Shown: positions 1 to 64,000 of the stretch, in pieces | Numbering within the stretch: the stretch's first letter is position 1 | Layout of the letters: the number at the start of each line of letters is the position of its first letter | From: Candidatus Helarchaeota archaeon | Lineage (GTDB): Archaea; Asgardarchaeota; Lokiarchaeia; Helarchaeales; RDOG01 | Assembly: GCA_019058315.1 (NCBI GenBank) | Contig: JAHPZH010000002.1 | Span: 1,339,726 to 1,403,725, forward strand | Direction of reading: 5' to 3' | Length of the DNA stretch: 64,000 nt | The notes under the pieces: generated by a model | What the model was told of the DNA's origin: nothing | Databases searched by the model: none | What the model saw: the letters and a program-made list of their open reading frames with translations, nothing else | Position numbers and translations under genes: made by a program

Positions 1-1055
1 GGAACGAATACATCATATCCTTTTTCAGTACCTATGGAGAGGATATCAAACTTTTTTCCTTTAACAGTCTTAGATTCCAACCTTAATAACGGAAACAGAT
101 ATATTGGGAATATAGGTGATTCAGGACCTTTCCTTTTCTCTAATTCCTTGAATAGATTCTTCGCACTACTCATTCTACTCTTAATATCGCCATCCCAATA
201 TCCTAGTTGTGCTTTTATAAATTTCTCATCCATATTATCAAGATTTTTGATGTAAATCCCATCTACATTATTAATAACTAATCCTAGTTCTTCACCTATC
301 TGTTTTTCAAATTCTGGCTTAAAAAACAAATGTGGTATATATTCTCCTTTAGGAATTGTGAAAGGTACCGACTCTATTCTATATTTATAATGTTTTCCTG
401 TGCCATTACATTCTTTACAAAATATCTTACCAAGATTTGGCTTACAATCACCACAAACCGACTTTGCACTCCCACCACAGTCACTGCATGCTATTTTTCC
501 TGATCCTAAGCATTCTCCACACTGATAATTCATGGATTTTTTGTCTTTTTTATCTGTATTTCCATCAACAACTTCTATTTCAATTTTTAATTGCCCAGTT
601 CCATCGCATTTTTTACATTTTACTGATCCCTTTCCCTCACATTTTTTACACTTAATTTCTCCTGTACCACCACATTTTTCACAATTTTTGTAACCCTTTC
701 CAACACATTTTTTGCAATTTACACTTGAAATTGAATCATACATTGGAAGTGCCTGTTCACCTTCCCAGTCTAAGGAATTCACATTTTTTTTAAATTGGTA
801 AAATTTTGTCTTTTCCAATTTTTTTAGGTCTGCATCTACTTCTTCAGAAGTTTTAGCTGCTTTTTCGGGAGAAAATTTGGATCTAAAGAAGAAAACAGCG
901 CTCTTAACAACATTCTTCACAGACTCAGCAGCTGAAATGTTGCCTTTTTCAAATTTAACTCCTTTTACTCCAAACTTTTTCTCTAATTTGTCGGCAGATG
1001 TCTTTTCTACAAATTTAGCAAACACATCGTCACTTAATGGACTTTTAACACTCAT
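1..1055 (-). CDS. DnaJ-type zinc-finger (CxxCxGxG repeat) protein, no J domain seen, truncated at left window edge
   Basis: Reverse-strand reading from ATG at 1055 is open to the edge; contains CKKCVGKG, CEKCGGTG, CKKCEGKG, CKKCDGTG, CGECLGSG, CKECNGTG. Absent from the ORF track because it has no stop in the window. Confidence 0.85.
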   Translation of the reverse strand, partial: MSVKSPLSDDVFAKFVEKTSADKLEKKFGVKGVKFEKGNISAAESVKNVVKSAVFFFRSKFSPEKAAKTSEEVDADLKKLEKTKFYQFKKNVNSLDWEGEQALPMYDSISSVNCKKCVGKGYKNCEKCGGTGEIKCKKCEGKGSVKCKKCDGTGQLKIEIEVVDGNTDKKDKKSMNYQCGECLGSGKIACSDCGGSAKSVCGDCKPNLGKIFCKECNGTGKHYKYRIESVPFTIPKGEYIPHLFFKPEFEKQIGEELGLVINNVDGIYIKNLDNMDEKFIKAQLGYWDGDIKSRMSSAKNLFKELEKRKGPESPIFPIYLFPLLRLESKTVKGKKFDILSIGTEKGYDVFV

Positions 1056-1110
1056 TGTACCACCATTTAAAGTTTTTATTTTTAATTGTGTTATATAAAA
1101 GGAGTAGTAT

Positions 1111-1761
1111 TTAAAGTTCAGTCTTCATATCTTCGTCCGCTTTTAATATTTCAAATTCATATGGCATCTTTAGGTAGTTATATGTTATAAGAGTTATGAA
1201 CGAAATGGCTAACCAGATACAATAAGAAAATGCAAGAGACCAATATGGGGCAAGTTGTAACGCACCAAATTGTGTTGAAAAGAAATCCAATAATGTCCCA
1301 TATGCAGAAATGCAGAAAATAAGAAAGGGACCAAATAATTTTTCAATATGCTCAATCTTATCAAAAAATTTCCTAAAAAGAGAACTGGTTTTACGCAGGA
1401 TTTTTGGAGCTTCAGAAATAACCGAACTTGCAGCACCTATGAAAAAAACCCAAATAATCATCTCCAAAGGAACACCTAATATCTGAATTCTTCCGCCTAG
1501 AAAAAGATACCATCCTACAAAAGATCCATATGCTCCTAATATAAAAGTAGAAATGGCTGTTGCACAGCCAGCTAAAAAAGCATATTTTACTCTTTTAGTA
1601 GAAGGATTAAAGCTGATTAATATTAAAATAGTCCCCGCAATAGCTTCAATAAGCAAAAAATTTCTATATGTATCTTGATTATAAACATTATAAACTATTA
1701 GGAATAAAATCATAAATAGAATTGTTCCAATGATACCCGAAACTCGTTTTAAAGTTGGCAT
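1111..1761 (-). CDS. multi-pass integral membrane protein, unknown function
   Basis: 216 aa ORF with several hydrophobic segments. Confidence 0.7.
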   Translation of the reverse strand: MPTLKRVSGIIGTILFMILFLIVYNVYNQDTYRNFLLIEAIAGTILILISFNPSTKRVKYAFLAGCATAISTFILGAYGSFVGWYLFLGGRIQILGVPLEMIIWVFFIGAASSVISEAPKILRKTSSLFRKFFDKIEHIEKLFGPFLIFCISAYGTLLDFFSTQFGALQLAPYWSLAFSYCIWLAISFITLITYNYLKMPYEFEILKADEDMKTEL

Positions 1762-1806
1762 TGTTCCAATCCAATCTATTTTTTAATATAATCTTTTAAA
1801 TCTTAT

Positions 1807-3387
1807 TTATTTTTTTTGATTATTGCGTGCGCGAATCCTTATCAATGTATCAGATGGTTCATTCGATTTTTCGGGATAATCTAAAGTATAATGGAGTCCT
1901 CTACTTTCTTTTCTTAAAAGCGCAGAATTAATAATAATCTCAGCAACATCTGCAATGTTTCTCAGTTCAATTAAATCTGAGTTAATTTTAAAATCTCGGT
2001 AAAACTGAGCTATTTCCTCCTGCAAATTCTTTATTCGTCTTTTAGCTCTTAATAATCTTTTATCTGTTCTTACTATTCCTACATAATTCCACATAAGACG
2101 TCTAACTTCTTCCCAATTAAATGAAACTACTACCATTTCATCGCTGTCTACTGTTGAATTAGGGATCCATGAAATTACTTCACAAAAACCTATTCCTTTC
2201 TTTATTTGCTCTATACATTTATTAGCTGCATTATGTGCACAAACCAAAGCTTCAAGAAGCGAGTTTGAAGCTAATCTATTTGCACCATGAAGACCTGTAC
2301 AAGCCACTTCTCCTATTGCATATAAATTTTTAATATCTGTCTCCCCTGAAGTAGTAGTTTTAACACCTCCACATGCATAATGTGCTGCTGGAATTACCGG
2401 AATTGGTTGTTTAGTCATATCAATTCCAAAGGATAAACAAGTTTTATAAATATTGGGAAATCTTTTTCGAATAAAATCAGAATCTTTAAAGGAAAGATCC
2501 AAAAAAACACAATCATCACCGCTTTTTTTCAACTCATTATCAATTGCACGGGCAACAATATCTCGTGGAGCTAATTCTTTTAATTCATGATATTTTTCCA
2601 TGAACCGATTACCACTATTATCTAATAAAATTGCTCCCTCTCCTCTCAAAGCTTCGGAGATTAAAAAAGACTTTGCATAAGGATGATATAGGCAAGTAGG
2701 ATGAAATTGAACAAATTCCATATTAGCAATAGACGCCCCAGCTCGATAAGCCATAGCTACCCCATCACCACTTGCAATATCCGGATTAGATGTAAATAGA
2801 TAGACTTTTCCGATTCCTCCAGTTGCTAAAACAGTAATTTTAGCACAAATTTCTACTACTTCGCTGTCCTCTTTATTTAACACATAACACCCAATACATT
2901 GTCCATTTTCAGTAGCTAAATCAATAGCGATAAAATTTTCATGAATTTCAATATTCTTATTGTTAGATACTGCTGTTAATAAGGCTTGCTCAATTTCCCG
3001 TCCTGTAAAATCAGTGGCATGTAAGACTCTTCTATGAGTATGCCCTCCCTCTTTTCCAAGATCATAATCTTTTCCATCTTCACTTTTTGAGAATTGAACT
3101 CCTAATTCAATTAATTCTTTTACTCTTATAGGAGCTGTTTTAATAATTTCTTCAACGACTTCTCGTTTACACAGTCCATCTCCTGATATTAAAGTGTCTT
3201 GTATATGCGAATCAAAAGAATCAAGGGGTGACATAACAGCAGCTATCCCTCCTTGTGCATAATTTGTGTTTGACTCGGCCTTTTCCTTTTTTGTAATTAT
3301 CATCACTTTACCATGATTACTGACTTTCAATGAAAAAGTCAATCCAGCAATACCAGATCCGATAACTAGGAAATCGGTTTCTATCAA
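1807..3387 (-). CDS. nadB: L-aspartate oxidase (NadB)-like FAD flavoprotein
   Basis: GSGIAGL Rossmann motif, NYAQGGIAAV, GGHTHRRVLHATDFTGREIE, HPTCLY, EALRGEGAIL; succinate dehydrogenase/L-aspartate oxidase family. Confidence 0.9.
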   Translation of the reverse strand: MIETDFLVIGSGIAGLTFSLKVSNHGKVMIITKKEKAESNTNYAQGGIAAVMSPLDSFDSHIQDTLISGDGLCKREVVEEIIKTAPIRVKELIELGVQFSKSEDGKDYDLGKEGGHTHRRVLHATDFTGREIEQALLTAVSNNKNIEIHENFIAIDLATENGQCIGCYVLNKEDSEVVEICAKITVLATGGIGKVYLFTSNPDIASGDGVAMAYRAGASIANMEFVQFHPTCLYHPYAKSFLISEALRGEGAILLDNSGNRFMEKYHELKELAPRDIVARAIDNELKKSGDDCVFLDLSFKDSDFIRKRFPNIYKTCLSFGIDMTKQPIPVIPAAHYACGGVKTTTSGETDIKNLYAIGEVACTGLHGANRLASNSLLEALVCAHNAANKCIEQIKKGIGFCEVISWIPNSTVDSDEMVVVSFNWEEVRRLMWNYVGIVRTDKRLLRAKRRIKNLQEEIAQFYRDFKINSDLIELRNIADVAEIIINSALLRKESRGLHYTLDYPEKSNEPSDTLIRIRARNNQKK

Positions 3388-3412
3388 CTGAACACCTTAA
3401 ATTCATGAATCA

Positions 3413-4213
3413 TTATTTACCTTTAAACTTAGGTTTTCTTTTTTCAAAAAATGACATAACTCCTTCTCGATAATCATTTGTTTTCGCCATTTTTATTTGT
3501 GTCTGCCTTTCTTCCTCGGCTTGTGCTTCTTCAGATTGCTTAAAATAATTATAAAGCATCTTTTTCGTAGCTTGTACCGCTAATGGTGGTCCAGCAGCTA
3601 TTTTTTTTGCATATTCCATTGTCGCGGTTTCTAATTCTGCTTGAGGAACAATTTTATTTATTAAACCAAGATCTAAAGCCTCCTTTGCAGAGATGCTATC
3701 ACCAATTAGGCAAAGTTCAGCTGCTTTCTTAAGACTAACTAATTTTGGTAAAATTAATGTTGAATGTCCTGCGGCTATTAAACCTACTTTGACAAAACTC
3801 ACACTAAAATTTGAATTATCTGCAGCAATCACAATATCACATGCTAGGGCAAGAGTCATCCCTGCACCAATTGCAAATCCATGAACTGAAGCAATAACTG
3901 GCTTAGAAATCTTTTGAACTTTGGGAATTGCAGTATAAATGGCTTTTAACAAATTATTCATATAAATATCAGGATTATCATCTAAAGTATTCCTCATCTC
4001 TTTTAAATTTCCACCTGAACTAAACCCTTTTCCAGCACCTTTCAGTACTATAACTCTTACATCAGAATCTTTATCACATTCGTCTAAAGCTTTATGCAAT
4101 TCAGTTGAAATCACAACACCTAAAGCATTGCGATTTTTAGGTGCATTTAATGTGATAATTGCTATATGTCCCTCTTTCTCAACAATTAATTCTTCATAAT
4201 TCAATTTAATCAT
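3413..4213 (-). CDS. enoyl-CoA hydratase/isomerase (crotonase) family protein
   Basis: ITLNAPKNRNAL, GKGFSSGGNLKEM, GFAIGAGMTLALACDIVIA. Confidence 0.9.
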   Translation of the reverse strand: MIKLNYEELIVEKEGHIAIITLNAPKNRNALGVVISTELHKALDECDKDSDVRVIVLKGAGKGFSSGGNLKEMRNTLDDNPDIYMNNLLKAIYTAIPKVQKISKPVIASVHGFAIGAGMTLALACDIVIAADNSNFSVSFVKVGLIAAGHSTLILPKLVSLKKAAELCLIGDSISAKEALDLGLINKIVPQAELETATMEYAKKIAAGPPLAVQATKKMLYNYFKQSEEAQAEEERQTQIKMAKTNDYREGVMSFFEKRKPKFKGK

Positions 4214-4342
4214 CTAACCTTATTGATTTGAGTTTTTTAAATATCTAATTATTTCTGTAATTATACATATTATTAATTTTAGAATTTAATAAAAAAACTT
4301 GAAATAATAAGCTTAAAATGTAAAATATTAATTTATTATTAA

Positions 4343-4624
4343 TTATTCTTCTTCTTTTCGACGATAATAAGCAACTATAGCGATTAAAACAACAACTATG
4401 CCTATTAGAACGCCTATATAAATGTACCTAGGATCTATATAAAATTCAGGTAACCAATCCTCCCAAGTACGTGGATCCCTCGGATTTGGAAGTTCAGGTA
4501 TAACCGGGGGAACATATTCAATTTTGGGATAAGGTTCTATTAAAGGGTAAAAAAAGAACCACAATATAAAGGAAAAAAATATGATTCCGAGAAAAAATAA
4601 TCTAAAAAATATAACATCTTTCAT
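4343..4624 (-). CDS. small membrane protein with two TM segments and a proline-rich loop
   Basis: 93 aa; hydrophobic N- and C-terminal segments, basic tail YYRRKEEE. Confidence 0.55.
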   Translation of the reverse strand: MKDVIFFRLFFLGIIFFSFILWFFFYPLIEPYPKIEYVPPVIPELPNPRDPRTWEDWLPEFYIDPRYIYIGVLIGIVVVLIAIVAYYRRKEEE

Positions 4625-4678
4625 AATCTTCAGATCTCTAAAAACCTTTAAGAATTATTTTTTAATTTTATTAAAAGT

Positions 4679-5944
4679 ATGAAGACTGATAAAAGTTATC
4701 AAAATTATATGCTCGAATTTATTGAACGAATATGCAGAGACATTGGACCTAGATTGGCAACCACAGAGAAAGAATACCAAGCCATTGATGAGATTGAGAA
4801 GGAATTAAAAGATTTTTCAGACGAAACCATTCGAGACGAATTTTATTGCACGAATAAAGCCTATCCTGGTGGATTTACTCATGTGGCAGGTGTCTTATGC
4901 ATTATAGGCTTTTGTTTCTTTCCAACCCCATTATCCATTTTAACAACAATTTTATGTGCATTAGGTATTTTAGTGCTTATATTAGAACTAATGGTTCTGG
5001 TAGAATTCATTGATTTCTTATATCCCAAGAGGAAATCATTCAATATATTTGGAAAAATTAAGCCCATATCTTCTCCTAAAAAGCTAATAATCTTTGGAGG
5101 ACACTCAGATTCGGCATATAATTTTCCATTTACAAAATATGGAACAAAAATGAATACGATGATGTATTTAGGAATTGGATTGGCAGTATATGCGATTTTA
5201 TTGTCTCCAATTAAATTTATTCTTCAATTTATTATCCAAGATTTTGTAATTTGGGAGTTAATGTTTACTGGAATACCAATTTTTACATTTACAATAATAG
5301 ATGTTATATTTTTTATTCCTTTCATAGCTTGGTTTCCATTTTTTTTATATATTATTATAAGATTTGTAGGAAAAACATTAGTTCCTGGTGCAAATGATAA
5401 CCTTTCTGGGGTTGCAGTTGCTTTAGCTATTGGAAAATATTTAGCAGCAGACCATCGCCCTCAAAACGTCGAAGTATGGATTGGGTCTTTCGGAGCAGAA
5501 GAAGTAGGACAACGAGGATCTAAAGCATTTGTAAGAAAATATGGAAAAAAGGGAATTTTAGATAATAGTTTAAGTGTAGCTCTTGAATCTGTTGGGGGTG
5601 GTGAAGGTATTGGTATTCTAACAACAGAGAAGATGTATTTTACCACTCATTATAAGGAAGTTTACGAACCAATGTATGAAGCATTTCAAAAATATGAAAG
5701 CGAAAATAAAGGAGTTGTCCCTGGTCAACTACATGAGGCGGTATTTGCAGGAACTGATGCAGTCCGATTTTCAAAAAAAGGATATCCCGCTTGTGCTGTT
5801 GTCGGCGGGGCTATTGAGACGTTATTTCTGAAAAACTGGCACTCACCAGCCGATATTCCTGAGAATTTAAATAAGAGATTAATGAGAGATGTTCTAGAAA
5901 CATGCTTACATTTCATTGAATTAATAGATCAGAGGATATCATAA
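4679..5944 (+). CDS. M28-family zinc peptidase with internal TM segments
   Basis: FGGHSDSA, GANDNLSGVAVAL, GAEEVGQRGS, FAGTDAVRF, NWHSPADIPE metallopeptidase-like motifs. Confidence 0.85.
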   Translation: MKTDKSYQNYMLEFIERICRDIGPRLATTEKEYQAIDEIEKELKDFSDETIRDEFYCTNKAYPGGFTHVAGVLCIIGFCFFPTPLSILTTILCALGILVLILELMVLVEFIDFLYPKRKSFNIFGKIKPISSPKKLIIFGGHSDSAYNFPFTKYGTKMNTMMYLGIGLAVYAILLSPIKFILQFIIQDFVIWELMFTGIPIFTFTIIDVIFFIPFIAWFPFFLYIIIRFVGKTLVPGANDNLSGVAVALAIGKYLAADHRPQNVEVWIGSFGAEEVGQRGSKAFVRKYGKKGILDNSLSVALESVGGGEGIGILTTEKMYFTTHYKEVYEPMYEAFQKYESENKGVVPGQLHEAVFAGTDAVRFSKKGYPACAVVGGAIETLFLKNWHSPADIPENLNKRLMRDVLETCLHFIELIDQRIS

Positions 5945-6146
5945 TTACTTTTTATTAAAAGAAGACTGATAAATTTATCAAAAGAATATTGAGATATTTC
6001 TGACCACTTATTTTAAATTTAAATTAGTATAATACAAAAGCAAAAAAGTAAGGGATTTTAATTCTTAGATATAGATTTTGGATATCATATATGAAGAGAT
6101 GAGATTCAAGTTTTTTTTTAGAAAAAAATAAAAGGAGAAGATTAAG

Positions 6147-7601
6147 TTGGATGAGTGTATTCATAAAGTCGCAAAATCGATTATGGACACGATGGGGAAA
6201 ATTACAGGTGTTAGAGTTTATGTTTCAATTGCAGATCATAAAGGAGACATAATTTATTCCGATTCTGCATTTGATAATTATAAAGATTTTATTAAAACAT
6301 TTGTCCAAGTAAACTTTAAATATCTTCAAAAAGGGGACCATTCCATCCCTCTTAGCTCAGAAAATATAATCTTTTTCAAAAGTTCCGACAATTCTATGAT
6401 AATATTATATAACCCAAAGGGAAAAATAGGGCAATTATTAACATTCAAAGGTATAATGGACAATTATACCAATTCTCTTGAAGAGTGTACCTTACAAATT
6501 GAGAGTGTTCCAATAAAAGAAATTGAACAACCTCTAGGTATACCTCTTATAGAAATAAAAGTTCCAATTTTCTCTCTCAAAGAGAAATTATATAAAAATT
6601 TAATACCTGTTCTCGAGAAAAAAGTTAAGGAACAAAAGAAATTCAGTTTAACTGAAGGTATTGTTCTTAATAAGTGTGATGGCAACCAAAATCTATTTAA
6701 TATTATAAAAAGTGTGGAACTTAAAGAAGATGAAGTTCTAAATATTCTAGATACTTTTTCAGAAAAAAACCAATTGTGTTTTAAAGAATTCGAAATTTTA
6801 AAAGTAAATTGTCCTCTTTGCAAAAATCATACAACTTTATTTTTACCTGAATTTATTTTGGATAAAGTTGAAAATAAATTACGAGTTCAACTTGATCCAG
6901 AAGACTGTGATCATACTTTTGTGGCATTGATTGATAAAAAATTAAGAATTAAAACCAAAGCAATTGAGAGCTTGTCTAACTCTAGCGATGAATTGGATAC
7001 TTCAAAATTATCCATAAAAAATTTAATTTCTTTCTTAGGTGAAGATCTATTCTTCAACATTTTTCATGCAATTTTTATCCAGTTGAAAATAGTGTTTATA
7101 GGAGAAGAACCAGTTATTAGAGATATTACTCAATTTTTTAAAAAAATTTTTCCGCAAATAAAATATGAAGAAGATATCATCTGTATTAATCAGACCGAAT
7201 TTAAAAAGAATTTCAAAAAATATAAAAAAAATCTCATTATTGACTTTAATTCTCATATAATTGTTAACCCATTTCAAGAAGATTTGTTTGATTTCGAATC
7301 AAAATTATTAAAAAACGTATTAAAAATCGAAGATGAAAATTTACAAATTTTAACAACTAATTCAGAATTTGAACACTTAATTTTATTGACTGAAAAAATT
7401 TTAAAAGATATTGAATTTTTTCAAACTATATCAGAGGATGTTTTAATAAAAAATGTAGAAACATTGCATGGAATTAAACTCAATCGTTATGAAATTCCTT
7501 TAATCAAACAAATTTCTAATATTTATTATGGTACTGATATTTCTAAAAAAATTACCAGCACAATCTCTAGTCAAGTAAGTAGCTGGTTCGATAAATGGTA
7601 A
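6147..7601 (+). CDS. uncharacterised protein; putative N-terminal roadblock-like region, CPLC...CDH metal-binding module and putative DENN-like segment
   Basis: 484 aa; NCPLCKN ... DPEDCDHTFVALIDKKLRI; FFNIFHAIFIQLKIVFIGEEPVIRDITQFFKKIFP; fold calls are tentative. Confidence 0.6.
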   Translation: MDECIHKVAKSIMDTMGKITGVRVYVSIADHKGDIIYSDSAFDNYKDFIKTFVQVNFKYLQKGDHSIPLSSENIIFFKSSDNSMIILYNPKGKIGQLLTFKGIMDNYTNSLEECTLQIESVPIKEIEQPLGIPLIEIKVPIFSLKEKLYKNLIPVLEKKVKEQKKFSLTEGIVLNKCDGNQNLFNIIKSVELKEDEVLNILDTFSEKNQLCFKEFEILKVNCPLCKNHTTLFLPEFILDKVENKLRVQLDPEDCDHTFVALIDKKLRIKTKAIESLSNSSDELDTSKLSIKNLISFLGEDLFFNIFHAIFIQLKIVFIGEEPVIRDITQFFKKIFPQIKYEEDIICINQTEFKKNFKKYKKNLIIDFNSHIIVNPFQEDLFDFESKLLKNVLKIEDENLQILTTNSEFEHLILLTEKILKDIEFFQTISEDVLIKNVETLHGIKLNRYEIPLIKQISNIYYGTDISKKITSTISSQVSSWFDKW

Positions 7602-7688
7602 ATAGTATGATAAAAAAATTATTATAATAAAATGAAAAGAGGGGATATATTAAATTCGAATATATAAGTTTTAGAAAAAATGGAATAA

Positions 7689-8087
7689 ATGAGAAAAATG
7701 GGATTTATAAAATTTCTAAATGGTATAATGAGAAGACTTTTACTTACAAATACGCAATTGGATTCCATTTCTCAAGAAAAATCTGATGGAAATGTTATAC
7801 AAGATAAAATGACTTTAAATATTCAGACTTTTACAAATATGATGTTTAATGATTTCTTTCAAATACAAGGCTATTCTGATGAAACATATCGACAGCTTTT
7901 TCAAGAAATTAACAATATTTTAAAGGAAAATCCAGTTCTTGCACCAACACTATTTGCACATTTAAAGAGATTTAGCGATTATTCAAGAGCAATGCATAAA
8001 AATTTGCGAAAATACCTAAAAGAACAATTAGGAGATCTCTTGGAAGAAAAAACAGATTTAGAGACTTCTGAAGGTTCTCTGGATTAA
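7689..8087 (+). CDS. small uncharacterised protein
   Basis: 132 aa, co-directional with the preceding gene. Confidence 0.55.
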   Translation: MRKMGFIKFLNGIMRRLLLTNTQLDSISQEKSDGNVIQDKMTLNIQTFTNMMFNDFFQIQGYSDETYRQLFQEINNILKENPVLAPTLFAHLKRFSDYSRAMHKNLRKYLKEQLGDLLEEKTDLETSEGSLD

Positions 8088-8198
8088 CTAAATAATTTAA
8101 ATAATTCGTTCTTTATGCCATCAAAACCCATTTTTAGATAAATTTTTATTATAATACATAATTTTTTATTTAATTTCTAATACTTGGGATGATATAAT

Positions 8199-9323
8199 AT
8201 GAAAGTGAAATTTGGAATTGAATTATTTTTTAGTCATAGTTATGATTTTGTAAGGAAAAAATTAAAGTCGGCGGTAAAAGAGGGTTGGGACTCGGTCTGG
8301 CTTCCTGATCATTTACGTGGAATGCCCCCTGGGTCTATCGATGATTTTCTTTGCGTATGGCCAATGTTAGGGTCATTTGCGGAGTTAGCTCCAGATATGA
8401 CATTTGGAGTCGGTGTAACTGAACCACATCGTCTTCATCCAGCGAGCCTTGCCCAAACTACAACTACACTGGATCATATAACGAATGGTAAATTTATTTT
8501 AGGAATTGGTGCGGGTGAAGCGATGAACTTAAAATGTTATGGAATTGATCATAGCTACGCAGTTTCAAAAATGAGGGAACATATGGAGATAATGCATGAA
8601 TTCTGGCATTCAGAAGGAAAAGAAATAAATTTTGATGGTCGGTTTTATCACCTAAAAAAGGCAGTCTTACTTCCTCCTCCCATACAACGATCCAAAGATG
8701 GAAAACCTCACGTACCTATTTGGGTGGCTGGTAATGGCCCTAAAACCAAACAGATGACCGGTGAATTAGCAGATGGGTGGATACCATTGCTCTCTTCTCC
8801 TAAACTTTATAAAGAAGATCTTGAAGATATTAAAAAAGCAATGGTTAAATCAAATCGAGATCCTAAAGATTTTACTGCAGGTGCCTATAGCCGAATATAC
8901 ATAAACAACGATGAAAAAAAGATTAAACAACATATAAATGGTCAAAAAATGGGTCTAATGATGGCTCCCCGCGTATTAAAATGCCATGGTTATTGGAAGG
9001 AAGAATATTGCGAGCTTTACGATGAAATTGGATTAAATCCAAATAGATTATCCATATTAGAATATGATTCGAATGATTTAAAGAAAATAAGGATAGATAA
9101 ACTATTTCCAATAATCAAAGATATTCCAGATGAAATGGTTAGAGAACAAGGATTAATAGGCAATGAGGAAGAAATAATAAAAAAATTTGAAAAATATATC
9201 CAATCTGGAGCAGAATATATTGTCTTAGAAATTTTAAACGGAGCTTCAAGAAAAAACGCACCTTTTACATACTTCGACGTCTCAAAAATATTAGCAGAAA
9301 AAATAATACCACAATTTCAGTAA
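8199..9323 (+). CDS. LLM-class (luciferase-like) F420/flavin-dependent oxidoreductase, distantly Mer-like
   Basis: WDSVWLPDHL, GVTEPHRLHPASLAQTTTTLDHITNGKFILGIGAGEAMN, PIWVAGNGPKTKQMTGELADGWIP. Confidence 0.85.
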   Translation: MKVKFGIELFFSHSYDFVRKKLKSAVKEGWDSVWLPDHLRGMPPGSIDDFLCVWPMLGSFAELAPDMTFGVGVTEPHRLHPASLAQTTTTLDHITNGKFILGIGAGEAMNLKCYGIDHSYAVSKMREHMEIMHEFWHSEGKEINFDGRFYHLKKAVLLPPPIQRSKDGKPHVPIWVAGNGPKTKQMTGELADGWIPLLSSPKLYKEDLEDIKKAMVKSNRDPKDFTAGAYSRIYINNDEKKIKQHINGQKMGLMMAPRVLKCHGYWKEEYCELYDEIGLNPNRLSILEYDSNDLKKIRIDKLFPIIKDIPDEMVREQGLIGNEEEIIKKFEKYIQSGAEYIVLEILNGASRKNAPFTYFDVSKILAEKIIPQFQ

Positions 9324-9401
9324 TAACTCATTTTCAATCTTTAAAATTTAAAAATCTCTTTTGGATTGTAACTATACATAATTAAATTTGAGTTAAGTAA
9401 A

Positions 9402-10190
9402 ATGACAAACACATTAGATTTATTCAAATTAGAAGATAAAGTTGCAATAGTTACTGGTGGCGCAGCGGGGATTGGTATTGATATATGCCAAGCATTAGCA
9501 GATTTCGGTGCTAAAATAGTAGTTGTAGGGCGTGGAAAGCATGGTTCCGTGGATGATATTGCGAAAAAAATTTTAAAAAATCATAATACAGAAGCTATTG
9601 GTGTAAAATGTGATGTCGGAGACAAATCATCAGTTGAAAGTATGGTTAAGCAAGCTATAGATAAATTTGGAAAGGTGGATATATTAATAAATAATGCTGG
9701 AATAACCTGGGGCACACCTTCCGAAAAAATGGCATTAGATGATTGGGAAAAAGTAATTAGAACTAATCTAACTGGTTCATTCCTTTGTTCTCAAGCAGTT
9801 GCACAAGACATGATAGCCCGAAAACAAGGTGGGGTTATATTGAATACCTCAAGTATTTGGAGTATTAGAGGTGCAAATTGGGGTGCAGTAGGCTATGCTA
9901 GTTCAAAAGCGGGTTTAAATGGGATGACTCGCCAACTTGCTGTCGAATGGGCAAAACATAAAATCCGTGTTAATGCAATTTTATTGTCGTTTTTTCCTTC
10001 AGCTATGTCAAATTTCTTTATTGATAATTTCAAACGAATAATAAAAAGATCGACTCCATTAGGCCGAATTGGCTGTCCAGATGATTTTAAAGGGTTAGTA
10101 ATAGCATTGGTATCAGATGCGGGTGCTTTTGTAACGGGTCAAACTCTAGTAATAGATGGCGGAACAAGTATCGCAATGAGTGTAGGCTAA
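9402..10190 (+). CDS. short-chain dehydrogenase/reductase (SDR)
   Basis: VTGGAAGIG, NNAG, NTSS, YASSKAG, GQTLVIDGG. Confidence 0.92.
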   Translation: MTNTLDLFKLEDKVAIVTGGAAGIGIDICQALADFGAKIVVVGRGKHGSVDDIAKKILKNHNTEAIGVKCDVGDKSSVESMVKQAIDKFGKVDILINNAGITWGTPSEKMALDDWEKVIRTNLTGSFLCSQAVAQDMIARKQGGVILNTSSIWSIRGANWGAVGYASSKAGLNGMTRQLAVEWAKHKIRVNAILLSFFPSAMSNFFIDNFKRIIKRSTPLGRIGCPDDFKGLVIALVSDAGAFVTGQTLVIDGGTSIAMSVG

Positions 10191-10248
10191 TTTAACAAAT
10201 CTAAAAATTTATTTTTTATTCTAATTTGCACTTAGAACTTATTCTAAC

Positions 10249-11121
10249 TCACAAAATTTCAGTCAGATCATATTTTTCTAAACCTAACTTACCCTCAAAA
10301 GTAGCTGCAGTAATTTTTAGAACTCCTTTCATATCTTTAATTTCCTCTATACCACGATTTAGAGCTTGAAAGAGAGTCATAACATCAATACTATCAACAA
10401 CAATTTGATAACCTGCCGTTTCTGGTAACATTTCAGTATCTTTAACTTTTTTCTGCAAGTCGGGACAGAATCTATGGTCAAATGTTCCCTTTTTTTTCAT
10501 AAAATCATAATTAAGAGAGTCTAATTTAATTATAAATTTAGTCATTCCACCCGAAAAAGGACAAATTACGCCCTCTGTATCTTGAATCACCTCAGTGAAT
10601 TCCATTCCTGCCTTTAATGCAACATCCTTCTTTCCAATTATAATTATATTAGTGCTTACTCCTTCAATAATGCCAAATGTTGATTCTAAAAGCATATTTC
10701 CTTCCATTGTCGGGAGACTCCAGACTTCACGATCCTTAAAATTGCCTTTTTTTTGGAATCCATCACCAAATAAACTAATTGCTTTTCCAATTTCTAATTT
10801 TTTCACATTTGGATCTTCAATCATCGCATCATAAACAGATATAGTAGGACAAGGAAGGAGGTTTTGGAAGATTCTTCTAGCTAGTTCTTGTTCTAATAAT
10901 TTTTTATTAGGTGCACAAATCATCATTATTACTCCTGGTCGATTGTCAATTGTGTTTTCTGATCGAATATCTACTCCCGCTTCAACTCCTTTCTTATTTC
11001 CAAATCCAGAGGCTGCCCGAGCCCCTGTCAAAGCCCATTCTTGAGATATTGCAGTAATAAGTATTCTGGATATCCAAAGAGGGTACAATTCCCCTTTTCC
11101 TTCAATTTTTATTTCACTCAT
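10249..11121 (-). CDS. divergent formylmethanofuran:H4MPT formyltransferase (Ftr) paralogue
   Basis: Collinear with the neighbouring Ftr: SRILITAISQEWALTGARAASGFG, RPGVIMMICA, LFGDGFQKK, REVWSLPTMEGNMLLE, CPFSGGMTKF, KITAATFEGKLGLEKYDL. Confidence 0.75.
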   Translation of the reverse strand: MSEIKIEGKGELYPLWISRILITAISQEWALTGARAASGFGNKKGVEAGVDIRSENTIDNRPGVIMMICAPNKKLLEQELARRIFQNLLPCPTISVYDAMIEDPNVKKLEIGKAISLFGDGFQKKGNFKDREVWSLPTMEGNMLLESTFGIIEGVSTNIIIIGKKDVALKAGMEFTEVIQDTEGVICPFSGGMTKFIIKLDSLNYDFMKKKGTFDHRFCPDLQKKVKDTEMLPETAGYQIVVDSIDVMTLFQALNRGIEEIKDMKGVLKITAATFEGKLGLEKYDLTEIL

Positions 11122-11157
11122 TAAATAACTCCAAAAAATTTTTAAAAAATGAAAAAA

Positions 11158-12153
11158 TTAAAGCCCTAAGACTTCTTTTAGATGGATATTATGCTTACCA
11201 AGTTTTCCCCCATAGTTACCTGCTGAGATCTTTTTAATTCCAGGAACTTTAACAGCCGCTTTGATACCTGCTGCCGTAGCCTCCTTTAATAAATCTAAAC
11301 TCAGACCATTAAATACTAGCTCTAGAACGCAGTTAACATCAGAAGGTACACTTGAGCCCTCTACTTCGCCTTTTAGTGTAGGACAGAACAAGTGATTAGT
11401 GGAGGCGTGCAAGAATTTTGAATATTTTAAAGAACCAGTTTTTGATCCTGAACGACAAACTCCTCCTGGAAAGCTTGCTATTACTCCTTTTATTTTAATC
11501 ATTTCATCTGCTGCAGCTTTAGCCGCTTTAAGCGTATTTCCGGCATTATCACCCATTATAAAGAAATTTCCGCCTGCAATTCCCTTTTTGGCTTTGAACT
11601 TTTCTTCAATAATAAACTCACCCTCCATGACTGGGATTTTCCAGATTGTCCTTCCAGCTAATGTGTCTTTCTTTTCAAAACCATCTCCAAAGTAACGCAA
11701 CATTCCACCCGTATTAAAAACAGCAGGTGCTGGCACCTTAGTTCCATCTTTTTGTTTCTTTTGATATATGTCAGCTTCCATTCCGAGCCAATCAAAAGCA
11801 GCTGAAGTTGGTGCGGTGAGTACACATTGACCCATCCTATTCATTAAGGCTTTTCCTAAATTAGCTCTTTTAGAACAAAGCATCACAGCAATACCGGGTC
11901 TACCATCTGGTGTGTCAGACTTTGGAACAATAGAGTCAAATCCTGCTTCACAATCGCAAGCAATTGTACTAACTGCGAAACCACTAAAAGTTGATGCAAT
12001 TATTACAGCCCAATCTTCATCAATGGCAGTTATTAATGGTCTTACACACCATATATCAAAAGCCTCTGCATAAGTATCATCTATATCTACTCCATTTAAT
12101 TGTAATACCAAAATATCAACTCCAAAGTAAGTAAATCGATTACTATTTCTCAA
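11158..12153 (-). CDS. ftr: formylmethanofuran--tetrahydromethanopterin N-formyltransferase
   Basis: LNGVDIDDTYAEAFDIWCVRPLITA, DGRPGIAVMLC, MGQCVLTAPTSAAFD, FGDGFEKKD, WKIPVMEGEFIIEE, GIAGGNFFIMG, SFPGGVCRSGSKTGS, KISAGNYGGKLGKHNIHL. A start at the internal MVDI/LQLNGVDIDD region is possible. Confidence 0.95.
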   Translation of the reverse strand: MRNSNRFTYFGVDILVLQLNGVDIDDTYAEAFDIWCVRPLITAIDEDWAVIIASTFSGFAVSTIACDCEAGFDSIVPKSDTPDGRPGIAVMLCSKRANLGKALMNRMGQCVLTAPTSAAFDWLGMEADIYQKKQKDGTKVPAPAVFNTGGMLRYFGDGFEKKDTLAGRTIWKIPVMEGEFIIEEKFKAKKGIAGGNFFIMGDNAGNTLKAAKAAADEMIKIKGVIASFPGGVCRSGSKTGSLKYSKFLHASTNHLFCPTLKGEVEGSSVPSDVNCVLELVFNGLSLDLLKEATAAGIKAAVKVPGIKKISAGNYGGKLGKHNIHLKEVLGL

Positions 12154-12229
12154 TTATTTTTTAATATCTATTTTTTTAATTACAAATATAAATTATTAGT
12201 AAAATTGATTATTATAAAAAGGTGTATTA

Positions 12230-12763
12230 ATGAGAAATAGAACTCGTGTTCTTTGCTTTATTCCATTAATTCTTTTAATTAGTTTTGGAGTTTGGAATTA
12301 TTATTATGGTTGGCGTCCTCCAGAATTTTCTCCTGACTTATTTCATACTGTAAGTCCAGACTTAATAACTATAAAAAAGCCTGGATCGTATGAAATTTTT
12401 CACAATCTAATTATCAATGGTCGTATTATTTTTATGGAGTTTATAGAAGGGAAGGTACAATTATATCTTCAAGGAATAATTCCTTTAAGAGTAAATTGCT
12501 GTTTTCCACAAGCTCTTGAATATAGAATTGGAGATGACGTTTATCTCAAAGGTTGGTCATATTTTTATTTCAATACTAGTTTGGGTTTAAATTCAGACAT
12601 ATTGGATGGCTATTTCTTAGCGATTGAAGGACATAGGCTTATTTCTTATAAAGTTCCAATTTCATTTATCGGTTTAGCTTTAGTTTTGTTAGTCTTATTC
12701 ACATTATTCAAAATGAAACGAGATCTTAGCTTTGAAAGGAGAGGAGGTGGAAACATTGCCTGA
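12230..12763 (+). CDS. membrane-anchored protein of unknown function
   Basis: N- and C-terminal hydrophobic segments, soluble middle; 3' end overlaps the next ORF. Confidence 0.6.
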   Translation: MRNRTRVLCFIPLILLISFGVWNYYYGWRPPEFSPDLFHTVSPDLITIKKPGSYEIFHNLIINGRIIFMEFIEGKVQLYLQGIIPLRVNCCFPQALEYRIGDDVYLKGWSYFYFNTSLGLNSDILDGYFLAIEGHRLISYKVPISFIGLALVLLVLFTLFKMKRDLSFERRGGGNIA

Positions 12764-13334
12764 TTGGTTGACTCATATTGGTGTTGCATATTTAATCATT
12801 TGGTTAATAAGTAAAATTGATAAATACGATTCAAAATGCAGAGCATATTATATTTTCTTTTTTATCGGAAGTGTAATGCCAGATCTCGAACGGATTTTAG
12901 CCTTAACAGCGGAATTATTTCAGAATTACCAACTGAAAGAGTTTTTTATAGTCGTGTTTACTACGAGTTTTCATACAATTTTAGGAGTTATTTGTGTTTC
13001 ACTAGCTATGACCTCTTTTTTCCCCAATGAAAACCATAAATTGGTTTATTTATCATTTTTATTAGGTGGATTATTACATTTATTACTAGATGGTATGATG
13101 TGGCCTTGGTCTGGTATGGGTTTGTTCTTATTCTTTCCCTTTTTAACAGGTCCAAGAGGTGCTTTTTCGTTTCATTTAGCCTGGCCTGAAAGTCTGGTTC
13201 CCTTAATTATTACATCTATTGCGGTGGGGCTGACATTAATTATTGATTTAATTCAAAAAAAATCATTAATTTCTTTAACTCCTATTAAAAATCTATTTCA
13301 AAATAATAAAATGCTTAAAAAATCAGCGGAATGA
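12732..13334 (+). CDS. integral membrane protein resembling the YdjM-like predicted metal-dependent hydrolase family
   Basis: LPDWLTHIGVAYLI, MPDLERI, FHTILGV, GGLLHLLLDGMMWP His/Asp motifs within TM segments. Confidence 0.7.
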   Translation: MKGEEVETLPDWLTHIGVAYLIIWLISKIDKYDSKCRAYYIFFFIGSVMPDLERILALTAELFQNYQLKEFFIVVFTTSFHTILGVICVSLAMTSFFPNENHKLVYLSFLLGGLLHLLLDGMMWPWSGMGLFLFFPFLTGPRGAFSFHLAWPESLVPLIITSIAVGLTLIIDLIQKKSLISLTPIKNLFQNNKMLKKSAE

Positions 13335-13338
13335 CAAA

Positions 13339-13965
13339 ATGAAAAAATCTCCTTCAAAGTTAGCGGAAGAATTCTATGATAAAATTGTAAATCTTCATCA
13401 TGAAGAATTTAATTATGATTTAATTCAGTATAAAAAATGGTTAGATTTGCTAATATCTATGATGAATAAGGGAAGTAAAATCCTTGATCTAGGTTGCGGA
13501 AATGGTAGGGCAGTAAAATATTTTATTGATAGAGGATATAAGGGAGTGGGTATTGATCTATCTGATGAAATGTTGAAACTAGCTAGAGCAAATGTGAAAA
13601 ATGGAGAATTTTATAAGAAAGATTTTACAAAACTCGATTTTGGAAATGAATCCTTTGATTCAATTATCTCATTTTTCGCATTAAATCATATCGAGAAAGC
13701 AACATTTAAACAAATAATGGCAGAATGCAAAAGAATATTAAAAAAAGATGGTTTTCTACTGCTTGGCATGGTTAGAGGTTCATCTGAAGGATATTGGGTC
13801 GGATTTTATGGACAGAATATGCAACTTTATGGTGCGGGTTATACAAAAAAAGAGCTCTCTGACATATTAAACTCAGAGGGTTATAAAATTCTCAAATCTG
13901 AGATAGAACATTTTAAGGGGAAATATTTTGAAGAGGATCAAATCTTTCTTTTAGGAAAAAAATAA
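13339..13965 (+). CDS. class I SAM-dependent methyltransferase
   Basis: KILDLGCGNGRAVKYF, GVGIDLSDEMLKLAR. Confidence 0.92.
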   Translation: MKKSPSKLAEEFYDKIVNLHHEEFNYDLIQYKKWLDLLISMMNKGSKILDLGCGNGRAVKYFIDRGYKGVGIDLSDEMLKLARANVKNGEFYKKDFTKLDFGNESFDSIISFFALNHIEKATFKQIMAECKRILKKDGFLLLGMVRGSSEGYWVGFYGQNMQLYGAGYTKKELSDILNSEGYKILKSEIEHFKGKYFEEDQIFLLGKK

Positions 13966-13986
13966 AAAGAATCTAAAAAATTAGAG

Positions 13987-15057
13987 CTATGGTAGGCTCA
14001 TATCCGAATTATCTTCATCATCTTTTACTATTTCTAATTCAATATCTTCAGGAACATCTTCCTTTTTTTCAGGTTCCTTCTTTTCAATTGATTCAGTGAT
14101 CTTTTTAGGTTCTGGCTTTTTTAATTTCTCTTTTGCTATTAATTCCATCACTTCTTTCTTTGCATTTTCTTCTGCATCAATATATTTTTGTAGAGCCTCC
14201 ATTTTTTGTGTATACTCAATTTTTCTGATGGAATATAATTTATTTATAGTTGGAAATTTTTGTAATTTATCTGTTGTTTCAATAGATTTCTCACAATTTT
14301 TAATGGCTTGTTTAAAATCATTTTTCCTGATAGCTTTTTCAATTCTATCAACATAATTACGTAAATCGTTTTCTAACTTCGGCACAGTCTTTAATTCTGC
14401 AGCTTTACCTTTAAATTGACTCGATAGATCTGTTTCCCCTATTTCATCAAGCAATGCTGCAGCTTTTTCATAATTTTCTGCAGCCACTACATGGTTTTTC
14501 TCATCTAATAATTTTTCAGCAGCAATTAATATTGATGATAATTTACCTGGTATTTCCCCTGCTTTAGCTAATAATTTCTGTGCTGCTGCAAATTCACCCT
14601 TATCTAATAAAATTTTTGCTTTATTACTAATCTTTTCTTTAATTTTTTCTTCTGAGTAAACAAATTTCCTAGCGGATATCATTTCATCATAAGTAGTTTT
14701 TACGAGATCCCCAAGATAAGGATTGTTTAATTCACCTCTGATATCCTTTTCTACTTTTCTTAAAAAAGGGAAGAATTCTTTGCTTGATTCCTCAGGGTTC
14801 AAAATTAACAATATCATTACTCTTCGGAGGACATCCTTCTCTTTAAATTGAAAAAAATGAGATGCGATATTAGTTCCCTCTAATTGAAATGAAATATCTG
14901 TTTCTGGAGGAACCTTTCCTGAATGAATCATAAAAGTTTGCATAGATAGGTCAGATAGTGAAGATTTAAAATCGAAATCTGGATATTTTGTTTTAACAAT
15001 TGGTCCTTTTAGTTGATCCCAATCAACTATAAAAATTCCTAAAGGCATTTTACCCAC
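13987..15057 (-). CDS. putative longin-like N-terminal domain protein with helical region and charged tail; candidate partner of the adjacent GTPase
   Basis: LGIFIVDWDQLKGPIVKTKYPDFDF opening; helical repeats; K/E-rich C-terminus; start overlaps the GTPase stop by 8 bp. Confidence 0.6.
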   Translation of the reverse strand: MGKMPLGIFIVDWDQLKGPIVKTKYPDFDFKSSLSDLSMQTFMIHSGKVPPETDISFQLEGTNIASHFFQFKEKDVLRRVMILLILNPEESSKEFFPFLRKVEKDIRGELNNPYLGDLVKTTYDEMISARKFVYSEEKIKEKISNKAKILLDKGEFAAAQKLLAKAGEIPGKLSSILIAAEKLLDEKNHVVAAENYEKAAALLDEIGETDLSSQFKGKAAELKTVPKLENDLRNYVDRIEKAIRKNDFKQAIKNCEKSIETTDKLQKFPTINKLYSIRKIEYTQKMEALQKYIDAEENAKKEVMELIAKEKLKKPEPKKITESIEKKEPEKKEDVPEDIELEIVKDDEDNSDMSLP

Positions 15058-15601
15058 CCACCTTATTTAATATTTTTCGTGCCATTTTTTCAAAAATCTT
15101 ATTAATATTTTCTCCAGTTTTTGCTGAAGTTTCTTCAAAATCTATGTTCATGTCTTTTGCAAGTTTTTCTCCATCTTTTCTTGAGATTTCTCTTTGATCT
15201 TGTAAATCTATTTTATTTCCGATTAAAAATCCTGTAAATTCTTTTTCTTTTTTAAATGAATTAGACTTTTTCAAATCTTTAAACCATTTTGCAGTCTTGT
15301 TAAATGAATCTTCGCTTGTTATATCATAAACTAAAAAAAATCCAATAGCTCCTTCAAAGAATATCTTTCTTACTTTCATGAACTTCGACTGTCCAGCTAT
15401 ATCCCATATGTAAAGATCAACAGTCTTCCCAATATCACCAGAGTCATCGGCAAAAGCCAGCTCCTTCTTACTAACCTGACAACCAACTGTAGGAATATAT
15501 AATTCTCGGAATTTCTTTTCCGTATAATTCAACATAAGGGTAGTTTTGCCTACAGCTGGTTCTCCAACCACGACTATCTTCCACTTGTAATCAACAGACA
15601 T
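15050..15601 (-). CDS. Ras/Rab-like small GTPase
   Basis: GEPAVGKTT (G1), PTVG (switch I), WDIAGQ (G3), GNKIDL (G4), ETSAKTG (G5); no C-terminal prenylation Cys. Confidence 0.95.
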   Translation of the reverse strand: MSVDYKWKIVVVGEPAVGKTTLMLNYTEKKFRELYIPTVGCQVSKKELAFADDSGDIGKTVDLYIWDIAGQSKFMKVRKIFFEGAIGFFLVYDITSEDSFNKTAKWFKDLKKSNSFKKEKEFTGFLIGNKIDLQDQREISRKDGEKLAKDMNIDFEETSAKTGENINKIFEKMARKILNKVGG

Positions 15602-15699
15602 AGATTTTCGCTTTTTTGAAAACTTACATTTCTGTTAAAGTATTATAAAATAGAATATATAATGAGACATAAATTTATCTTTTTCTTAATTTTTTCATT

Positions 15700-15969
15700 C
15701 TATTTGATCTTTTTTTTATCTATCGGATTAAGATTGATTTTTATTGTTTTATTTCTAGATTTTAAGCCTTGGATAATCTTTATTTGGTTTTGCTGTACCT
15801 TAAAATGATCAGCAATTAACTTGATTAATTCTTTATTAGCTTTTCCCCTTTCAGGTCTTGATTTTACCCATATTTCGAACAATTTATCAGAAATTTCTTG
15901 AATTTTTTGTTGTTTTGAATTGGGTTTTACTTTTACCTCTATTATTTTTTCCATTTTTAATGTCTCCAT
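15700..15969 (-). CDS. DUF167/YggU family protein
   Basis: EVKVKPNSKQQKI, KSRPERGKANKELIKLIADHF, IIQGLKSRNKTIKI. Confidence 0.85.
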   Translation of the reverse strand: METLKMEKIIEVKVKPNSKQQKIQEISDKLFEIWVKSRPERGKANKELIKLIADHFKVQQNQIKIIQGLKSRNKTIKINLNPIDKKKIK

Positions 15970-15991
15970 CGAAATTGAATTATAATATTAC

Positions 15992-17341
15992 TTATTCTTT
16001 CTCAACTCTTCTTTTTAATTCCTCTTGAATTCTTTCAATATTTGGAATAATTGATTTCCTCATAGAGAGTAAGAAGAGAAAAGCGGATGGAAAACAGATT
16101 AACATAAAAAGAAAATAAGTTCCAGAATAATTTAATGGTGTGTAAAGAGCAAGTATTGTAAATATCGGTATAAATATGGCAGTTGCAGCGGTATTAGCTA
16201 ATAACATTATGGAGTTTGTTGTTGCCCTTACTTCTGGAAAATTAACATCTGCCACAATAACACCGGTATTGGGGTGTGTGCCAATGATAAAAAAGGAGCC
16301 AGTTGCTAATACAATTGCAAAAATATAAAATAATATAACACCTGCTGGATAATTAAATGTAAATGGTATTAAAAATGCAGGAATTATAAAACACATACCT
16401 ATTCCTAATATTTTTATCATCACTTTCAATCGCCCATCTTTTGTTTCACGAAATTTTCTATCTGCCACATTTCCCCAATATATTTGACCCACTAATTGGA
16501 TTCCAAATATTGAAAACATCATTAATGTTGCTAGTCCTGTTTGAACTCCATGTTGAACATTTAGAAATAAAATAAAGAGTTTTCCAAGAGTAGAATTAAC
16601 AATAATTAGTAGAAAGTAAAAAGAAAATAATTTTAGATTTATTGGCCTTCTAAAAAAATCTAATGTACCATCTAGAGTAAGGGTATAATCATAAGTTTCT
16701 CCTCGCTTACGCAATTCTTCTAATCCTTCATCTTGTGCACCTCTTTCTGGTTCCTTTAACGTTAATGTTAATCCACAATAAAAAAGACCTGCGAAAAAGT
16801 CAAATAAATATGGAAATTCTAATGGGAAATTACTTCCATATATTAAAGAGGGAATTATTCCTGATACGGTCATTCCTAATCCTATAGCAGCAGTACCAGC
16901 AATACCCATCCATCCCATGACACCTCCTCTATCTTTAGAAGGAACAAAATCTACTAATAGAGTAAAAACTGCTGGACCCAAAGCAGTATTTATAACGACT
17001 GCTAGAAATCTCATTAGTCCAAATAGCCAAAATTCAGTCCGTAAAGAAATTGTGAAGACTGTAAGGAGACTAACTATCGATCCAGATAATATCATTAAAA
17101 AAATTAAACGGACTCTATTAACTTTATCTGCAATAGCTCCCCATAAAGGTAAAAAAACAGCTCCCGCAATCGCCATTATAGAAATTAAAAACGCTATTGA
17201 GAGTTGATTGACCCCAAAAACTTCTCCCATTTTTAATAATAATGGAGCATCGAATCCTGCATCTGTAGTCATTATTACGCTTAGAAAAATGAAATATAAT
17301 AAATGATGCAAGGTAAAGATAGGTTTTTTTGAGTTTTCCAT
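15992..17341 (-). CDS. major facilitator superfamily transporter
   Basis: ~12 hydrophobic segments; GAIADKVNRVRL, WGNVADRKFRE loops. Confidence 0.88.
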   Translation of the reverse strand: MENSKKPIFTLHHLLYFIFLSVIMTTDAGFDAPLLLKMGEVFGVNQLSIAFLISIMAIAGAVFLPLWGAIADKVNRVRLIFLMILSGSIVSLLTVFTISLRTEFWLFGLMRFLAVVINTALGPAVFTLLVDFVPSKDRGGVMGWMGIAGTAAIGLGMTVSGIIPSLIYGSNFPLEFPYLFDFFAGLFYCGLTLTLKEPERGAQDEGLEELRKRGETYDYTLTLDGTLDFFRRPINLKLFSFYFLLIIVNSTLGKLFILFLNVQHGVQTGLATLMMFSIFGIQLVGQIYWGNVADRKFRETKDGRLKVMIKILGIGMCFIIPAFLIPFTFNYPAGVILFYIFAIVLATGSFFIIGTHPNTGVIVADVNFPEVRATTNSIMLLANTAATAIFIPIFTILALYTPLNYSGTYFLFMLICFPSAFLFLLSMRKSIIPNIERIQEELKRRVEKE

Positions 17342-17473
17342 CTAAATCAGAATTTATTTTAAATCTATAATAATTTGTAATGCAAAATTGATATAATTAA
17401 TATTAATCGTATATTTAATAACAACTTAAAATTGAAATTATTCAAATAACCAGATTTCTGTAGGTTATCTTTT

Positions 17474-18016
17474 ATGACGAAAGATAAAAAAGACTATAAG
17501 AAATTACTTAAAGCAGCCTTTGATGATAAAGTAAATCATGTAGTTTATTTATTAAAATTTCTGGATTCAAAAGGGGGTCCAGATTTAATTAGAGAATATT
17601 ATGCTGAAGCCATTCCAAATTTTGTTAAAAAATATTCTGCACCTGGAGAGACAATTAAAAAACTCTATAAATTTTGGCTTAGAAGAAATCCTGTTGATAA
17701 TTTAAAAAAAGTAATTGACTCAATTCGGGAGGGCAGCGAATTTTATCTACCTCTTGAAAATTTTAGAATTTCGCAGGAAGATGAGGGAAATGAACTAGTC
17801 TCAGATATCAAATGCAAATATCTAAAAAATATCACAAAACAAGCAAAAAAATTTCAGTGTAATTTCGATACACGAGAATATTACTGTAAAAACGCTTGTA
17901 TTCCATTACTTAACATATTATATTCCGAACTTTTTTTAGATTTGAGAGTAGAATTAACTAAAAAAGGATGTATACAAAAAGTTAGAATAAATTTGGAATT
18001 ACTAAATAAAGAATAG
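17474..18016 (+). CDS. uncharacterised protein, Cys-containing C-terminal half
   Basis: 180 aa; KCKYLKN...FQCNFDTREYYCKNACIPLLN. Confidence 0.5.
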   Translation: MTKDKKDYKKLLKAAFDDKVNHVVYLLKFLDSKGGPDLIREYYAEAIPNFVKKYSAPGETIKKLYKFWLRRNPVDNLKKVIDSIREGSEFYLPLENFRISQEDEGNELVSDIKCKYLKNITKQAKKFQCNFDTREYYCKNACIPLLNILYSELFLDLRVELTKKGCIQKVRINLELLNKE

Positions 18017-18088
18017 AATAATATAAGATATAAAAATTTGTCAATAATAAGGTTAAATTAATTTAAAAAAGAAAAAAGAGATTTAAAA

Positions 18089-19213
18089 TTAATCTACGTA
18101 TTGGTTGACTTTTCTAATCTGATTTTCAGCTTCATCCATTATCTTTTTAATAACTTCTGCAACGGTAGGTAAACTATAGACTCCACAGACGGTCTGTCCA
18201 CAAAGAACTGCTCCGTCCTCAACATTTCCTTCGTATACTAAGTCATATGCTCTCAAATCTTTCTCAAAATCTTCTGATCTCTGTGCTATACTGCCGCCCA
18301 TCTGCTTCTCCATAGCGATTCGTTCTTCTTTGGACATTGTAAGTTTGTGACCCATAGCGTATTTATTTCTTAATAACCTAATAGGTCCAAATGCTCCATC
18401 ACACATCATTGTGTCGGCATCTTTAGCTTTTACCAAAGCATCCTTAAAATTCTGATGAAAGTCGCCATCGCTAGTTGAAATGAATCTCGTACCCATTTGA
18501 ACGGCGTCTGCCCCTAAGGCTAACGCACTTGCCAATGTCTTCCCATCCATCATTCCACCACCGGCTACAATTGGTAAATCCGGAAATTCGTCTCTTGTTT
18601 CCGGGATCAGAACTGAAGTGCACACACCCTCATACGATTGATGTCCACCACCTTCATATCCAACCGCAACTACGCCATCACATCCTGCTTTGACCGTATG
18701 TTGAACTAGGCCAAGAGAAGGACTGACATGAAAATGTAATAGGTCAGGCTTACCATCTTTATAATATTTCTCTCTATTAATTATTTTATTAGGAGGAGCT
18801 GGGTTTCCTGCAGAAGTTACAATTAATCTTAAGCTTTCCTTCAATTTTTTACTTTTTTCACGTGCTTTAATGACAGTTCTTATTATTTGAGGTGCATCTA
18901 CCTGAATCCTTGCAACACGAATATTACAACCGATTATAGCTCCATCGTTAAGGTTTTCCTCAATATAATTTAAGTCGTGTTCCATTTTAGCTTTAGGGGA
19001 TACAACTTCTCCATGTTCTCTATCAATAAGGTGAGTCTTTGGGTTCACGGGAGTAAGGATACCCCAATGACTCGTGAGACCTACTCCACCGTTATTTGAA
19101 ACTAAAACAGCAGTTCTATAAGTAGAAAATGGTCCCATACCTGCTAATACTATTGGATGTCGACAACCTAATAGTTCAGTAAATTTTGTTTTGATAACCA
19201 ATTTATTCACCAT
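18089..19213 (-). CDS. nitronate monooxygenase / 2-nitropropane dioxygenase-like FMN enzyme
   Basis: FTELLGCRHPIVLAGMGP, VTSAGNP, GCDGVVAVGYEGGGHQSYEG, PIVAGGGMMDGKTLASALALGADAVQMGTRFI. Confidence 0.9.
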   Translation of the reverse strand: MVNKLVIKTKFTELLGCRHPIVLAGMGPFSTYRTAVLVSNNGGVGLTSHWGILTPVNPKTHLIDREHGEVVSPKAKMEHDLNYIEENLNDGAIIGCNIRVARIQVDAPQIIRTVIKAREKSKKLKESLRLIVTSAGNPAPPNKIINREKYYKDGKPDLLHFHVSPSLGLVQHTVKAGCDGVVAVGYEGGGHQSYEGVCTSVLIPETRDEFPDLPIVAGGGMMDGKTLASALALGADAVQMGTRFISTSDGDFHQNFKDALVKAKDADTMMCDGAFGPIRLLRNKYAMGHKLTMSKEERIAMEKQMGGSIAQRSEDFEKDLRAYDLVYEGNVEDGAVLCGQTVCGVYSLPTVAEVIKKIMDEAENQIRKVNQYVD

Positions 19214-19363
19214 TTTGCTTATATCTAAAAACTTCTTCTTTTAACTTTAATAGAAAAAGAAATTTGTTTATGTTCCGTTACGTAGTAAATTATAAAAATT
19301 TAATCATCCATTTCGCAAGATTGAAAAAAAGTAGTAAAAAAATAGATGCGAGGGGTTAAATGG

Positions 19364-20473
19364 TTAATCTACATATGTATTTATGAGTTTAATCCTTGCT
19401 TCAGCTTGTTTCATCATTTTATCCATCAATTCTTTTACGGTAGGTAGGTCACGAATGCCGCAAATAGTCTGTCCACACAAAACAGCACCATACTCCATAT
19501 CTCCCTCATATGTTAGTTCATATGCCCTTCCATCTTTTAATAACTGTTGCGATAAATCTTGATCTATGCCATAAGCTTTTTCCTGTTTAACCTTTTCTTC
19601 TTTTGACATAATTGATCTGTGTGATAAAGCATATTTGTTCCTTAATATGCGAATTGGACCAAATCCACCTTGGCAAATCATAGTATCAGCATCTTGTCCT
19701 TTAACAAGTGCATTTTTAAAATTAATGTGAAAGTCGCCATCAATTGTAGCTATAAATCGAGATCCCATTTGAATACCGTCAGCTCCCAAAGCCAATGCGC
19801 TAGCTAAGGTGTTTCCATCAAAGAAACCGCCTCCAGCGACAATAGGTTTATCAGGAAAGGCATCTCGCGTCTCAGGAATTAATACTGATGTACAAATTTC
19901 TTCATAAGATTGATGTCCACCACCTTCAATACCCACAGCAACAACTCCATCACACCCTGCTTTTATCGTGTTTTTAACCAATGCAAGAGAGGGGCTGACA
20001 TGAAAATGGTAAAGGTCAGGTTTTCCATCTTTGTAGTATTTTGGGTTTTTAATTATTTTATTAGGTGGTACAGGGTTTCCTGCAGATGTAACTACAATCT
20101 TAACACATTCTTTAAGCTTTTTACTTCTCTCACGCTCTTTAACAATTGTTCTTACTACTCTCGGAGCATCTACTGACATCCTAGCAACACGCACATTACA
20201 ACCAGCAATAGCACCATCATTTAAGTTTTCCTCAAAGTATTTAAGATCGTATTTCATTTTTTTAACACTTGAGATTGTGACGCCGTTTTCTCTATCGATT
20301 AAAAATCCTTTGTCCGGATTAACCGGTGAAATTACACCCCAATGAGAGGTCAGACCGACTCCTCCGGCATTCGAAACTAATGTAGCAGTTTTATAGGTTG
20401 TAAAAGGTCCCATACCTGCCAGCATTATAGGTCTTTCACATCCCAATAGTTCAGTAAATCTAGTTTTAATCAT
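19364..20473 (-). CDS. nitronate monooxygenase-like FMN enzyme, tandem paralogue
   Basis: Closely similar along its length to 18089..19213: GVVAVGIEGGGHQSYEE, PIVAGGGFFDGNTLASALALGADGIQMGSRFI. Confidence 0.9.
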   Translation of the reverse strand: MIKTRFTELLGCERPIMLAGMGPFTTYKTATLVSNAGGVGLTSHWGVISPVNPDKGFLIDRENGVTISSVKKMKYDLKYFEENLNDGAIAGCNVRVARMSVDAPRVVRTIVKERERSKKLKECVKIVVTSAGNPVPPNKIIKNPKYYKDGKPDLYHFHVSPSLALVKNTIKAGCDGVVAVGIEGGGHQSYEEICTSVLIPETRDAFPDKPIVAGGGFFDGNTLASALALGADGIQMGSRFIATIDGDFHINFKNALVKGQDADTMICQGGFGPIRILRNKYALSHRSIMSKEEKVKQEKAYGIDQDLSQQLLKDGRAYELTYEGDMEYGAVLCGQTICGIRDLPTVKELMDKMMKQAEARIKLINTYVD

Positions 20474-20724
20474 ATATATCCCATTTCCTATTTTTCATCT
20501 TTAAATTATCGTTTTTTAAATATTAAAGCTCCCTTTTTTTCCGTTTAAGGAAAAAAAATTGATTATTTCTCGTTACATTAGACAATTATAAAAATTTAAT
20601 TAGTAATATTTGTTAGATTTTTAAGTTAAGAAATACATATGAAGTTGTTAAATTTAGCAAATTTTTTAACTTTTTTTAGTATAATTAGGTTTAATAGGGC
20701 AAATTTAAAAATTGAGGTATTAAA

Positions 20725-22011
20725 ATGGACTATAGCCAAATCCAAGAAATTTTAGAAGGTAAATGTACAGATAAAGAAGTTAATATTCGAGGATGGGTCT
20801 GGAGAGCCAGATCTTCTAAAAAAATCTGTTTTATCATTATAAGGGACTCAACTGGTAGGATCCAAGTTACATTTGAGAAGGAAATTAACCCTGAATTATT
20901 TGAATTGGCAAAAAGTGTTACAATCGAATCATCTATTGAAATTAAAGGAGTTGTAAGAGAGGATAAAAGAAGCCCAGGTGGCTATGAAATTCATGGAAAC
21001 GATTTAAAACTAATATCTCTCGCCCAAGTTTTCCCGATAACTAAAGATCAAAGTGTAACTTTTTTAATGGATAAAAGACATTTATGGGTTCGTAGTAGGA
21101 ATATTGCTGCAATTTTAAAAATAAGAGCAGAAGTATATAAGGCATTTAGGGACTGGTTTGATAATAATAATTATATTGAAGTCCACGGACCAATGTTTAC
21201 AGGGTCCGCTGTAGAAGGTGGCAGCACTCTTTTTGATCTAAAATATTTTGATAAAAAAGCCTATTTAACTCAATCATCTCAATTTTATTTAGAAGCAATG
21301 ATTTTTACGTTTGAAAAGGTTTGGACTGTAGCACCATCTTTTAGAGCAGAAAAGTCCCGTACAACTAGACATTTAACGGAATTTTGGATGTTAGAAGCCG
21401 AAAAAGCCTATTCGGATCTGGAAGATATTATGAAAGTTGAGGAAGAATTAGTAGGGTATGTATGCAAAAGAGTTGCTGAAAGAAAAGAAGAATTAAAGGA
21501 TTTAAATGTTAAGCCCAATACTATTGCTAAAATTGTTCCTCCGTTTGAAAGAATTAGCTATGATAAAGCAATTGAAATTCTACAAGGAGATGGTGTTAAA
21601 GCTGAATGGGGAGAGGATCTTGGCACAGAAGAAGAAAGAATTCTAACATTAAAATATGATAAACCAATTTTTGTTTATGATTATCCCAAAAAAGCTAAAG
21701 CGTTTTATCATTATCCTGATCCTCAAAATCCAGAAAAAGTAAAATGTGCAGATTTATTAGCACCAGGTGGATATGGCGAAATCATAGGTGGGGGTCAAAG
21801 AATTGATGATGAAGAAATTTTACTTCAAAGAATAGAAGAAGAGCAATTGCCAGGAGATTATGAATGGTATATCGATTTGCGAAGATATGGCTCAGTTCCA
21901 CATTCTGGGTTTGGACTTGGTGTAGAACGAGTTATTAGATGGCTATTAAAATTAGACAATATTAGAGATACAATTCCCTTTCCAAGAACTATTAATAGAA
22001 TTTATCCTTAA
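20725..22011 (+). CDS. asnS: asparaginyl-tRNA synthetase (class II)
   Basis: OB-fold NIRGWVWRARSSKKICFIIIRD; SAVEGGSTLFDLKYFDKKAYLTQSSQFYLEAMI; FRAEKSRTTRHLTEFWMLEAE; GFGLGVERVIRWL. Confidence 0.9.
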   Translation: MDYSQIQEILEGKCTDKEVNIRGWVWRARSSKKICFIIIRDSTGRIQVTFEKEINPELFELAKSVTIESSIEIKGVVREDKRSPGGYEIHGNDLKLISLAQVFPITKDQSVTFLMDKRHLWVRSRNIAAILKIRAEVYKAFRDWFDNNNYIEVHGPMFTGSAVEGGSTLFDLKYFDKKAYLTQSSQFYLEAMIFTFEKVWTVAPSFRAEKSRTTRHLTEFWMLEAEKAYSDLEDIMKVEEELVGYVCKRVAERKEELKDLNVKPNTIAKIVPPFERISYDKAIEILQGDGVKAEWGEDLGTEEERILTLKYDKPIFVYDYPKKAKAFYHYPDPQNPEKVKCADLLAPGGYGEIIGGGQRIDDEEILLQRIEEEQLPGDYEWYIDLRRYGSVPHSGFGLGVERVIRWLLKLDNIRDTIPFPRTINRIYP

Positions 22012-22058
22012 TATAAAAATAAGGAAAAAATGAAAGGTTAAAAAAATTATTCATCTAT

Positions 22059-22727
22059 TTATTTTTCAACTTCGAATTCAGCTTTTTTTGTTGTTTCTTC
22101 GCCGTCTTTTCCTAATGATACAACTTCAAACTCGACTATTTTCTTCTTAGGTTCTTCAGGTTCGGGTTCTTTAACTTCTATTTCTGGTTCTTTAACCTCA
22201 GGTTCTGGTTCTTTAATTTCAGGTTTAGGTTCTTTAACCTCAGGTTCTTGTACTTCTATTGTCTTTGCTAAACCGGAAATCCCGGTCACATCTGGAAAAT
22301 CACTTGGCTCTTCTCCCTCATCAACCATTATGGTTTGTGCGCCATACATTTTCTCGCTGGTTTTCAAACGTGTTGCAGCCGTTCCTGCTCTATAAACTTC
22401 TCCAGGAGAAGTATATTTTCCTTTCCATATATAGATTTTAGTTTGGATCTTATCAGCGACGAGACAAACACGATCACTATCAAGACAATCTGTTGAGACC
22501 ATATTATCTTGTACCATATAGAAAATTTTCAATTTCGCTTCTTGGTCTTCTTTTACAGGTTTAAATATGACTTCTTGAGAAATTTTTATTTCAGTTTTGG
22601 GTTTTTCACCAGATCTTTCAGTATAATGACATGCTGGACAACTTTTAATGCCCTCTGACTCTATCATCGGAGAAGCACATCGAGGGCATAGTTTCTTAGG
22701 TGGGGGAACTCTTCTTCTAAGCACCAT
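22059..22727 (-). CDS. zinc-ribbon + single gelsolin-like domain + (EPEVKEP)n low-complexity protein
   Basis: CPRCASPMIESEGIKSCPAC zinc ribbon; SDRVCLVADKIQTKIYIWKGKYTSPGEVYRAGTAATRLK...AQTIMVDEGEEPSDF gelsolin-like; E/P/K-rich repeat. Confidence 0.75.
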   Translation of the reverse strand: MVLRRRVPPPKKLCPRCASPMIESEGIKSCPACHYTERSGEKPKTEIKISQEVIFKPVKEDQEAKLKIFYMVQDNMVSTDCLDSDRVCLVADKIQTKIYIWKGKYTSPGEVYRAGTAATRLKTSEKMYGAQTIMVDEGEEPSDFPDVTGISGLAKTIEVQEPEVKEPKPEIKEPEPEVKEPEIEVKEPEPEEPKKKIVEFEVVSLGKDGEETTKKAEFEVEK

Positions 22728-22858
22728 CTTAAATACCTCAAATTGAGTTTTTTGCCTTAAAAATTTGGTTTTTAATAATTATAAAATAATCATCCATTTT
22801 ATTTTAATATTAACTAATTCAAAATATGCATTTTAGATGTTGAAAAACTAGAAAAAAT

Positions 22859-23338
22859 TTAATCTAACTCTTGTTCCATTACAATAAAACTTTCTGAAAA
22901 GCCAAATTTTTCATATAATTTAATGGCTTCTTTTACATCTCTTCTTGCATTAACTCTAACAATGGATACCTTTTTCTTCTTACAAAAACTCAGTGCGCTT
23001 TCAATTAATTTTGAACCAATTCCTTTTGTTCTGTAATCTGATTCAATGATAAAATTATAAATTTGACCAAGAATTTGCCCAGAATACGGATCTCGTCCAA
23101 TATCTACCAAAACCATACCGATAATGTCCCCACCATCATCTGCTATAATAACACTATCTGGGGAAGATTCTAACTTATATTTGAGATCTAATTTCCAAGG
23201 TTTTTCGTAAAATACTACTTTAAATCTCTCACACAAACCTTTCATGAGTTTAGTTAAATGATCCATGTCATCCAATTTGGCTTTTCTTATTGTAATCAAA
23301 AAGAACACCCAATCCTTTTTTTTAAGATTCCAAATCAC
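22859..23338 (-). CDS. GNAT-family N-acetyltransferase
   Basis: ITIRKAKLDDMDHLTKLM, IESDYRTKGIGSKLIESALSFCKKK, LYEKFGF. Confidence 0.9.
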   Translation of the reverse strand: MIWNLKKKDWVFFLITIRKAKLDDMDHLTKLMKGLCERFKVVFYEKPWKLDLKYKLESSPDSVIIADDGGDIIGMVLVDIGRDPYSGQILGQIYNFIIESDYRTKGIGSKLIESALSFCKKKKVSIVRVNARRDVKEAIKLYEKFGFSESFIVMEQELD

Positions 23339-23578
23339 AAATTTTACCAGTGTATGAATATATTATCATTGCTATTTAAAATAATACTCTAAAATTGAGA
23401 ATTTAATCTCATAAGGAGGATTTTAGTTGGATTTACTTTAGGAAAAGAAAATTATTATTTTCCCTTTAAATTGACAAAAAATCCAAAGATTTTAAGGATT
23501 TAATATATTAAATTGAAATAGAAAAAATCAAATTAAAATTTAATCTTTGGCAACATAATTAAAAGAGCGATCTTTTAA

Positions 23579-24781
23579 ATGCAAGATAAAAGTAATGACC
23601 TAAATAAAGAATATTTGTCAATAAATATTGATATTAAAAGAACCTTACATAATAAAGAATTAGAAATTATAGCTGCTTTGGAGAAAAAATTTTCTAATAA
23701 AGATTTCTTTTTTAAATTAGAGGATTCTAAGGTCAATTTTTTCCTAAAATCAATTAATTTACAAGATTTCAAAGAATTTGTAAATCATCTATTAAAAAAA
23801 TATGACACCGAAAGTAAACATTCCAAATTATTTCATGATATTATATCAAAAATCGAAAATATAAAGAGTTATGGGATTAAATCCGGAAAAAGAATTTATG
23901 TTACATATAATCAAGAGAGAAAAGTTCAAAATAGAAAGAAAAAAATTTTACAAAGAGGCTCATTCTTTTATGCTCAAGATAATGAATTTACTAAAGAGGT
24001 AAATGTCCTCCCAGATAAATTTTTGAATAAAATTATATGTGCGGATAGTCTTGAAATTCTAAAACAATTACCAAATAATTGCATCGATTTAGTTTTTACC
24101 TCACCACCTTATAATTTCGGATTAGGTTATGATACAACCGAAGATGGAATTGATTGGGAGAAATATTTTGAAAAATTATTCGATATTTTTAAGGAATGTA
24201 TAAGAGTTGTTAAATTTGGTGGCAGAATAATAGTAAACATCCAACCTTTATATTCAGATTATATTCCTAGCCACCATATTATCTCAAACTTTTTTATAAA
24301 GAATAAATTAATCTGGAAAGCGGAAATTTTATGGGAAAAGCATAATTATAACTGTAAATACACTGCCTGGGGAAGTTGGAAGAGCCCTTCAAATCCTTAT
24401 ATGAAATATACTTGGGAATATTTGGAAGTTTTTTGTAAAGGAGAGATGAAAAAGGAGGGTAAAAAAGAAAATATCGATATAACAGGCGATGAATTTAAAA
24501 AATGGGTAGTAGCTCAATGGTCTATAGCACCAGAACGAAATATGAAAAAATATGGTCATCCTGCGATGTTTCCAGAGGAATTAGTTAGAAGAACACTTAA
24601 GCTTTTTAGTTATAAAAATGATATTATATTGGATCCTTTTAATGGGGCTGGAACTACTACATTAGTTGCAAAAAAATTAGGCAGGAACTTTTTAGGAATT
24701 GACATTTCTAAAAAATATTGCGAAATTGCAAAAAAAAGATTAAAACTACCCAAAACGCTTGAAAAATTTTACAGCAATTAG
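23579..24781 (+). CDS. site-specific DNA methyltransferase (N4-cytosine/N6-adenine, motif order IV...I)
   Basis: VFTSPPYNFGLGYDT (motif IV) and DPFNGAGTTTLVAKKLGRNFLGIDI (motif I). Confidence 0.92.
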   Translation: MQDKSNDLNKEYLSINIDIKRTLHNKELEIIAALEKKFSNKDFFFKLEDSKVNFFLKSINLQDFKEFVNHLLKKYDTESKHSKLFHDIISKIENIKSYGIKSGKRIYVTYNQERKVQNRKKKILQRGSFFYAQDNEFTKEVNVLPDKFLNKIICADSLEILKQLPNNCIDLVFTSPPYNFGLGYDTTEDGIDWEKYFEKLFDIFKECIRVVKFGGRIIVNIQPLYSDYIPSHHIISNFFIKNKLIWKAEILWEKHNYNCKYTAWGSWKSPSNPYMKYTWEYLEVFCKGEMKKEGKKENIDITGDEFKKWVVAQWSIAPERNMKKYGHPAMFPEELVRRTLKLFSYKNDIILDPFNGAGTTTLVAKKLGRNFLGIDISKKYCEIAKKRLKLPKTLEKFYSN

Positions 24782-24879
24782 ATTAATTATGAAAACTTTT
24801 TTTTACATAATAAGTATATTTACTAAAAGTATAATTTCAATTATAAAGAATTAACATATTAGAATATAAGGCGATCTAA

Positions 24880-26058
24880 TTGGCACAACCATATCTAAGC
24901 CCAAGAATATTTTATGGCTATGGAAAATTAAAACAATTAAAGTATATTAGAGGAAATAAAATTCTTATTGTTACTGATAAAGTAATAGTTGATTTAGGTT
25001 TTATTGATAAAGTGACAAAACAGTTAAAAAAATCAAAGACCCCTATGGAATACAAAATATTTGATGAAGTAGAACCCGATCCCAGTGATACTACTGTATT
25101 AAAAGGAGCTGAAATAGCACAAGAGTTTAAACCTGATTGGATTATCGCGATAGGTGGTGGAAGTTCAATGGATGTTGCAAAGATGATCTGGGTTTTATAT
25201 GAGAATCCGGAAATCCAAATAATCGAAATTAATCCATTACAAAGAATAAAATTGGGAAAAAAATCAAAATTAGTTACAATTCCTACAACTAGCGGAACGG
25301 GGGCAGAAATTACATTTGGTTGCGTTATAACAAATGCCAAAACTCATAATAAAATGACTTTAGCAAATTTTGCCATTACACCAAATTGGGCTATAATAGA
25401 TCCCAATTTAGCCTTAACTATGCCACCAAAACTAACTTTAGCCACGGGTATTGATGCATTAACTCATGCAGTCGAGGCATATGTAAGCCCTTTAAAAAAT
25501 GATTTTTCAGATGGACATTGCTTAAAAGCAATTCAATTGGTTTTTAAGTGGCTTCAAAGGTCTTATGAAAGTGGTAAATCAGGGACACCTGATAAAGAAG
25601 CAAGAGAAAAAATGCATTATGCAGGTACAATAGCCGGTCTTGGTTTTGGTAATTCATCTGGTGGAATAGCACATGGAATAGGTCATAGTATTGGAGCTGT
25701 TCTTGATCTGCAGCATGGATTTTGTGTGGGTATTTTACTTCCTTATACTATAGAATATTTAGACTCTACATCTAGAATGAATTTTGAAGAAATTGTAAAT
25801 TTATTACAATTACAAAATGGTAAAAATGCCACTGAAATATTAGCAAATAACATAAGGAAATTATTAACGAGTTTAAATGTCCCCCTAAATTTCAAGGATT
25901 TCGGAGTCAAAGAAGAAGATTTTAAAAGTAAATTTGAAAAAATTCTACAATTTTCAAAAATTGATTTATCAACTAAAACTTGTCCACGAAAAGCCACAGA
26001 TGATGAATTAAAAAAATTAATTGAATATTCTTATTATGGAAAATCAATAGATTTTTAA
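24880..26058 (+). CDS. iron-containing alcohol dehydrogenase (group III)
   Basis: IIAIGGGSSMDVAKMIW, TIPTTSGTGAEITFGCVITN, GIDALTHAVEAYVS, GIAHGIGHSIGAVLDLQHG. Confidence 0.93.
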   Translation: MAQPYLSPRIFYGYGKLKQLKYIRGNKILIVTDKVIVDLGFIDKVTKQLKKSKTPMEYKIFDEVEPDPSDTTVLKGAEIAQEFKPDWIIAIGGGSSMDVAKMIWVLYENPEIQIIEINPLQRIKLGKKSKLVTIPTTSGTGAEITFGCVITNAKTHNKMTLANFAITPNWAIIDPNLALTMPPKLTLATGIDALTHAVEAYVSPLKNDFSDGHCLKAIQLVFKWLQRSYESGKSGTPDKEAREKMHYAGTIAGLGFGNSSGGIAHGIGHSIGAVLDLQHGFCVGILLPYTIEYLDSTSRMNFEEIVNLLQLQNGKNATEILANNIRKLLTSLNVPLNFKDFGVKEEDFKSKFEKILQFSKIDLSTKTCPRKATDDELKKLIEYSYYGKSIDF

Positions 26059-26146
26059 AAATCTTAAAAGGAAATCCTCTTTTTTATCATTTTTTTAAAT
26101 AACAATTTTTAATAATATAAATGAGGATTTTTTATCATTAACGAAG

Positions 26147-26992
26147 GTGAATAAAATGGTAAAAATTGGCATAATTAAATGCGGAAATATAGGTATATCA
26201 CCAGTTCTCGATCTATTATTTGATGAGATAGCAGAAAGAGAAGATATAACTTTTAGAGTGGTCGGATCAGGACCAAAACTGACCCCAGAACACTGTGAAG
26301 AGGTCACAAAGCTAATGTTAGACATCAAACCAGACTTGATAATGTTTACAAGTCCAAATACATCCTTACCTGGACCAAAAAAATCGAGAGATATGATTCA
26401 AACTACTGGAATTCCTGCAATTTACTTTTCAGATCAGCCTGGAAGAAAAGCAAAAGAGGTTAAAGAGGAAATAGCTGGAAGAGGTATGGGATATTTCATT
26501 ATAAAACCCGATGCAATGATAGGTGCTAAGAGACCATTCCTAGATCCTGTTGAAATGTGCCTCTATAATACCGACGTGTTGAAGGTATTAGCAATTTGTG
26601 GTGTAGTTAATTTAATTATAGCTGAAGTAGAAAAAGTGATTGACCAATTGAAAGCTGGTTCTAAACCCGAACTACCACAGATAGTAATTAATCGGAATAA
26701 GGCGTTGGAAGCTGCACGATTTTCAAATCAATATGCAAAATGTAAAGCTTCTGCTGCTTTAGACGCGGCTGAAACAGTGTCAGGCATCAATGTTGAAGGC
26801 TGTTTTATGGTAAAAGGAAGAGAAAATTACTTGCCAGTTGTAGGATCAGCTCATGAATTGATGCGTGCTGCTGCAAAATTAGCAGATGAAGCAAGAGAGA
26901 TTGAAAAAGCAAACGACTCGGTTCTTAGAAGACCACACGCGAAAGATGGTAAAATTTTAGAAAAAAGAGAATTTCTGGCAAAGCCAATCTAA
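26147..26992 (+). CDS. mtd: F420-dependent methylenetetrahydromethanopterin dehydrogenase
   Basis: VKIGIIKCGNIGISPVLDLLFDEIAEREDI, VVGSGPKLTPE, SPNTSLPGPKKSRDM, DQPGRKAKEVKEEIAGRGMGYFIIKPDAMIGAKRPFLDPVEM. Confidence 0.96.
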   Translation: MNKMVKIGIIKCGNIGISPVLDLLFDEIAEREDITFRVVGSGPKLTPEHCEEVTKLMLDIKPDLIMFTSPNTSLPGPKKSRDMIQTTGIPAIYFSDQPGRKAKEVKEEIAGRGMGYFIIKPDAMIGAKRPFLDPVEMCLYNTDVLKVLAICGVVNLIIAEVEKVIDQLKAGSKPELPQIVINRNKALEAARFSNQYAKCKASAALDAAETVSGINVEGCFMVKGRENYLPVVGSAHELMRAAAKLADEAREIEKANDSVLRRPHAKDGKILEKREFLAKPI

Positions 26993-27011
26993 TTATTTAT
27001 TTTTTTATTTT

Positions 27012-27698
27012 TTATTTTATTGGGGATTTTAAGGGTTTTTTCAATTTTTCAACGATTTCTGGCCAGAAGGGTTCGGTAAATTCACCCTTATATTTAATTT
27101 TAGTACGTTTCAATTCAATTGCACCTTCACCTGGACAAGCATGTACACATGCTCCACAATAAATGCACTTATCTTTATCCACCTCAACCTTTTGAGCTTT
27201 CTCCCAACCTTTTTCAGCTTTTGGAATTGTTATAGCTCCCGTGGGACAAACCACATAACAAGTGCTGCAGCCACCAGGACAATACTCAGTGTGAAATTCA
27301 ATTTCCCCCTCAAAATAAGATTTTGCTTTTCTACCCTCCTCTTTAAGATCAACCAATTCCATATCTAGCTTAGGAAGTGCCTTTTGATCAACTAATTGAA
27401 GCTTTTTTTCACCATCGATCTTAAGCGATAATGCTCCAAATGGACATAGATGATCGCAGGTACCACAAAGTGAACATTTTTCTTTATCAATTATCACTGA
27501 GGGTACTATTGTTTGGTGCCTTGAATGAGCACCGACTGGTCCACGGAAAATTGCCTCCTTTGGACAAACAATTCTGCAAGTATTGCATCCTGTACACTGA
27601 TTTAAATCGTGAATAAGTTCAATATTCATTGTTAATAATCTAAGTTTTACTTTTTGTTCATTTTCGTCGATTATTCGGGTTAATTTAGGAACACTCAT
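27012..27698 (-). CDS. polyferredoxin with four [4Fe-4S] motifs (FwdF-like)
   Basis: CTGCNTCRIVCP, CSLCGTCDHLCP, CPGGCSTCYVVCP, CIYCGACVHACP. Confidence 0.85.
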   Translation of the reverse strand: MSVPKLTRIIDENEQKVKLRLLTMNIELIHDLNQCTGCNTCRIVCPKEAIFRGPVGAHSRHQTIVPSVIIDKEKCSLCGTCDHLCPFGALSLKIDGEKKLQLVDQKALPKLDMELVDLKEEGRKAKSYFEGEIEFHTEYCPGGCSTCYVVCPTGAITIPKAEKGWEKAQKVEVDKDKCIYCGACVHACPGEGAIELKRTKIKYKGEFTEPFWPEIVEKLKKPLKSPIK

Positions 27699-27958
27699 TC
27701 TTTCTCCTCCTTTATTTCAATGTGGATTGCGTCTTGTGAACACGCCTCTAAACACACACCGCAACCATCGCAAAGGTCGGGATTTTCGATAACTGCATGC
27801 CCATTTTTAATTACAATAATAAGATCTTTCTCACCCTTTTCGATAGCTTGCGCATTAATAGGACATGCGGTGTGACAGTCCCCACATCCGGTGCATTTCC
27901 GAAGTAAGATAATTGGTTTATAAATTCGGATTATTTCTGTCTCCGACATAGTAATCAC
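27695..27958 (-). CDS. 2x[4Fe-4S] ferredoxin (FwdG-like)
   Basis: CTGCGDCHTACP and CDGCGVCLEACS; overlaps the polyferredoxin by 4 bp. Confidence 0.85.
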   Translation of the reverse strand: MITMSETEIIRIYKPIILLRKCTGCGDCHTACPINAQAIEKGEKDLIIVIKNGHAVIENPDLCDGCGVCLEACSQDAIHIEIKEEKE

Positions 27959-28169
27959 CTAAAATTTGACTCAATTAAACAATTTCAAATAATTATATAA
28001 TTATTTTTATTAGCTGTATTTTTCATTCATTTTAAAATAATAAAGATTTCTCTCTTTCCAATCTTAAAATAAGGAAAACGAATAGGACGTAGTCTTACTT
28101 CTAACCAGACCTCTTTTTTGATTTTTTCGCGTTATTTTAGTCTATTAAAAAAATAGAGAAATATTGATA

Positions 28170-28316
28170 TTAACCCGTATTCCAAGCTTCACTTTTTAAT
28201 AAATCTCTTACTGCTACCCTAATTGCTTCACTACGATTCGGATATCTTTTTTGCTGGACTAATTTCTCGAGGTCTTGAATATATGTATCTGGCAAATGTA
28301 GAGTTACTAATTTCAT
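28170..28316 (-). CDS. ribbon-helix-helix (CopG-like) DNA-binding protein, 48 aa
   Basis: MKLVTLHLPDTYIQDLEKLVQQKRYPNRSEAIRVAVRDLLKSEAWNTG read from reverse strand; too short for the ORF track. Confidence 0.8.
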   Translation of the reverse strand: MKLVTLHLPDTYIQDLEKLVQQKRYPNRSEAIRVAVRDLLKSEAWNTG

Positions 28317-28553
28317 TCATATCGCCTTTTTCTAATTGCATTATTATCTTAATTCTGTATTACTGACAGACTTTTTCTTATATTTTTGTAAGGAATATCC
28401 GGATATCATCGAAATAATTTATGCCTTTTCTATATACATTAGAATTTTAAGAAATGAAAACATTAAAATAAAAAATTTTCATGTTTATTTAGAATCTAAC
28501 TATAAAATGGTTATTGCAAAGAGGAAATTTTTGTAATATCAAGAGGTTATGAC

Positions 28554-28808
28554 TTGTCGACATTTGAGATTAAAGTAGATAATAGTAAATGCACTGGCTG
28601 CTCTCTTTGCATAAATACATGTCCAATTAACCTCGAAATTGAACCTCAGTTAAAATATGGTGAATCACCTAAAACAGACAAAGTAATCTTCAGATTAATC
28701 AACGGGAAATGTAGAGTCCTAAATCCCCAATTATGTGAAAATAAACAGTTTAAGTGTAACCTTTGTGAAGTGATTTGTACAGGTAAAGCTATAACTCTTA
28801 TTACATAA
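28554..28808 (+). CDS. ferredoxin-like iron-sulfur protein (possible FwdG/FwdF-type partner of FwdDB)
   Basis: CTGCSLCINTCP and NPQLCENKQFKCNLCEVICTGKAI. Confidence 0.75.
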   Translation: MSTFEIKVDNSKCTGCSLCINTCPINLEIEPQLKYGESPKTDKVIFRLINGKCRVLNPQLCENKQFKCNLCEVICTGKAITLIT

Positions 28809-28986
28809 TTAAAAATTTTATATAAACCTAAAAATAGTAATTGTGGTTTTAAACTGCTATTAAGTTAATTAAAATTAATTGTTTTTTTTTTAAATTTAAT
28901 TAAAAATTAATCTGATATTTTAGATAGTTTTATTAAGCGAAGTTTTTAATATAAAGTTACAACTCAGAAAAATATTTGATAATTGA

Positions 28987-29277
28987 ATGGAGGTATGGTT
29001 TATGGCTTCTAAAGCAGCAGTTGTTGCTCTTTCATGGGTAGCTTTCGGATGCATCGCACTAGGTATGGCTCTAACAGCAGTTGGAAATATGATGAACAGA
29101 AACCGAATTGACGATGTTATATTTTTCCAGTTTTGGATAAGCTATTTTATTGGATTTATTTTGCTATTATCAATGCCAGGTGCTCCTTTGGTTTCATTGG
29201 GATTATTTGTTTTAGGTGCTGGGCTTGTAATCTTACTAGTTGGGGCAATATTAGCTAGTACATCAGAGTCGATTTAA
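28987..29277 (+). CDS. small integral membrane protein
   Basis: 96 aa, about three hydrophobic segments. Confidence 0.6.
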   Translation: MEVWFMASKAAVVALSWVAFGCIALGMALTAVGNMMNRNRIDDVIFFQFWISYFIGFILLLSMPGAPLVSLGLFVLGAGLVILLVGAILASTSESI

Positions 29278-29496
29278 AAAAAGCAATATTCTTTTTTTTT
29301 TATTTCTTAAAAAAATAGTTAAATTTTATATTTAATTAGTATATTTATCTATTTTTTATTCGATTTCATTTGTATCTTTATAATCTTATTTTTTATTATT
29401 GGGATTAATTTTTAAAATATACAATCGTATAAAAAAATTGACAAAAAATTAAAAAGAAAATTCGTAAATTGGATATTAATTTATAGTTTTAACCCA

Positions 29497-29937
29497 ATGA
29501 CCAAAAAATTTGAGTTTGGGTTTAAAAATCATTTTGGAGTTTATAATATGCTTGATGTAATCTTAATGTCGGGCAGAACAATAAATCAAGGCAGATCTCT
29601 AGAAGGTGGTAAACTTGGTGATGAAGCAATCATTGCCACCGGTTCAGTTTTCATGGATCAAGAAGATATGAAAGCTATGAAAATTTTAACGGGAACTTTA
29701 GTAAAAGTAAAGACCGAATTTGGGGAAATAGTTGTTCGTGCTCGAACTAGTCCTGAACAACCTCACAAAGGTATTATTTTTATCCCTATGGGGATTTATG
29801 CTAATGCTGTAATAGATCCAGAAACAAATTCTACAGGAATGCCGACATTTAAAGGAATAAAAGCAACTGTAGAGCGAGTTGTTGGGGAAAAAGTTTTAAC
29901 CCCTGCTGAGATTATTGCAAATTATAAAGCGGAGTGA
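29497..29937 (+). CDS. fwdD: formylmethanofuran dehydrogenase subunit D (molybdopterin dinucleotide-binding)
   Basis: MSGRTINQGRSLEGGKL, GTLVKVKTEFGEIVVRAR, GIIFIPMGIYANAVIDPETNSTGMPTFKGIKATVE. Confidence 0.9.
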   Translation: MTKKFEFGFKNHFGVYNMLDVILMSGRTINQGRSLEGGKLGDEAIIATGSVFMDQEDMKAMKILTGTLVKVKTEFGEIVVRARTSPEQPHKGIIFIPMGIYANAVIDPETNSTGMPTFKGIKATVERVVGEKVLTPAEIIANYKAE

Positions 29938-31253
29938 GTAAAATGGCTGAAAAAATCATATCCGATGTGACTTGTGCCTTTTGTGGTGCATTGTGTGATG
30001 ATTTAGAAGTAGTAATTAAGGATAATAAGATTATAGAAACTCGAAATGCTTGCACGATAAGTACAGCAAAATTATTTGCATGTAATAATTGGGAACACCG
30101 TATTACCAAACCATCTGAAAGGGTAAATGGAGAAATCAAAGAAATTAAGCTTGAAGAAGCCATAAATAAAACAGCTAAAATTTTAGTCGATGCAGAAAGA
30201 CCGCTCCTGTATGGGTGGGCCAACACTGACAATGTTGCCATTGGTCTAGGTGTTGAGCTTGCGGAATTAGTTGGTGGAGTTTTTGACAATACTGCTACGG
30301 TATGTCATGGACCAAGTATTTTAGCAGAACAAGATGTAGGTGTTTCGACTACAACTCTTGGAGATGTAAAAAGTAGAGCCGATATGATTCTATTCTGGGG
30401 TTGCAACCCTATGGCAGCTCATCCAAGACATTTAGCACGTTATTCCATTTTTCCCCGTGGATTTTTTAGAGATAAAGGAGTCAAAGAAAGAGAAATGATT
30501 GTCATTGATCCACGATATACCGATACAGCTAAAATTGCAGATAAATTTATAAAAGTCGAGCCCAACAAAGATTATGAATTAATGAGTGCAATTAGAGCTG
30601 TCTTAAACGGATTAGAACTAAAAGAGGAAGTAATCGCTGGGGTAACTAAAGAAGATATTATTGAACTTGCTGAAAAACTTAAAAAATGTAGTTTTGGAAT
30701 AATTTTCTTCGGATTAGGACTTACTATGAGTAGTGCAAAGCATAGAAATATAGATATTGCTATTTCTCTTACTAGACAATTAAATAAATATACCAAATGG
30801 CTTATTATGCCAATGCGGGGACATTGGAATGTAACAGGCTCCAATACTGTTCCAACATGGCATATTGGGTATCCATTTTGTATTGATTTTTCATTAGGTT
30901 ATCCACGATATGGTCCTGGAGAATATTCTTCAAATGATCTATTATATAAAGGGGAATGCGATGCAGCATTAGTTGTAGCCTCAGATCCTGCTGGAAATTT
31001 CCCAAAAAAGTCCGTTAAGAACCTTGCAAAAATCCCTGTAGTAACTATTGACCCTCATCATACTCCAACAACTGAATTAGCACAAATTCTAATTCCCGCA
31101 GCAGTAGTTGGAATAGAAACAAGTGGTACTGGGTATCGTATGGATCATGTTCCACTTCATTTGAAAAAGTTGATTGAACCCCCTGAAGGAAATCTACCAG
31201 ATGCTGAAATTCTGCGAAAAATCATAGATGCAGTTAAAAAACTGCAAAAATAA
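29934..31253 (+). CDS. fwdB: formylmethanofuran dehydrogenase subunit B
   Basis: VTCAFCGALCDDLEV, TVCHGPS (Cys, not Sec), FWGCNPMAAHPRHLARYS, IDPRYTDTAKIADKFI; ATG at 29943 is a likely alternative start. Confidence 0.95.
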   Translation: MSKMAEKIISDVTCAFCGALCDDLEVVIKDNKIIETRNACTISTAKLFACNNWEHRITKPSERVNGEIKEIKLEEAINKTAKILVDAERPLLYGWANTDNVAIGLGVELAELVGGVFDNTATVCHGPSILAEQDVGVSTTTLGDVKSRADMILFWGCNPMAAHPRHLARYSIFPRGFFRDKGVKEREMIVIDPRYTDTAKIADKFIKVEPNKDYELMSAIRAVLNGLELKEEVIAGVTKEDIIELAEKLKKCSFGIIFFGLGLTMSSAKHRNIDIAISLTRQLNKYTKWLIMPMRGHWNVTGSNTVPTWHIGYPFCIDFSLGYPRYGPGEYSSNDLLYKGECDAALVVASDPAGNFPKKSVKNLAKIPVVTIDPHHTPTTELAQILIPAAVVGIETSGTGYRMDHVPLHLKKLIEPPEGNLPDAEILRKIIDAVKKLQK

Positions 31254-31315
31254 ATCTTATAAACTCAAATTTCTCTATCTTTTTATTGAATTATAAATAA
31301 ATAGTGTTAGAATTA

Positions 31316-32101
31316 TTATGATTGATATTTCTCTATAAATTTCTTTGTTCCTATTTTTTTCTCCGTAGTTCCTGCTGCATTAATTTCTGATGCTTCGTTT
31401 TCTATAATCATTCCATCTTTTAATGTGGAATCTTGACATTTTTTAAAACAAGCTTTAATCATTGACATTGTAGGAGGGTTTTTTTTCGATAAAGTCGTAG
31501 CAAAGTCTAGTCCTTCTTTATACATTTCCTCTTTTGTCTCAAATGTTTTAGTAACCAAACCAAATTTATCAGCTAACTCCCATTTAATATGTTCACCGGT
31601 CATTAAAATATATCTTGCATCAGAATCACGACAAATTTTTGTAGTAATTGTCATACCTCCATGTGTTGGAAACATAAAATTATAGTTAATTTCTGGAAGA
31701 CAAAAGGCAACATCTTTTAGAACAAATCTAAAATCACATGCAAAGGGTACGAGACAACCAATCCCTATGGCATATTTTTGAACCAAACAAATTGTTGGTA
31801 TGGTCATATAATATATGAGTCTAATGAACTCTTGTCCAACACTTCTATAAATATTCAAAACTTCCATGCCTGAACTCATTTCTTTTAAATGAAATCCTGC
31901 GGAAAATGTGTCTCCATTTGCTTGAATAAGTAGCGCACGAATATTCGAGTCATTTTTGACTTTAAGTAGAGCATCTCGAAGCGCTACGACTTGTTCTTTA
32001 TCGAATAAATTCATTTTTCCGTTATTGAGCGTAATTCGAGCAACTTTACGAATTTTTTCATAAATTACTTTTTCAGAACTTTTTTCACTCATAATTTTCA
32101 C
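31316..32101 (-). CDS. enoyl-CoA hydratase/isomerase (crotonase) family protein
   Basis: ARITLNNGKMNLFD, ANGDTFSAGFHLKEM, GIGCLVPFACDFRFV. Confidence 0.85.
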   Translation of the reverse strand: MKIMSEKSSEKVIYEKIRKVARITLNNGKMNLFDKEQVVALRDALLKVKNDSNIRALLIQANGDTFSAGFHLKEMSSGMEVLNIYRSVGQEFIRLIYYMTIPTICLVQKYAIGIGCLVPFACDFRFVLKDVAFCLPEINYNFMFPTHGGMTITTKICRDSDARYILMTGEHIKWELADKFGLVTKTFETKEEMYKEGLDFATTLSKKNPPTMSMIKACFKKCQDSTLKDGMIIENEASEINAAGTTEKKIGTKKFIEKYQS

Positions 32102-32188
32102 TTCAATAGGTAAAATAATATTAATTATAAATAAAGAAACAGTAATTTAATTCTAATTTTAAATTTTTTTAATAACTAGAAATGAGGT

Positions 32189-32752
32189 TTGTTTTTGGCA
32201 AGAGAATACTACATGATGATTGAATTACGAGAACACGCAGAACCAATAACACAAGACGAACTTGATAGTATTCTTGAAAAACATTATGAATTTATAAATT
32301 CGGGTGGAGCTGGGGGTAGATGGGAAACATTTGTAACTGAACCCGATCTAAAAAAGGGATTAATTCTTGGAGTCTATGTTGGGGCTAAAGGTTCTAATGG
32401 TGAACAATTAAAATTAAGCCACAAAAATCTCGAAAAAGTAAATTTAGAAAACATATTCTTACAATATGGGGATTTAGTCGGTGTTCTTTGCAGAAAACAA
32501 AGTTTAAAAGATAGTAGTCTTGAAGGAAGCTTACTTACGGATTCAGACTTTTCAGGATCTAATTTTGAAAATGCAAATTTAACTAATGCAGATTTCTCAA
32601 GATCTAGAATGGTTCATTGTAACTTTAAAAATGCCAATCTCACTGGAACAGACCTTGAAGATGTAGATTTAACAGGTTCTGACCTTCGTGGCGCAATGAT
32701 TGATGGTACTAGTTTTAAGAATACAATAATGAAAGATATTTTAAAGGATTAA
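32189..32752 (+). CDS. pentapeptide-repeat protein
   Basis: A(N/D)LTNADFSRSRMVHCNFKNANLTGTDLEDVDLTGSDLRGAMIDG. Confidence 0.88.
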   Translation: MFLAREYYMMIELREHAEPITQDELDSILEKHYEFINSGGAGGRWETFVTEPDLKKGLILGVYVGAKGSNGEQLKLSHKNLEKVNLENIFLQYGDLVGVLCRKQSLKDSSLEGSLLTDSDFSGSNFENANLTNADFSRSRMVHCNFKNANLTGTDLEDVDLTGSDLRGAMIDGTSFKNTIMKDILKD

Positions 32753-32786
32753 ATAGAGAAATTTTATTTTTAATTGGACAAATTGA

Positions 32787-33803
32787 TTAAACATTTGCTC
32801 GTTCAAAAAATTTTATTAATTCTTCTTGTAACTGAGCAAATTTTGGATATTTAACCTTAATTTTGTAAATATTCATCCCGACTAAATTTTTAATATCTTT
32901 ATCATGATTTGAAATCTTAATTTTATTAATAATTTCATCTACTATTAGAAAATCAGCTTGAAATTGCGTATAATGAATTATACAAGTTCCTTTTTTAATT
33001 TTTATAAAATTACGAAATACATTATTTGCATCCCTTTTTCTAAAATTCCATGTTTTTTGGCGATACTCATTTTCAATCTCTTTCAAAGCCTCTATTTCCG
33101 AATCTTTAAGGTCATCTTCAACTAATTTAGTTTTCAAAGTGGTTTCATAAGCGTTTTTCAATCCTGATATTGCTTCATCAACAGCTATTTGACGATTTAA
33201 CTCTTTATTGAGTGTTGTAATATTTTTTTCTAATTGGTTTTCCACTAAATCTTTAAATTTATTGCTAGGAACGTTTAAAATTTTGGAAAATTTTTCATAA
33301 TCAAAATCTAGAAGTATATTACCAACCATTACGCCTGCATTTTCAATCGAAACTGCGCCATTTCCTGAAATTTTTTTGTTATTTATTTGAATTTCATTAA
33401 AAACTATTTTGGAATTCAGATTTAAATCCTTTAAGAATTGGTTTGGCCCTTTTAGAGCAATTGAGTATAAATTTTTAATAGGCGATGGGAATCCAAATCC
33501 GTTAAGAATTACATTATAAAATACTTGATCTTTTTCTAAAAGGACTAGTCCTCCCCCTGCCAATCGTCTTACTAATGCAATTTTATTTTTTCCACAAAAA
33601 TCTAAATTTACTTCTTGATAAAAATTCTGATGATATCCACAACTTATTGAACTTTTATTTGTTGTAGTTAAAAGAATAATATTAGTTTGTGGAGTCTTGG
33701 AAATTTCCAAAGCTAACGCATGATATATAGCTTGAACTCGAATAGGTTCTAAATTCTTTAATATAACTAAACGCCACTTTGCTTTTTCAGAAAGCATTTT
33801 CAA
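32787..33803 (-). CDS. lplA: lipoate--protein ligase A-like protein (divergent)
   Basis: LVRRLAGGGLVLLEKDQVFYNVIL and NNKKISGNGAVSIENAGVMVGNILLDFDYE match BPL/LplA motifs. Confidence 0.85.
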   Translation of the reverse strand: MKMLSEKAKWRLVILKNLEPIRVQAIYHALALEISKTPQTNIILLTTTNKSSISCGYHQNFYQEVNLDFCGKNKIALVRRLAGGGLVLLEKDQVFYNVILNGFGFPSPIKNLYSIALKGPNQFLKDLNLNSKIVFNEIQINNKKISGNGAVSIENAGVMVGNILLDFDYEKFSKILNVPSNKFKDLVENQLEKNITTLNKELNRQIAVDEAISGLKNAYETTLKTKLVEDDLKDSEIEALKEIENEYRQKTWNFRKRDANNVFRNFIKIKKGTCIIHYTQFQADFLIVDEIINKIKISNHDKDIKNLVGMNIYKIKVKYPKFAQLQEELIKFFERANV

Positions 33804-33868
33804 GTCAGATTATTTTTTTTAAATTAGTACAAAATTTTAAAAAATAAAAAAAAAGCGATAGTTTTTAG

Positions 33869-34297
33869 TTATTCTTTTTTGACATTTTTGGCAATTTCTT
33901 CTTTTACCCAAGCTTGAAAATCCGGATTGTTCACTCGAAATAAATCATTTAACTCATCTTTATTATCTGGTTTTATTTTACAAATCCAACCTTCACCATA
34001 GGGTGAACTATTCATAATAGTTGCATCATCATCAAGTTCTTCATTTGCTTCTGTAACTATGCCATTGACTGGGCCATAAATTCTACCTACCCATTTTCCA
34101 GATTCAAGACTTGCGAATGGTTTTCCTTTTTTAACTTTTGTATCCTCATCCGGGAGTTCTACATAAATAAACTCCCCTGCAAGCTGTTGGGCATAATCGG
34201 TTACACCTAAAGTTAAAACATCTCCATCATCTCTTACCCAAAAATGATGCTCTGTATAATAAAGATCGTCTGGAAAATCAAATTCATCAATTTTCAT
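33869..34297 (-). CDS. GcvH-like lipoyl carrier protein (candidate LbpA-type)
   Basis: YYTEHHFWVRDDGDVLTLGVTDYAQQLAGEFIYVELPDEDTKVKKGKPFASLESGKWVGRIYGPVNG; likely start at 34297 behind GGAGGAG rather than the ORF-track start 34318. Confidence 0.9.
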   Translation of the reverse strand: MKIDEFDFPDDLYYTEHHFWVRDDGDVLTLGVTDYAQQLAGEFIYVELPDEDTKVKKGKPFASLESGKWVGRIYGPVNGIVTEANEELDDDATIMNSSPYGEGWICKIKPDNKDELNDLFRVNNPDFQAWVKEEIAKNVKKE

Positions 34298-34308
34298 TAC
34301 TTCTCCTC

Positions 34309-34608
34309 CTACATACATGATACAATTTTATTTTCAACTACTAAATCTACAAATCCATCATAATCTATGAGCTTAACATAATCATTGAGATCTTTTATAG
34401 CTCGTGCTTCTAAGTCTGCTTTTAAAGCATAGACCGCAATTCCATTTTTTTTAAATTTATCTATAATGTCTTCTGTAACTATTCCTTTTTTCGCTGCAAT
34501 TACTGCATCTTCGATTAATATAACTTTTGAATCACTTGCTTTTTTTAAATTTGAGCACTGTTCCAAATCTCTCGTATTTAAGGGGGATTTACCCATTACA
34601 TATAACAT
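34309..34608 (-). CDS. dsrH: DsrH/TusB-like sulfur-relay protein
   Basis: MLYVMGKSPLN...SKVILIEDAVIAAKKG...GIAVYALKADLEARAI. Confidence 0.75.
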   Translation of the reverse strand: MLYVMGKSPLNTRDLEQCSNLKKASDSKVILIEDAVIAAKKGIVTEDIIDKFKKNGIAVYALKADLEARAIKDLNDYVKLIDYDGFVDLVVENKIVSCM

Positions 34609-34617
34609 TTTATCACC

Positions 34618-34977
34618 TCAAAACGGAATTATATGATCGAATTGGCTTAAAACTTTTTCAAAATTATCTGGTGTGCACACTTGAGCATCGATTGTTAATT
34701 GATCCACTGTAATATTACGCTCTTTGAGAGATTGTCCGCATACATAGAACTTTTCGATATCCATCTCTTTCAAATCGGGTAATACTTGTCCCAATGCTTT
34801 CATTTCTATTGCATCAGGTTTCTGATCCTTTAATGCAACAAAAACTCCATCATGTATAAATAAGACTTCAACATCTACTTCAAATGAAGCAAGCCCCATA
34901 ATAGCCCTAATTGCTTCTGCTGCATATACCGTTCCATAAGGGGATTTTCTTATCATAATCAGTACTTTTTTTGGCAT
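34618..34977 (-). CDS. dsrF: DsrF/TusC-like sulfur-relay protein
   Basis: KVLIMIRKSPYGTVYAAEAIRAIMGLASFEVDVEVLFIHDGVF. Confidence 0.82.
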   Translation of the reverse strand: MPKKVLIMIRKSPYGTVYAAEAIRAIMGLASFEVDVEVLFIHDGVFVALKDQKPDAIEMKALGQVLPDLKEMDIEKFYVCGQSLKERNITVDQLTIDAQVCTPDNFEKVLSQFDHIIPF

Positions 34978-34980
34978 ACT

Positions 34981-35349
34981 TTAACCTCCAAATGTAATAA
35001 ATCTGTCAGACTCCTCTACAAAATCAGCTAATTTTCCTAAACCAACAATTTTCGTATTTTCTATTGCTGCATCTTTTGTTAAACCTCTGAATTTAGAGCA
35101 CGCCACACAAGCATAGACTTTAACACCTTGAGCTCCAATTTCCGAAAACATTTTTGCAATATTTCTTTCCCCAGGTGGAACAATCTTCTTATTAATATTA
35201 TTTACTCCATCTGTGTAAAAGAAGACCCCTGTTATTTCATGACCTTTTTTAAGAGCTGCTTTAATGAAATGATATGCAGTATCACTTGCTTGATGCTGAT
35301 AAGGACCCGTTAATACCATTATTCCTATTTTCATTTTTTTCATTTCCAT
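34981..35349 (-). CDS. dsrE: DsrE/TusD-like sulfurtransferase
   Basis: KIGIMVLTGPYQHQASDTAYHFIKAALKKGHEITGVFFYTDGV; VYACVACSKFRG conserved Cys. Confidence 0.87.
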   Translation of the reverse strand: MEMKKMKIGIMVLTGPYQHQASDTAYHFIKAALKKGHEITGVFFYTDGVNNINKKIVPPGERNIAKMFSEIGAQGVKVYACVACSKFRGLTKDAAIENTKIVGLGKLADFVEESDRFITFGG

Positions 35350-35376
35350 AAGTTTGTTATTTTTTCAATTTTTAAT

Positions 35377-35886
35377 CTATAATGATAAACAAGTAGGCGA
35401 TTCAGCAAGATTAAAACGAATATCTTCTTTAAAAGTTCTCAAGATAGCGTGAGAAACTATCTTTTGAATTCCCTCAATTTGTGCAATTCTTCTTGATAAT
35501 TTAGCTGCACTTTCTGCATCTACACATCTAGCCAAGCAAGCAAGTTGAAAATCGCCTGCAACCTGGTGAATATAGAGTAATTCGGGTACACAAGTTATAA
35601 GTTCTTTAGCAATTTTATTAATATCTGTTTTAGGATTTGTTTCTATAAAAAAACAAATCGGATAATTAAGGTTCAAAAAAGATGGATCAACAATTGTTGT
35701 ATACCCTATGATAATATTTTTACTCTCTAACTCCTTGATCCTTCTTCTGACTGTTGAAAAAGAAATATCTATATTCATTCTCTTTTTTAACAATCTAGCT
35801 ATTTCCCTTGGAGAATATCGCGAATCTTCTTGTAATAATTGAATAATTGCTGTATTCGTTTCATCCATCATTGAAAAATCTCTCAC
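35377..35886 (-). CDS. Lrp/AsnC-family transcriptional regulator
   Basis: AIIQLLQEDSRYSPREIARLLKKR...STVRRRIKELESKNIIIGYTTIVD plus ligand-binding domain. Confidence 0.93.
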   Translation of the reverse strand: MRDFSMMDETNTAIIQLLQEDSRYSPREIARLLKKRMNIDISFSTVRRRIKELESKNIIIGYTTIVDPSFLNLNYPICFFIETNPKTDINKIAKELITCVPELLYIHQVAGDFQLACLARCVDAESAAKLSRRIAQIEGIQKIVSHAILRTFKEDIRFNLAESPTCLSL

Positions 35887-35897
35887 TTTTTTTTATA

Positions 35898-35935
35898 GAT
35901 AAAGTTAACTTGATTTATCATTATTTTTTGATAAA
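35898..35935. promoter_or_regulatory. array of inverted GATAAA/TTTATC half-sites, candidate Lrp operator
   Basis: GATAAA (35898-35903) N10 TTTATC (35914-35919) N10 GATAAA (35930-35935), with AAGTTAACTT palindrome at 35902-35911, in the divergent intergenic region. Confidence 0.4.
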
Positions 35936-35998
35936 TAGTTTTTCTTGGTACAAACAATGTTTTTTAACTATAAAAAGTATTTCATTTGAAACAAAACC

Positions 35999-36026
35999 TT
36001 ATAAATAAAAAATCGATTGATTCGAT
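35999..36026 (+). promoter_or_regulatory. putative TATA box plus short inverted repeat upstream of DsrE2-hdr operon
   Basis: TTATAAATA at 35999-36007 followed by ATCGA-TTGAT-TCGAT at 36012-36026. Confidence 0.4.
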
Positions 36027-36066
36027 AGTAACATAATTTTGGATCAAAAAATTTAGTGGTGATAAA

Positions 36067-36495
36067 ATGTTAAAAAAAATGGCTTTCATTGTTGGTAGCA
36101 AATCTTTTGAAAAAATGATGATGCCCTTAATAATTTCACAAACAGCTGATGCAATGGATGTAGAGGTTGATATATTTTTTACATTCTGGGGATTACAATT
36201 ATTGAAGAAAGGAGCCGCTGACAAAGCAAAAGTAGAAGGTATGCCATTTCCTATGAAAGGGATGGCTGCTTGGATGTTTAAAAAGAAATTGAAAAAATTT
36301 GGAACTGACAATCCCAGTGAAGTAATAAAAGAACTTGCTAGTAACGGTAACATTCATCTATACGCATGTAATATGACTATGGAATTGATGGGCGTTAAAA
36401 AGGAAGATTTAATTCCTGAAGTCGAGAAAGTATTAGGAGCAGCTAAATTCTTGGAAATTTGTGAGGACGCAGATCAAGTTCTAGTCTTCGCATAA
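36067..36495 (+). CDS. DsrE2-like (DsrE/F superfamily) protein
   Basis: MAFIVGSKSFEKMMMPLIISQTADAMDVEVDIFFTFWGLQLLKKG, HLYACNMTMELMGVKKEDL. Confidence 0.85.
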   Translation: MLKKMAFIVGSKSFEKMMMPLIISQTADAMDVEVDIFFTFWGLQLLKKGAADKAKVEGMPFPMKGMAAWMFKKKLKKFGTDNPSEVIKELASNGNIHLYACNMTMELMGVKKEDLIPEVEKVLGAAKFLEICEDADQVLVFA

Positions 36496-36523
36496 ACTTT
36501 TTTTATATTAGAGGTGTTAAATC

Positions 36524-37048
36524 GTGAGTCAAACAGATAACTCAAAAATAATTCAATCTGAAGAATTAGATCCAAATTTTAAATATGAGGTGGCTAAAGA
36601 ACATGGAGGAGAACAAATTAAATTTTGTTTTCAATGTGGAACATGTGCAGCAGGTTGTCCTATTCGCACAATAAATGGGGATTTTAATCCTCGCACCATA
36701 ATACGTAAAGTTCTATTAGGTATGAGAAAAGAAGTTTTGTCAGGGAAAGAAATTTGGATGTGTAGTAATTGTTATATCTGTTATGAAAGATGCCCCCAAA
36801 ACGTTAAATTTACTGATATTATTTTTGCACTCCGTAATATTGCGGCTAGGGAAGGTTATACTCACCCCTCATTTGTAAAACAAGCTGACCTTATTCGTAA
36901 TATGGGGAGATTATACGAAGTTACAGAGTTGGAATTAGATAAAAGAGAGGATTATAATCTACCTCCAATTAATCCAACCAATGATGATTTAGATAAAGTT
37001 TTTGAAAAAACCAAAATTGAGGATAAATTAAAGAAAAGTAGGGATTGA
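36524..37048 (+). CDS. hdrC: heterodisulfide reductase subunit C-like
   Basis: CFQCGTCAAGCPIR...WMCSNCYICYERCPQNVKFTDIIFALRNIA. Confidence 0.92.
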   Translation: MSQTDNSKIIQSEELDPNFKYEVAKEHGGEQIKFCFQCGTCAAGCPIRTINGDFNPRTIIRKVLLGMRKEVLSGKEIWMCSNCYICYERCPQNVKFTDIIFALRNIAAREGYTHPSFVKQADLIRNMGRLYEVTELELDKREDYNLPPINPTNDDLDKVFEKTKIEDKLKKSRD

Positions 37049-37049
37049 A

Positions 37050-37943
37050 ATGAAGAAATATTCAATATTTATTGGTTGTACTATTCCTGTAAGAGCAATG
37101 AATTATGAAATCTCTTCTAGAAAAATATTAGAACATTTAAAAGTTCCAATTCAGGAAATCGAAGAATTTACTTGTTGTGGTTATCCTGTCGAATCGGTTG
37201 ATGAAATTAGTGCTTTAACTGCTTCCGCTAAAAATTTAGCACTTGCAGAAAAATATGATACTACAATAATAACTTTATGTAGTGCTTGTACAGGAACATT
37301 AACTAAAGCAAAGACAATCCTTGATGAAAATGAAGAATTGAGAAAAAAAGTAAATGAGAATCTTGAAGTTTTAGGATTAAAATATACTAAAAAGGCTGAA
37401 ATTAAACATATTGGTAAATTTATACTCGAAGATATTGGTCCAGAAAAATTAAAAGAATTAGTAGTTACTCCATTAACTGATTTAAGAATCGCTCCTCATT
37501 ATGGTTGTCATTTTAATAAACCATCAAATATTTTTAACAATTTTGACGATACAGAATATCCTACTTCTCTGAAAATAATAATAGAGGCTCTTGGAGCCAC
37601 TTATGTTGAATATGAAAATTTAATGCAATGTTGTGGTGGAGCTGTATTAGGAGTTGATGAGAGTCTTTCATTAACTCTAGCAAGAAATAAACTACAACAT
37701 ATTAAAGATGCTGAAGCTGATGCAATCACCTTAATTTGTCCTTTTTGTTACCTAATGTATGATGTTAATCAAAAAAGAATAGAAAAAGATAGTGAAGAGA
37801 AATTTAAAATTCCCGTCTTATTTTTACCACAATTAATTGGATTAGCATTTGGAATTGATCCCAAAGAATTGGGATTAAAATTGAATCGAGTAAAGCCCAA
37901 GGAAATTCTAGCAAAGATAGAAATGTTAAGTGGAGGTAAATAA
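37050..37943 (+). CDS. hdrB: heterodisulfide reductase subunit B-like (CCG domains)
   Basis: FTCCGYP...LCSACTGT; HYGCHFNKPSN...MQCCGGA...CPFC. Confidence 0.93.
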   Translation: MKKYSIFIGCTIPVRAMNYEISSRKILEHLKVPIQEIEEFTCCGYPVESVDEISALTASAKNLALAEKYDTTIITLCSACTGTLTKAKTILDENEELRKKVNENLEVLGLKYTKKAEIKHIGKFILEDIGPEKLKELVVTPLTDLRIAPHYGCHFNKPSNIFNNFDDTEYPTSLKIIIEALGATYVEYENLMQCCGGAVLGVDESLSLTLARNKLQHIKDAEADAITLICPFCYLMYDVNQKRIEKDSEEKFKIPVLFLPQLIGLAFGIDPKELGLKLNRVKPKEILAKIEMLSGGK

Positions 37944-37944
37944 T

Positions 37945-40900
37945 TTGAAAGATTTAGTTGGTGCTGTATTAGTTGTAGGAGGCGGTATAGCCGGAATTCA
38001 ATCATCATTGGACCTAGCCGATTCTGGATTTAAAGTATATCTGGCAGAATCATTACCAAGTATTGGAGGTAAAATGGCCCAATTAGATAAAACGTTTCCC
38101 ACTAATGATTGTAGCATGTGTATCTTGGCCCCTAAAATGGTAGCTTGTTCTAGGCATCCTAATATTGAAATTATGACTTATTCTGATATAGTTGATTTCA
38201 AGGGTGAACCTGGAAATTTTAGTGTAACCGTCAATAAGAGGGCAAGGTTTATTGATGAGTCAAAATGTATTGGCTGTGGAACATGTGCAGAAAAATGTCC
38301 TGTGAGAAAAAAGGTTTTTAATAAATTTAATGAAAATTTGGAATATAGAAGAGCAGCATACAGATTATTTCCTCAAGCAATACCTTCTACCTTTTTAATA
38401 GATAAAAATAATTGTATTTTTTTCAAAACGGGGAAATGTAAAGCATGTGAAAAATTCTGTCCTGCAGATGCAGTCGATTTTGAGCAGAAAGATGAATTAA
38501 TTACTTTAAATGTTGGATCTGTAATTATTTCTTCTGGTATGGGAGTATTTAACCCTTCAAAATTATCTAATTTTGGATATGGAATTGTTCCAGATGTCGT
38601 TACAAGCATAGAATTTGAAAGAATTTTAAGCGCTTCTGGACCTTATGGAGGACATATTTTACGACCTTCGGATAAAGTACCGCCTAAAAAGATAGCCTTC
38701 ATTCAGTGTGTTGGCTCACGAGATAGATCTATTAACAGAAATTTCTGTTCAGCAGCCTGTTGTATGTATGCGATTAAAGAAGCAATAATTGCTAAAGAAC
38801 ATGAACCCGATTTAGATATAACTATATATTACATGGATATAAGAGCATTTGGTAAAGATTTCGAAAAATATTATGAAAATGCTAAAAATATTGGAATAAA
38901 GTTTATAAGATCCCGCCCTACATCTGCTCAGAAACATGGAAACCAAATTAAAATAATATATGAGGATGATACAGAAGAACTTAAAGATGATTTATTTGAT
39001 TTAGTAGTCTTATCAGTAGGGTTTCAACATAATGAAAAAATACAAGAAATTGATAATATATTTAATTTACAAACAAATGAGTTTGGTTTTACAAAGACTG
39101 ATTCATTTAATCAAATGAAAACAAATACTAAAGGCGTATTCGCTTGTGGAATTAACTCAGGACCTAAAGACATTCCAGAAACTGTAACCCAAGCTTCCGC
39201 CGCTGCTGGTTGTGCAAGTGCTCTTTTAGCACCAACGAGAGGCAAATTAGTTAAACCTAAAGAATTACCTGAAGAAATTGATGTAAGAGGGCAACCTCCT
39301 CGAATAGGCGTCTTTATTTGTCACTGTGGAATTAATATCGGCAGTGTTGTAGACGTACCAAATGTTGTGGAATATGCAAAGACTCTACCAAATGTAGTCA
39401 TTGCTGATGAGAGCCTTTATACTTGCTCCGCAGATTCACAAAATTCAATTAAAGAGAAAATCAAAGAGTATAATCTAAATCGTGTTGTCATTGCTAGCTG
39501 CACGCCCCGTACTCATGAGCCACTGTTCCAAGAGACTATAAGAGAAGCGGGTTTAAATCGACACCTATTTGAAATGTGTAACATCCGGGAGCAAGATTCA
39601 TGGGTGCATATGAAGGAGCCAGAAAAAGCGACTCAGAAAGCAAAGGAATTAGTCCGAATGGCTACCTTAAAAGCAAATAAGATTGAACAATTACAAAAAA
39701 TCTCTCTTGATATTGTTAAAAAAGTCCTTGTAATCGGGGGAGGTATTGCCGGAATCACTGCAGCATTAGAAGCCGAAAAACAAGGATACCCAGTTTATTT
39801 GATTGAAAAAAAGGAAAAATTGGGTGGTTTACTTAATCAAATTCATATATTGCTAGATGATGAAGACCCTCAGAAATATCTAGCAGATAGAGTCGAAGAA
39901 TTAAACTCTAGCAAAAATATACAAGTTTTTCTAAATTCAGAATTAATTGAACTAGGAGGATTTGTAGGAAATTTCAAAGCTAAAATAAAAACAGGAGATA
40001 AAATTGAAGAATTAGATGCAGGAGCAGTTATTATCGCTACTGGAGGCGAACTATATAAGCCTATTGAATATTTCTATGGAAAAGATGAGCGTATAGTTAC
40101 TGGTCTAGAATTTGAAAAACTTATGTATGATAATCAAATAAAAGGGAAAACTTTCTGTTTTATTCAATGCGTAGGTTCACGAAATGACCAAAATCCTTAT
40201 TGTAATAGGATTTGTTGCTCGGAGGCAGTGAAAAATGCTATAAAAATTAAAGAAAAGATACCTGATTCAAACGTATTCATCCTTTACCGAGACTTACGTG
40301 TATATGGTTTAAATGAAAAATATTATGGAAAAGCAAGAGATATGGGTGTTTTTTTCATAAATTACGAACAAGAAAATCCTCCTGAAGCTAAACTTGAAAA
40401 TGGAGTATTAACTGTCGAAGTGTATGATAAAATATTGAAGAAATATATCAATATTAAACCCGATAATCTGATCTTGAGCGTTGGTATTGATCAGAGAACG
40501 AATTCTAAACCAAATTTTGCAGAACTTTCACAAAAATTGAAGGTTCCTTTAAATAAAGAAGGATTTTTCTTGGAAGCACATATGAAACTAAGACCGGTGG
40601 ATTTTGCAACAGATGGAATTTTTCTGTGTGGAACGGCCCATTGGCCAAAGCTGATACCTGAAACAATTTCACAAGCTATTGCTGCAGTGTCTAGAGCAAG
40701 TACAATCTTAAGTAAGGATTCAATCGAAACAGAAGGTATAGTTGCAAGAGTAAATCCTGTTCGATGCACGGCTTGTGGACTTTGTGTTGAAAATTGTCCT
40801 TATAATGCAATTGAATTACAAGAAGTAAGAGGAAAAAAGATCGCTGTTGTTAATGAAGCTCTTTGTAAGGGTTGTGGAACTTGCTCCGCAAATTGCAGAT

Positions 40901-40974
40901 GTTCTGCGGTTGATCTACTCGGTTTTACGGACGAACAAATATCATTAATTATAAATTCACGAGCTATAGCTTGA
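37945..40974 (+). CDS. hdrA: tandem HdrA-HdrA fusion (two FAD Rossmann modules, multiple 4Fe-4S)
   Basis: VLVVGGGIAGIQSSLDLADSG...TFPTNDCSMCILAPKMVACSRHPNI; VFICHCGINIG; second KVLVIGGGIAGITAALEAE; C-terminal CTACGLCVENCP / CKGCGTCSANCR. Likely TTG start at 37945 with GGAGGT upstream (ORF track GTG at 37930). Confidence 0.92.
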   Translation: MKDLVGAVLVVGGGIAGIQSSLDLADSGFKVYLAESLPSIGGKMAQLDKTFPTNDCSMCILAPKMVACSRHPNIEIMTYSDIVDFKGEPGNFSVTVNKRARFIDESKCIGCGTCAEKCPVRKKVFNKFNENLEYRRAAYRLFPQAIPSTFLIDKNNCIFFKTGKCKACEKFCPADAVDFEQKDELITLNVGSVIISSGMGVFNPSKLSNFGYGIVPDVVTSIEFERILSASGPYGGHILRPSDKVPPKKIAFIQCVGSRDRSINRNFCSAACCMYAIKEAIIAKEHEPDLDITIYYMDIRAFGKDFEKYYENAKNIGIKFIRSRPTSAQKHGNQIKIIYEDDTEELKDDLFDLVVLSVGFQHNEKIQEIDNIFNLQTNEFGFTKTDSFNQMKTNTKGVFACGINSGPKDIPETVTQASAAAGCASALLAPTRGKLVKPKELPEEIDVRGQPPRIGVFICHCGINIGSVVDVPNVVEYAKTLPNVVIADESLYTCSADSQNSIKEKIKEYNLNRVVIASCTPRTHEPLFQETIREAGLNRHLFEMCNIREQDSWVHMKEPEKATQKAKELVRMATLKANKIEQLQKISLDIVKKVLVIGGGIAGITAALEAEKQGYPVYLIEKKEKLGGLLNQIHILLDDEDPQKYLADRVEELNSSKNIQVFLNSELIELGGFVGNFKAKIKTGDKIEELDAGAVIIATGGELYKPIEYFYGKDERIVTGLEFEKLMYDNQIKGKTFCFIQCVGSRNDQNPYCNRICCSEAVKNAIKIKEKIPDSNVFILYRDLRVYGLNEKYYGKARDMGVFFINYEQENPPEAKLENGVLTVEVYDKILKKYINIKPDNLILSVGIDQRTNSKPNFAELSQKLKVPLNKEGFFLEAHMKLRPVDFATDGIFLCGTAHWPKLIPETISQAIAAVSRASTILSKDSIETEGIVARVNPVRCTACGLCVENCPYNAIELQEVRGKKIAVVNEALCKGCGTCSANCRCSAVDLLGFTDEQISLIINSRAIA

Positions 40975-41062
40975 TATGATTTATTAAAATGTATTAAAAT
41001 GAATAATAATATTAAAAATTTCATGGGTTTTATCCCAGATTTAAAATATGAGGTGATTTTAA

Positions 41063-41293
41063 ATGGTTGAAAAAGATGAAACATTAGATTGTTTAGGGCT
41101 ATTATGTCCGGCACCTATAGTTAAATTATCTAAAAAAGTTAAAAAAATGGAATCTGGAAAAATATTAGAACTTATCGCAGATGATGAGGGTGCTCTAGAA
41201 GACGTACCTGCCTGGTGCCGAAAAACAGGAAATGAACTAGTGGAAAGTAAAACTGAAAATGGTGTCTATAAGTTCTATGTCAAAAAAACATAA
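41063..41293 (+). CDS. tusA: TusA/SirA-like sulfur carrier
   Basis: ETLDCLGLLCPAPIVKLSKKVKKMESGKILELIADDEGALEDVPAWCRKTGNE. Confidence 0.92.
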   Translation: MVEKDETLDCLGLLCPAPIVKLSKKVKKMESGKILELIADDEGALEDVPAWCRKTGNELVESKTENGVYKFYVKKT

Positions 41294-41543
41294 TTTCCTT
41301 TTTTTTATTTTTTTATGTCAATAAATTAGATGCCTTCTTAGAGTTTTACAAAGACATTTCCAATAATTTAATCATTTTTTGAAATTAATTTTTTTAAATA
41401 TATTCTAAAATTAGAGCTAATTATTATTAATTTTCTATATTTCTACTAATGAAAATTAAATAATCAAATAATAATTAAAGATAGTTTACTTTGTTAATTC
41501 AAGAAAATTTTATTAGATTCTTATTTTCAAAAAGTGGCTATCT

Positions 41544-44500
41544 TTGGCGAATAATATTCTTGTGCTAGGTGGTGGAATAAGCGGAATACAAGCTTCACTC
41601 GACCTAGCTGAAATGGGGCTGCGCGTTTTCTTAGTTGAATCTTCTCCAAGTATTGGAGGTAGAATGGCTCAGCTAGACAAGACATTTCCGACCAATGACT
41701 GCTCTATATGCATTCTTGCGCCAAAAATGGTCGAATGTGCACGCCATCCAAATATAACCATCTTATCCTATAGTGAGCTTAAAGAAGTTAATAAAAAAAA
41801 TGATGTTTTTACAGTTAAAATATTAAAGAAGCCACGTTATGTTGATGAAATTAAATGTACTGGTTGTAGAGACTGTTTCACTGTATGCCCCATAGAAGTA
41901 CCAAATGAATTTGACCAAAATCTTAGAAATAGAAATGCAATTTATATTCCTTTTCCACAAGCAGTCCCTAACATCGCCACAATTGACAAAGAAAATTGTA
42001 TTAATTGTGAGGCATGTTCAAAAAAATGTAAAACTGATGCCATTAATTATGATCAAAAACCTGAATTGATTGAACTAGAGGTTCAATCCATAATTGTTTC
42101 TATTGGCTTTGATTTATTTGATCCGAGTAAAATTTTACAATATGGTTATAAAAAATTTAAAAATGTTCTAACTTCTCTTGAATTTGAACGATTATTAAGT
42201 GCTTCTGGACCAACTCAAGGTGAAATATTAAAACTTTCAGATGGAAAATCACCTAAACACATTACTTTTATTCAATGTGTAGGTTCAAGAAGCACTAAAT
42301 ACCAACCTTATTGTTCGAAAATATGTTGTGTCTATACAACGAAAGAATCCATTGTAGCCAAGGAACATAATCCAAACATTCAGATTTCCATTTTATATAA
42401 TGATTTACGTGCATTAGGGAAGGGTTTCCGGGAATTTATTAATCGTGGAGAAATAGAATACGGTATAAATTATATTAAAGCACTTCCTGGGGAAATTTCA
42501 GAGGATCCTATAACTAAAAAATTATACGTGTCTTATGAAAACATGGATACGGGAGAATTTGAGATTCTAGAAACTGATATTGTTGTATTAGCTCCCGCAA
42601 TGGTTCCAAAAAAAGATATTGAGCAAATATCTAATATTTTAGGTATTAAACTTGATAAATATGGGTTTTTTAAATGTGAACCATATTCTCCATTAGTTAC
42701 AGATATTCCAGGTATCTATGTGACTGGGACCTGTTCTGGTCCTAAGGATATTCCGGAATCTGTAGGAGAAGGAAGTGGTGGGGCAGCAAGTGCTTTAGTT
42801 CCAAATGAACAAGAACATCAACCAATCCCTGAAAAACAACCAAAGCTGGAAAATACCTCACCAGCCCAACCAAGGATAGGTGTATTTATCTGTCATTGTG
42901 GAGTAAATATCGGTGGAATTGTTGATATAAAAGAAGTGGCGGATTATATCAGATCTTTAAATAATGTCGTTTTTGTTGCTGAAAACTTATATACTTGCTC
43001 AGAAGATACTCAAAAAATAATTAAAGATAAGATTAAGGAATTAAATCTTAATAGAGTGATTGTTGCTTCTTGTACCCCAAGCACCCATGAACCTTTATTT
43101 AGAAAAACTTGTGAAGAAGCTGGACTAAACCCATACTTATTTGATCTAGCAAATATTCGTGAGCAAAATTCATGGGTTCATCAAAGAGAACCAGAAAAGG
43201 CAACTGAAAAGGCCAAAGATATAATTCGAATGTATGTTAAACGATCACAATATTCTAGTCCTTTAACTAAAATTAAAACAGAAGTCACTTCATCGGCATT
43301 GGTAATTGGGGGTGGGATTTCAGGCTTAATTGCTTCAAAAACCATTGCTAATAAAGGATTTAAAGTATTTTTAATTGAAAAAGAGGATAAATTGGGAGGT
43401 TTAATAAAAGATCTTTATAAATTATATCCAAATGAGAAAAATCCTGAAGATATATTAAACCCTATTATATCTGATGTGATAAAAAATAAAAATATAGAGG
43501 TTTTAACGTCTACTCGAATTGAAAATATAACAGGATCAATTGGTAATTTTGAAATTTTAGCGTTTAAAAATAATAAAGAATTCAATTTCAATGTAGGTAC
43601 AATTATCGTTGCGATTGGTGCAAATGAATCAAAACCAGATGGATTGTATGGTTACAAAAAAAATGCTAACGTTTATACACAGTCTGAATTTGAACAAATT
43701 CTAAGTTCAAATAAAGTAAAAAATGATGAAAAAATTGTTATGATTCTTTGTGCTGGAGTTGGGAAAGGAGAGAAAATTGCATATTGTTCCTCCATCTGCT
43801 GCATGGAAGCATTTAAAAATGCCTTAATTCTAAAAAAACAAGCTCCTAATTCAGAAATCATTATTTTATATAAGGATATTTGTGTATTTGGAGATGGTGA
43901 AGAAGTATATAGAACAGTTAGGGAAGAAGGTATTCAATTTATAAAATATAATGCGAAAGAGGATATAAAAATTCTCGAATCTAAAGGAATTAAGATAAAT
44001 ATTTCAGTTTTTAATAGTTTTCTGAATAAAGATGTAAAAATTGTAGCGGATCGAATTGTTTTATCTACTCCAATGATACCAGCAACAGATACTGAAGATT
44101 TATCAAAATTACTGAGAGTACCTTTAGCTTACAATGGATTCTTTTTAGAGGCACATGTAAAACATAGACCACTCGATTTTACAAATGATGGAATTTATCT
44201 TTGTGGATCTTGTCAAAGTCCAAAATCTATCTCCGAATGTATCGCACAAGCTAAAGGAGCAGCAGCTAGAGCTCTAATACCTTTAATTAAGGGCGAGGTT
44301 GAAAGTGAAGCAATAATATCAGAGGTGAATCCCGAAATTTGTGTGGGTTGTGAAATTTGTGAATTACATTGTCCTTATGGTGCAATTACTGTCCAAAAAG
44401 ATGAAAATGAAGATCTTAAAGCTCAAGTTAATCCAAGTTTATGTAAAGGCTGCGGAATTTGTGCAGCAAGCTGTCCTGTAGATGCAATAACAATGAAAAA

Positions 44501-44981
44501 TTTCACAAATGAGCAAATTCTCTCTATGGTTCAAACTGCAAAACAAGATTCTTCATTAAAAGATGAGACTATAATCATAGCTTTTTTATGTAATTGGTGT
44601 TCTTATCAAGGAGCTGATAATGCGGGAGTAAGTAGATTTCAATATCCAACATCAATAAGACCTATTAGGGTAATGTGCACGGGAAGAATAAGTATAAGCC
44701 ATATTTTAAATGCTTTTAAAGCAGGTGCTGATGGTGTACTTATCGCAGGCTGCCATCCGGGAGATTGCCATTATGTGGACGGTAATTTAAGTGCAGAGAG
44801 AAAAGTAAACTTAGCGAAACAGTTATTAAATAAAATAGGAATTAACGAGCGAAGACTTCGCCTAGAATGGATATCTGCAAGTGAAGGTAAAAAATATGCA
44901 TCTGTTGTAAAAGACTTTCTTAACGAGTTAGAAGAATTAAAGACCAAAAAGGAAATGGTTGTGAGGGTTAAAGACTATTGA
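41544..44981 (+). CDS. hdrA: tandem HdrA-HdrA-MvhD fusion
   Basis: NILVLGGGISGIQASLDLAEMG...TFPTNDCSICILAPKM; VFICHCGVNIGG; SALVIGGGISGLIASKTI; CVGCEICELHCP/CKGCGICAASCP; C-terminal FLCNWCSYQGADNAGVSR...RVMCTGRIS...GCHPGDCHY MvhD. Confidence 0.92.
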   Translation: MANNILVLGGGISGIQASLDLAEMGLRVFLVESSPSIGGRMAQLDKTFPTNDCSICILAPKMVECARHPNITILSYSELKEVNKKNDVFTVKILKKPRYVDEIKCTGCRDCFTVCPIEVPNEFDQNLRNRNAIYIPFPQAVPNIATIDKENCINCEACSKKCKTDAINYDQKPELIELEVQSIIVSIGFDLFDPSKILQYGYKKFKNVLTSLEFERLLSASGPTQGEILKLSDGKSPKHITFIQCVGSRSTKYQPYCSKICCVYTTKESIVAKEHNPNIQISILYNDLRALGKGFREFINRGEIEYGINYIKALPGEISEDPITKKLYVSYENMDTGEFEILETDIVVLAPAMVPKKDIEQISNILGIKLDKYGFFKCEPYSPLVTDIPGIYVTGTCSGPKDIPESVGEGSGGAASALVPNEQEHQPIPEKQPKLENTSPAQPRIGVFICHCGVNIGGIVDIKEVADYIRSLNNVVFVAENLYTCSEDTQKIIKDKIKELNLNRVIVASCTPSTHEPLFRKTCEEAGLNPYLFDLANIREQNSWVHQREPEKATEKAKDIIRMYVKRSQYSSPLTKIKTEVTSSALVIGGGISGLIASKTIANKGFKVFLIEKEDKLGGLIKDLYKLYPNEKNPEDILNPIISDVIKNKNIEVLTSTRIENITGSIGNFEILAFKNNKEFNFNVGTIIVAIGANESKPDGLYGYKKNANVYTQSEFEQILSSNKVKNDEKIVMILCAGVGKGEKIAYCSSICCMEAFKNALILKKQAPNSEIIILYKDICVFGDGEEVYRTVREEGIQFIKYNAKEDIKILESKGIKINISVFNSFLNKDVKIVADRIVLSTPMIPATDTEDLSKLLRVPLAYNGFFLEAHVKHRPLDFTNDGIYLCGSCQSPKSISECIAQAKGAAARALIPLIKGEVESEAIISEVNPEICVGCEICELHCPYGAITVQKDENEDLKAQVNPSLCKGCGICAASCPVDAITMKNFTNEQILSMVQTAKQDSSLKDETIIIAFLCNWCSYQGADNAGVSRFQYPTSIRPIRVMCTGRISISHILNAFKAGADGVLIAGCHPGDCHYVDGNLSAERKVNLAKQLLNKIGINERRLRLEWISASEGKKYASVVKDFLNELEELKTKKEMVVRVKDY

Positions 44982-47900
44982 CAAACAATGAGATAATTAA
45001 AAAATACAATAACCTATTAATTATAGGCGCAGGACTTGCAGGCATGGAATGTGCCCTCGATCTCGCCGATGCGGGCTATAAAGTCTATTTGGTTGAAAAC
45101 AAGTCCTCTATTGGGGGAAAATATGCACAAATATATAAAATATTTCCTTATGACGAATGCGGTGCCTGTATTTTAACACCTAAAATGAATCAAGTTGGTA
45201 AACACCCCAATATTGAAAATATTACTCTTGCAGAAATAAAAGGTGTGAAAGGGTCTCTAGGAAATTTTGAAGTTACTATTTTAAAACATCCAAGGTATGT
45301 GGATGAAGATAAATGCACAGGATGTGGGAAATGTATAGAAACCTGTCCTGTGGAAGTTTCAAACGAATATGATCTGGGATTATCTAAAAGAAAAGCAATT
45401 TATCTAGATTTTGCACAACAAATACCATTCGTAGTTACTATTGATAAAGATAATTGCATAGATTGTAGAATGTGTGTTCAAAGATGTAAAGCTGAAGCAA
45501 TAGACCATGATATGAAGGAAAAAGAAATTATATTACAAGTTGGGGCAATTATTATCAGTACAGGTTTTGAAGAATTTGATCCCTCTATAAAAGAAGAATA
45601 CGGGTTTAAACGTTATAAAAACGTAATTACAAGTTTAATGTATGAAAGAATGACTCATCCGGCAGGTCTGGACAATATATCACGTCTATCTGATGGTAGA
45701 AAACCAAGAAGGGTAGTCTTTGTTAATTGTGTAGGAGCAAGAGACGAAAGTATTGGAAACTTATATTGTAATAAAGTATGTTGTATGTTCTCAATGAAAA
45801 ATGCAAGGAATTTACGATTGCATGAACCAGATGCGGAAATTATTATTTGCTATATTGATATAAGGGCTGCTGGCAAATTATTCGAAAGATATTATCGCTC
45901 TACTTTAGAACAATATGGAATCAAATTTATTAGGGGTAGAGTTAGTGAAATTTTAGAAGATCCTAATACAAAAGATCTGACAGTTCGTCTAGAAGACACA
46001 GAAGGAGCTGAACCGATCTCTCTTGAGAATGTAGACTATGTAATTTTAAATTGCTCATTTGTACCTTCCGAAGGAACTAAAAAAATGGCAGAATTCTTTA
46101 ATTTAGAACTCGGCTCTGATGGATTTATCCAAGATTTTCATTCTAATATAGGAGCTATTGAAACAAAAATACCTGGAGTTTATGTAATCGGAACTGCTCA
46201 TGGTCCAAAGGATGGTACGGATGTAATTGCCGAATCAAAGGCTGCAGCTTCAGCTTGTACTGCAGATCTTCCTCCATTGTCAAGAGATTTAAAGGAAAAA
46301 ATAATCGAAAAGAAAGAAATTGATGAATCTAAACTAAGAGTGGGTGTATTTGTTTGTCATTGTGGAGGGATTATTTCACATACTGTTGATGTTAAAGAAT
46401 TGGTTGAGAAATTAAAAGAAGATCCTGATATTGAATTTGTTCAAGATTACATATTCATGTGTTCTAGTCCTGGTCAAGATTTAATAAGAGAAAGTATAAA
46501 GAAATATAATTTAAATCGAATTATTGTAGCATCTTGCAGTCCACTTATCCATGAGCCTACATTTCGCGGTTGTGTAGAATCAACTGGGCTTTCACGCTTT
46601 TATTTCGAGGGTCCTATAAATATTAGAGAACAATGCGCCATGGTACATAAGGACTACCCCGAAGATGCCACCACGAAGGCTTTGGCTTTAATTAAAGGTG
46701 GGGTAGCGAGAGTTTCACGCTTAAGAGAGGTCCCTATAGAAAAATTGGATGTAAAAAAATCAGTTTTAATTTTAGGTGGAGGGGCTTCAGGGATAACTGC
46801 TGGAATTGATTTAGCCAAAAAAGGATTAACTGTTTATATAATCGAGAAAGAAGAGGAAATTGGAGGTAGATTAAATAAATTATATAAATTATTTCCCCAT
46901 AAAGATGATGCACAAGAAATTTTGAAAGAATTAAAAACCAAAATAAAGCTTTATAAAAATATAATTATACACACATCAAGTAGAATTACAAATTTTTCCG
47001 GTCGCATTGGGGATTATAATGTTAAAATTAATAAAAATGGAAAAGAAATAGAATTAAATGTTGGTTCTATAATCGTTTCTATTGGTACTAAGGTTTATAC
47101 GCCGGAAATTGGCGAATATTGCTTTGGAGAAACTAAAAATGTTATCACCTCTTTAGATCTTGAAGAAATGCTCAAAAATGACTCTTTAAAAGACCCTGTA
47201 TCTATAGCTTTTATTCAATGTGTTGGTTCAAGAGCGTATCCTGGGGAAAAAGGGCACATTCATTGCTCTAGAGTGTGCTGTAATTCAGCTATTAAAAATG
47301 CTGAAATTATTAAAGAGAAATTTCCAAATTCTAACGTATTTATTTTATACAAAGAGTTTTTGAGAGTATATGGCCGTTTTATGGAAGAAAAATATATCGA
47401 TACGCAGATGAAGGGTGTTAATTTTATCAGATGGCTTAAAGATAAACCACCCCAAGTAGAAGTTGATTCGAAATCGAATAAGATTATGATATCTGTATAT
47501 GATTCACTATTGCAAGATGAGATAAAAATTACGGCAGACTACCTCGTTTTATCAGTGGGTCAAGAATCTCCAGAAGATTTAGATAATTTATGCAACATTC
47601 TTGGGATAACAAAATCCATTGATGGGTTCGTTGAAGAAATGCATATTAAATTTCGCCCAGTTGAAACTAAGGTTCCTGGAATTTATTCTTCATCCTCATT
47701 TCCCAAAGACATAGCTGATTCTATCGCTCTTGCTCGTGGTGCAGCAAGCAAAGTCGCGATACAACAGAAGGGTATTGAATTAGAATTAACAACTGCTGAA
47801 GTGGATGAGTCAGTTTGTGTTGGTTGTGGATTATGTGAGGCTGTTTGTCCATATGAGGCGATAAAAATGGTCGCAATAAAACCTGGCAAAATAATCTCGG

Positions 47901-48028
47901 TAACTGATACAATAAAATGTCAAGGATGTGGTACATGCGTAGCATCTTGCCCCATAGGTGCAAGAGATCACAGATGGTGGCGTGATTCTCAATATCTTGC
48001 TCAAATAGACGCAATATTAAATGAATAA
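44978..48028 (+). CDS. hdrA: tandem HdrA-HdrA fusion
   Basis: NLLIIGAGLAGMECALDLADAG...FPYDECGACILTPKM; VFVCHCGGIISHTVD; SVLILGGGASGITAGIDLAKKG; CVGCGLCEAVCP/CQGCGTCVASCP; TTG start overlaps previous stop. Confidence 0.92.
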   Translation: MTNNEIIKKYNNLLIIGAGLAGMECALDLADAGYKVYLVENKSSIGGKYAQIYKIFPYDECGACILTPKMNQVGKHPNIENITLAEIKGVKGSLGNFEVTILKHPRYVDEDKCTGCGKCIETCPVEVSNEYDLGLSKRKAIYLDFAQQIPFVVTIDKDNCIDCRMCVQRCKAEAIDHDMKEKEIILQVGAIIISTGFEEFDPSIKEEYGFKRYKNVITSLMYERMTHPAGLDNISRLSDGRKPRRVVFVNCVGARDESIGNLYCNKVCCMFSMKNARNLRLHEPDAEIIICYIDIRAAGKLFERYYRSTLEQYGIKFIRGRVSEILEDPNTKDLTVRLEDTEGAEPISLENVDYVILNCSFVPSEGTKKMAEFFNLELGSDGFIQDFHSNIGAIETKIPGVYVIGTAHGPKDGTDVIAESKAAASACTADLPPLSRDLKEKIIEKKEIDESKLRVGVFVCHCGGIISHTVDVKELVEKLKEDPDIEFVQDYIFMCSSPGQDLIRESIKKYNLNRIIVASCSPLIHEPTFRGCVESTGLSRFYFEGPINIREQCAMVHKDYPEDATTKALALIKGGVARVSRLREVPIEKLDVKKSVLILGGGASGITAGIDLAKKGLTVYIIEKEEEIGGRLNKLYKLFPHKDDAQEILKELKTKIKLYKNIIIHTSSRITNFSGRIGDYNVKINKNGKEIELNVGSIIVSIGTKVYTPEIGEYCFGETKNVITSLDLEEMLKNDSLKDPVSIAFIQCVGSRAYPGEKGHIHCSRVCCNSAIKNAEIIKEKFPNSNVFILYKEFLRVYGRFMEEKYIDTQMKGVNFIRWLKDKPPQVEVDSKSNKIMISVYDSLLQDEIKITADYLVLSVGQESPEDLDNLCNILGITKSIDGFVEEMHIKFRPVETKVPGIYSSSSFPKDIADSIALARGAASKVAIQQKGIELELTTAEVDESVCVGCGLCEAVCPYEAIKMVAIKPGKIISVTDTIKCQGCGTCVASCPIGARDHRWWRDSQYLAQIDAILNE

Positions 48029-48034
48029 AAATAT

Positions 48035-48460
48035 ATGGTGTTAAAATTTCCCCCTAAACAACCAGTAATTTTAATGTTTGCCTGTATGAGATGCAGTTAT
48101 ACTGCTTCAGACCTAGCGGGAACATTAAAAATTCAATACAATCCAATAGTTCGTATTATAAGGGTTCCTTGTACGGGAAGAGTTGATATTATTCATATAT
48201 TGCGAGGAATAGTTGATGGTGCTGATGCAGTTCTCGTAGTTGGTTGTCATAAAGGGGATTGCGGATTTATTTCAGGAAATCTAGCTGCTGAAAGACGAGT
48301 GAAATTTGTAAGAAACTTATTAAAACAGATGAATATTAATCCTGATCGCGTTCAAATGCACTATGTTTCAGCCGCAGAAGCAAATGAAGTAGTCGAAATT
48401 ATAGAAAAAGTAGCTAAACAGGTTGCAAAAATGGGTCCCTCACCGTTTAGAACAAAATGA
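48035..48460 (+). CDS. mvhD: MvhD-like [2Fe-2S] subunit
   Basis: MFACMRCSYTASDLAGTLKIQYNP...RVPCTGRVDIIHILRGIVDGADAVLVVGCHKGDCGFISGN. Confidence 0.92.
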   Translation: MVLKFPPKQPVILMFACMRCSYTASDLAGTLKIQYNPIVRIIRVPCTGRVDIIHILRGIVDGADAVLVVGCHKGDCGFISGNLAAERRVKFVRNLLKQMNINPDRVQMHYVSAAEANEVVEIIEKVAKQVAKMGPSPFRTK

Positions 48461-48476
48461 AATGGAATTGATTTGA

Positions 48477-48764
48477 TTGGACGAAGAGAAAGAAAAATTA
48501 AACAAAATCATAAAACAATTGGAAAAAACAAAGGACAAGGATAGTAATGATTGGAAAAAAATCACTACAGAACACAAAGAAGAATTTGAAGTAATAAAGA
48601 AATCATATCGTGAAAAGCAAAATGAGTTGAGACAACTAATCCAAGATAAAAAAACAGGAATTGTAATGGGAGAAGAATTTGATAAAAGACTTGATGAATT
48701 ACAGAACGAATTAACTGAACTTGAATTCAAAATTTATAAATTAAGAATAGGCAGAGGCAGTTAA
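48477..48764 (+). CDS. short coiled-coil protein within the Hdr cluster
   Basis: 95 aa, K/E-rich heptad-like, in-line between mvhD and hdrA-like gene. Confidence 0.6.
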   Translation: MDEEKEKLNKIIKQLEKTKDKDSNDWKKITTEHKEEFEVIKKSYREKQNELRQLIQDKKTGIVMGEEFDKRLDELQNELTELEFKIYKLRIGRGS

Positions 48765-48769
48765 AAATT

Positions 48770-50065
48770 ATGCAAAATAAAGCAATTATTATCGGAAATG
48801 GACTTGCTGCATTACAAGCAGCAATTGAATTAGCTGATTTAGGGGTCAAAGTAAGTCTCATTTCCAATCAAGACTCTTTAGGAGGTAATGCCAAGAATTT
48901 ATACAAGGCATTTCCAACAGATGATTGTTTTTACTGTATTAGTTCGATAAAGGAAAAATGTGGTATTAGAAAATGCTTTTATCGTGCAGGAATATGGGAA
49001 CATCCAAATATTGTAGTTTATTTAGATTCACAAATTTCAAAAATTGAAGGTGAAATAGGAAATTTTAAAATTGCCCTTAAACAAAACCCCCAGTATATTG
49101 ACCATAATAAATGCATTCAATGTGGGGAATGTGAACGTATATGCCCAATATTAATGGATATTGATGATGAATTGGGAATTAGAAAAAGAAAAGCAATTTA
49201 TCATAGATTACAAAATATTCCATATTCTTATTTCATTCAGAGAGAATATTGCGATTCAAATTGTACAAAATGTGAAGAAATCTGCCCTATAAATGCTATT
49301 AATTTAAATTCCTCATCTGAAAATCATAATTTAACAGCTAGTATAATCATAATCGCCAGTTCTTATTCCGAATATAACCCTTCTGAATTAAAAGAATATC
49401 ATTACGGTGAGTTTCCTAATGTTATTACTCAAGTTCAATTAGCTAGAATGTTAGATCCTACTGGTCCGACTCAAGGAAAATTAGTAAGAATGACCGATTT
49501 AAAACCAGCAAAGAAGATTTTAATGTTACAATGCGTCGGATCACGGGATGACAATACAAATAAATATTGTAGTGAGATATGTTGCACTTTTGCGTGCAAA
49601 CATGCCGAAATTATAAAAAAAGAACGTGAAAATCAAGCGCAAATAACTATTGTATACAAAGATATTAGAACAGATGGATTTTATGAGATAAATTATAGAA
49701 ATTGTAGAGAATTGGGAATTGATTTCTTAAAAGGTCACATATCTGATATTGTAGAAAAAGACAATACATTACAAATTTTAGTTTTTGATGTTATTTTAAA
49801 TAGGCATATCGAATTTGAAGTGGATTTATTAATTTTAACTTGTGCTTTAGTTCCCTCCGATCTTTCTAAATCGATTATGAACCAATTTAATATCGAATTA
49901 AAGGAAAATGGATTTCCCAATACGAGTTTTGATCTAATTGAAAGTTCAAGAAAGGGAATATTTCTATGCGGTTCTTCAATTAAGCCAATTTCAATTCCAG
50001 AATCAATTAATCTGGCAAAGGCAGCTGCATTTAAAGCATTTCAAAGTTTAAGGAGTGATAGTTGA
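48770..50065 (+). CDS. HdrA-like flavoprotein, N-terminal half of a split tandem HdrA
   Basis: AIIIGNGLAALQAAIELADLG...AFPTDDCFYCISSIKEKCGIRKC; CIQCGECERICP; LQCVGSRDDNTNKYCSEICC; aligns with first half of tandem HdrAs. Confidence 0.85.
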   Translation: MQNKAIIIGNGLAALQAAIELADLGVKVSLISNQDSLGGNAKNLYKAFPTDDCFYCISSIKEKCGIRKCFYRAGIWEHPNIVVYLDSQISKIEGEIGNFKIALKQNPQYIDHNKCIQCGECERICPILMDIDDELGIRKRKAIYHRLQNIPYSYFIQREYCDSNCTKCEEICPINAINLNSSSENHNLTASIIIIASSYSEYNPSELKEYHYGEFPNVITQVQLARMLDPTGPTQGKLVRMTDLKPAKKILMLQCVGSRDDNTNKYCSEICCTFACKHAEIIKKERENQAQITIVYKDIRTDGFYEINYRNCRELGIDFLKGHISDIVEKDNTLQILVFDVILNRHIEFEVDLLILTCALVPSDLSKSIMNQFNIELKENGFPNTSFDLIESSRKGIFLCGSSIKPISIPESINLAKAAAFKAFQSLRSDS

Positions 50066-52208
50066 AAAAATGGATAGAGATTCTAGCAAAATTCCGGTTT
50101 TTATTTGTACTTGCGGAGACAAATTAAAAGAAAAATTAGATTATGAAAAAATAAGAAAAGAAATTCAGGAATTTCATTCTCCCAACCCGGTTAAAATACT
50201 TAAATTTCTGTGTATTGAGGAAGATAAAAATAAAATTCTCGAGACTTTAGATAAATCTACAAATAAATTTGTTGTTGCAGCTTGTACACCACAGAAATTA
50301 GAATATGAATTAAGAACATTTTTAAGAACTCATGGAAAAGACCCATTTTCATTTGATATTGCAAATATTCGTGAGCATTGTGCTTGGGTGCATGAAAATA
50401 AAGCCCTTGCAACCGAAAAAGCAATTGCTTTAATTAAATCTTCAATAGAAAGAATAAAATATGCTCCAAAAATTAATGAAGATAAAATCAAGATTCAAAA
50501 ACATGTCCTAATTATTGGAGCAGGCATTTCTGGACTACAAACTGCTATAAACCTAAAATCTTTGGGTTATAAAGTTGTAGTATTGGAAAAAGAATCTTCA
50601 GCAGGTGGACATGTTGGTAAATTATCTAAAATTTATCCATTTGGCATAAAAGGTAAGGTATTAATTGATGAGAAATTGGATTTAATTGAAAAAAATAATA
50701 TTAATATCATATACAATTGTCAAGTCAATTGGATTAGCGGTTCATTTGGTAATTTTAAATGCAATATAACAATAGATTCAGGGGAAGAACAAATTAAAAA
50801 CACCTCTGCAATTGTTATAGCTACTGGTCATAAAGTATTTGAACCTAATAACCTTTTACAATATAAATATGGAATATCACCTGATATTATAACACTTTTC
50901 GAACTATCAAATATTTTAAATAATAATAGTTCGTCAAAAAAAGAATTAATTAGATTAAGTAACGGAAAACCAGTTAAAAATATTCTTATGGTTCAATGTG
51001 TAGGCTCTAGAGATGTTAACAATTTTGAATACTGCAGTAAATATTGTTGTACCTCAGCTATAGATCATGCCATTGAAGTAAAGGAGAAATTTAAAGATGT
51101 TAATATTACCATAAATTACTTCGATATCCGCACACCATTTGAACAAGAGGCAATATATCGTGAAGCTAGGGGACTGGGAATTGATTTTTTCAGGGGTAAA
51201 ATCGGGGAGATAAGTATTGATGATAACAATCAATTAATTACTCAAGCTATGGATACTATAATTGGAAATTTAGTAGAATTAAAAAGTGATTTAGTAGTTT
51301 TGTCTACTGCATTAATACCTAATCTAGAAAATAATCAATTATTCGAATTATTAAATTTAGAATTCAGAAATGGAGGGTTTATTAAAGAATATTATGATAA
51401 ATTGAAAAAACTAGAAACAAAAAGAAAAGGAATCTATGTCTGTGGAACAGTTTCTGGTCCAAAAACAATTCCACAGTGCATTTATGAAGCTCATGCTGTT
51501 AGTTTAAAAGTTTTTCAAGAAATAGGGGATGGAGAAATAACAAAAAATCTAACGGTTACCACCATAGATGAAGATTTATGTAATGGTTGCGAACTTTGTG
51601 CGAGAATTTGCCCTTTTAACATTCCAATCATGAAAGAAGTGGGGAACGAATTAAAAGCTGAAATAGATCCCTTTAGTTGCAAGGGCTGTGGAATTTGTGC
51701 TAGTATTTGTCCAACAGGAGCAGCACAATTACAGACAAACTTAAGGGATCAATTAATTATACAAATAAAAGCCATTTTAAAAGATATAAAGGAATCAAAA
51801 GATTCCATAATCTTGGGATTTGTTTGTGATGAATGTGGGTACGCTACAATAGATGCAGCTGGTATATTGAATACACCATATTCAGAAAAGGTGAGATTCA
51901 TTAGATTACCTTGTATTGGGCGTCTTTCCCTACTGGATATATTTACTGCATTTGCAGAAGGTGCAAGTGGAGTTCTACTTATTGGATGTGCAAAAGAAAG
52001 ATGCCATTATCTTAAAGGAAGTTCAAAAACTGAAATTGAAGTCGCAATTACAAAGGAGATTTTGAAGGAAATAGGCTGGGAGCCTGAAAGAATTGAATAT
52101 CATGGTATGTTTCATGCAGAACCAGAGAAATTTCTTAATGCAGTGAAAGAAATGGTTGAAAAGATGAATAAATTGGGTATTACCAAGATTTTAAAAAATA
52201 AGGAATGA
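50055..52208 (+). CDS. HdrA-MvhD fusion, C-terminal half of the split tandem HdrA
   Basis: VFICTCGDKLKE; HVLIIGAGISGLQTAINLKSLG; CNGCELCARICP/CKGCGICASICP; FVCDECGYATIDAAG...RLPCIGRLS...GCAKERCHY. Confidence 0.9.
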   Translation: MIVEKMDRDSSKIPVFICTCGDKLKEKLDYEKIRKEIQEFHSPNPVKILKFLCIEEDKNKILETLDKSTNKFVVAACTPQKLEYELRTFLRTHGKDPFSFDIANIREHCAWVHENKALATEKAIALIKSSIERIKYAPKINEDKIKIQKHVLIIGAGISGLQTAINLKSLGYKVVVLEKESSAGGHVGKLSKIYPFGIKGKVLIDEKLDLIEKNNINIIYNCQVNWISGSFGNFKCNITIDSGEEQIKNTSAIVIATGHKVFEPNNLLQYKYGISPDIITLFELSNILNNNSSSKKELIRLSNGKPVKNILMVQCVGSRDVNNFEYCSKYCCTSAIDHAIEVKEKFKDVNITINYFDIRTPFEQEAIYREARGLGIDFFRGKIGEISIDDNNQLITQAMDTIIGNLVELKSDLVVLSTALIPNLENNQLFELLNLEFRNGGFIKEYYDKLKKLETKRKGIYVCGTVSGPKTIPQCIYEAHAVSLKVFQEIGDGEITKNLTVTTIDEDLCNGCELCARICPFNIPIMKEVGNELKAEIDPFSCKGCGICASICPTGAAQLQTNLRDQLIIQIKAILKDIKESKDSIILGFVCDECGYATIDAAGILNTPYSEKVRFIRLPCIGRLSLLDIFTAFAEGASGVLLIGCAKERCHYLKGSSKTEIEVAITKEILKEIGWEPERIEYHGMFHAEPEKFLNAVKEMVEKMNKLGITKILKNKE

Positions 52209-54442
52209 TGGATGATATGGGTATTCCAGTTGACATTGCACCAAAAAGAAAGATTTTTTATGAATTACTCATAAAAATTCTGAAATTACAACAAAAAGAA
52301 GAAATTGAGATCGAATTCGAAGACCTAAAAACACTCGAATCGAATTTAAAAGAATTCAAAAATGAATTTCCAAAATTTAATTCCAATTTATTATCAAAAA
52401 TTGAAGATTTTCTACATAAATTAAACGTTTTAGAAAAAGTTAACAATCAACTATTTTTAAAAGAAACAATAGAGAAATTAAATCAAGTCGAAATTAAAAC
52501 AGATATTGAAAAAAACGCAATTTTTAAATTAAAAGAATTAATTGAAACAAGAATTAATACTATTGAGGGAACAGTTGCCCAAATTTCAATAGATAAAAAA
52601 GTAATTTCATTGTTGCTTAAAGATATTAAAAATATTACAGATTTATTAAATTCAAAAATTAAACCTGTTTATGAGCATTTTCTTAAAAAACAAAGCATAA
52701 AAGAAGACGAATTAAATAAAATTTTAGATAATTATATTCAAATTAAAGAAATTACGGAATTTAAAGAATTTCAAGAGAAATTTAAATTAATTTCAAGAAT
52801 AATGCGTGATAAAGGACTAATTTATTCTGTTTCTCAAATAAATAAATCGTTAAATGAAAGTAAAATCGATGATAAACGTGCAAATGTTCTACTTCATAAA
52901 AATATATTCCCTAAATTGGATCAAGCGATAATTTTATTCATCATTAATACACTCGGTCCTCAAACAATAGAGGATCTATACCAAAAAACAGGAATTGCAA
53001 AAGATAGATTATTTCAAGGAATTCTTAGAATTCTAGATAGAAAAGAAATTGAAATCTTAAAGGAAAAAGAAGGACAACCTGTTTATACTAAAATTAAATT
53101 AAAATCAAATATACTTGAATCAATAGATAAGAATTTGAAAATAATTATTAATATTAGAGACAAAATCGATCAAGATTCTGAATTATTTAACAAAATCATA
53201 GAAAATTTAAATGAATTTAGACAATATTTGGATTCAATTGATGAATTTGATGAAAAAATCTTCCAAGATTCTATTTTTAAATTAAAATCTAGTGTTCAAA
53301 AATTAATAAACTTGATTCCTCAATTTTCTCTTGACAAGAAAGAGGAAAAGATAATAGATAGAATTGATGGTATGATTGAAGCCCTCAAGCTTTATCGCCT
53401 TAATTTAACATTTGAGAAAAGAGAAAATTTAAAGGAAATCAGTACAGAACTAAAATATAAAGTATCTAAATTAATTTTAGATTCTATGGATCAAGATTTC
53501 GAAAGGGGACAAATAATAGCTACTATAAAAAAGAAAGGTCCATTAAATATAATTGACCTTTCTAAAGCTACCGGTCTACAAAGAGATAAGATATATTCTC
53601 ATATGATTCAATTAAAAACTGATAATAGAATTAAAATAATAGGTTCTAAAGAAGGATATGATTTATACGATGTTTCTAGAGTTAAAACTGAAGAAGAAAA
53701 ACTAATTGAAGATTTTTTAAATATCATTCTCGAATTCAAAATCATTCAAACAAACTATGAAAATGCGATATTAGATGTTAAATTTAATCTTGATAAAATT
53801 AACCTTTATTTGGAACAATTCCTTCAAAAATTAAATAATATAGTAAATATAAAATTCTTAAATCAACAATTTAGCGAAGAAATCTATAAAGAATACTCAA
53901 AAAGAGTTAAGGGAGTAATAGATACACTTACCAGTATTAAAGGGAAGGTCAAGGTTAAAAAAGCCGAAATTAATTTTGACGAATTAGTTCCTATTTTAGT
54001 GCCTTCAACAGAAGATGAATTTTCACATTTAATAGAACCAAAGCAACTGATAGGCTTTGGTACTATAAAAAGTAATGAAAAGAGATGCTTATCTTGCCGC
54101 AGTTGCCAAGATATATGTGAAGAATCAGCTGTAACCTTAAAAAATGTCTGGAATTTACCGCTTATTTTTGAGCTTTCAGAAGAAGAATTGAATGATCTTC
54201 CAGGATCAAAAAAGATGTTATTTAATATCATAAAAAAAATTGCCCAAAAGAAACCTTCGAATATAATCAATATACCTGATGGGGCAATAGGATATGGAAG
54301 ACCCGAATTTGAGCCGATTAAATGCATCGCTTGTAAAAAATGTGTTGAAAGATGCCCAAATGAGGCAATAGAATTTGAAGAAGTGTGGAATTTTCCAGAA
54401 ATTATCAAATCAGCCTCTAAATCCTTAACTATGGAGGATTAA
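52205..54442 (+). CDS. hybrid protein: long coiled-coil, two winged-helix-like segments and C-terminal ferredoxin motifs
   Basis: GPQTIEDLYQKTGIAKDRLFQGILRIL and GPLNIIDLSKATGLQRDKIYSHMIQL HTH-like; CLSCRSCQDICEE and CIACKKCVERCP. Confidence 0.75.
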   Translation: MMDDMGIPVDIAPKRKIFYELLIKILKLQQKEEIEIEFEDLKTLESNLKEFKNEFPKFNSNLLSKIEDFLHKLNVLEKVNNQLFLKETIEKLNQVEIKTDIEKNAIFKLKELIETRINTIEGTVAQISIDKKVISLLLKDIKNITDLLNSKIKPVYEHFLKKQSIKEDELNKILDNYIQIKEITEFKEFQEKFKLISRIMRDKGLIYSVSQINKSLNESKIDDKRANVLLHKNIFPKLDQAIILFIINTLGPQTIEDLYQKTGIAKDRLFQGILRILDRKEIEILKEKEGQPVYTKIKLKSNILESIDKNLKIIINIRDKIDQDSELFNKIIENLNEFRQYLDSIDEFDEKIFQDSIFKLKSSVQKLINLIPQFSLDKKEEKIIDRIDGMIEALKLYRLNLTFEKRENLKEISTELKYKVSKLILDSMDQDFERGQIIATIKKKGPLNIIDLSKATGLQRDKIYSHMIQLKTDNRIKIIGSKEGYDLYDVSRVKTEEEKLIEDFLNIILEFKIIQTNYENAILDVKFNLDKINLYLEQFLQKLNNIVNIKFLNQQFSEEIYKEYSKRVKGVIDTLTSIKGKVKVKKAEINFDELVPILVPSTEDEFSHLIEPKQLIGFGTIKSNEKRCLSCRSCQDICEESAVTLKNVWNLPLIFELSEEELNDLPGSKKMLFNIIKKIAQKKPSNIINIPDGAIGYGRPEFEPIKCIACKKCVERCPNEAIEFEEVWNFPEIIKSASKSLTMED

Positions 54443-54443
54443 A

Positions 54444-54980
54444 ATGACAGATATTAATTCAGATATAGAATTAAAAGAACCAATAAAAATGGAAGATGTA
54501 GATCCTGAATTTAAGTATGAAATTGCCGACACTGATGAAGGTAAAACTATCTTATATTGCTATCAATGTGGTACCTGTTCAAGTAGTTGCCAGAGTGCAT
54601 GTGCTGATTTATATCCTCATCAAATAATTCGAATGGCATTACTTGGACTAAAAAAAGAAGTGTTGAATTCAAAATCCATATGGATATGTACAACCTGCTA
54701 TGATTGCATAGAACGCTGTCCACAAGGAGTTGAAGTTGCAAATGTGCTTTTTGCGATTAAAAATATTGCCGTAAAAGAAAACATTATCCCTAAAGGTTTT
54801 AAATTATTTGCAAAAAATATTTTCAGGATGGGTAGGGGCGCTGAAATTACAGATATGCAAGAAGATGAAAGAGATGATTTGGATCTGCCACCAGTTCCAA
54901 AAGTCGATAAAGAAGCCATTAAAAAAATGTTAAAAAAAGTAAATTTTGAGGAAATGATTGAATCTAAAGAAGGAAAATAA
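54444..54980 (+). CDS. hdrC: heterodisulfide reductase subunit C-like (second copy)
   Basis: YCYQCGTCSSSCQSACADLYPHQIIRMALLGLKKEVLNSKSIWICTTCYDCIERCPQGVEVANVLFAIKNIA. Confidence 0.9.
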   Translation: MTDINSDIELKEPIKMEDVDPEFKYEIADTDEGKTILYCYQCGTCSSSCQSACADLYPHQIIRMALLGLKKEVLNSKSIWICTTCYDCIERCPQGVEVANVLFAIKNIAVKENIIPKGFKLFAKNIFRMGRGAEITDMQEDERDDLDLPPVPKVDKEAIKKMLKKVNFEEMIESKEGK

Positions 54981-54982
54981 AA

Positions 54983-55861
54983 ATGAAATATGCTTATTAC
55001 TTAGGTTGCACTGTTCCTGCAAGAGTTAATCAATATGACGCAGCAGTTCGTAAATCTTCTGAAAAATTAGATATTGAGTTAATTGATATAGAAGGGGCAG
55101 GTTGTTGTGGTCCAGTTAACATTAAATCTGTAAATTATAAAGCTTGGATACTATTAGGTGCAAGAAATATCGCCTTAGCTGAAAAAATGGGTTTGGATAT
55201 CGTTACTCTATGTAATGGATGCTATTCAACTATGAAAGAAGTTGATCATTATTTAAAGAATAATGGAACCTTATTAAAAGAAGTTAATGAAATTTTAAAA
55301 GAAGAAAATCTATCATTTTCTGGAAAAATTAAAATTAAACAATATATAGAAATTATTTTGGATTTTGGGCTCGATAAAATCAAACAAAAATTCGTAAAAT
55401 CTTGTGATGGACTTAAAACTGCCGTACATTATGGCTGTCATTTGTTAAAACCCTCTAATGTGGCACAACTAGATAATCCAGAAAGTCCACAAATATTAGA
55501 TCAATTAACAGAGCTTACTGGAGCAAAAAGCATCGACTGGCAATATAAAAATAAATGCTGCGGTGCTCCAGTTTTAGCAATAAATGAAAAACTCGCTTTA
55601 AAAATGATGCATGAAAAATTAATTGGTGCAAAAAACGCTGGAGTAGATTGCTTCGTAACTGTATGCCCCTTTTGTTTTATCGAATTAGATTTAATGCAAC
55701 TTAAGGTGCAAACAGAATTTAAAGAAAAATTTGACATTCCTGTAATTCTATTGCCACAATTGTTTGGATTGGCTATGGGGCTTGAATCTGATGCATTGGG
55801 GCTTGATCTACACCGAATTGAAACTGATATTATTTTAGGATTTTTTAAAAATAAGGATTGA
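54983..55861 (+). CDS. hdrB: heterodisulfide reductase subunit B-like (second copy)
   Basis: GAGCCGPVN...LCNGCYST; HYGCHLLKPSN...NKCCGAPVL...CPFC. Confidence 0.92.
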   Translation: MKYAYYLGCTVPARVNQYDAAVRKSSEKLDIELIDIEGAGCCGPVNIKSVNYKAWILLGARNIALAEKMGLDIVTLCNGCYSTMKEVDHYLKNNGTLLKEVNEILKEENLSFSGKIKIKQYIEIILDFGLDKIKQKFVKSCDGLKTAVHYGCHLLKPSNVAQLDNPESPQILDQLTELTGAKSIDWQYKNKCCGAPVLAINEKLALKMMHEKLIGAKNAGVDCFVTVCPFCFIELDLMQLKVQTEFKEKFDIPVILLPQLFGLAMGLESDALGLDLHRIETDIILGFFKNKD

Positions 55862-55918
55862 ATTTGGAATAAATTTATTTAGAATTAATTTCGTTGACCA
55901 GATGTTTCTCGGTTCTAA

Positions 55919-57052
55919 TCAACGCCAAAGACCGTCAACAAGATTACCATAAATTTGCTGTTCTTTTTCCACTCCATCAATAGAACGAATTCGATTACGA
56001 ACTTTTTTCATCTTAATCGCATTTTCTGGACAATTTGTAGCACAAACGCCACATCCAAGACACAAATCATTGTTTACTATGATTTTTTCGTCATGTTTAG
56101 AAACAGCTTCCATTTGACATTTTTTTACACAAGTTTCACATAAAATACACCGCTCTTGGTCATGTATAGGTGCAAAATTACTTGGGTTAACGTTTTTGAC
56201 ACGAACTTCTTTGGTTGGAATTAAAATACCGCAATGACAAGTACAACAATTACAAAAACCTAGAATTTCGTCATCTCCGCCGGGGATGTTGTGAATTAAA
56301 CCTGCTTCCTCGGTTTTTTTCAGATATTGTATGGTTTCCTCTTTAGTTAAAGGTCTCCCCCAACCTAACTCTAGAAATAATTGTGCTGCTATACCCATAA
56401 AAATGCAGCCCATCTCAGCTGGAGCTTTACTACAAGGATCTCCAGATAATTCTCCCACTAAACGACATGGGCAAGTTACTACAACAAATTTTTCATTTTT
56501 ATTAATAACATTCTCTAAAATTTCATAGGGAAGGACTTGAGATCCGACTTCAACCGATTCATTTATTTCAATAAGTCTATCTTTAGCTTCATACGAAAGT
56601 ATAGTAGTGAAATTCAAATTTTCCCAATCTTTTGCTCTTTGTTTTAACACTTCTTTTGTTTGAAATGCAACTGGGTGCTTGAGTATATATCGGAAAGCTT
56701 TAGCAGCATTTCTAAGATTCTCTTCTGTGTCTTGTTTTGCCCAAAAATAAGCTTCTAATAAATGCGGGAATAAAGGCACTAATCCATATTTAGCACCAAA
56801 TTTTGCTATAGTTTTCTTTTTTGCAGCTTTTAACAAAATTTCTTTTATATGACTTTTAGGTTTTCCTGTTATTTTAACTAATTCTTTTACAGAAATGGAT
56901 TGCCCAACATCTGGAAAATGAGCAAGAATCTCTATATCCTCTTTATTCCAAAAAAGTTTCATTAATTCATAAGTTTTTTCGTGTTTATCTGCGCTATATG
57001 GTCCCAGAGTTAGCTTTTGTCTCACAATTTCGTAAGGATCAGTTTCAGACAT
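55919..57052 (-). CDS. wHTH-like N-terminus + Cys-rich + 2x[4Fe-4S] ferredoxin protein
   Basis: ISVKELVKITGKPKSHIKEILLKAAKKKTIAKFGAKYGL; TCPCRLVGELSGDPCSKAPAEMGC; FCNCCTCHCGIL; CILCETCVKKCQ, CLGCGVCATNCP. Confidence 0.8.
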   Translation of the reverse strand: MSETDPYEIVRQKLTLGPYSADKHEKTYELMKLFWNKEDIEILAHFPDVGQSISVKELVKITGKPKSHIKEILLKAAKKKTIAKFGAKYGLVPLFPHLLEAYFWAKQDTEENLRNAAKAFRYILKHPVAFQTKEVLKQRAKDWENLNFTTILSYEAKDRLIEINESVEVGSQVLPYEILENVINKNEKFVVVTCPCRLVGELSGDPCSKAPAEMGCIFMGIAAQLFLELGWGRPLTKEETIQYLKKTEEAGLIHNIPGGDDEILGFCNCCTCHCGILIPTKEVRVKNVNPSNFAPIHDQERCILCETCVKKCQMEAVSKHDEKIIVNNDLCLGCGVCATNCPENAIKMKKVRNRIRSIDGVEKEQQIYGNLVDGLWR

Positions 57053-57126
57053 ATAAAAACCAACATCATTTATTAATTTTTAAAATTCTCAATTTAAAAA
57101 AGCATCTGATCTTCAAGAGTAACTAA

Positions 57127-58260
57127 TTAACTCATAAGGCCTCCAACAAGGCGATCAAAAATTTTTTCCTCTTCTTTCACATTCTTTACAGATCGGGGTT
57201 TATTTCGGACTTTTTGCATCTTAATAGCATTTTCTGGACAGTTTATAGCACAAACACCACAACCAAGACATAAATCGTAATTTACTATGATTTTTCCATT
57301 TTGTTGAGAAATAGCTTCCATTGGACATATTTTTATACAGTTCTTACATAAAGCACATCGCTCTTGGTTATGTATAGGTGTAAAATTGCTTGGATTGACG
57401 TTCTTGATTCCAAATTCTTTGGTCGGATGTAAAAGACCGCAATGACAAGAACAACAATTACAAAAACCCAGGATTTCAGGACTGTTGCTTGGAAGGTTGT
57501 GAACTAAACCTGCTTCCTCGGTTTTTTTCAGATATTCTAGTGCCTCTTCTCTATTTAAAGGTCTTCCCCAACCTAATTCTACAAATAATTGTGCTGCTAT
57601 TCCTATAATAAAGCAACCCATCTCTGATGTAGCTTTACTACAGGGCTCCCCTGATAATTCTCCTACTAAACGACATGGACAAGTGACTACAGCAAACTTA
57701 TCATTTTTATCAATAACATTTTTTAAGGTTTCATAGGGAAGGACTCGAGATTGGACATTAACCGATTCATTTATTTCAATAAGCCTATCTTTAGCTTCAT
57801 ATGGAAGGATAGGAGTTAAATTCATATCTTCATATCCTTCTGCTCTTTTTTCTAATACTTCTTTTGTTTGAAATGCAAATGGGTTTGTAAACATATAACG
57901 GAAAATTTTGGCAGCGTTTTTAAGATTTTCTTTAGTATCTTTTCTTGCCCATACATAAACTTCTAATAAACCTGGGAATAAAGGAATAAATCCATATTTA
58001 TTTCCAACTCTTGTTATGGTTTTCTTTTCTGCTGCATTCTTTAAAATTTTTTTAATGTGACTTTTTGATTTTCCTGTTTTTTCTATTAATTTTTTTATAG
58101 AAATAGTTTTACCTATATTCGGGAAGTGAGTAAGAATTTCTATATCCTCTTCATTCCAAAAAATTTTAAGTAGTTCATATGTTTTTTCGTGTTTATCTGC
58201 AGCATATGGTCCATAAGTTAGTTTTTGCCGTACAATTTCATAATAATCATTATCAGTCAT
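57127..58260 (-). CDS. wHTH-like + Cys-rich + 2x[4Fe-4S] ferredoxin protein, tandem paralogue
   Basis: Same architecture and 377 aa length: TCPCRLVGELSGEPCSKATSEMGC, FCNCCSCHCGLL, CALCKNCIKICP, CLGCGVCAINCP. Confidence 0.8.
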   Translation of the reverse strand: MTDNDYYEIVRQKLTYGPYAADKHEKTYELLKIFWNEEDIEILTHFPNIGKTISIKKLIEKTGKSKSHIKKILKNAAEKKTITRVGNKYGFIPLFPGLLEVYVWARKDTKENLKNAAKIFRYMFTNPFAFQTKEVLEKRAEGYEDMNLTPILPYEAKDRLIEINESVNVQSRVLPYETLKNVIDKNDKFAVVTCPCRLVGELSGEPCSKATSEMGCFIIGIAAQLFVELGWGRPLNREEALEYLKKTEEAGLVHNLPSNSPEILGFCNCCSCHCGLLHPTKEFGIKNVNPSNFTPIHNQERCALCKNCIKICPMEAISQQNGKIIVNYDLCLGCGVCAINCPENAIKMQKVRNKPRSVKNVKEEEKIFDRLVGGLMS

Positions 58261-58337
58261 ATAAAACCATCATATCAAATATGATATTTTTAGATTTTTT
58301 AACAAATTTAGGATAATTCGCTTCTTTGGTTGGTATT

Positions 58338-59801
58338 TCAATCCTCATTAATTTGCGCTAATGATTTAGCCAATTTTTTCTTCTCTTCTAAGTTAGCTAA
58401 ACGACTAATCATAATTCTCTGAGCTTGGGGAGAACCAGCACCATGCATTGATTCAGTCAAGTAACCAACTGCTGCTCGACCAATAACCAAATTCTCAACT
58501 AAACGCATTATCTTTATTCGGTTTACAGTATCAATCCCTTCTGCTCCAGCTAAATACTTTTCAATAATTTTTCTAGTTTCGGGATTCTTTAATTCCTTTG
58601 CGCTTGGACAAGTAACAAACAATCCACCCGCAATATCCTGAAGAAGTCTGGCGATTTCAAATGGAAATCGAGTTACATTCTGTTTGCAAACATTTGCTAA
58701 CATTATATCTATTAGATAATTTCCTGACGGTGTTTTTTCTCCACAAGCAGAACAAGCCATACCGCAAGAGTACAGTGTTTCATTTAAATGAATCATTTCT
58801 GTTATTTTATCTCTAATATGTGAAGCTTTTTCAACTCCATTATATTCTGCAGCCGTTGCAGCGGCACCAATCAAGACATCCCCAACACCAACTTTACATC
58901 CTCCATAACTCTGGCGATGATAACCTGCAAAAGATGCAACTAGCCTTCCACAGAAATCAGTTTCTCCATTCATAAATACTCGTTCATTTGGAACAAAAAC
59001 ATCATCAAAAACTACTAAACATTCTTGTCCCCCAAATTGATTACCACAATCAATCCTTCCTTCTTCACACTGATCTAGCCAGCGTAAATCACAAGATTGT
59101 CTACCATAATAATAAGAAACTCCTTCAGCATCTGCAGAAATTGCACAGCAAATGGTAAAACTCTTTTCTTCGTTTCTCATTGTTAAAGTTGGCATAACTA
59201 GGTGTTCATGAGAATTGACTGCACCCGTCTGGTGGGCCTTGGCTCCTCGAACAATAACTCCATCTTCTTTTCTTTCCACTAAATGAAAAAAAACATCTTT
59301 ATCCTTTTGTTGGGACGGCCGTTTTCCTCGATCACCTTTAGGATCCGTCATGCAACCGTCAATAACAAAATCTTTGTCTTGTACCATTTTAACATATTCT
59401 TTGAACCGTTGGTGATAGTTTGTATTGTATTTCTTATCAATATCAAAAGAAGTCAAGTAAACTGCATTTAATGCATCCATACCAACACAGCGTTGGAAAC
59501 AAGTTCCGCATTTTTGTCCTAAAAGCCTAAGCATTTTTACCTTTTTCATGAGATCTTCTGTACTTTGATGAATATGACAAAATCTATTAATTGTGTTTCC
59601 AGTTAATGAGGATTTGGTTGTCATTAAATCCTTATATTTTGGATCTTGTGCCAACTCATAGGTAAGAGCCACTGAATTAATTGATGACCTGATAATTGGA
59701 TGTTCCACGGGATTTTCAATTTTTTCACCCAGTAAATAAATTTTAAGTGGTTTTCTTTCGCTTAAACTTTCTCGATATTCTTTACCCGTCATTAATGTCA
59801 T
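58338..59801 (-). CDS. abfD: 4-hydroxybutyryl-CoA dehydratase / vinylacetyl-CoA isomerase
   Basis: HpaB/AbfD family; GQKCGTCFQRCVGMDALNA and GYHRQSYGGCKVGVGD contain the expected 4Fe-4S ligands (two Cys, one His, one Cys). Confidence 0.9.
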   Translation of the reverse strand: MTLMTGKEYRESLSERKPLKIYLLGEKIENPVEHPIIRSSINSVALTYELAQDPKYKDLMTTKSSLTGNTINRFCHIHQSTEDLMKKVKMLRLLGQKCGTCFQRCVGMDALNAVYLTSFDIDKKYNTNYHQRFKEYVKMVQDKDFVIDGCMTDPKGDRGKRPSQQKDKDVFFHLVERKEDGVIVRGAKAHQTGAVNSHEHLVMPTLTMRNEEKSFTICCAISADAEGVSYYYGRQSCDLRWLDQCEEGRIDCGNQFGGQECLVVFDDVFVPNERVFMNGETDFCGRLVASFAGYHRQSYGGCKVGVGDVLIGAAATAAEYNGVEKASHIRDKITEMIHLNETLYSCGMACSACGEKTPSGNYLIDIMLANVCKQNVTRFPFEIARLLQDIAGGLFVTCPSAKELKNPETRKIIEKYLAGAEGIDTVNRIKIMRLVENLVIGRAAVGYLTESMHGAGSPQAQRIMISRLANLEEKKKLAKSLAQINED

Positions 59802-59967
59802 TTATTATTACATCCTTTCAAATTATATCCTAAAAAAAGTAAAGTTGTTAATCAGAATTAAAATAATATTATATAATAATAAATACTGTTTAATTAACAT
59901 AAAAATTACTGGATTGAAATTGAGGAGCGTTAAATACTTAAAAAAATATTAAATGGAGTTAAATTAA

Positions 59968-60141
59968 ATGGAATCAGAGTATTTGGAAGAAATTAAAGAC
60001 AAAATCGAGAAGTTAGAGGATAATCAGAATAAAATCAAAAATGCTTTAAATAAATTGAATTCAAACTTGAATGTAATTTTCAAGGATGTAAGATGGCTCT
60101 GCCGTAATGTCCGTACTTCATTGGAGAGAAGTTATCCTTAA
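59968..60141 (+). CDS. small protein of a three-member local family (copy 1, 57 aa)
   Basis: MESEYLEEIKDKIEKLEDNQNKIKNALNKLNSNLNVIFKDVRWLCRNVRTSLERSYP; not in ORF track; homologous to 61765 and 61998 ORFs. Confidence 0.75.
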   Translation: MESEYLEEIKDKIEKLEDNQNKIKNALNKLNSNLNVIFKDVRWLCRNVRTSLERSYP

Positions 60142-60174
60142 AATTAATTTGAGATTTTTATTTTAAAAATTATT

Positions 60175-61677
60175 TTAAGCGATTTTCAACTTCCTAATCT
60201 TAATCATATGTTTTTCAACGCGATCCCCTGTTTTTTGCCTCCAATTCTTTAGACGAGTCTTCATATCCGAAAGTATTTGTGCATGGCTATTATCAAATAT
60301 CAAATTTTTCAATTCATAAGGGTCTTCTTTCAGATCATAAAGTTCATCCATATCACCGTCGTTCCAAACATATTTATAACGATCTGTAACTATCAAACGC
60401 CCTAAATGACTAACTACGTGTCCATGGGTTTCACACATCAAATCCTCACGCCATTTATTTACTTGCTGTGAACATAATGGAAGCAAACTTTGACCATCAA
60501 TTGGTTCATTAAAAGCGGTTCCAGCAACATCAAGAAACGTCGGAGCTAAATCAATATTGCTCACAAGTTCTTCGGACTTTTGACCCGCAGGTATTCTACC
60601 TGGATATCGGATCGCCATAGGAACTCGAACCATCTCCTCAGGCATATAGTAAGCTTTATCAAAATGCCCCCCATGACAAGCAAGAGCATCGCCATGATCA
60701 GACGCCCAAACTATTAAAGTATTTTCCGCTAATCCTAGCTCTTCTAGCGTATTGAGAATCTTCCCACCCGCCTGATCAATTAATGTTATTTGTGCATAAT
60801 TATAGGCTAATACTTTCTGCCATTCAGACCAAGGCAAGGGGTTTGGATGAATTAATTTACCATTTTTACTTATGGGATAATTAATATCAACTTTGTAAAT
60901 ATCGGGTTTATTTTTTAAATCATCTTGAAAACTGGGATACTCAGGAATGTCTGTTGGCTTATACATATCTAGAAACTCCTGAGTGGCATAATAAGGCTGG
61001 TGTGGACCCCAAAAATCTACTCGTAAATGAAATGGATGATTATTTTCCGTATTCGCTAGTTCCTTTAATTTATCGCAAGCTAAATTTGCTAGAAAAAAGG
61101 CTTCGTGGGTTTCTTTTGGTGTGGTCATAATACCAGTTGCATGCTCATTACACCAATCACCTTTTGGGCTAAAAAGTTCTCCCTCTTTTAAATTAAGCAT
61201 TTTTGCCCACGGTTTAATCATAAAATTACGCTGAATTCGTACCTGAAAATGAGGTAGATTATTCTTTTTTATATACTCCTTATATTCCGGTTTTGTATAA
61301 GGATTATTATAACTGGGATAACTGAATCCTTCACAATATTGCTCTTTAGCTGTTTTCGGTCCAGCATGCCACTTTCCAAAATAATAATTCTTATATCCTG
61401 CCTCTGCAAGTTTGGCTAGATAAGTTTCCCTATCAAAACGGTGTTTTGTATCATTTTTTATCTCACGATGATTATGTGGGAATAAACCCGTAAGCATGGT
61501 ACGCCTTGCAGGACTACAGAGAGGACAAGCAGTATATGAACGAACAAATTCTATTCCTCCAGCGGCAAGCTTTTCAAAATTAGGGCGCTGAATTTTTGGA
61601 CCACCTGCCATTTCTCCATGCCCATAATAGGATTGATGGTCATTCAACAAAAAAATAATATTAGGTTTTTCAGTCAT
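60175..61677 (-). CDS. sulfatase (formylglycine-dependent, Cys-type)
   Basis: PNIIFLLNDHQ; CPLCSPARRTMLTGLFPHNH (CxPxR); WASDHGDALACHGGHFDK; HFLRVDFWGPH-like metal site. Confidence 0.92.
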   Translation of the reverse strand: MTEKPNIIFLLNDHQSYYGHGEMAGGPKIQRPNFEKLAAGGIEFVRSYTACPLCSPARRTMLTGLFPHNHREIKNDTKHRFDRETYLAKLAEAGYKNYYFGKWHAGPKTAKEQYCEGFSYPSYNNPYTKPEYKEYIKKNNLPHFQVRIQRNFMIKPWAKMLNLKEGELFSPKGDWCNEHATGIMTTPKETHEAFFLANLACDKLKELANTENNHPFHLRVDFWGPHQPYYATQEFLDMYKPTDIPEYPSFQDDLKNKPDIYKVDINYPISKNGKLIHPNPLPWSEWQKVLAYNYAQITLIDQAGGKILNTLEELGLAENTLIVWASDHGDALACHGGHFDKAYYMPEEMVRVPMAIRYPGRIPAGQKSEELVSNIDLAPTFLDVAGTAFNEPIDGQSLLPLCSQQVNKWREDLMCETHGHVVSHLGRLIVTDRYKYVWNDGDMDELYDLKEDPYELKNLIFDNSHAQILSDMKTRLKNWRQKTGDRVEKHMIKIRKLKIA

Positions 61678-61764
61678 AATATCTACCTCATAAAATAGTC
61701 AGAGTCATAAATAATTAATAATATATCATATCAATTTGTTTTTCATTAAATGGAGTTAAATAAA

Positions 61765-61941
61765 ATGGAATTAAATATGGAAGAAATTAATAACAAATTT
61801 AAAAAATTAGAGGAAAACCAAATAAAAATCAAAAATGCTCTTGAAAAATTAAACTCAAACTTGAATATAATTTTTAAAGATGTAAGATGGCTCTGTAGCT
61901 GTGTGCAAATTAATAGAAAAGCGAGGAAATATCCTCCTTAA
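61765..61941 (+). CDS. small protein of a three-member local family (copy 2)
   Basis: MELNMEEINNKFKKLEENQIKIKNALEKLNSNLNIIFKDVRWLCSCVQINRKARKYPP; ATG at 61765 preferred over 61750 by comparison with copy 1. Confidence 0.75.
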   Translation: MELNMEEINNKFKKLEENQIKIKNALEKLNSNLNIIFKDVRWLCSCVQINRKARKYPP

Positions 61942-61997
61942 AATTTTTCAAATGTGAGATTCTTAATATTAAAATTAATAGAAAGGGGTAAAATAAA

Positions 61998-62198
61998 ATG
62001 GAACTTGAAATTTTGAAAGAAATTGAAAATAAAATTCTAAAATTAGAAGAGAATGAAAAAGAATTATTTAATAATCAAAATAAAATCAAAAAAGCTCTTG
62101 AAAAATTAAATTCAAACTTGAATATAGTTTTTAAAGATGTAAGATGGCTTTGTCATGTTTATAGTATGGCTCATGGAAGTAAATATGTCCCGAAATAA
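61998..62198 (+). CDS. small protein of a three-member local family (copy 3)
   Basis: MELEILKEIENKILKLEENEKELFNNQNKIKKALEKLNSNLNIVFKDVRWLCHVYSMAHGSKYVPK. Confidence 0.75.
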   Translation: MELEILKEIENKILKLEENEKELFNNQNKIKKALEKLNSNLNIVFKDVRWLCHVYSMAHGSKYVPK

Positions 62199-62625
62199 AA
62201 TAAAAAAAGAATTTTTTTTAAAATAAAAAATAACAAATTTTAATATTCCTTTGGCATGTCCTTAAGTTACGATTGAGTAAAGACCATCTATACAAACATA
62301 TTTTTCTCCGATAATCAGTACCAGCTTAATGAAATATCTAAAGACTCAAAACATTGAAATCTTCCAAACCAAAATTAAAGAATTCTATCAAAAAGAAATA
62401 ATGTAAGAGATTTATTCTCAATTCTCTATTTTTATTTATTGGACAATACCTTTTTTTTGCTATAAATTTAAAGTCATGATCCGGTAAGTAATAATAGAAT
62501 ATTTAAAGAACTACTATCTATTTAAAAAATAATCGAAAAATACTTAATCTGGATATTTAATATCTATTTTTTAAAGGTATTAATAAACTGGATTTTTATA
62601 GAAAAATTCAAAGCTGGGAATATAA

Positions 62626-64000
62626 ATGAGGTTTAAAAAGCGAAATAAAATTCAAATCACGACCTTATTAACTTTACTTGCTGTATCTTTTATATTATCT
62701 ACCTCTTTCATTGATACTGATATATTACCAAGTTGGGTTAATAACGAGCCGACCCAAGAGACCATTGTGCCGTCAATTCCCACAGAGCTTCAAACTGCAG
62801 AGGCAGAGCTCGGGTATTGCGACACTCCAGGAGACGCATGGATGGTGGCAATATCGGGAGACATTGCATACGTCGCTGATGATACCTCTGGCTTACGATG
62901 CATTAACATAAGCGAGCCGACTAGCCCCTCCGAAATAGGTAATTGTTCTTTATCAGGACAAGCATTGGGTGTGGCAGTTTCGGGAGATGTTGCATACGTT
63001 GCCGCTTATGGTGATGGCTTACGGTGCGTTGATATAAGCGACCCGACCACCCCCTCCGAAATCGGCTCTTGTGCTCTCACAGGAAATGCACGGGACGTGG
63101 CAGTTTCGGGAGATGTTGCATACGTTGCCGCTCAAACTGGAGACTTGCGGTGTGTAAGTATTAGCGACCCGACCACCCCCTCGGAAATTGGCTCTTGTGC
63201 TCTCTCAGGATTTTCATACGGCGTGGCAGTTTCGGGAGATGTTGCATACGTTGCCGCTCAAGCTGGAGGCTTGCGGTGTGTAAATATTAGCGAACCGAAC
63301 ACTCCCTCGGAAATTGGCTCTTGTTCTTTCACAGGAAATGCAGTGGGCGTGGCAGTTTCGGGAGATGTTGCATACGTTGCCGCTTATGATGGAAGCTTGC
63401 GGTGTATTAATATAAGCGACCCGACCACCCCCTCTGAAATCGGCAATTGTTCTTTCACAGGACTTGCATGGGACGTGGCCGTTTCGGGAGATGTTGCATA
63501 CGTTGCCGCTGAAGCTGGAGGCTTGCGGTGTATAGACATTAGTGACCCGACCAGCCCCTCTTTAATAGCCTCATATGATACCCCTGGATCTGCATATGGC
63601 GTGGCAGTCTCGGGAGACGTGGCTTACGTTGTAGATGGTTCTGAAGGATTACGGTGCATCGATATAAGCGACCCGACCACTCCCTCCGAAATCGGCTCTT
63701 GTTCTCTATCAGGAAATGCATTGGGCGTGGCAGTTTCGGGAGACGTGGCATACATTGCAGCTCGTTATCAAGGATTACGGTGCATTGACATAAGCGACCC
63801 GACCGACCCCTCTGAAATCGGCTCTTGTCCTACTCCAGGAGCTGCATTCGGCGTGGCAGTTTCGGGAGATATTGCATACGTTGCCGATTTTGATGGAGAC
63901 TTGCGGTGTGTAAATATTAGCGACCCGACCACCCCCTCCGAAATCGGCTCTTGTGCTCTCTCAGGATTTTCATACGGCGTGGCAGTTTCGGGAGATGTTG
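62626..64000 (+). CDS. secreted LVIVD-type beta-propeller repeat protein, truncated at right window edge
   Basis: Open frame from ATG 62626 to the edge; hydrophobic signal-like N-terminus LLTLLAVSFILSTSF; repeated (D/N)ISDPTTPSEIGSC...VAVSGDVAYVAA. Missing from ORF track because no stop lies in the window. Confidence 0.9.
   Translation, partial: MRFKKRNKIQITTLLTLLAVSFILSTSFIDTDILPSWVNNEPTQETIVPSIPTELQTAEAELGYCDTPGDAWMVAISGDIAYVADDTSGLRCINISEPTSPSEIGNCSLSGQALGVAVSGDVAYVAAYGDGLRCVDISDPTTPSEIGSCALTGNARDVAVSGDVAYVAAQTGDLRCVSISDPTTPSEIGSCALSGFSYGVAVSGDVAYVAAQAGGLRCVNISEPNTPSEIGSCSFTGNAVGVAVSGDVAYVAAYDGSLRCINISDPTTPSEIGNCSFTGLAWDVAVSGDVAYVAAEAGGLRCIDISDPTSPSLIASYDTPGSAYGVAVSGDVAYVVDGSEGLRCIDISDPTTPSEIGSCSLSGNALGVAVSGDVAYIAARYQGLRCIDISDPTDPSEIGSCPTPGAAFGVAVSGDIAYVADFDGDLRCVNISDPTTPSEIGSCALSGFSYGVAVSGDV
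62845..64000 (+). repeat. coding tandem repeat, 126-bp period (42 aa)
   Basis: GTGGCA(G/A)T(T/A/C)TCGGGAGA motif begins at 62845, 62971, 63097, 63223, 63349, 63475, 63601, 63727, 63853 and 63979: constant 126-bp spacing. Confidence 0.97.

What the first reader, a model, noticed from the sequence alone, without database searches (positions are those of the whole stretch)
52205..54442. Coiled-coil / winged-helix / ferredoxin hybrid inside the Hdr operon
A 745-aa protein with long helical segments, two HTH-like segments and two C-terminal Cys clusters (CLSCRSCQDICEE, CIACKKCVERCP) separated by ~70 aa. Adjacent starts/stops place it between the HdrA-MvhD gene and HdrC2B2. I recognise no family with this architecture. 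It could be a redox-sensing regulator or a scaffold for the Hdr complex.
Basis: partly seen in the sequence, partly recalled or inferred. Interest (0 to 1): 0.75.

Follow-up and report, generated by a model that had tools for sequence, protein, structure and literature searches.

The report
Asgard Hdr-complex subunit, winged-helix insert
This gene encodes a previously unnamed subunit of an energy-conserving electron-splitting enzyme complex in two groups of Asgard archaea; it looks like a known small iron-sulfur wiring subunit enlarged by a swappable docking module, and it is probably not a gene regulator.

Summary
In detail: a 745-aa ORF (52205-54442) lies in an hdr operon directly 3' of HdrA-MvhD (ATGA overlap) and 5' of HdrC-HdrB. 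It has two genuine winged-helix domains and two C-terminal [4Fe-4S] motifs. No Pfam, NCBIfam, PDB-sequence or Foldseek match covers it. Full-length relatives (22-33% identity) occur in Helarchaeota (4/4 genomes of the window's order) and nearly all Thorarchaeota, and were not found elsewhere in two scans of 85,488 species. HdrA-MvhD is immediately upstream in 39/39 loci with upstream sequence; an acyl-CoA dehydrogenase follows in 36/38 Thorarchaeota loci. The C-terminal 125 aa are homologous to a standalone ~160-aa dicluster Fe-S subunit found at the same place in other Asgard hdr operons and fused to MvhD in a second Thorarchaeota operon. In one Thorarchaeota clade the helical/first-winged-helix part is replaced by a GltD-type NAD(P)H oxidoreductase domain. 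Best reading: an electron-transfer subunit of the HdrA-MvhD electron-bifurcating complex whose insert docks the mid-potential partner. A DNA-binding regulator is unlikely: wing 1 is acidic, basic residues are not conserved, the wHTH1 region is dispensable. Partner and direction of flow are inferred. New variant of a known kind.

The parts
52205..54442 (+). 745-aa subunit gene; ATG at 52205 overlaps the stop of HdrA-MvhD by 4 bp (ATGA); stop at 54440-54442, 1 bp before HdrC
   Evidence: conserved family
52241..52285 (+). N-terminal helix (res. 13-27) with invariant K14-R15; resembles the first helix of the standalone dicluster Fe-S subunit
   Evidence: suggestive only: hhalign prob 26%, but 0/200 column shuffles reach the score
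52316..52855 (+). helical region (res. 38-217)
   Evidence: AlphaFold; roughly res. 90-400 replaced by a GltD domain in one Thorarchaeota clade
52871..53095 (+). winged helix 1 (res. 223-297), neutral recognition helix, acidic wing
53108..53431 (+). helical linker (res. 302-409)
53444..53677 (+). winged helix 2 (res. 414-491), kept also in the GltD variants
53690..53944 (+). helical hairpin (res. 496-580)
54047..54409 (+). dicluster Fe-S module (res. 615-735), homologous to the standalone ~160-aa Hdr-operon subunit
   Evidence: (hhalign 99.8%, E 4.8e-29)
54086..54118 (+). [4Fe-4S] motif 1, C628-x2-C-x2-C-x3-C638
   Evidence: invariant
54323..54355 (+). [4Fe-4S] motif 2, C707-x2-C-x2-C-x3-C717-P
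   Evidence: invariant
48770..50065 (+). HdrA half 1 (431 aa): FAD domain plus inserted ferredoxin domain
50055..52208 (+). HdrA half 2 fused to MvhD (717 aa): N-terminal HdrA domain, FAD, two C-terminal [4Fe-4S], MvhD/FlpD
54444..54980 (+). HdrC (two [4Fe-4S] motifs)
54983..55861 (+). HdrB (two CCG motifs)
48477..48764 (+). small 95-aa helical protein conserved in the Helarchaeota operons
48035..48460 (+). free-standing MvhD/FlpD
41544..48028 (+). two large HdrA proteins (41544-44981 with C-terminal MvhD-like domain; 44978-48028) opening the operon

Best explanation
The protein is a stable electron-transfer subunit of an HdrABC-MvhD type flavin-based electron-bifurcating (or confurcating) complex. 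Its C-terminal dicluster Fe-S module is the same module that other Asgard hdr operons encode as a small separate subunit or as a fusion to MvhD; it probably sits next to MvhD and carries electrons between the HdrA flavin, via MvhD, and a mid-potential partner. The ~570-aa helical and winged-helix part looks like an insert between the first helix and the first cluster of that module, and acts as the docking platform for the partner, protein to protein rather than protein to DNA. In one Thorarchaeota clade half of the platform has been replaced by a GltD-type NAD(P)H oxidoreductase, so there the partner is NADP(H) on the subunit itself. Shown: homology of the Fe-S module, operon position, two winged helices, the domain replacement, no conserved DNA-binding surface. 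Inferred: physical membership in the complex, contact with MvhD, docking role, electron direction, and the partner in Helarchaeota and most Thorarchaeota (in the latter the adjacent acyl-CoA dehydrogenase is a candidate on some side of the complex).
For: Gene directly 3' of HdrA-MvhD in all 39 loci that have upstream sequence, overlapping by 4-22 nt in 35 of 36 measured (annotated starts; the real Thorarchaeota start may be slightly downstream). Identity matrices of this protein and HdrA-MvhD correlate at r 0.97, and 0.79 within Thorarchaeota; this is also expected from shared descent. C-terminal module homologous over both clusters to the standalone subunit (hhalign 99.8%, E 4.8e-29), which occupies the same slot 3' of an HdrA in L103, L104 and L105 and is fused to MvhD in L106-L108. 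GltD replacement in five genomes: NF009410 E 3.5e-146, GxGxxG and GGGNAA plus RR motifs, one clade with 100/100 support, with flanking N-terminus, winged helix 2 and Fe-S module kept. Precedent: GltD inserted in type III HdrA, proposed to use NAD(P)H, and a non-catalytic molybdopterin protein plus FdhB as donor side in type II clusters (PMC12054007). HdrB and HdrC neighbours carry full cluster motifs.
Against: No biochemical or structural evidence of a complex. AlphaFold overall pTM is only 0.37-0.39, so relative domain placement is unknown, and the Fe-S module is poorly modelled in the window protein. The partner is not identified: no hydrogenase, formate dehydrogenase or F420 protein is in the operon. 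The acyl-CoA dehydrogenase link exists only in Thorarchaeota. The insertion model rests on a weak profile match of the N-terminal helix.
Confidence: 0.66

Rival explanations
1. Redox-sensing transcription regulator: the Fe-S clusters sense redox state and the winged helices bind operators to control the hdr operon.
For: Two genuine winged-helix folds with best profile hits to MarR, TrmB and ArsR regulators; positively charged recognition helix in winged helix 2 of Thorarchaeota.
Against: Winged helix 1 has a neutral helix and a wing with mean charge -2.7; winged-helix-2 helix charge runs from -3 to +4 in Helarchaeota. Always translationally coupled to HdrA-MvhD as a structural gene. Fe-S module is an Hdr-operon subunit. 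A clade replaced the winged-helix-1 half by a NAD(P)H oxidoreductase domain.
Confidence: 0.06
2. Structural scaffold or assembly tether of the Hdr complex (for example recruiting acyl-CoA dehydrogenase), with Fe-S clusters that are not on the main electron path.
For: Tandem winged helices with helical spacers resemble protein-interaction scaffolds such as RPC62 and UFL1-DDRGK1 in Foldseek, though without global superposition. A non-catalytic partner with a proposed structural role exists in type II hdr clusters (PMC12054007).
Against: All eight cluster Cys are invariant and the module is homologous to a stand-alone Fe-S subunit and to an MvhD fusion, which argues for electron transfer; the GltD replacement adds a redox module here.
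Confidence: 0.15
3. A separate ETF-substitute that takes electrons from the acyl-CoA dehydrogenase and passes them to HdrA-MvhD, that is, a dedicated acyl-CoA-oxidation wire.
For: Acyl-CoA dehydrogenase gene immediately 3' in 36 of 38 Thorarchaeota loci; its closest named models (acryloyl-CoA reductase, cyclohexane-1-carbonyl-CoA dehydrogenase) are enzymes of anaerobic CoA-ester metabolism (recalled).
Against: No acyl-CoA dehydrogenase in the Helarchaeota operons or at L087 and L090. The GltD variants keep the dehydrogenase while gaining an NAD(P)H site, so the subunit more likely faces NAD(P)H-level chemistry there. No ETF-like domain was found.
Confidence: 0.1

Closest known systems
Standalone ~160-aa dicluster Fe-S subunit of Asgard hdr operons (no named family; alignment A4)
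   Same: Both [4Fe-4S] motifs, the VPxx-GFG repeat around each cluster, and the operon slot directly 3' of HdrA
   Different: Lacks the ~570-aa helical/winged-helix part; the first repeat's helix is displaced to the N-terminus in the 745-aa protein (suggestive)
Dicluster-MvhD fusion (304-318 aa) in the second Thorarchaeota hdr operon
   Same: Same Fe-S module, physically joined to MvhD
   Different: No winged helices; MvhD is on the same chain instead of on HdrA
Type III HdrA with inserted GltD (PMC12054007)
   Same: Capture of a GltD NAD(P)H domain by an Hdr-complex protein as mid-potential port
   Different: There GltD sits inside HdrA; here it replaces part of this accessory subunit in one clade
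Type II hdr clusters with non-catalytic molybdopterin protein and FdhB (PMC12054007)
   Same: Accessory protein beside MvhD thought to hold the electron-donor side
   Different: Unrelated fold; F420 donor; no winged helix
MarR/TrmB/ArsR winged-helix regulators
   Same: Winged-helix fold
   Different: No conserved basic DNA-binding surface, not free-standing

Membership tests
Hdr-operon dicluster Fe-S subunit (A4 family) | Two C-x2-C-x2-C-x3-C motifs, each preceded by GFG/GYG | tested here: met
Hdr-operon dicluster Fe-S subunit (A4 family) | Encoded directly 3' of an HdrA (or HdrA-MvhD) | tested here: met
   39/39 loci
Hdr-operon dicluster Fe-S subunit (A4 family) | Small (~150-165 aa), no other domain | tested here: not met
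   745 aa with helical and two winged-helix domains; so it is an enlarged derivative, not a plain member
HdrABC-MvhD bifurcating complex (as a subunit of it) | Operon holds HdrA with FAD, HdrB with CCG motifs, HdrC, MvhD | tested here: met
HdrABC-MvhD bifurcating complex (as a subunit of it) | Physical presence in the complex and electron transfer | not testable with these tools
   needs purification and EPR
Redox-sensing winged-helix transcription regulator | Winged-helix fold | tested here: met
Redox-sensing winged-helix transcription regulator | Conserved basic recognition helix and wing | tested here: not met
   wing 1 mean -2.7, wing 2 mean -2.0, helix charges not conserved
Redox-sensing winged-helix transcription regulator | Operator sites upstream of the operon | not tested
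   no operator search was made
Known mid-potential donor subunits (MvhAG, FdhAB, FdhB, Flx/Flox, GltD) | NiFe, molybdopterin, F420 or NAD(P)H domain | tested here: not met
   no such domain in the window protein; GltD present only in the five Thorarchaeota variants
Type III HdrA | GltD inserted in HdrA itself | tested here: not met
   GltD is in this subunit, not in the neighbouring HdrA

The most novel reading that the evidence does not exclude
The helical/winged-helix insert is an exchangeable docking cassette that defines a new class of electron port for Hdr complexes, one that takes or gives electrons through a protein partner (possibly acyl-CoA dehydrogenase in Thorarchaeota) instead of H2, formate, F420 or NAD(P)H; lineages can swap the cassette, as one clade did with GltD.
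Probability: 0.3. Interest if true: 0.75.

Novelty: new variant of a known kind. Interest (0 to 1): 0.55.

Why it matters
HdrA-based electron bifurcation is central to anaerobic archaeal energy metabolism, yet in Asgard archaea the partners that feed MvhD are mostly unknown. A subunit fixed in two distant Asgard classes, and replaced in part by an NAD(P)H module in one clade, marks where the missing electron enters or leaves. It makes the question of how Thorarchaeota (no McrA found in the four genomes checked) and alkane-oxidising Helarchaeota couple their metabolism to ferredoxin directly testable. It would also be a case of winged helices working as protein docking parts in a redox complex.

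Tried and rejected
Single-sequence scan of 85,488 species found nothing; the alignment scan found only Thorarchaeota and Helarchaeota, and its bacterial hits L093 and L095-L100 proved on inspection to be unrelated ferredoxin-type or other proteins. PDB sequence search gave short ferredoxin matches plus 5j5k/5j5l over the helical region (E about 6e-5), treated as low-complexity helical similarity and not followed. Foldseek on both models: best hits RPC62 and UFL1-DDRGK1 with TM about 0.1, so no global relationship. Homology to RPC82 (HTH_9, 16.9 bits, below cut-off) rejected. CoM-S-S-CoB as the universal substrate rejected: McrA is present in the window genome (3 copies) and two other Helarchaeota, but in none of four Thorarchaeota checked, nor in G084. 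A DNA-regulator role was tested by surface charge and disfavoured. No repeat relation between the N-terminal helical region and the inter-winged-helix linker (hhalign prob 7%). Papers naming this subunit: none found in the open-access library.
Full report
CHECK OF THE OBSERVATION. The ORF at 52205-54442 codes for 745 aa and is as described. Its ATG overlaps the stop of the HdrA-MvhD gene (ATGA) and its stop lies 1 bp before HdrC. The two Cys clusters are C628/631/634/638 and C707/710/713/717. In 33 aligned full-length relatives all eight Cys, K14-R15, GFG617-619, W728 and P731 are invariant. The protein matches only short ferredoxin models in Pfam and NCBIfam.

WHERE IT OCCURS. Among 232 Asgard genomes, full-length relatives occur in all four genomes of that order and in nearly all of family f28, whose records are titled Candidatus Thorarchaeota (two are titled Lokiarchaeota and two only 'archaeon'). 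An alignment-based scan of 85,488 species found no full-length relative elsewhere. The scan uses short conserved patterns, so very distant relatives could be missed.

GENE NEIGHBOURHOOD. In Helarchaeota the order is HdrA, HdrA, (MvhD), small helical protein, HdrA(431), HdrA-MvhD(717), this gene, HdrC, HdrB. In L092 a gap of about 1.6 kb separates it from HdrC-HdrB. In Thorarchaeota it is HdrC, HdrB, HdrA(420), HdrA-MvhD(720), this gene, acyl-CoA dehydrogenase. HdrA-MvhD is directly upstream at all 39 loci with upstream sequence, counting one truncated copy (L064) and the window. The acyl-CoA dehydrogenase follows in 36 of 38 Thorarchaeota loci with enough downstream sequence (not at L087 or L090). 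In 36 measured pairs, 35 overlap by 4-22 nt and one is 13 nt apart; some annotated Thorarchaeota starts may be upstream of the true ones. The two HdrA halves are complementary: the 431-aa half carries an inserted ferredoxin domain, and the 717-aa half the N-terminal HdrA domain, two C-terminal clusters and MvhD.

THE FE-S MODULE. Residues 615-741 are homologous to a standalone ~160-aa dicluster protein (hhalign 99.8%, E 4.8e-29, 31% identity over both clusters). Those small proteins lie inside hdr operons: HdrA-HdrA-[152 aa]-HdrC-HdrB in L103, HdrA-HdrA-HdrA-[161 aa] in L104, HdrC-HdrB-HdrA-HdrA-[160 aa]-HdrA-MvhD in L105. In f26 genomes the small gene lies near an HdrA-HdrA pair but on the other strand (L101, L102). 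In a second Thorarchaeota operon the same module is fused to MvhD (L106-L108). L103 and the window have the same order with the small subunit in place of the 745-aa protein. This is the strongest evidence for what the protein is. The N-terminal KR helix resembles the first helix of the small subunit (score above 200 of 200 column shuffles; but hhalign probability only 26%), so the helical/winged-helix part may be an insertion within the small subunit. This is suggestive only.

THE WINGED HELICES. AlphaFold shows two winged-helix domains, each followed by helical spacers, with local pLDDT of about 75-90. They are homologous to each other. Individual domains superpose on Z-alpha winged helices (TMt 0.90 and 0.84). 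Overall pTM is 0.37-0.39, so domain arrangement is unknown. Wing charges are negative (means -2.7 and -2.0). The recognition helix is neutral in domain 1; in domain 2 it is positive in Thorarchaeota but -3 to +4 in Helarchaeota. This argues against conserved DNA binding but does not exclude it in single lineages.

THE NATURAL DOMAIN SWAP. Five Thorarchaeota genomes carry 972-998-aa versions (open-frame lengths) in which the helical region and winged helix 1 (about residues 90-400) are replaced by a GltD-type domain with FAD (GAGPAG) and pyridine-nucleotide (GGGNAA...RR) motifs, while the N-terminus, winged helix 2 and Fe-S module remain. They form one clade with 100/100 support and keep the downstream acyl-CoA dehydrogenase. 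By family knowledge the GxGxxA plus RR motif points to NADP(H). Insertion of GltD into HdrA itself (type III) has been reported and read as a NAD(P)H port, with type II clusters using an accessory non-catalytic protein plus FdhB next to MvhD (PMC12054007).

MECHANISM. Shown: homology, position, domain content, swap. Inferred: the protein is part of the HdrA-MvhD complex, its clusters carry electrons between MvhD and a mid-potential partner, and the insert docks that partner. HdrB and HdrC have full cluster motifs. The window genome has three McrA homologues, so CoM-S-S-CoB is a plausible HdrB substrate there, but four Thorarchaeota checked have none, so the subunit is not tied to that substrate. 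All nine genomes checked have NiFe-hydrogenase-family genes, but none of these is in the operon; the partner is open.

LITERATURE. Helarchaeota hdrABC and an mvhD-bearing cluster, and multiple and fused HdrA in Thorarchaeota, have been reported (PMC6478937; PMC11237513). No held paper describes this subunit; subscription papers were not searchable.

VERDICT. A real, conserved, unnamed subunit: an enlarged variant of a known Hdr-operon Fe-S subunit. It is most likely an electron port or adaptor and not a transcription regulator.

Noticed in passing
window 36524-40974: A second hdr cluster (HdrC 174 aa, HdrB 297 aa with both CCG motifs, HdrA 1014 aa) lies just upstream of the operon.
   Followed up: partly
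window 26147-31253: By eye, an Mtd-like protein (26147-26992), a polyferredoxin (27012-27698, minus strand) and FwdD/FwdB-like proteins (29497-31253), suggesting an H4MPT-type C1 pathway beside the hdr genes.
   Followed up: no
window 55919-58260 (minus strand): Two paralogous 377-aa proteins with an HTH-like N-terminus and a C-terminal 2x[4Fe-4S] ferredoxin domain, next to a 4-hydroxybutyryl-CoA-dehydratase-like gene (58338-59801): by eye another helix-turn-helix plus ferredoxin combination in the same window.
   Followed up: partly
L106 455-1369, L107 5913-6869, L108 6548-7462: Dicluster Fe-S module fused to MvhD in a second Thorarchaeota hdr operon; no named family covers the fusion.
   Followed up: yes
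L109 5195-7609, L110 4758-7139, L114 2240-4612: ~800-aa proteins that look like molybdopterin oxidoreductases carry a related dicluster segment near their C-terminus.
   Followed up: no
L064 (Thorarchaeota bin8 chromosome) about 8612-8974: Only 120 aa of HdrA-MvhD remain upstream of the conserved gene, with no HdrA/B/C before it: rearrangement, decay or assembly error.
   Followed up: no
L051-L086, about 600-1500: A gene that by eye looks like a PCNA sliding clamp lies about 3 kb upstream of hdrC in most Thorarchaeota loci, a stable but probably unrelated neighbour.
   Followed up: no
G000:C5:377506, C3:198869, C11:316902: The window genome has three McrA-alpha homologues, consistent with an alkane-oxidising Helarchaeota relative.
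   Followed up: partly
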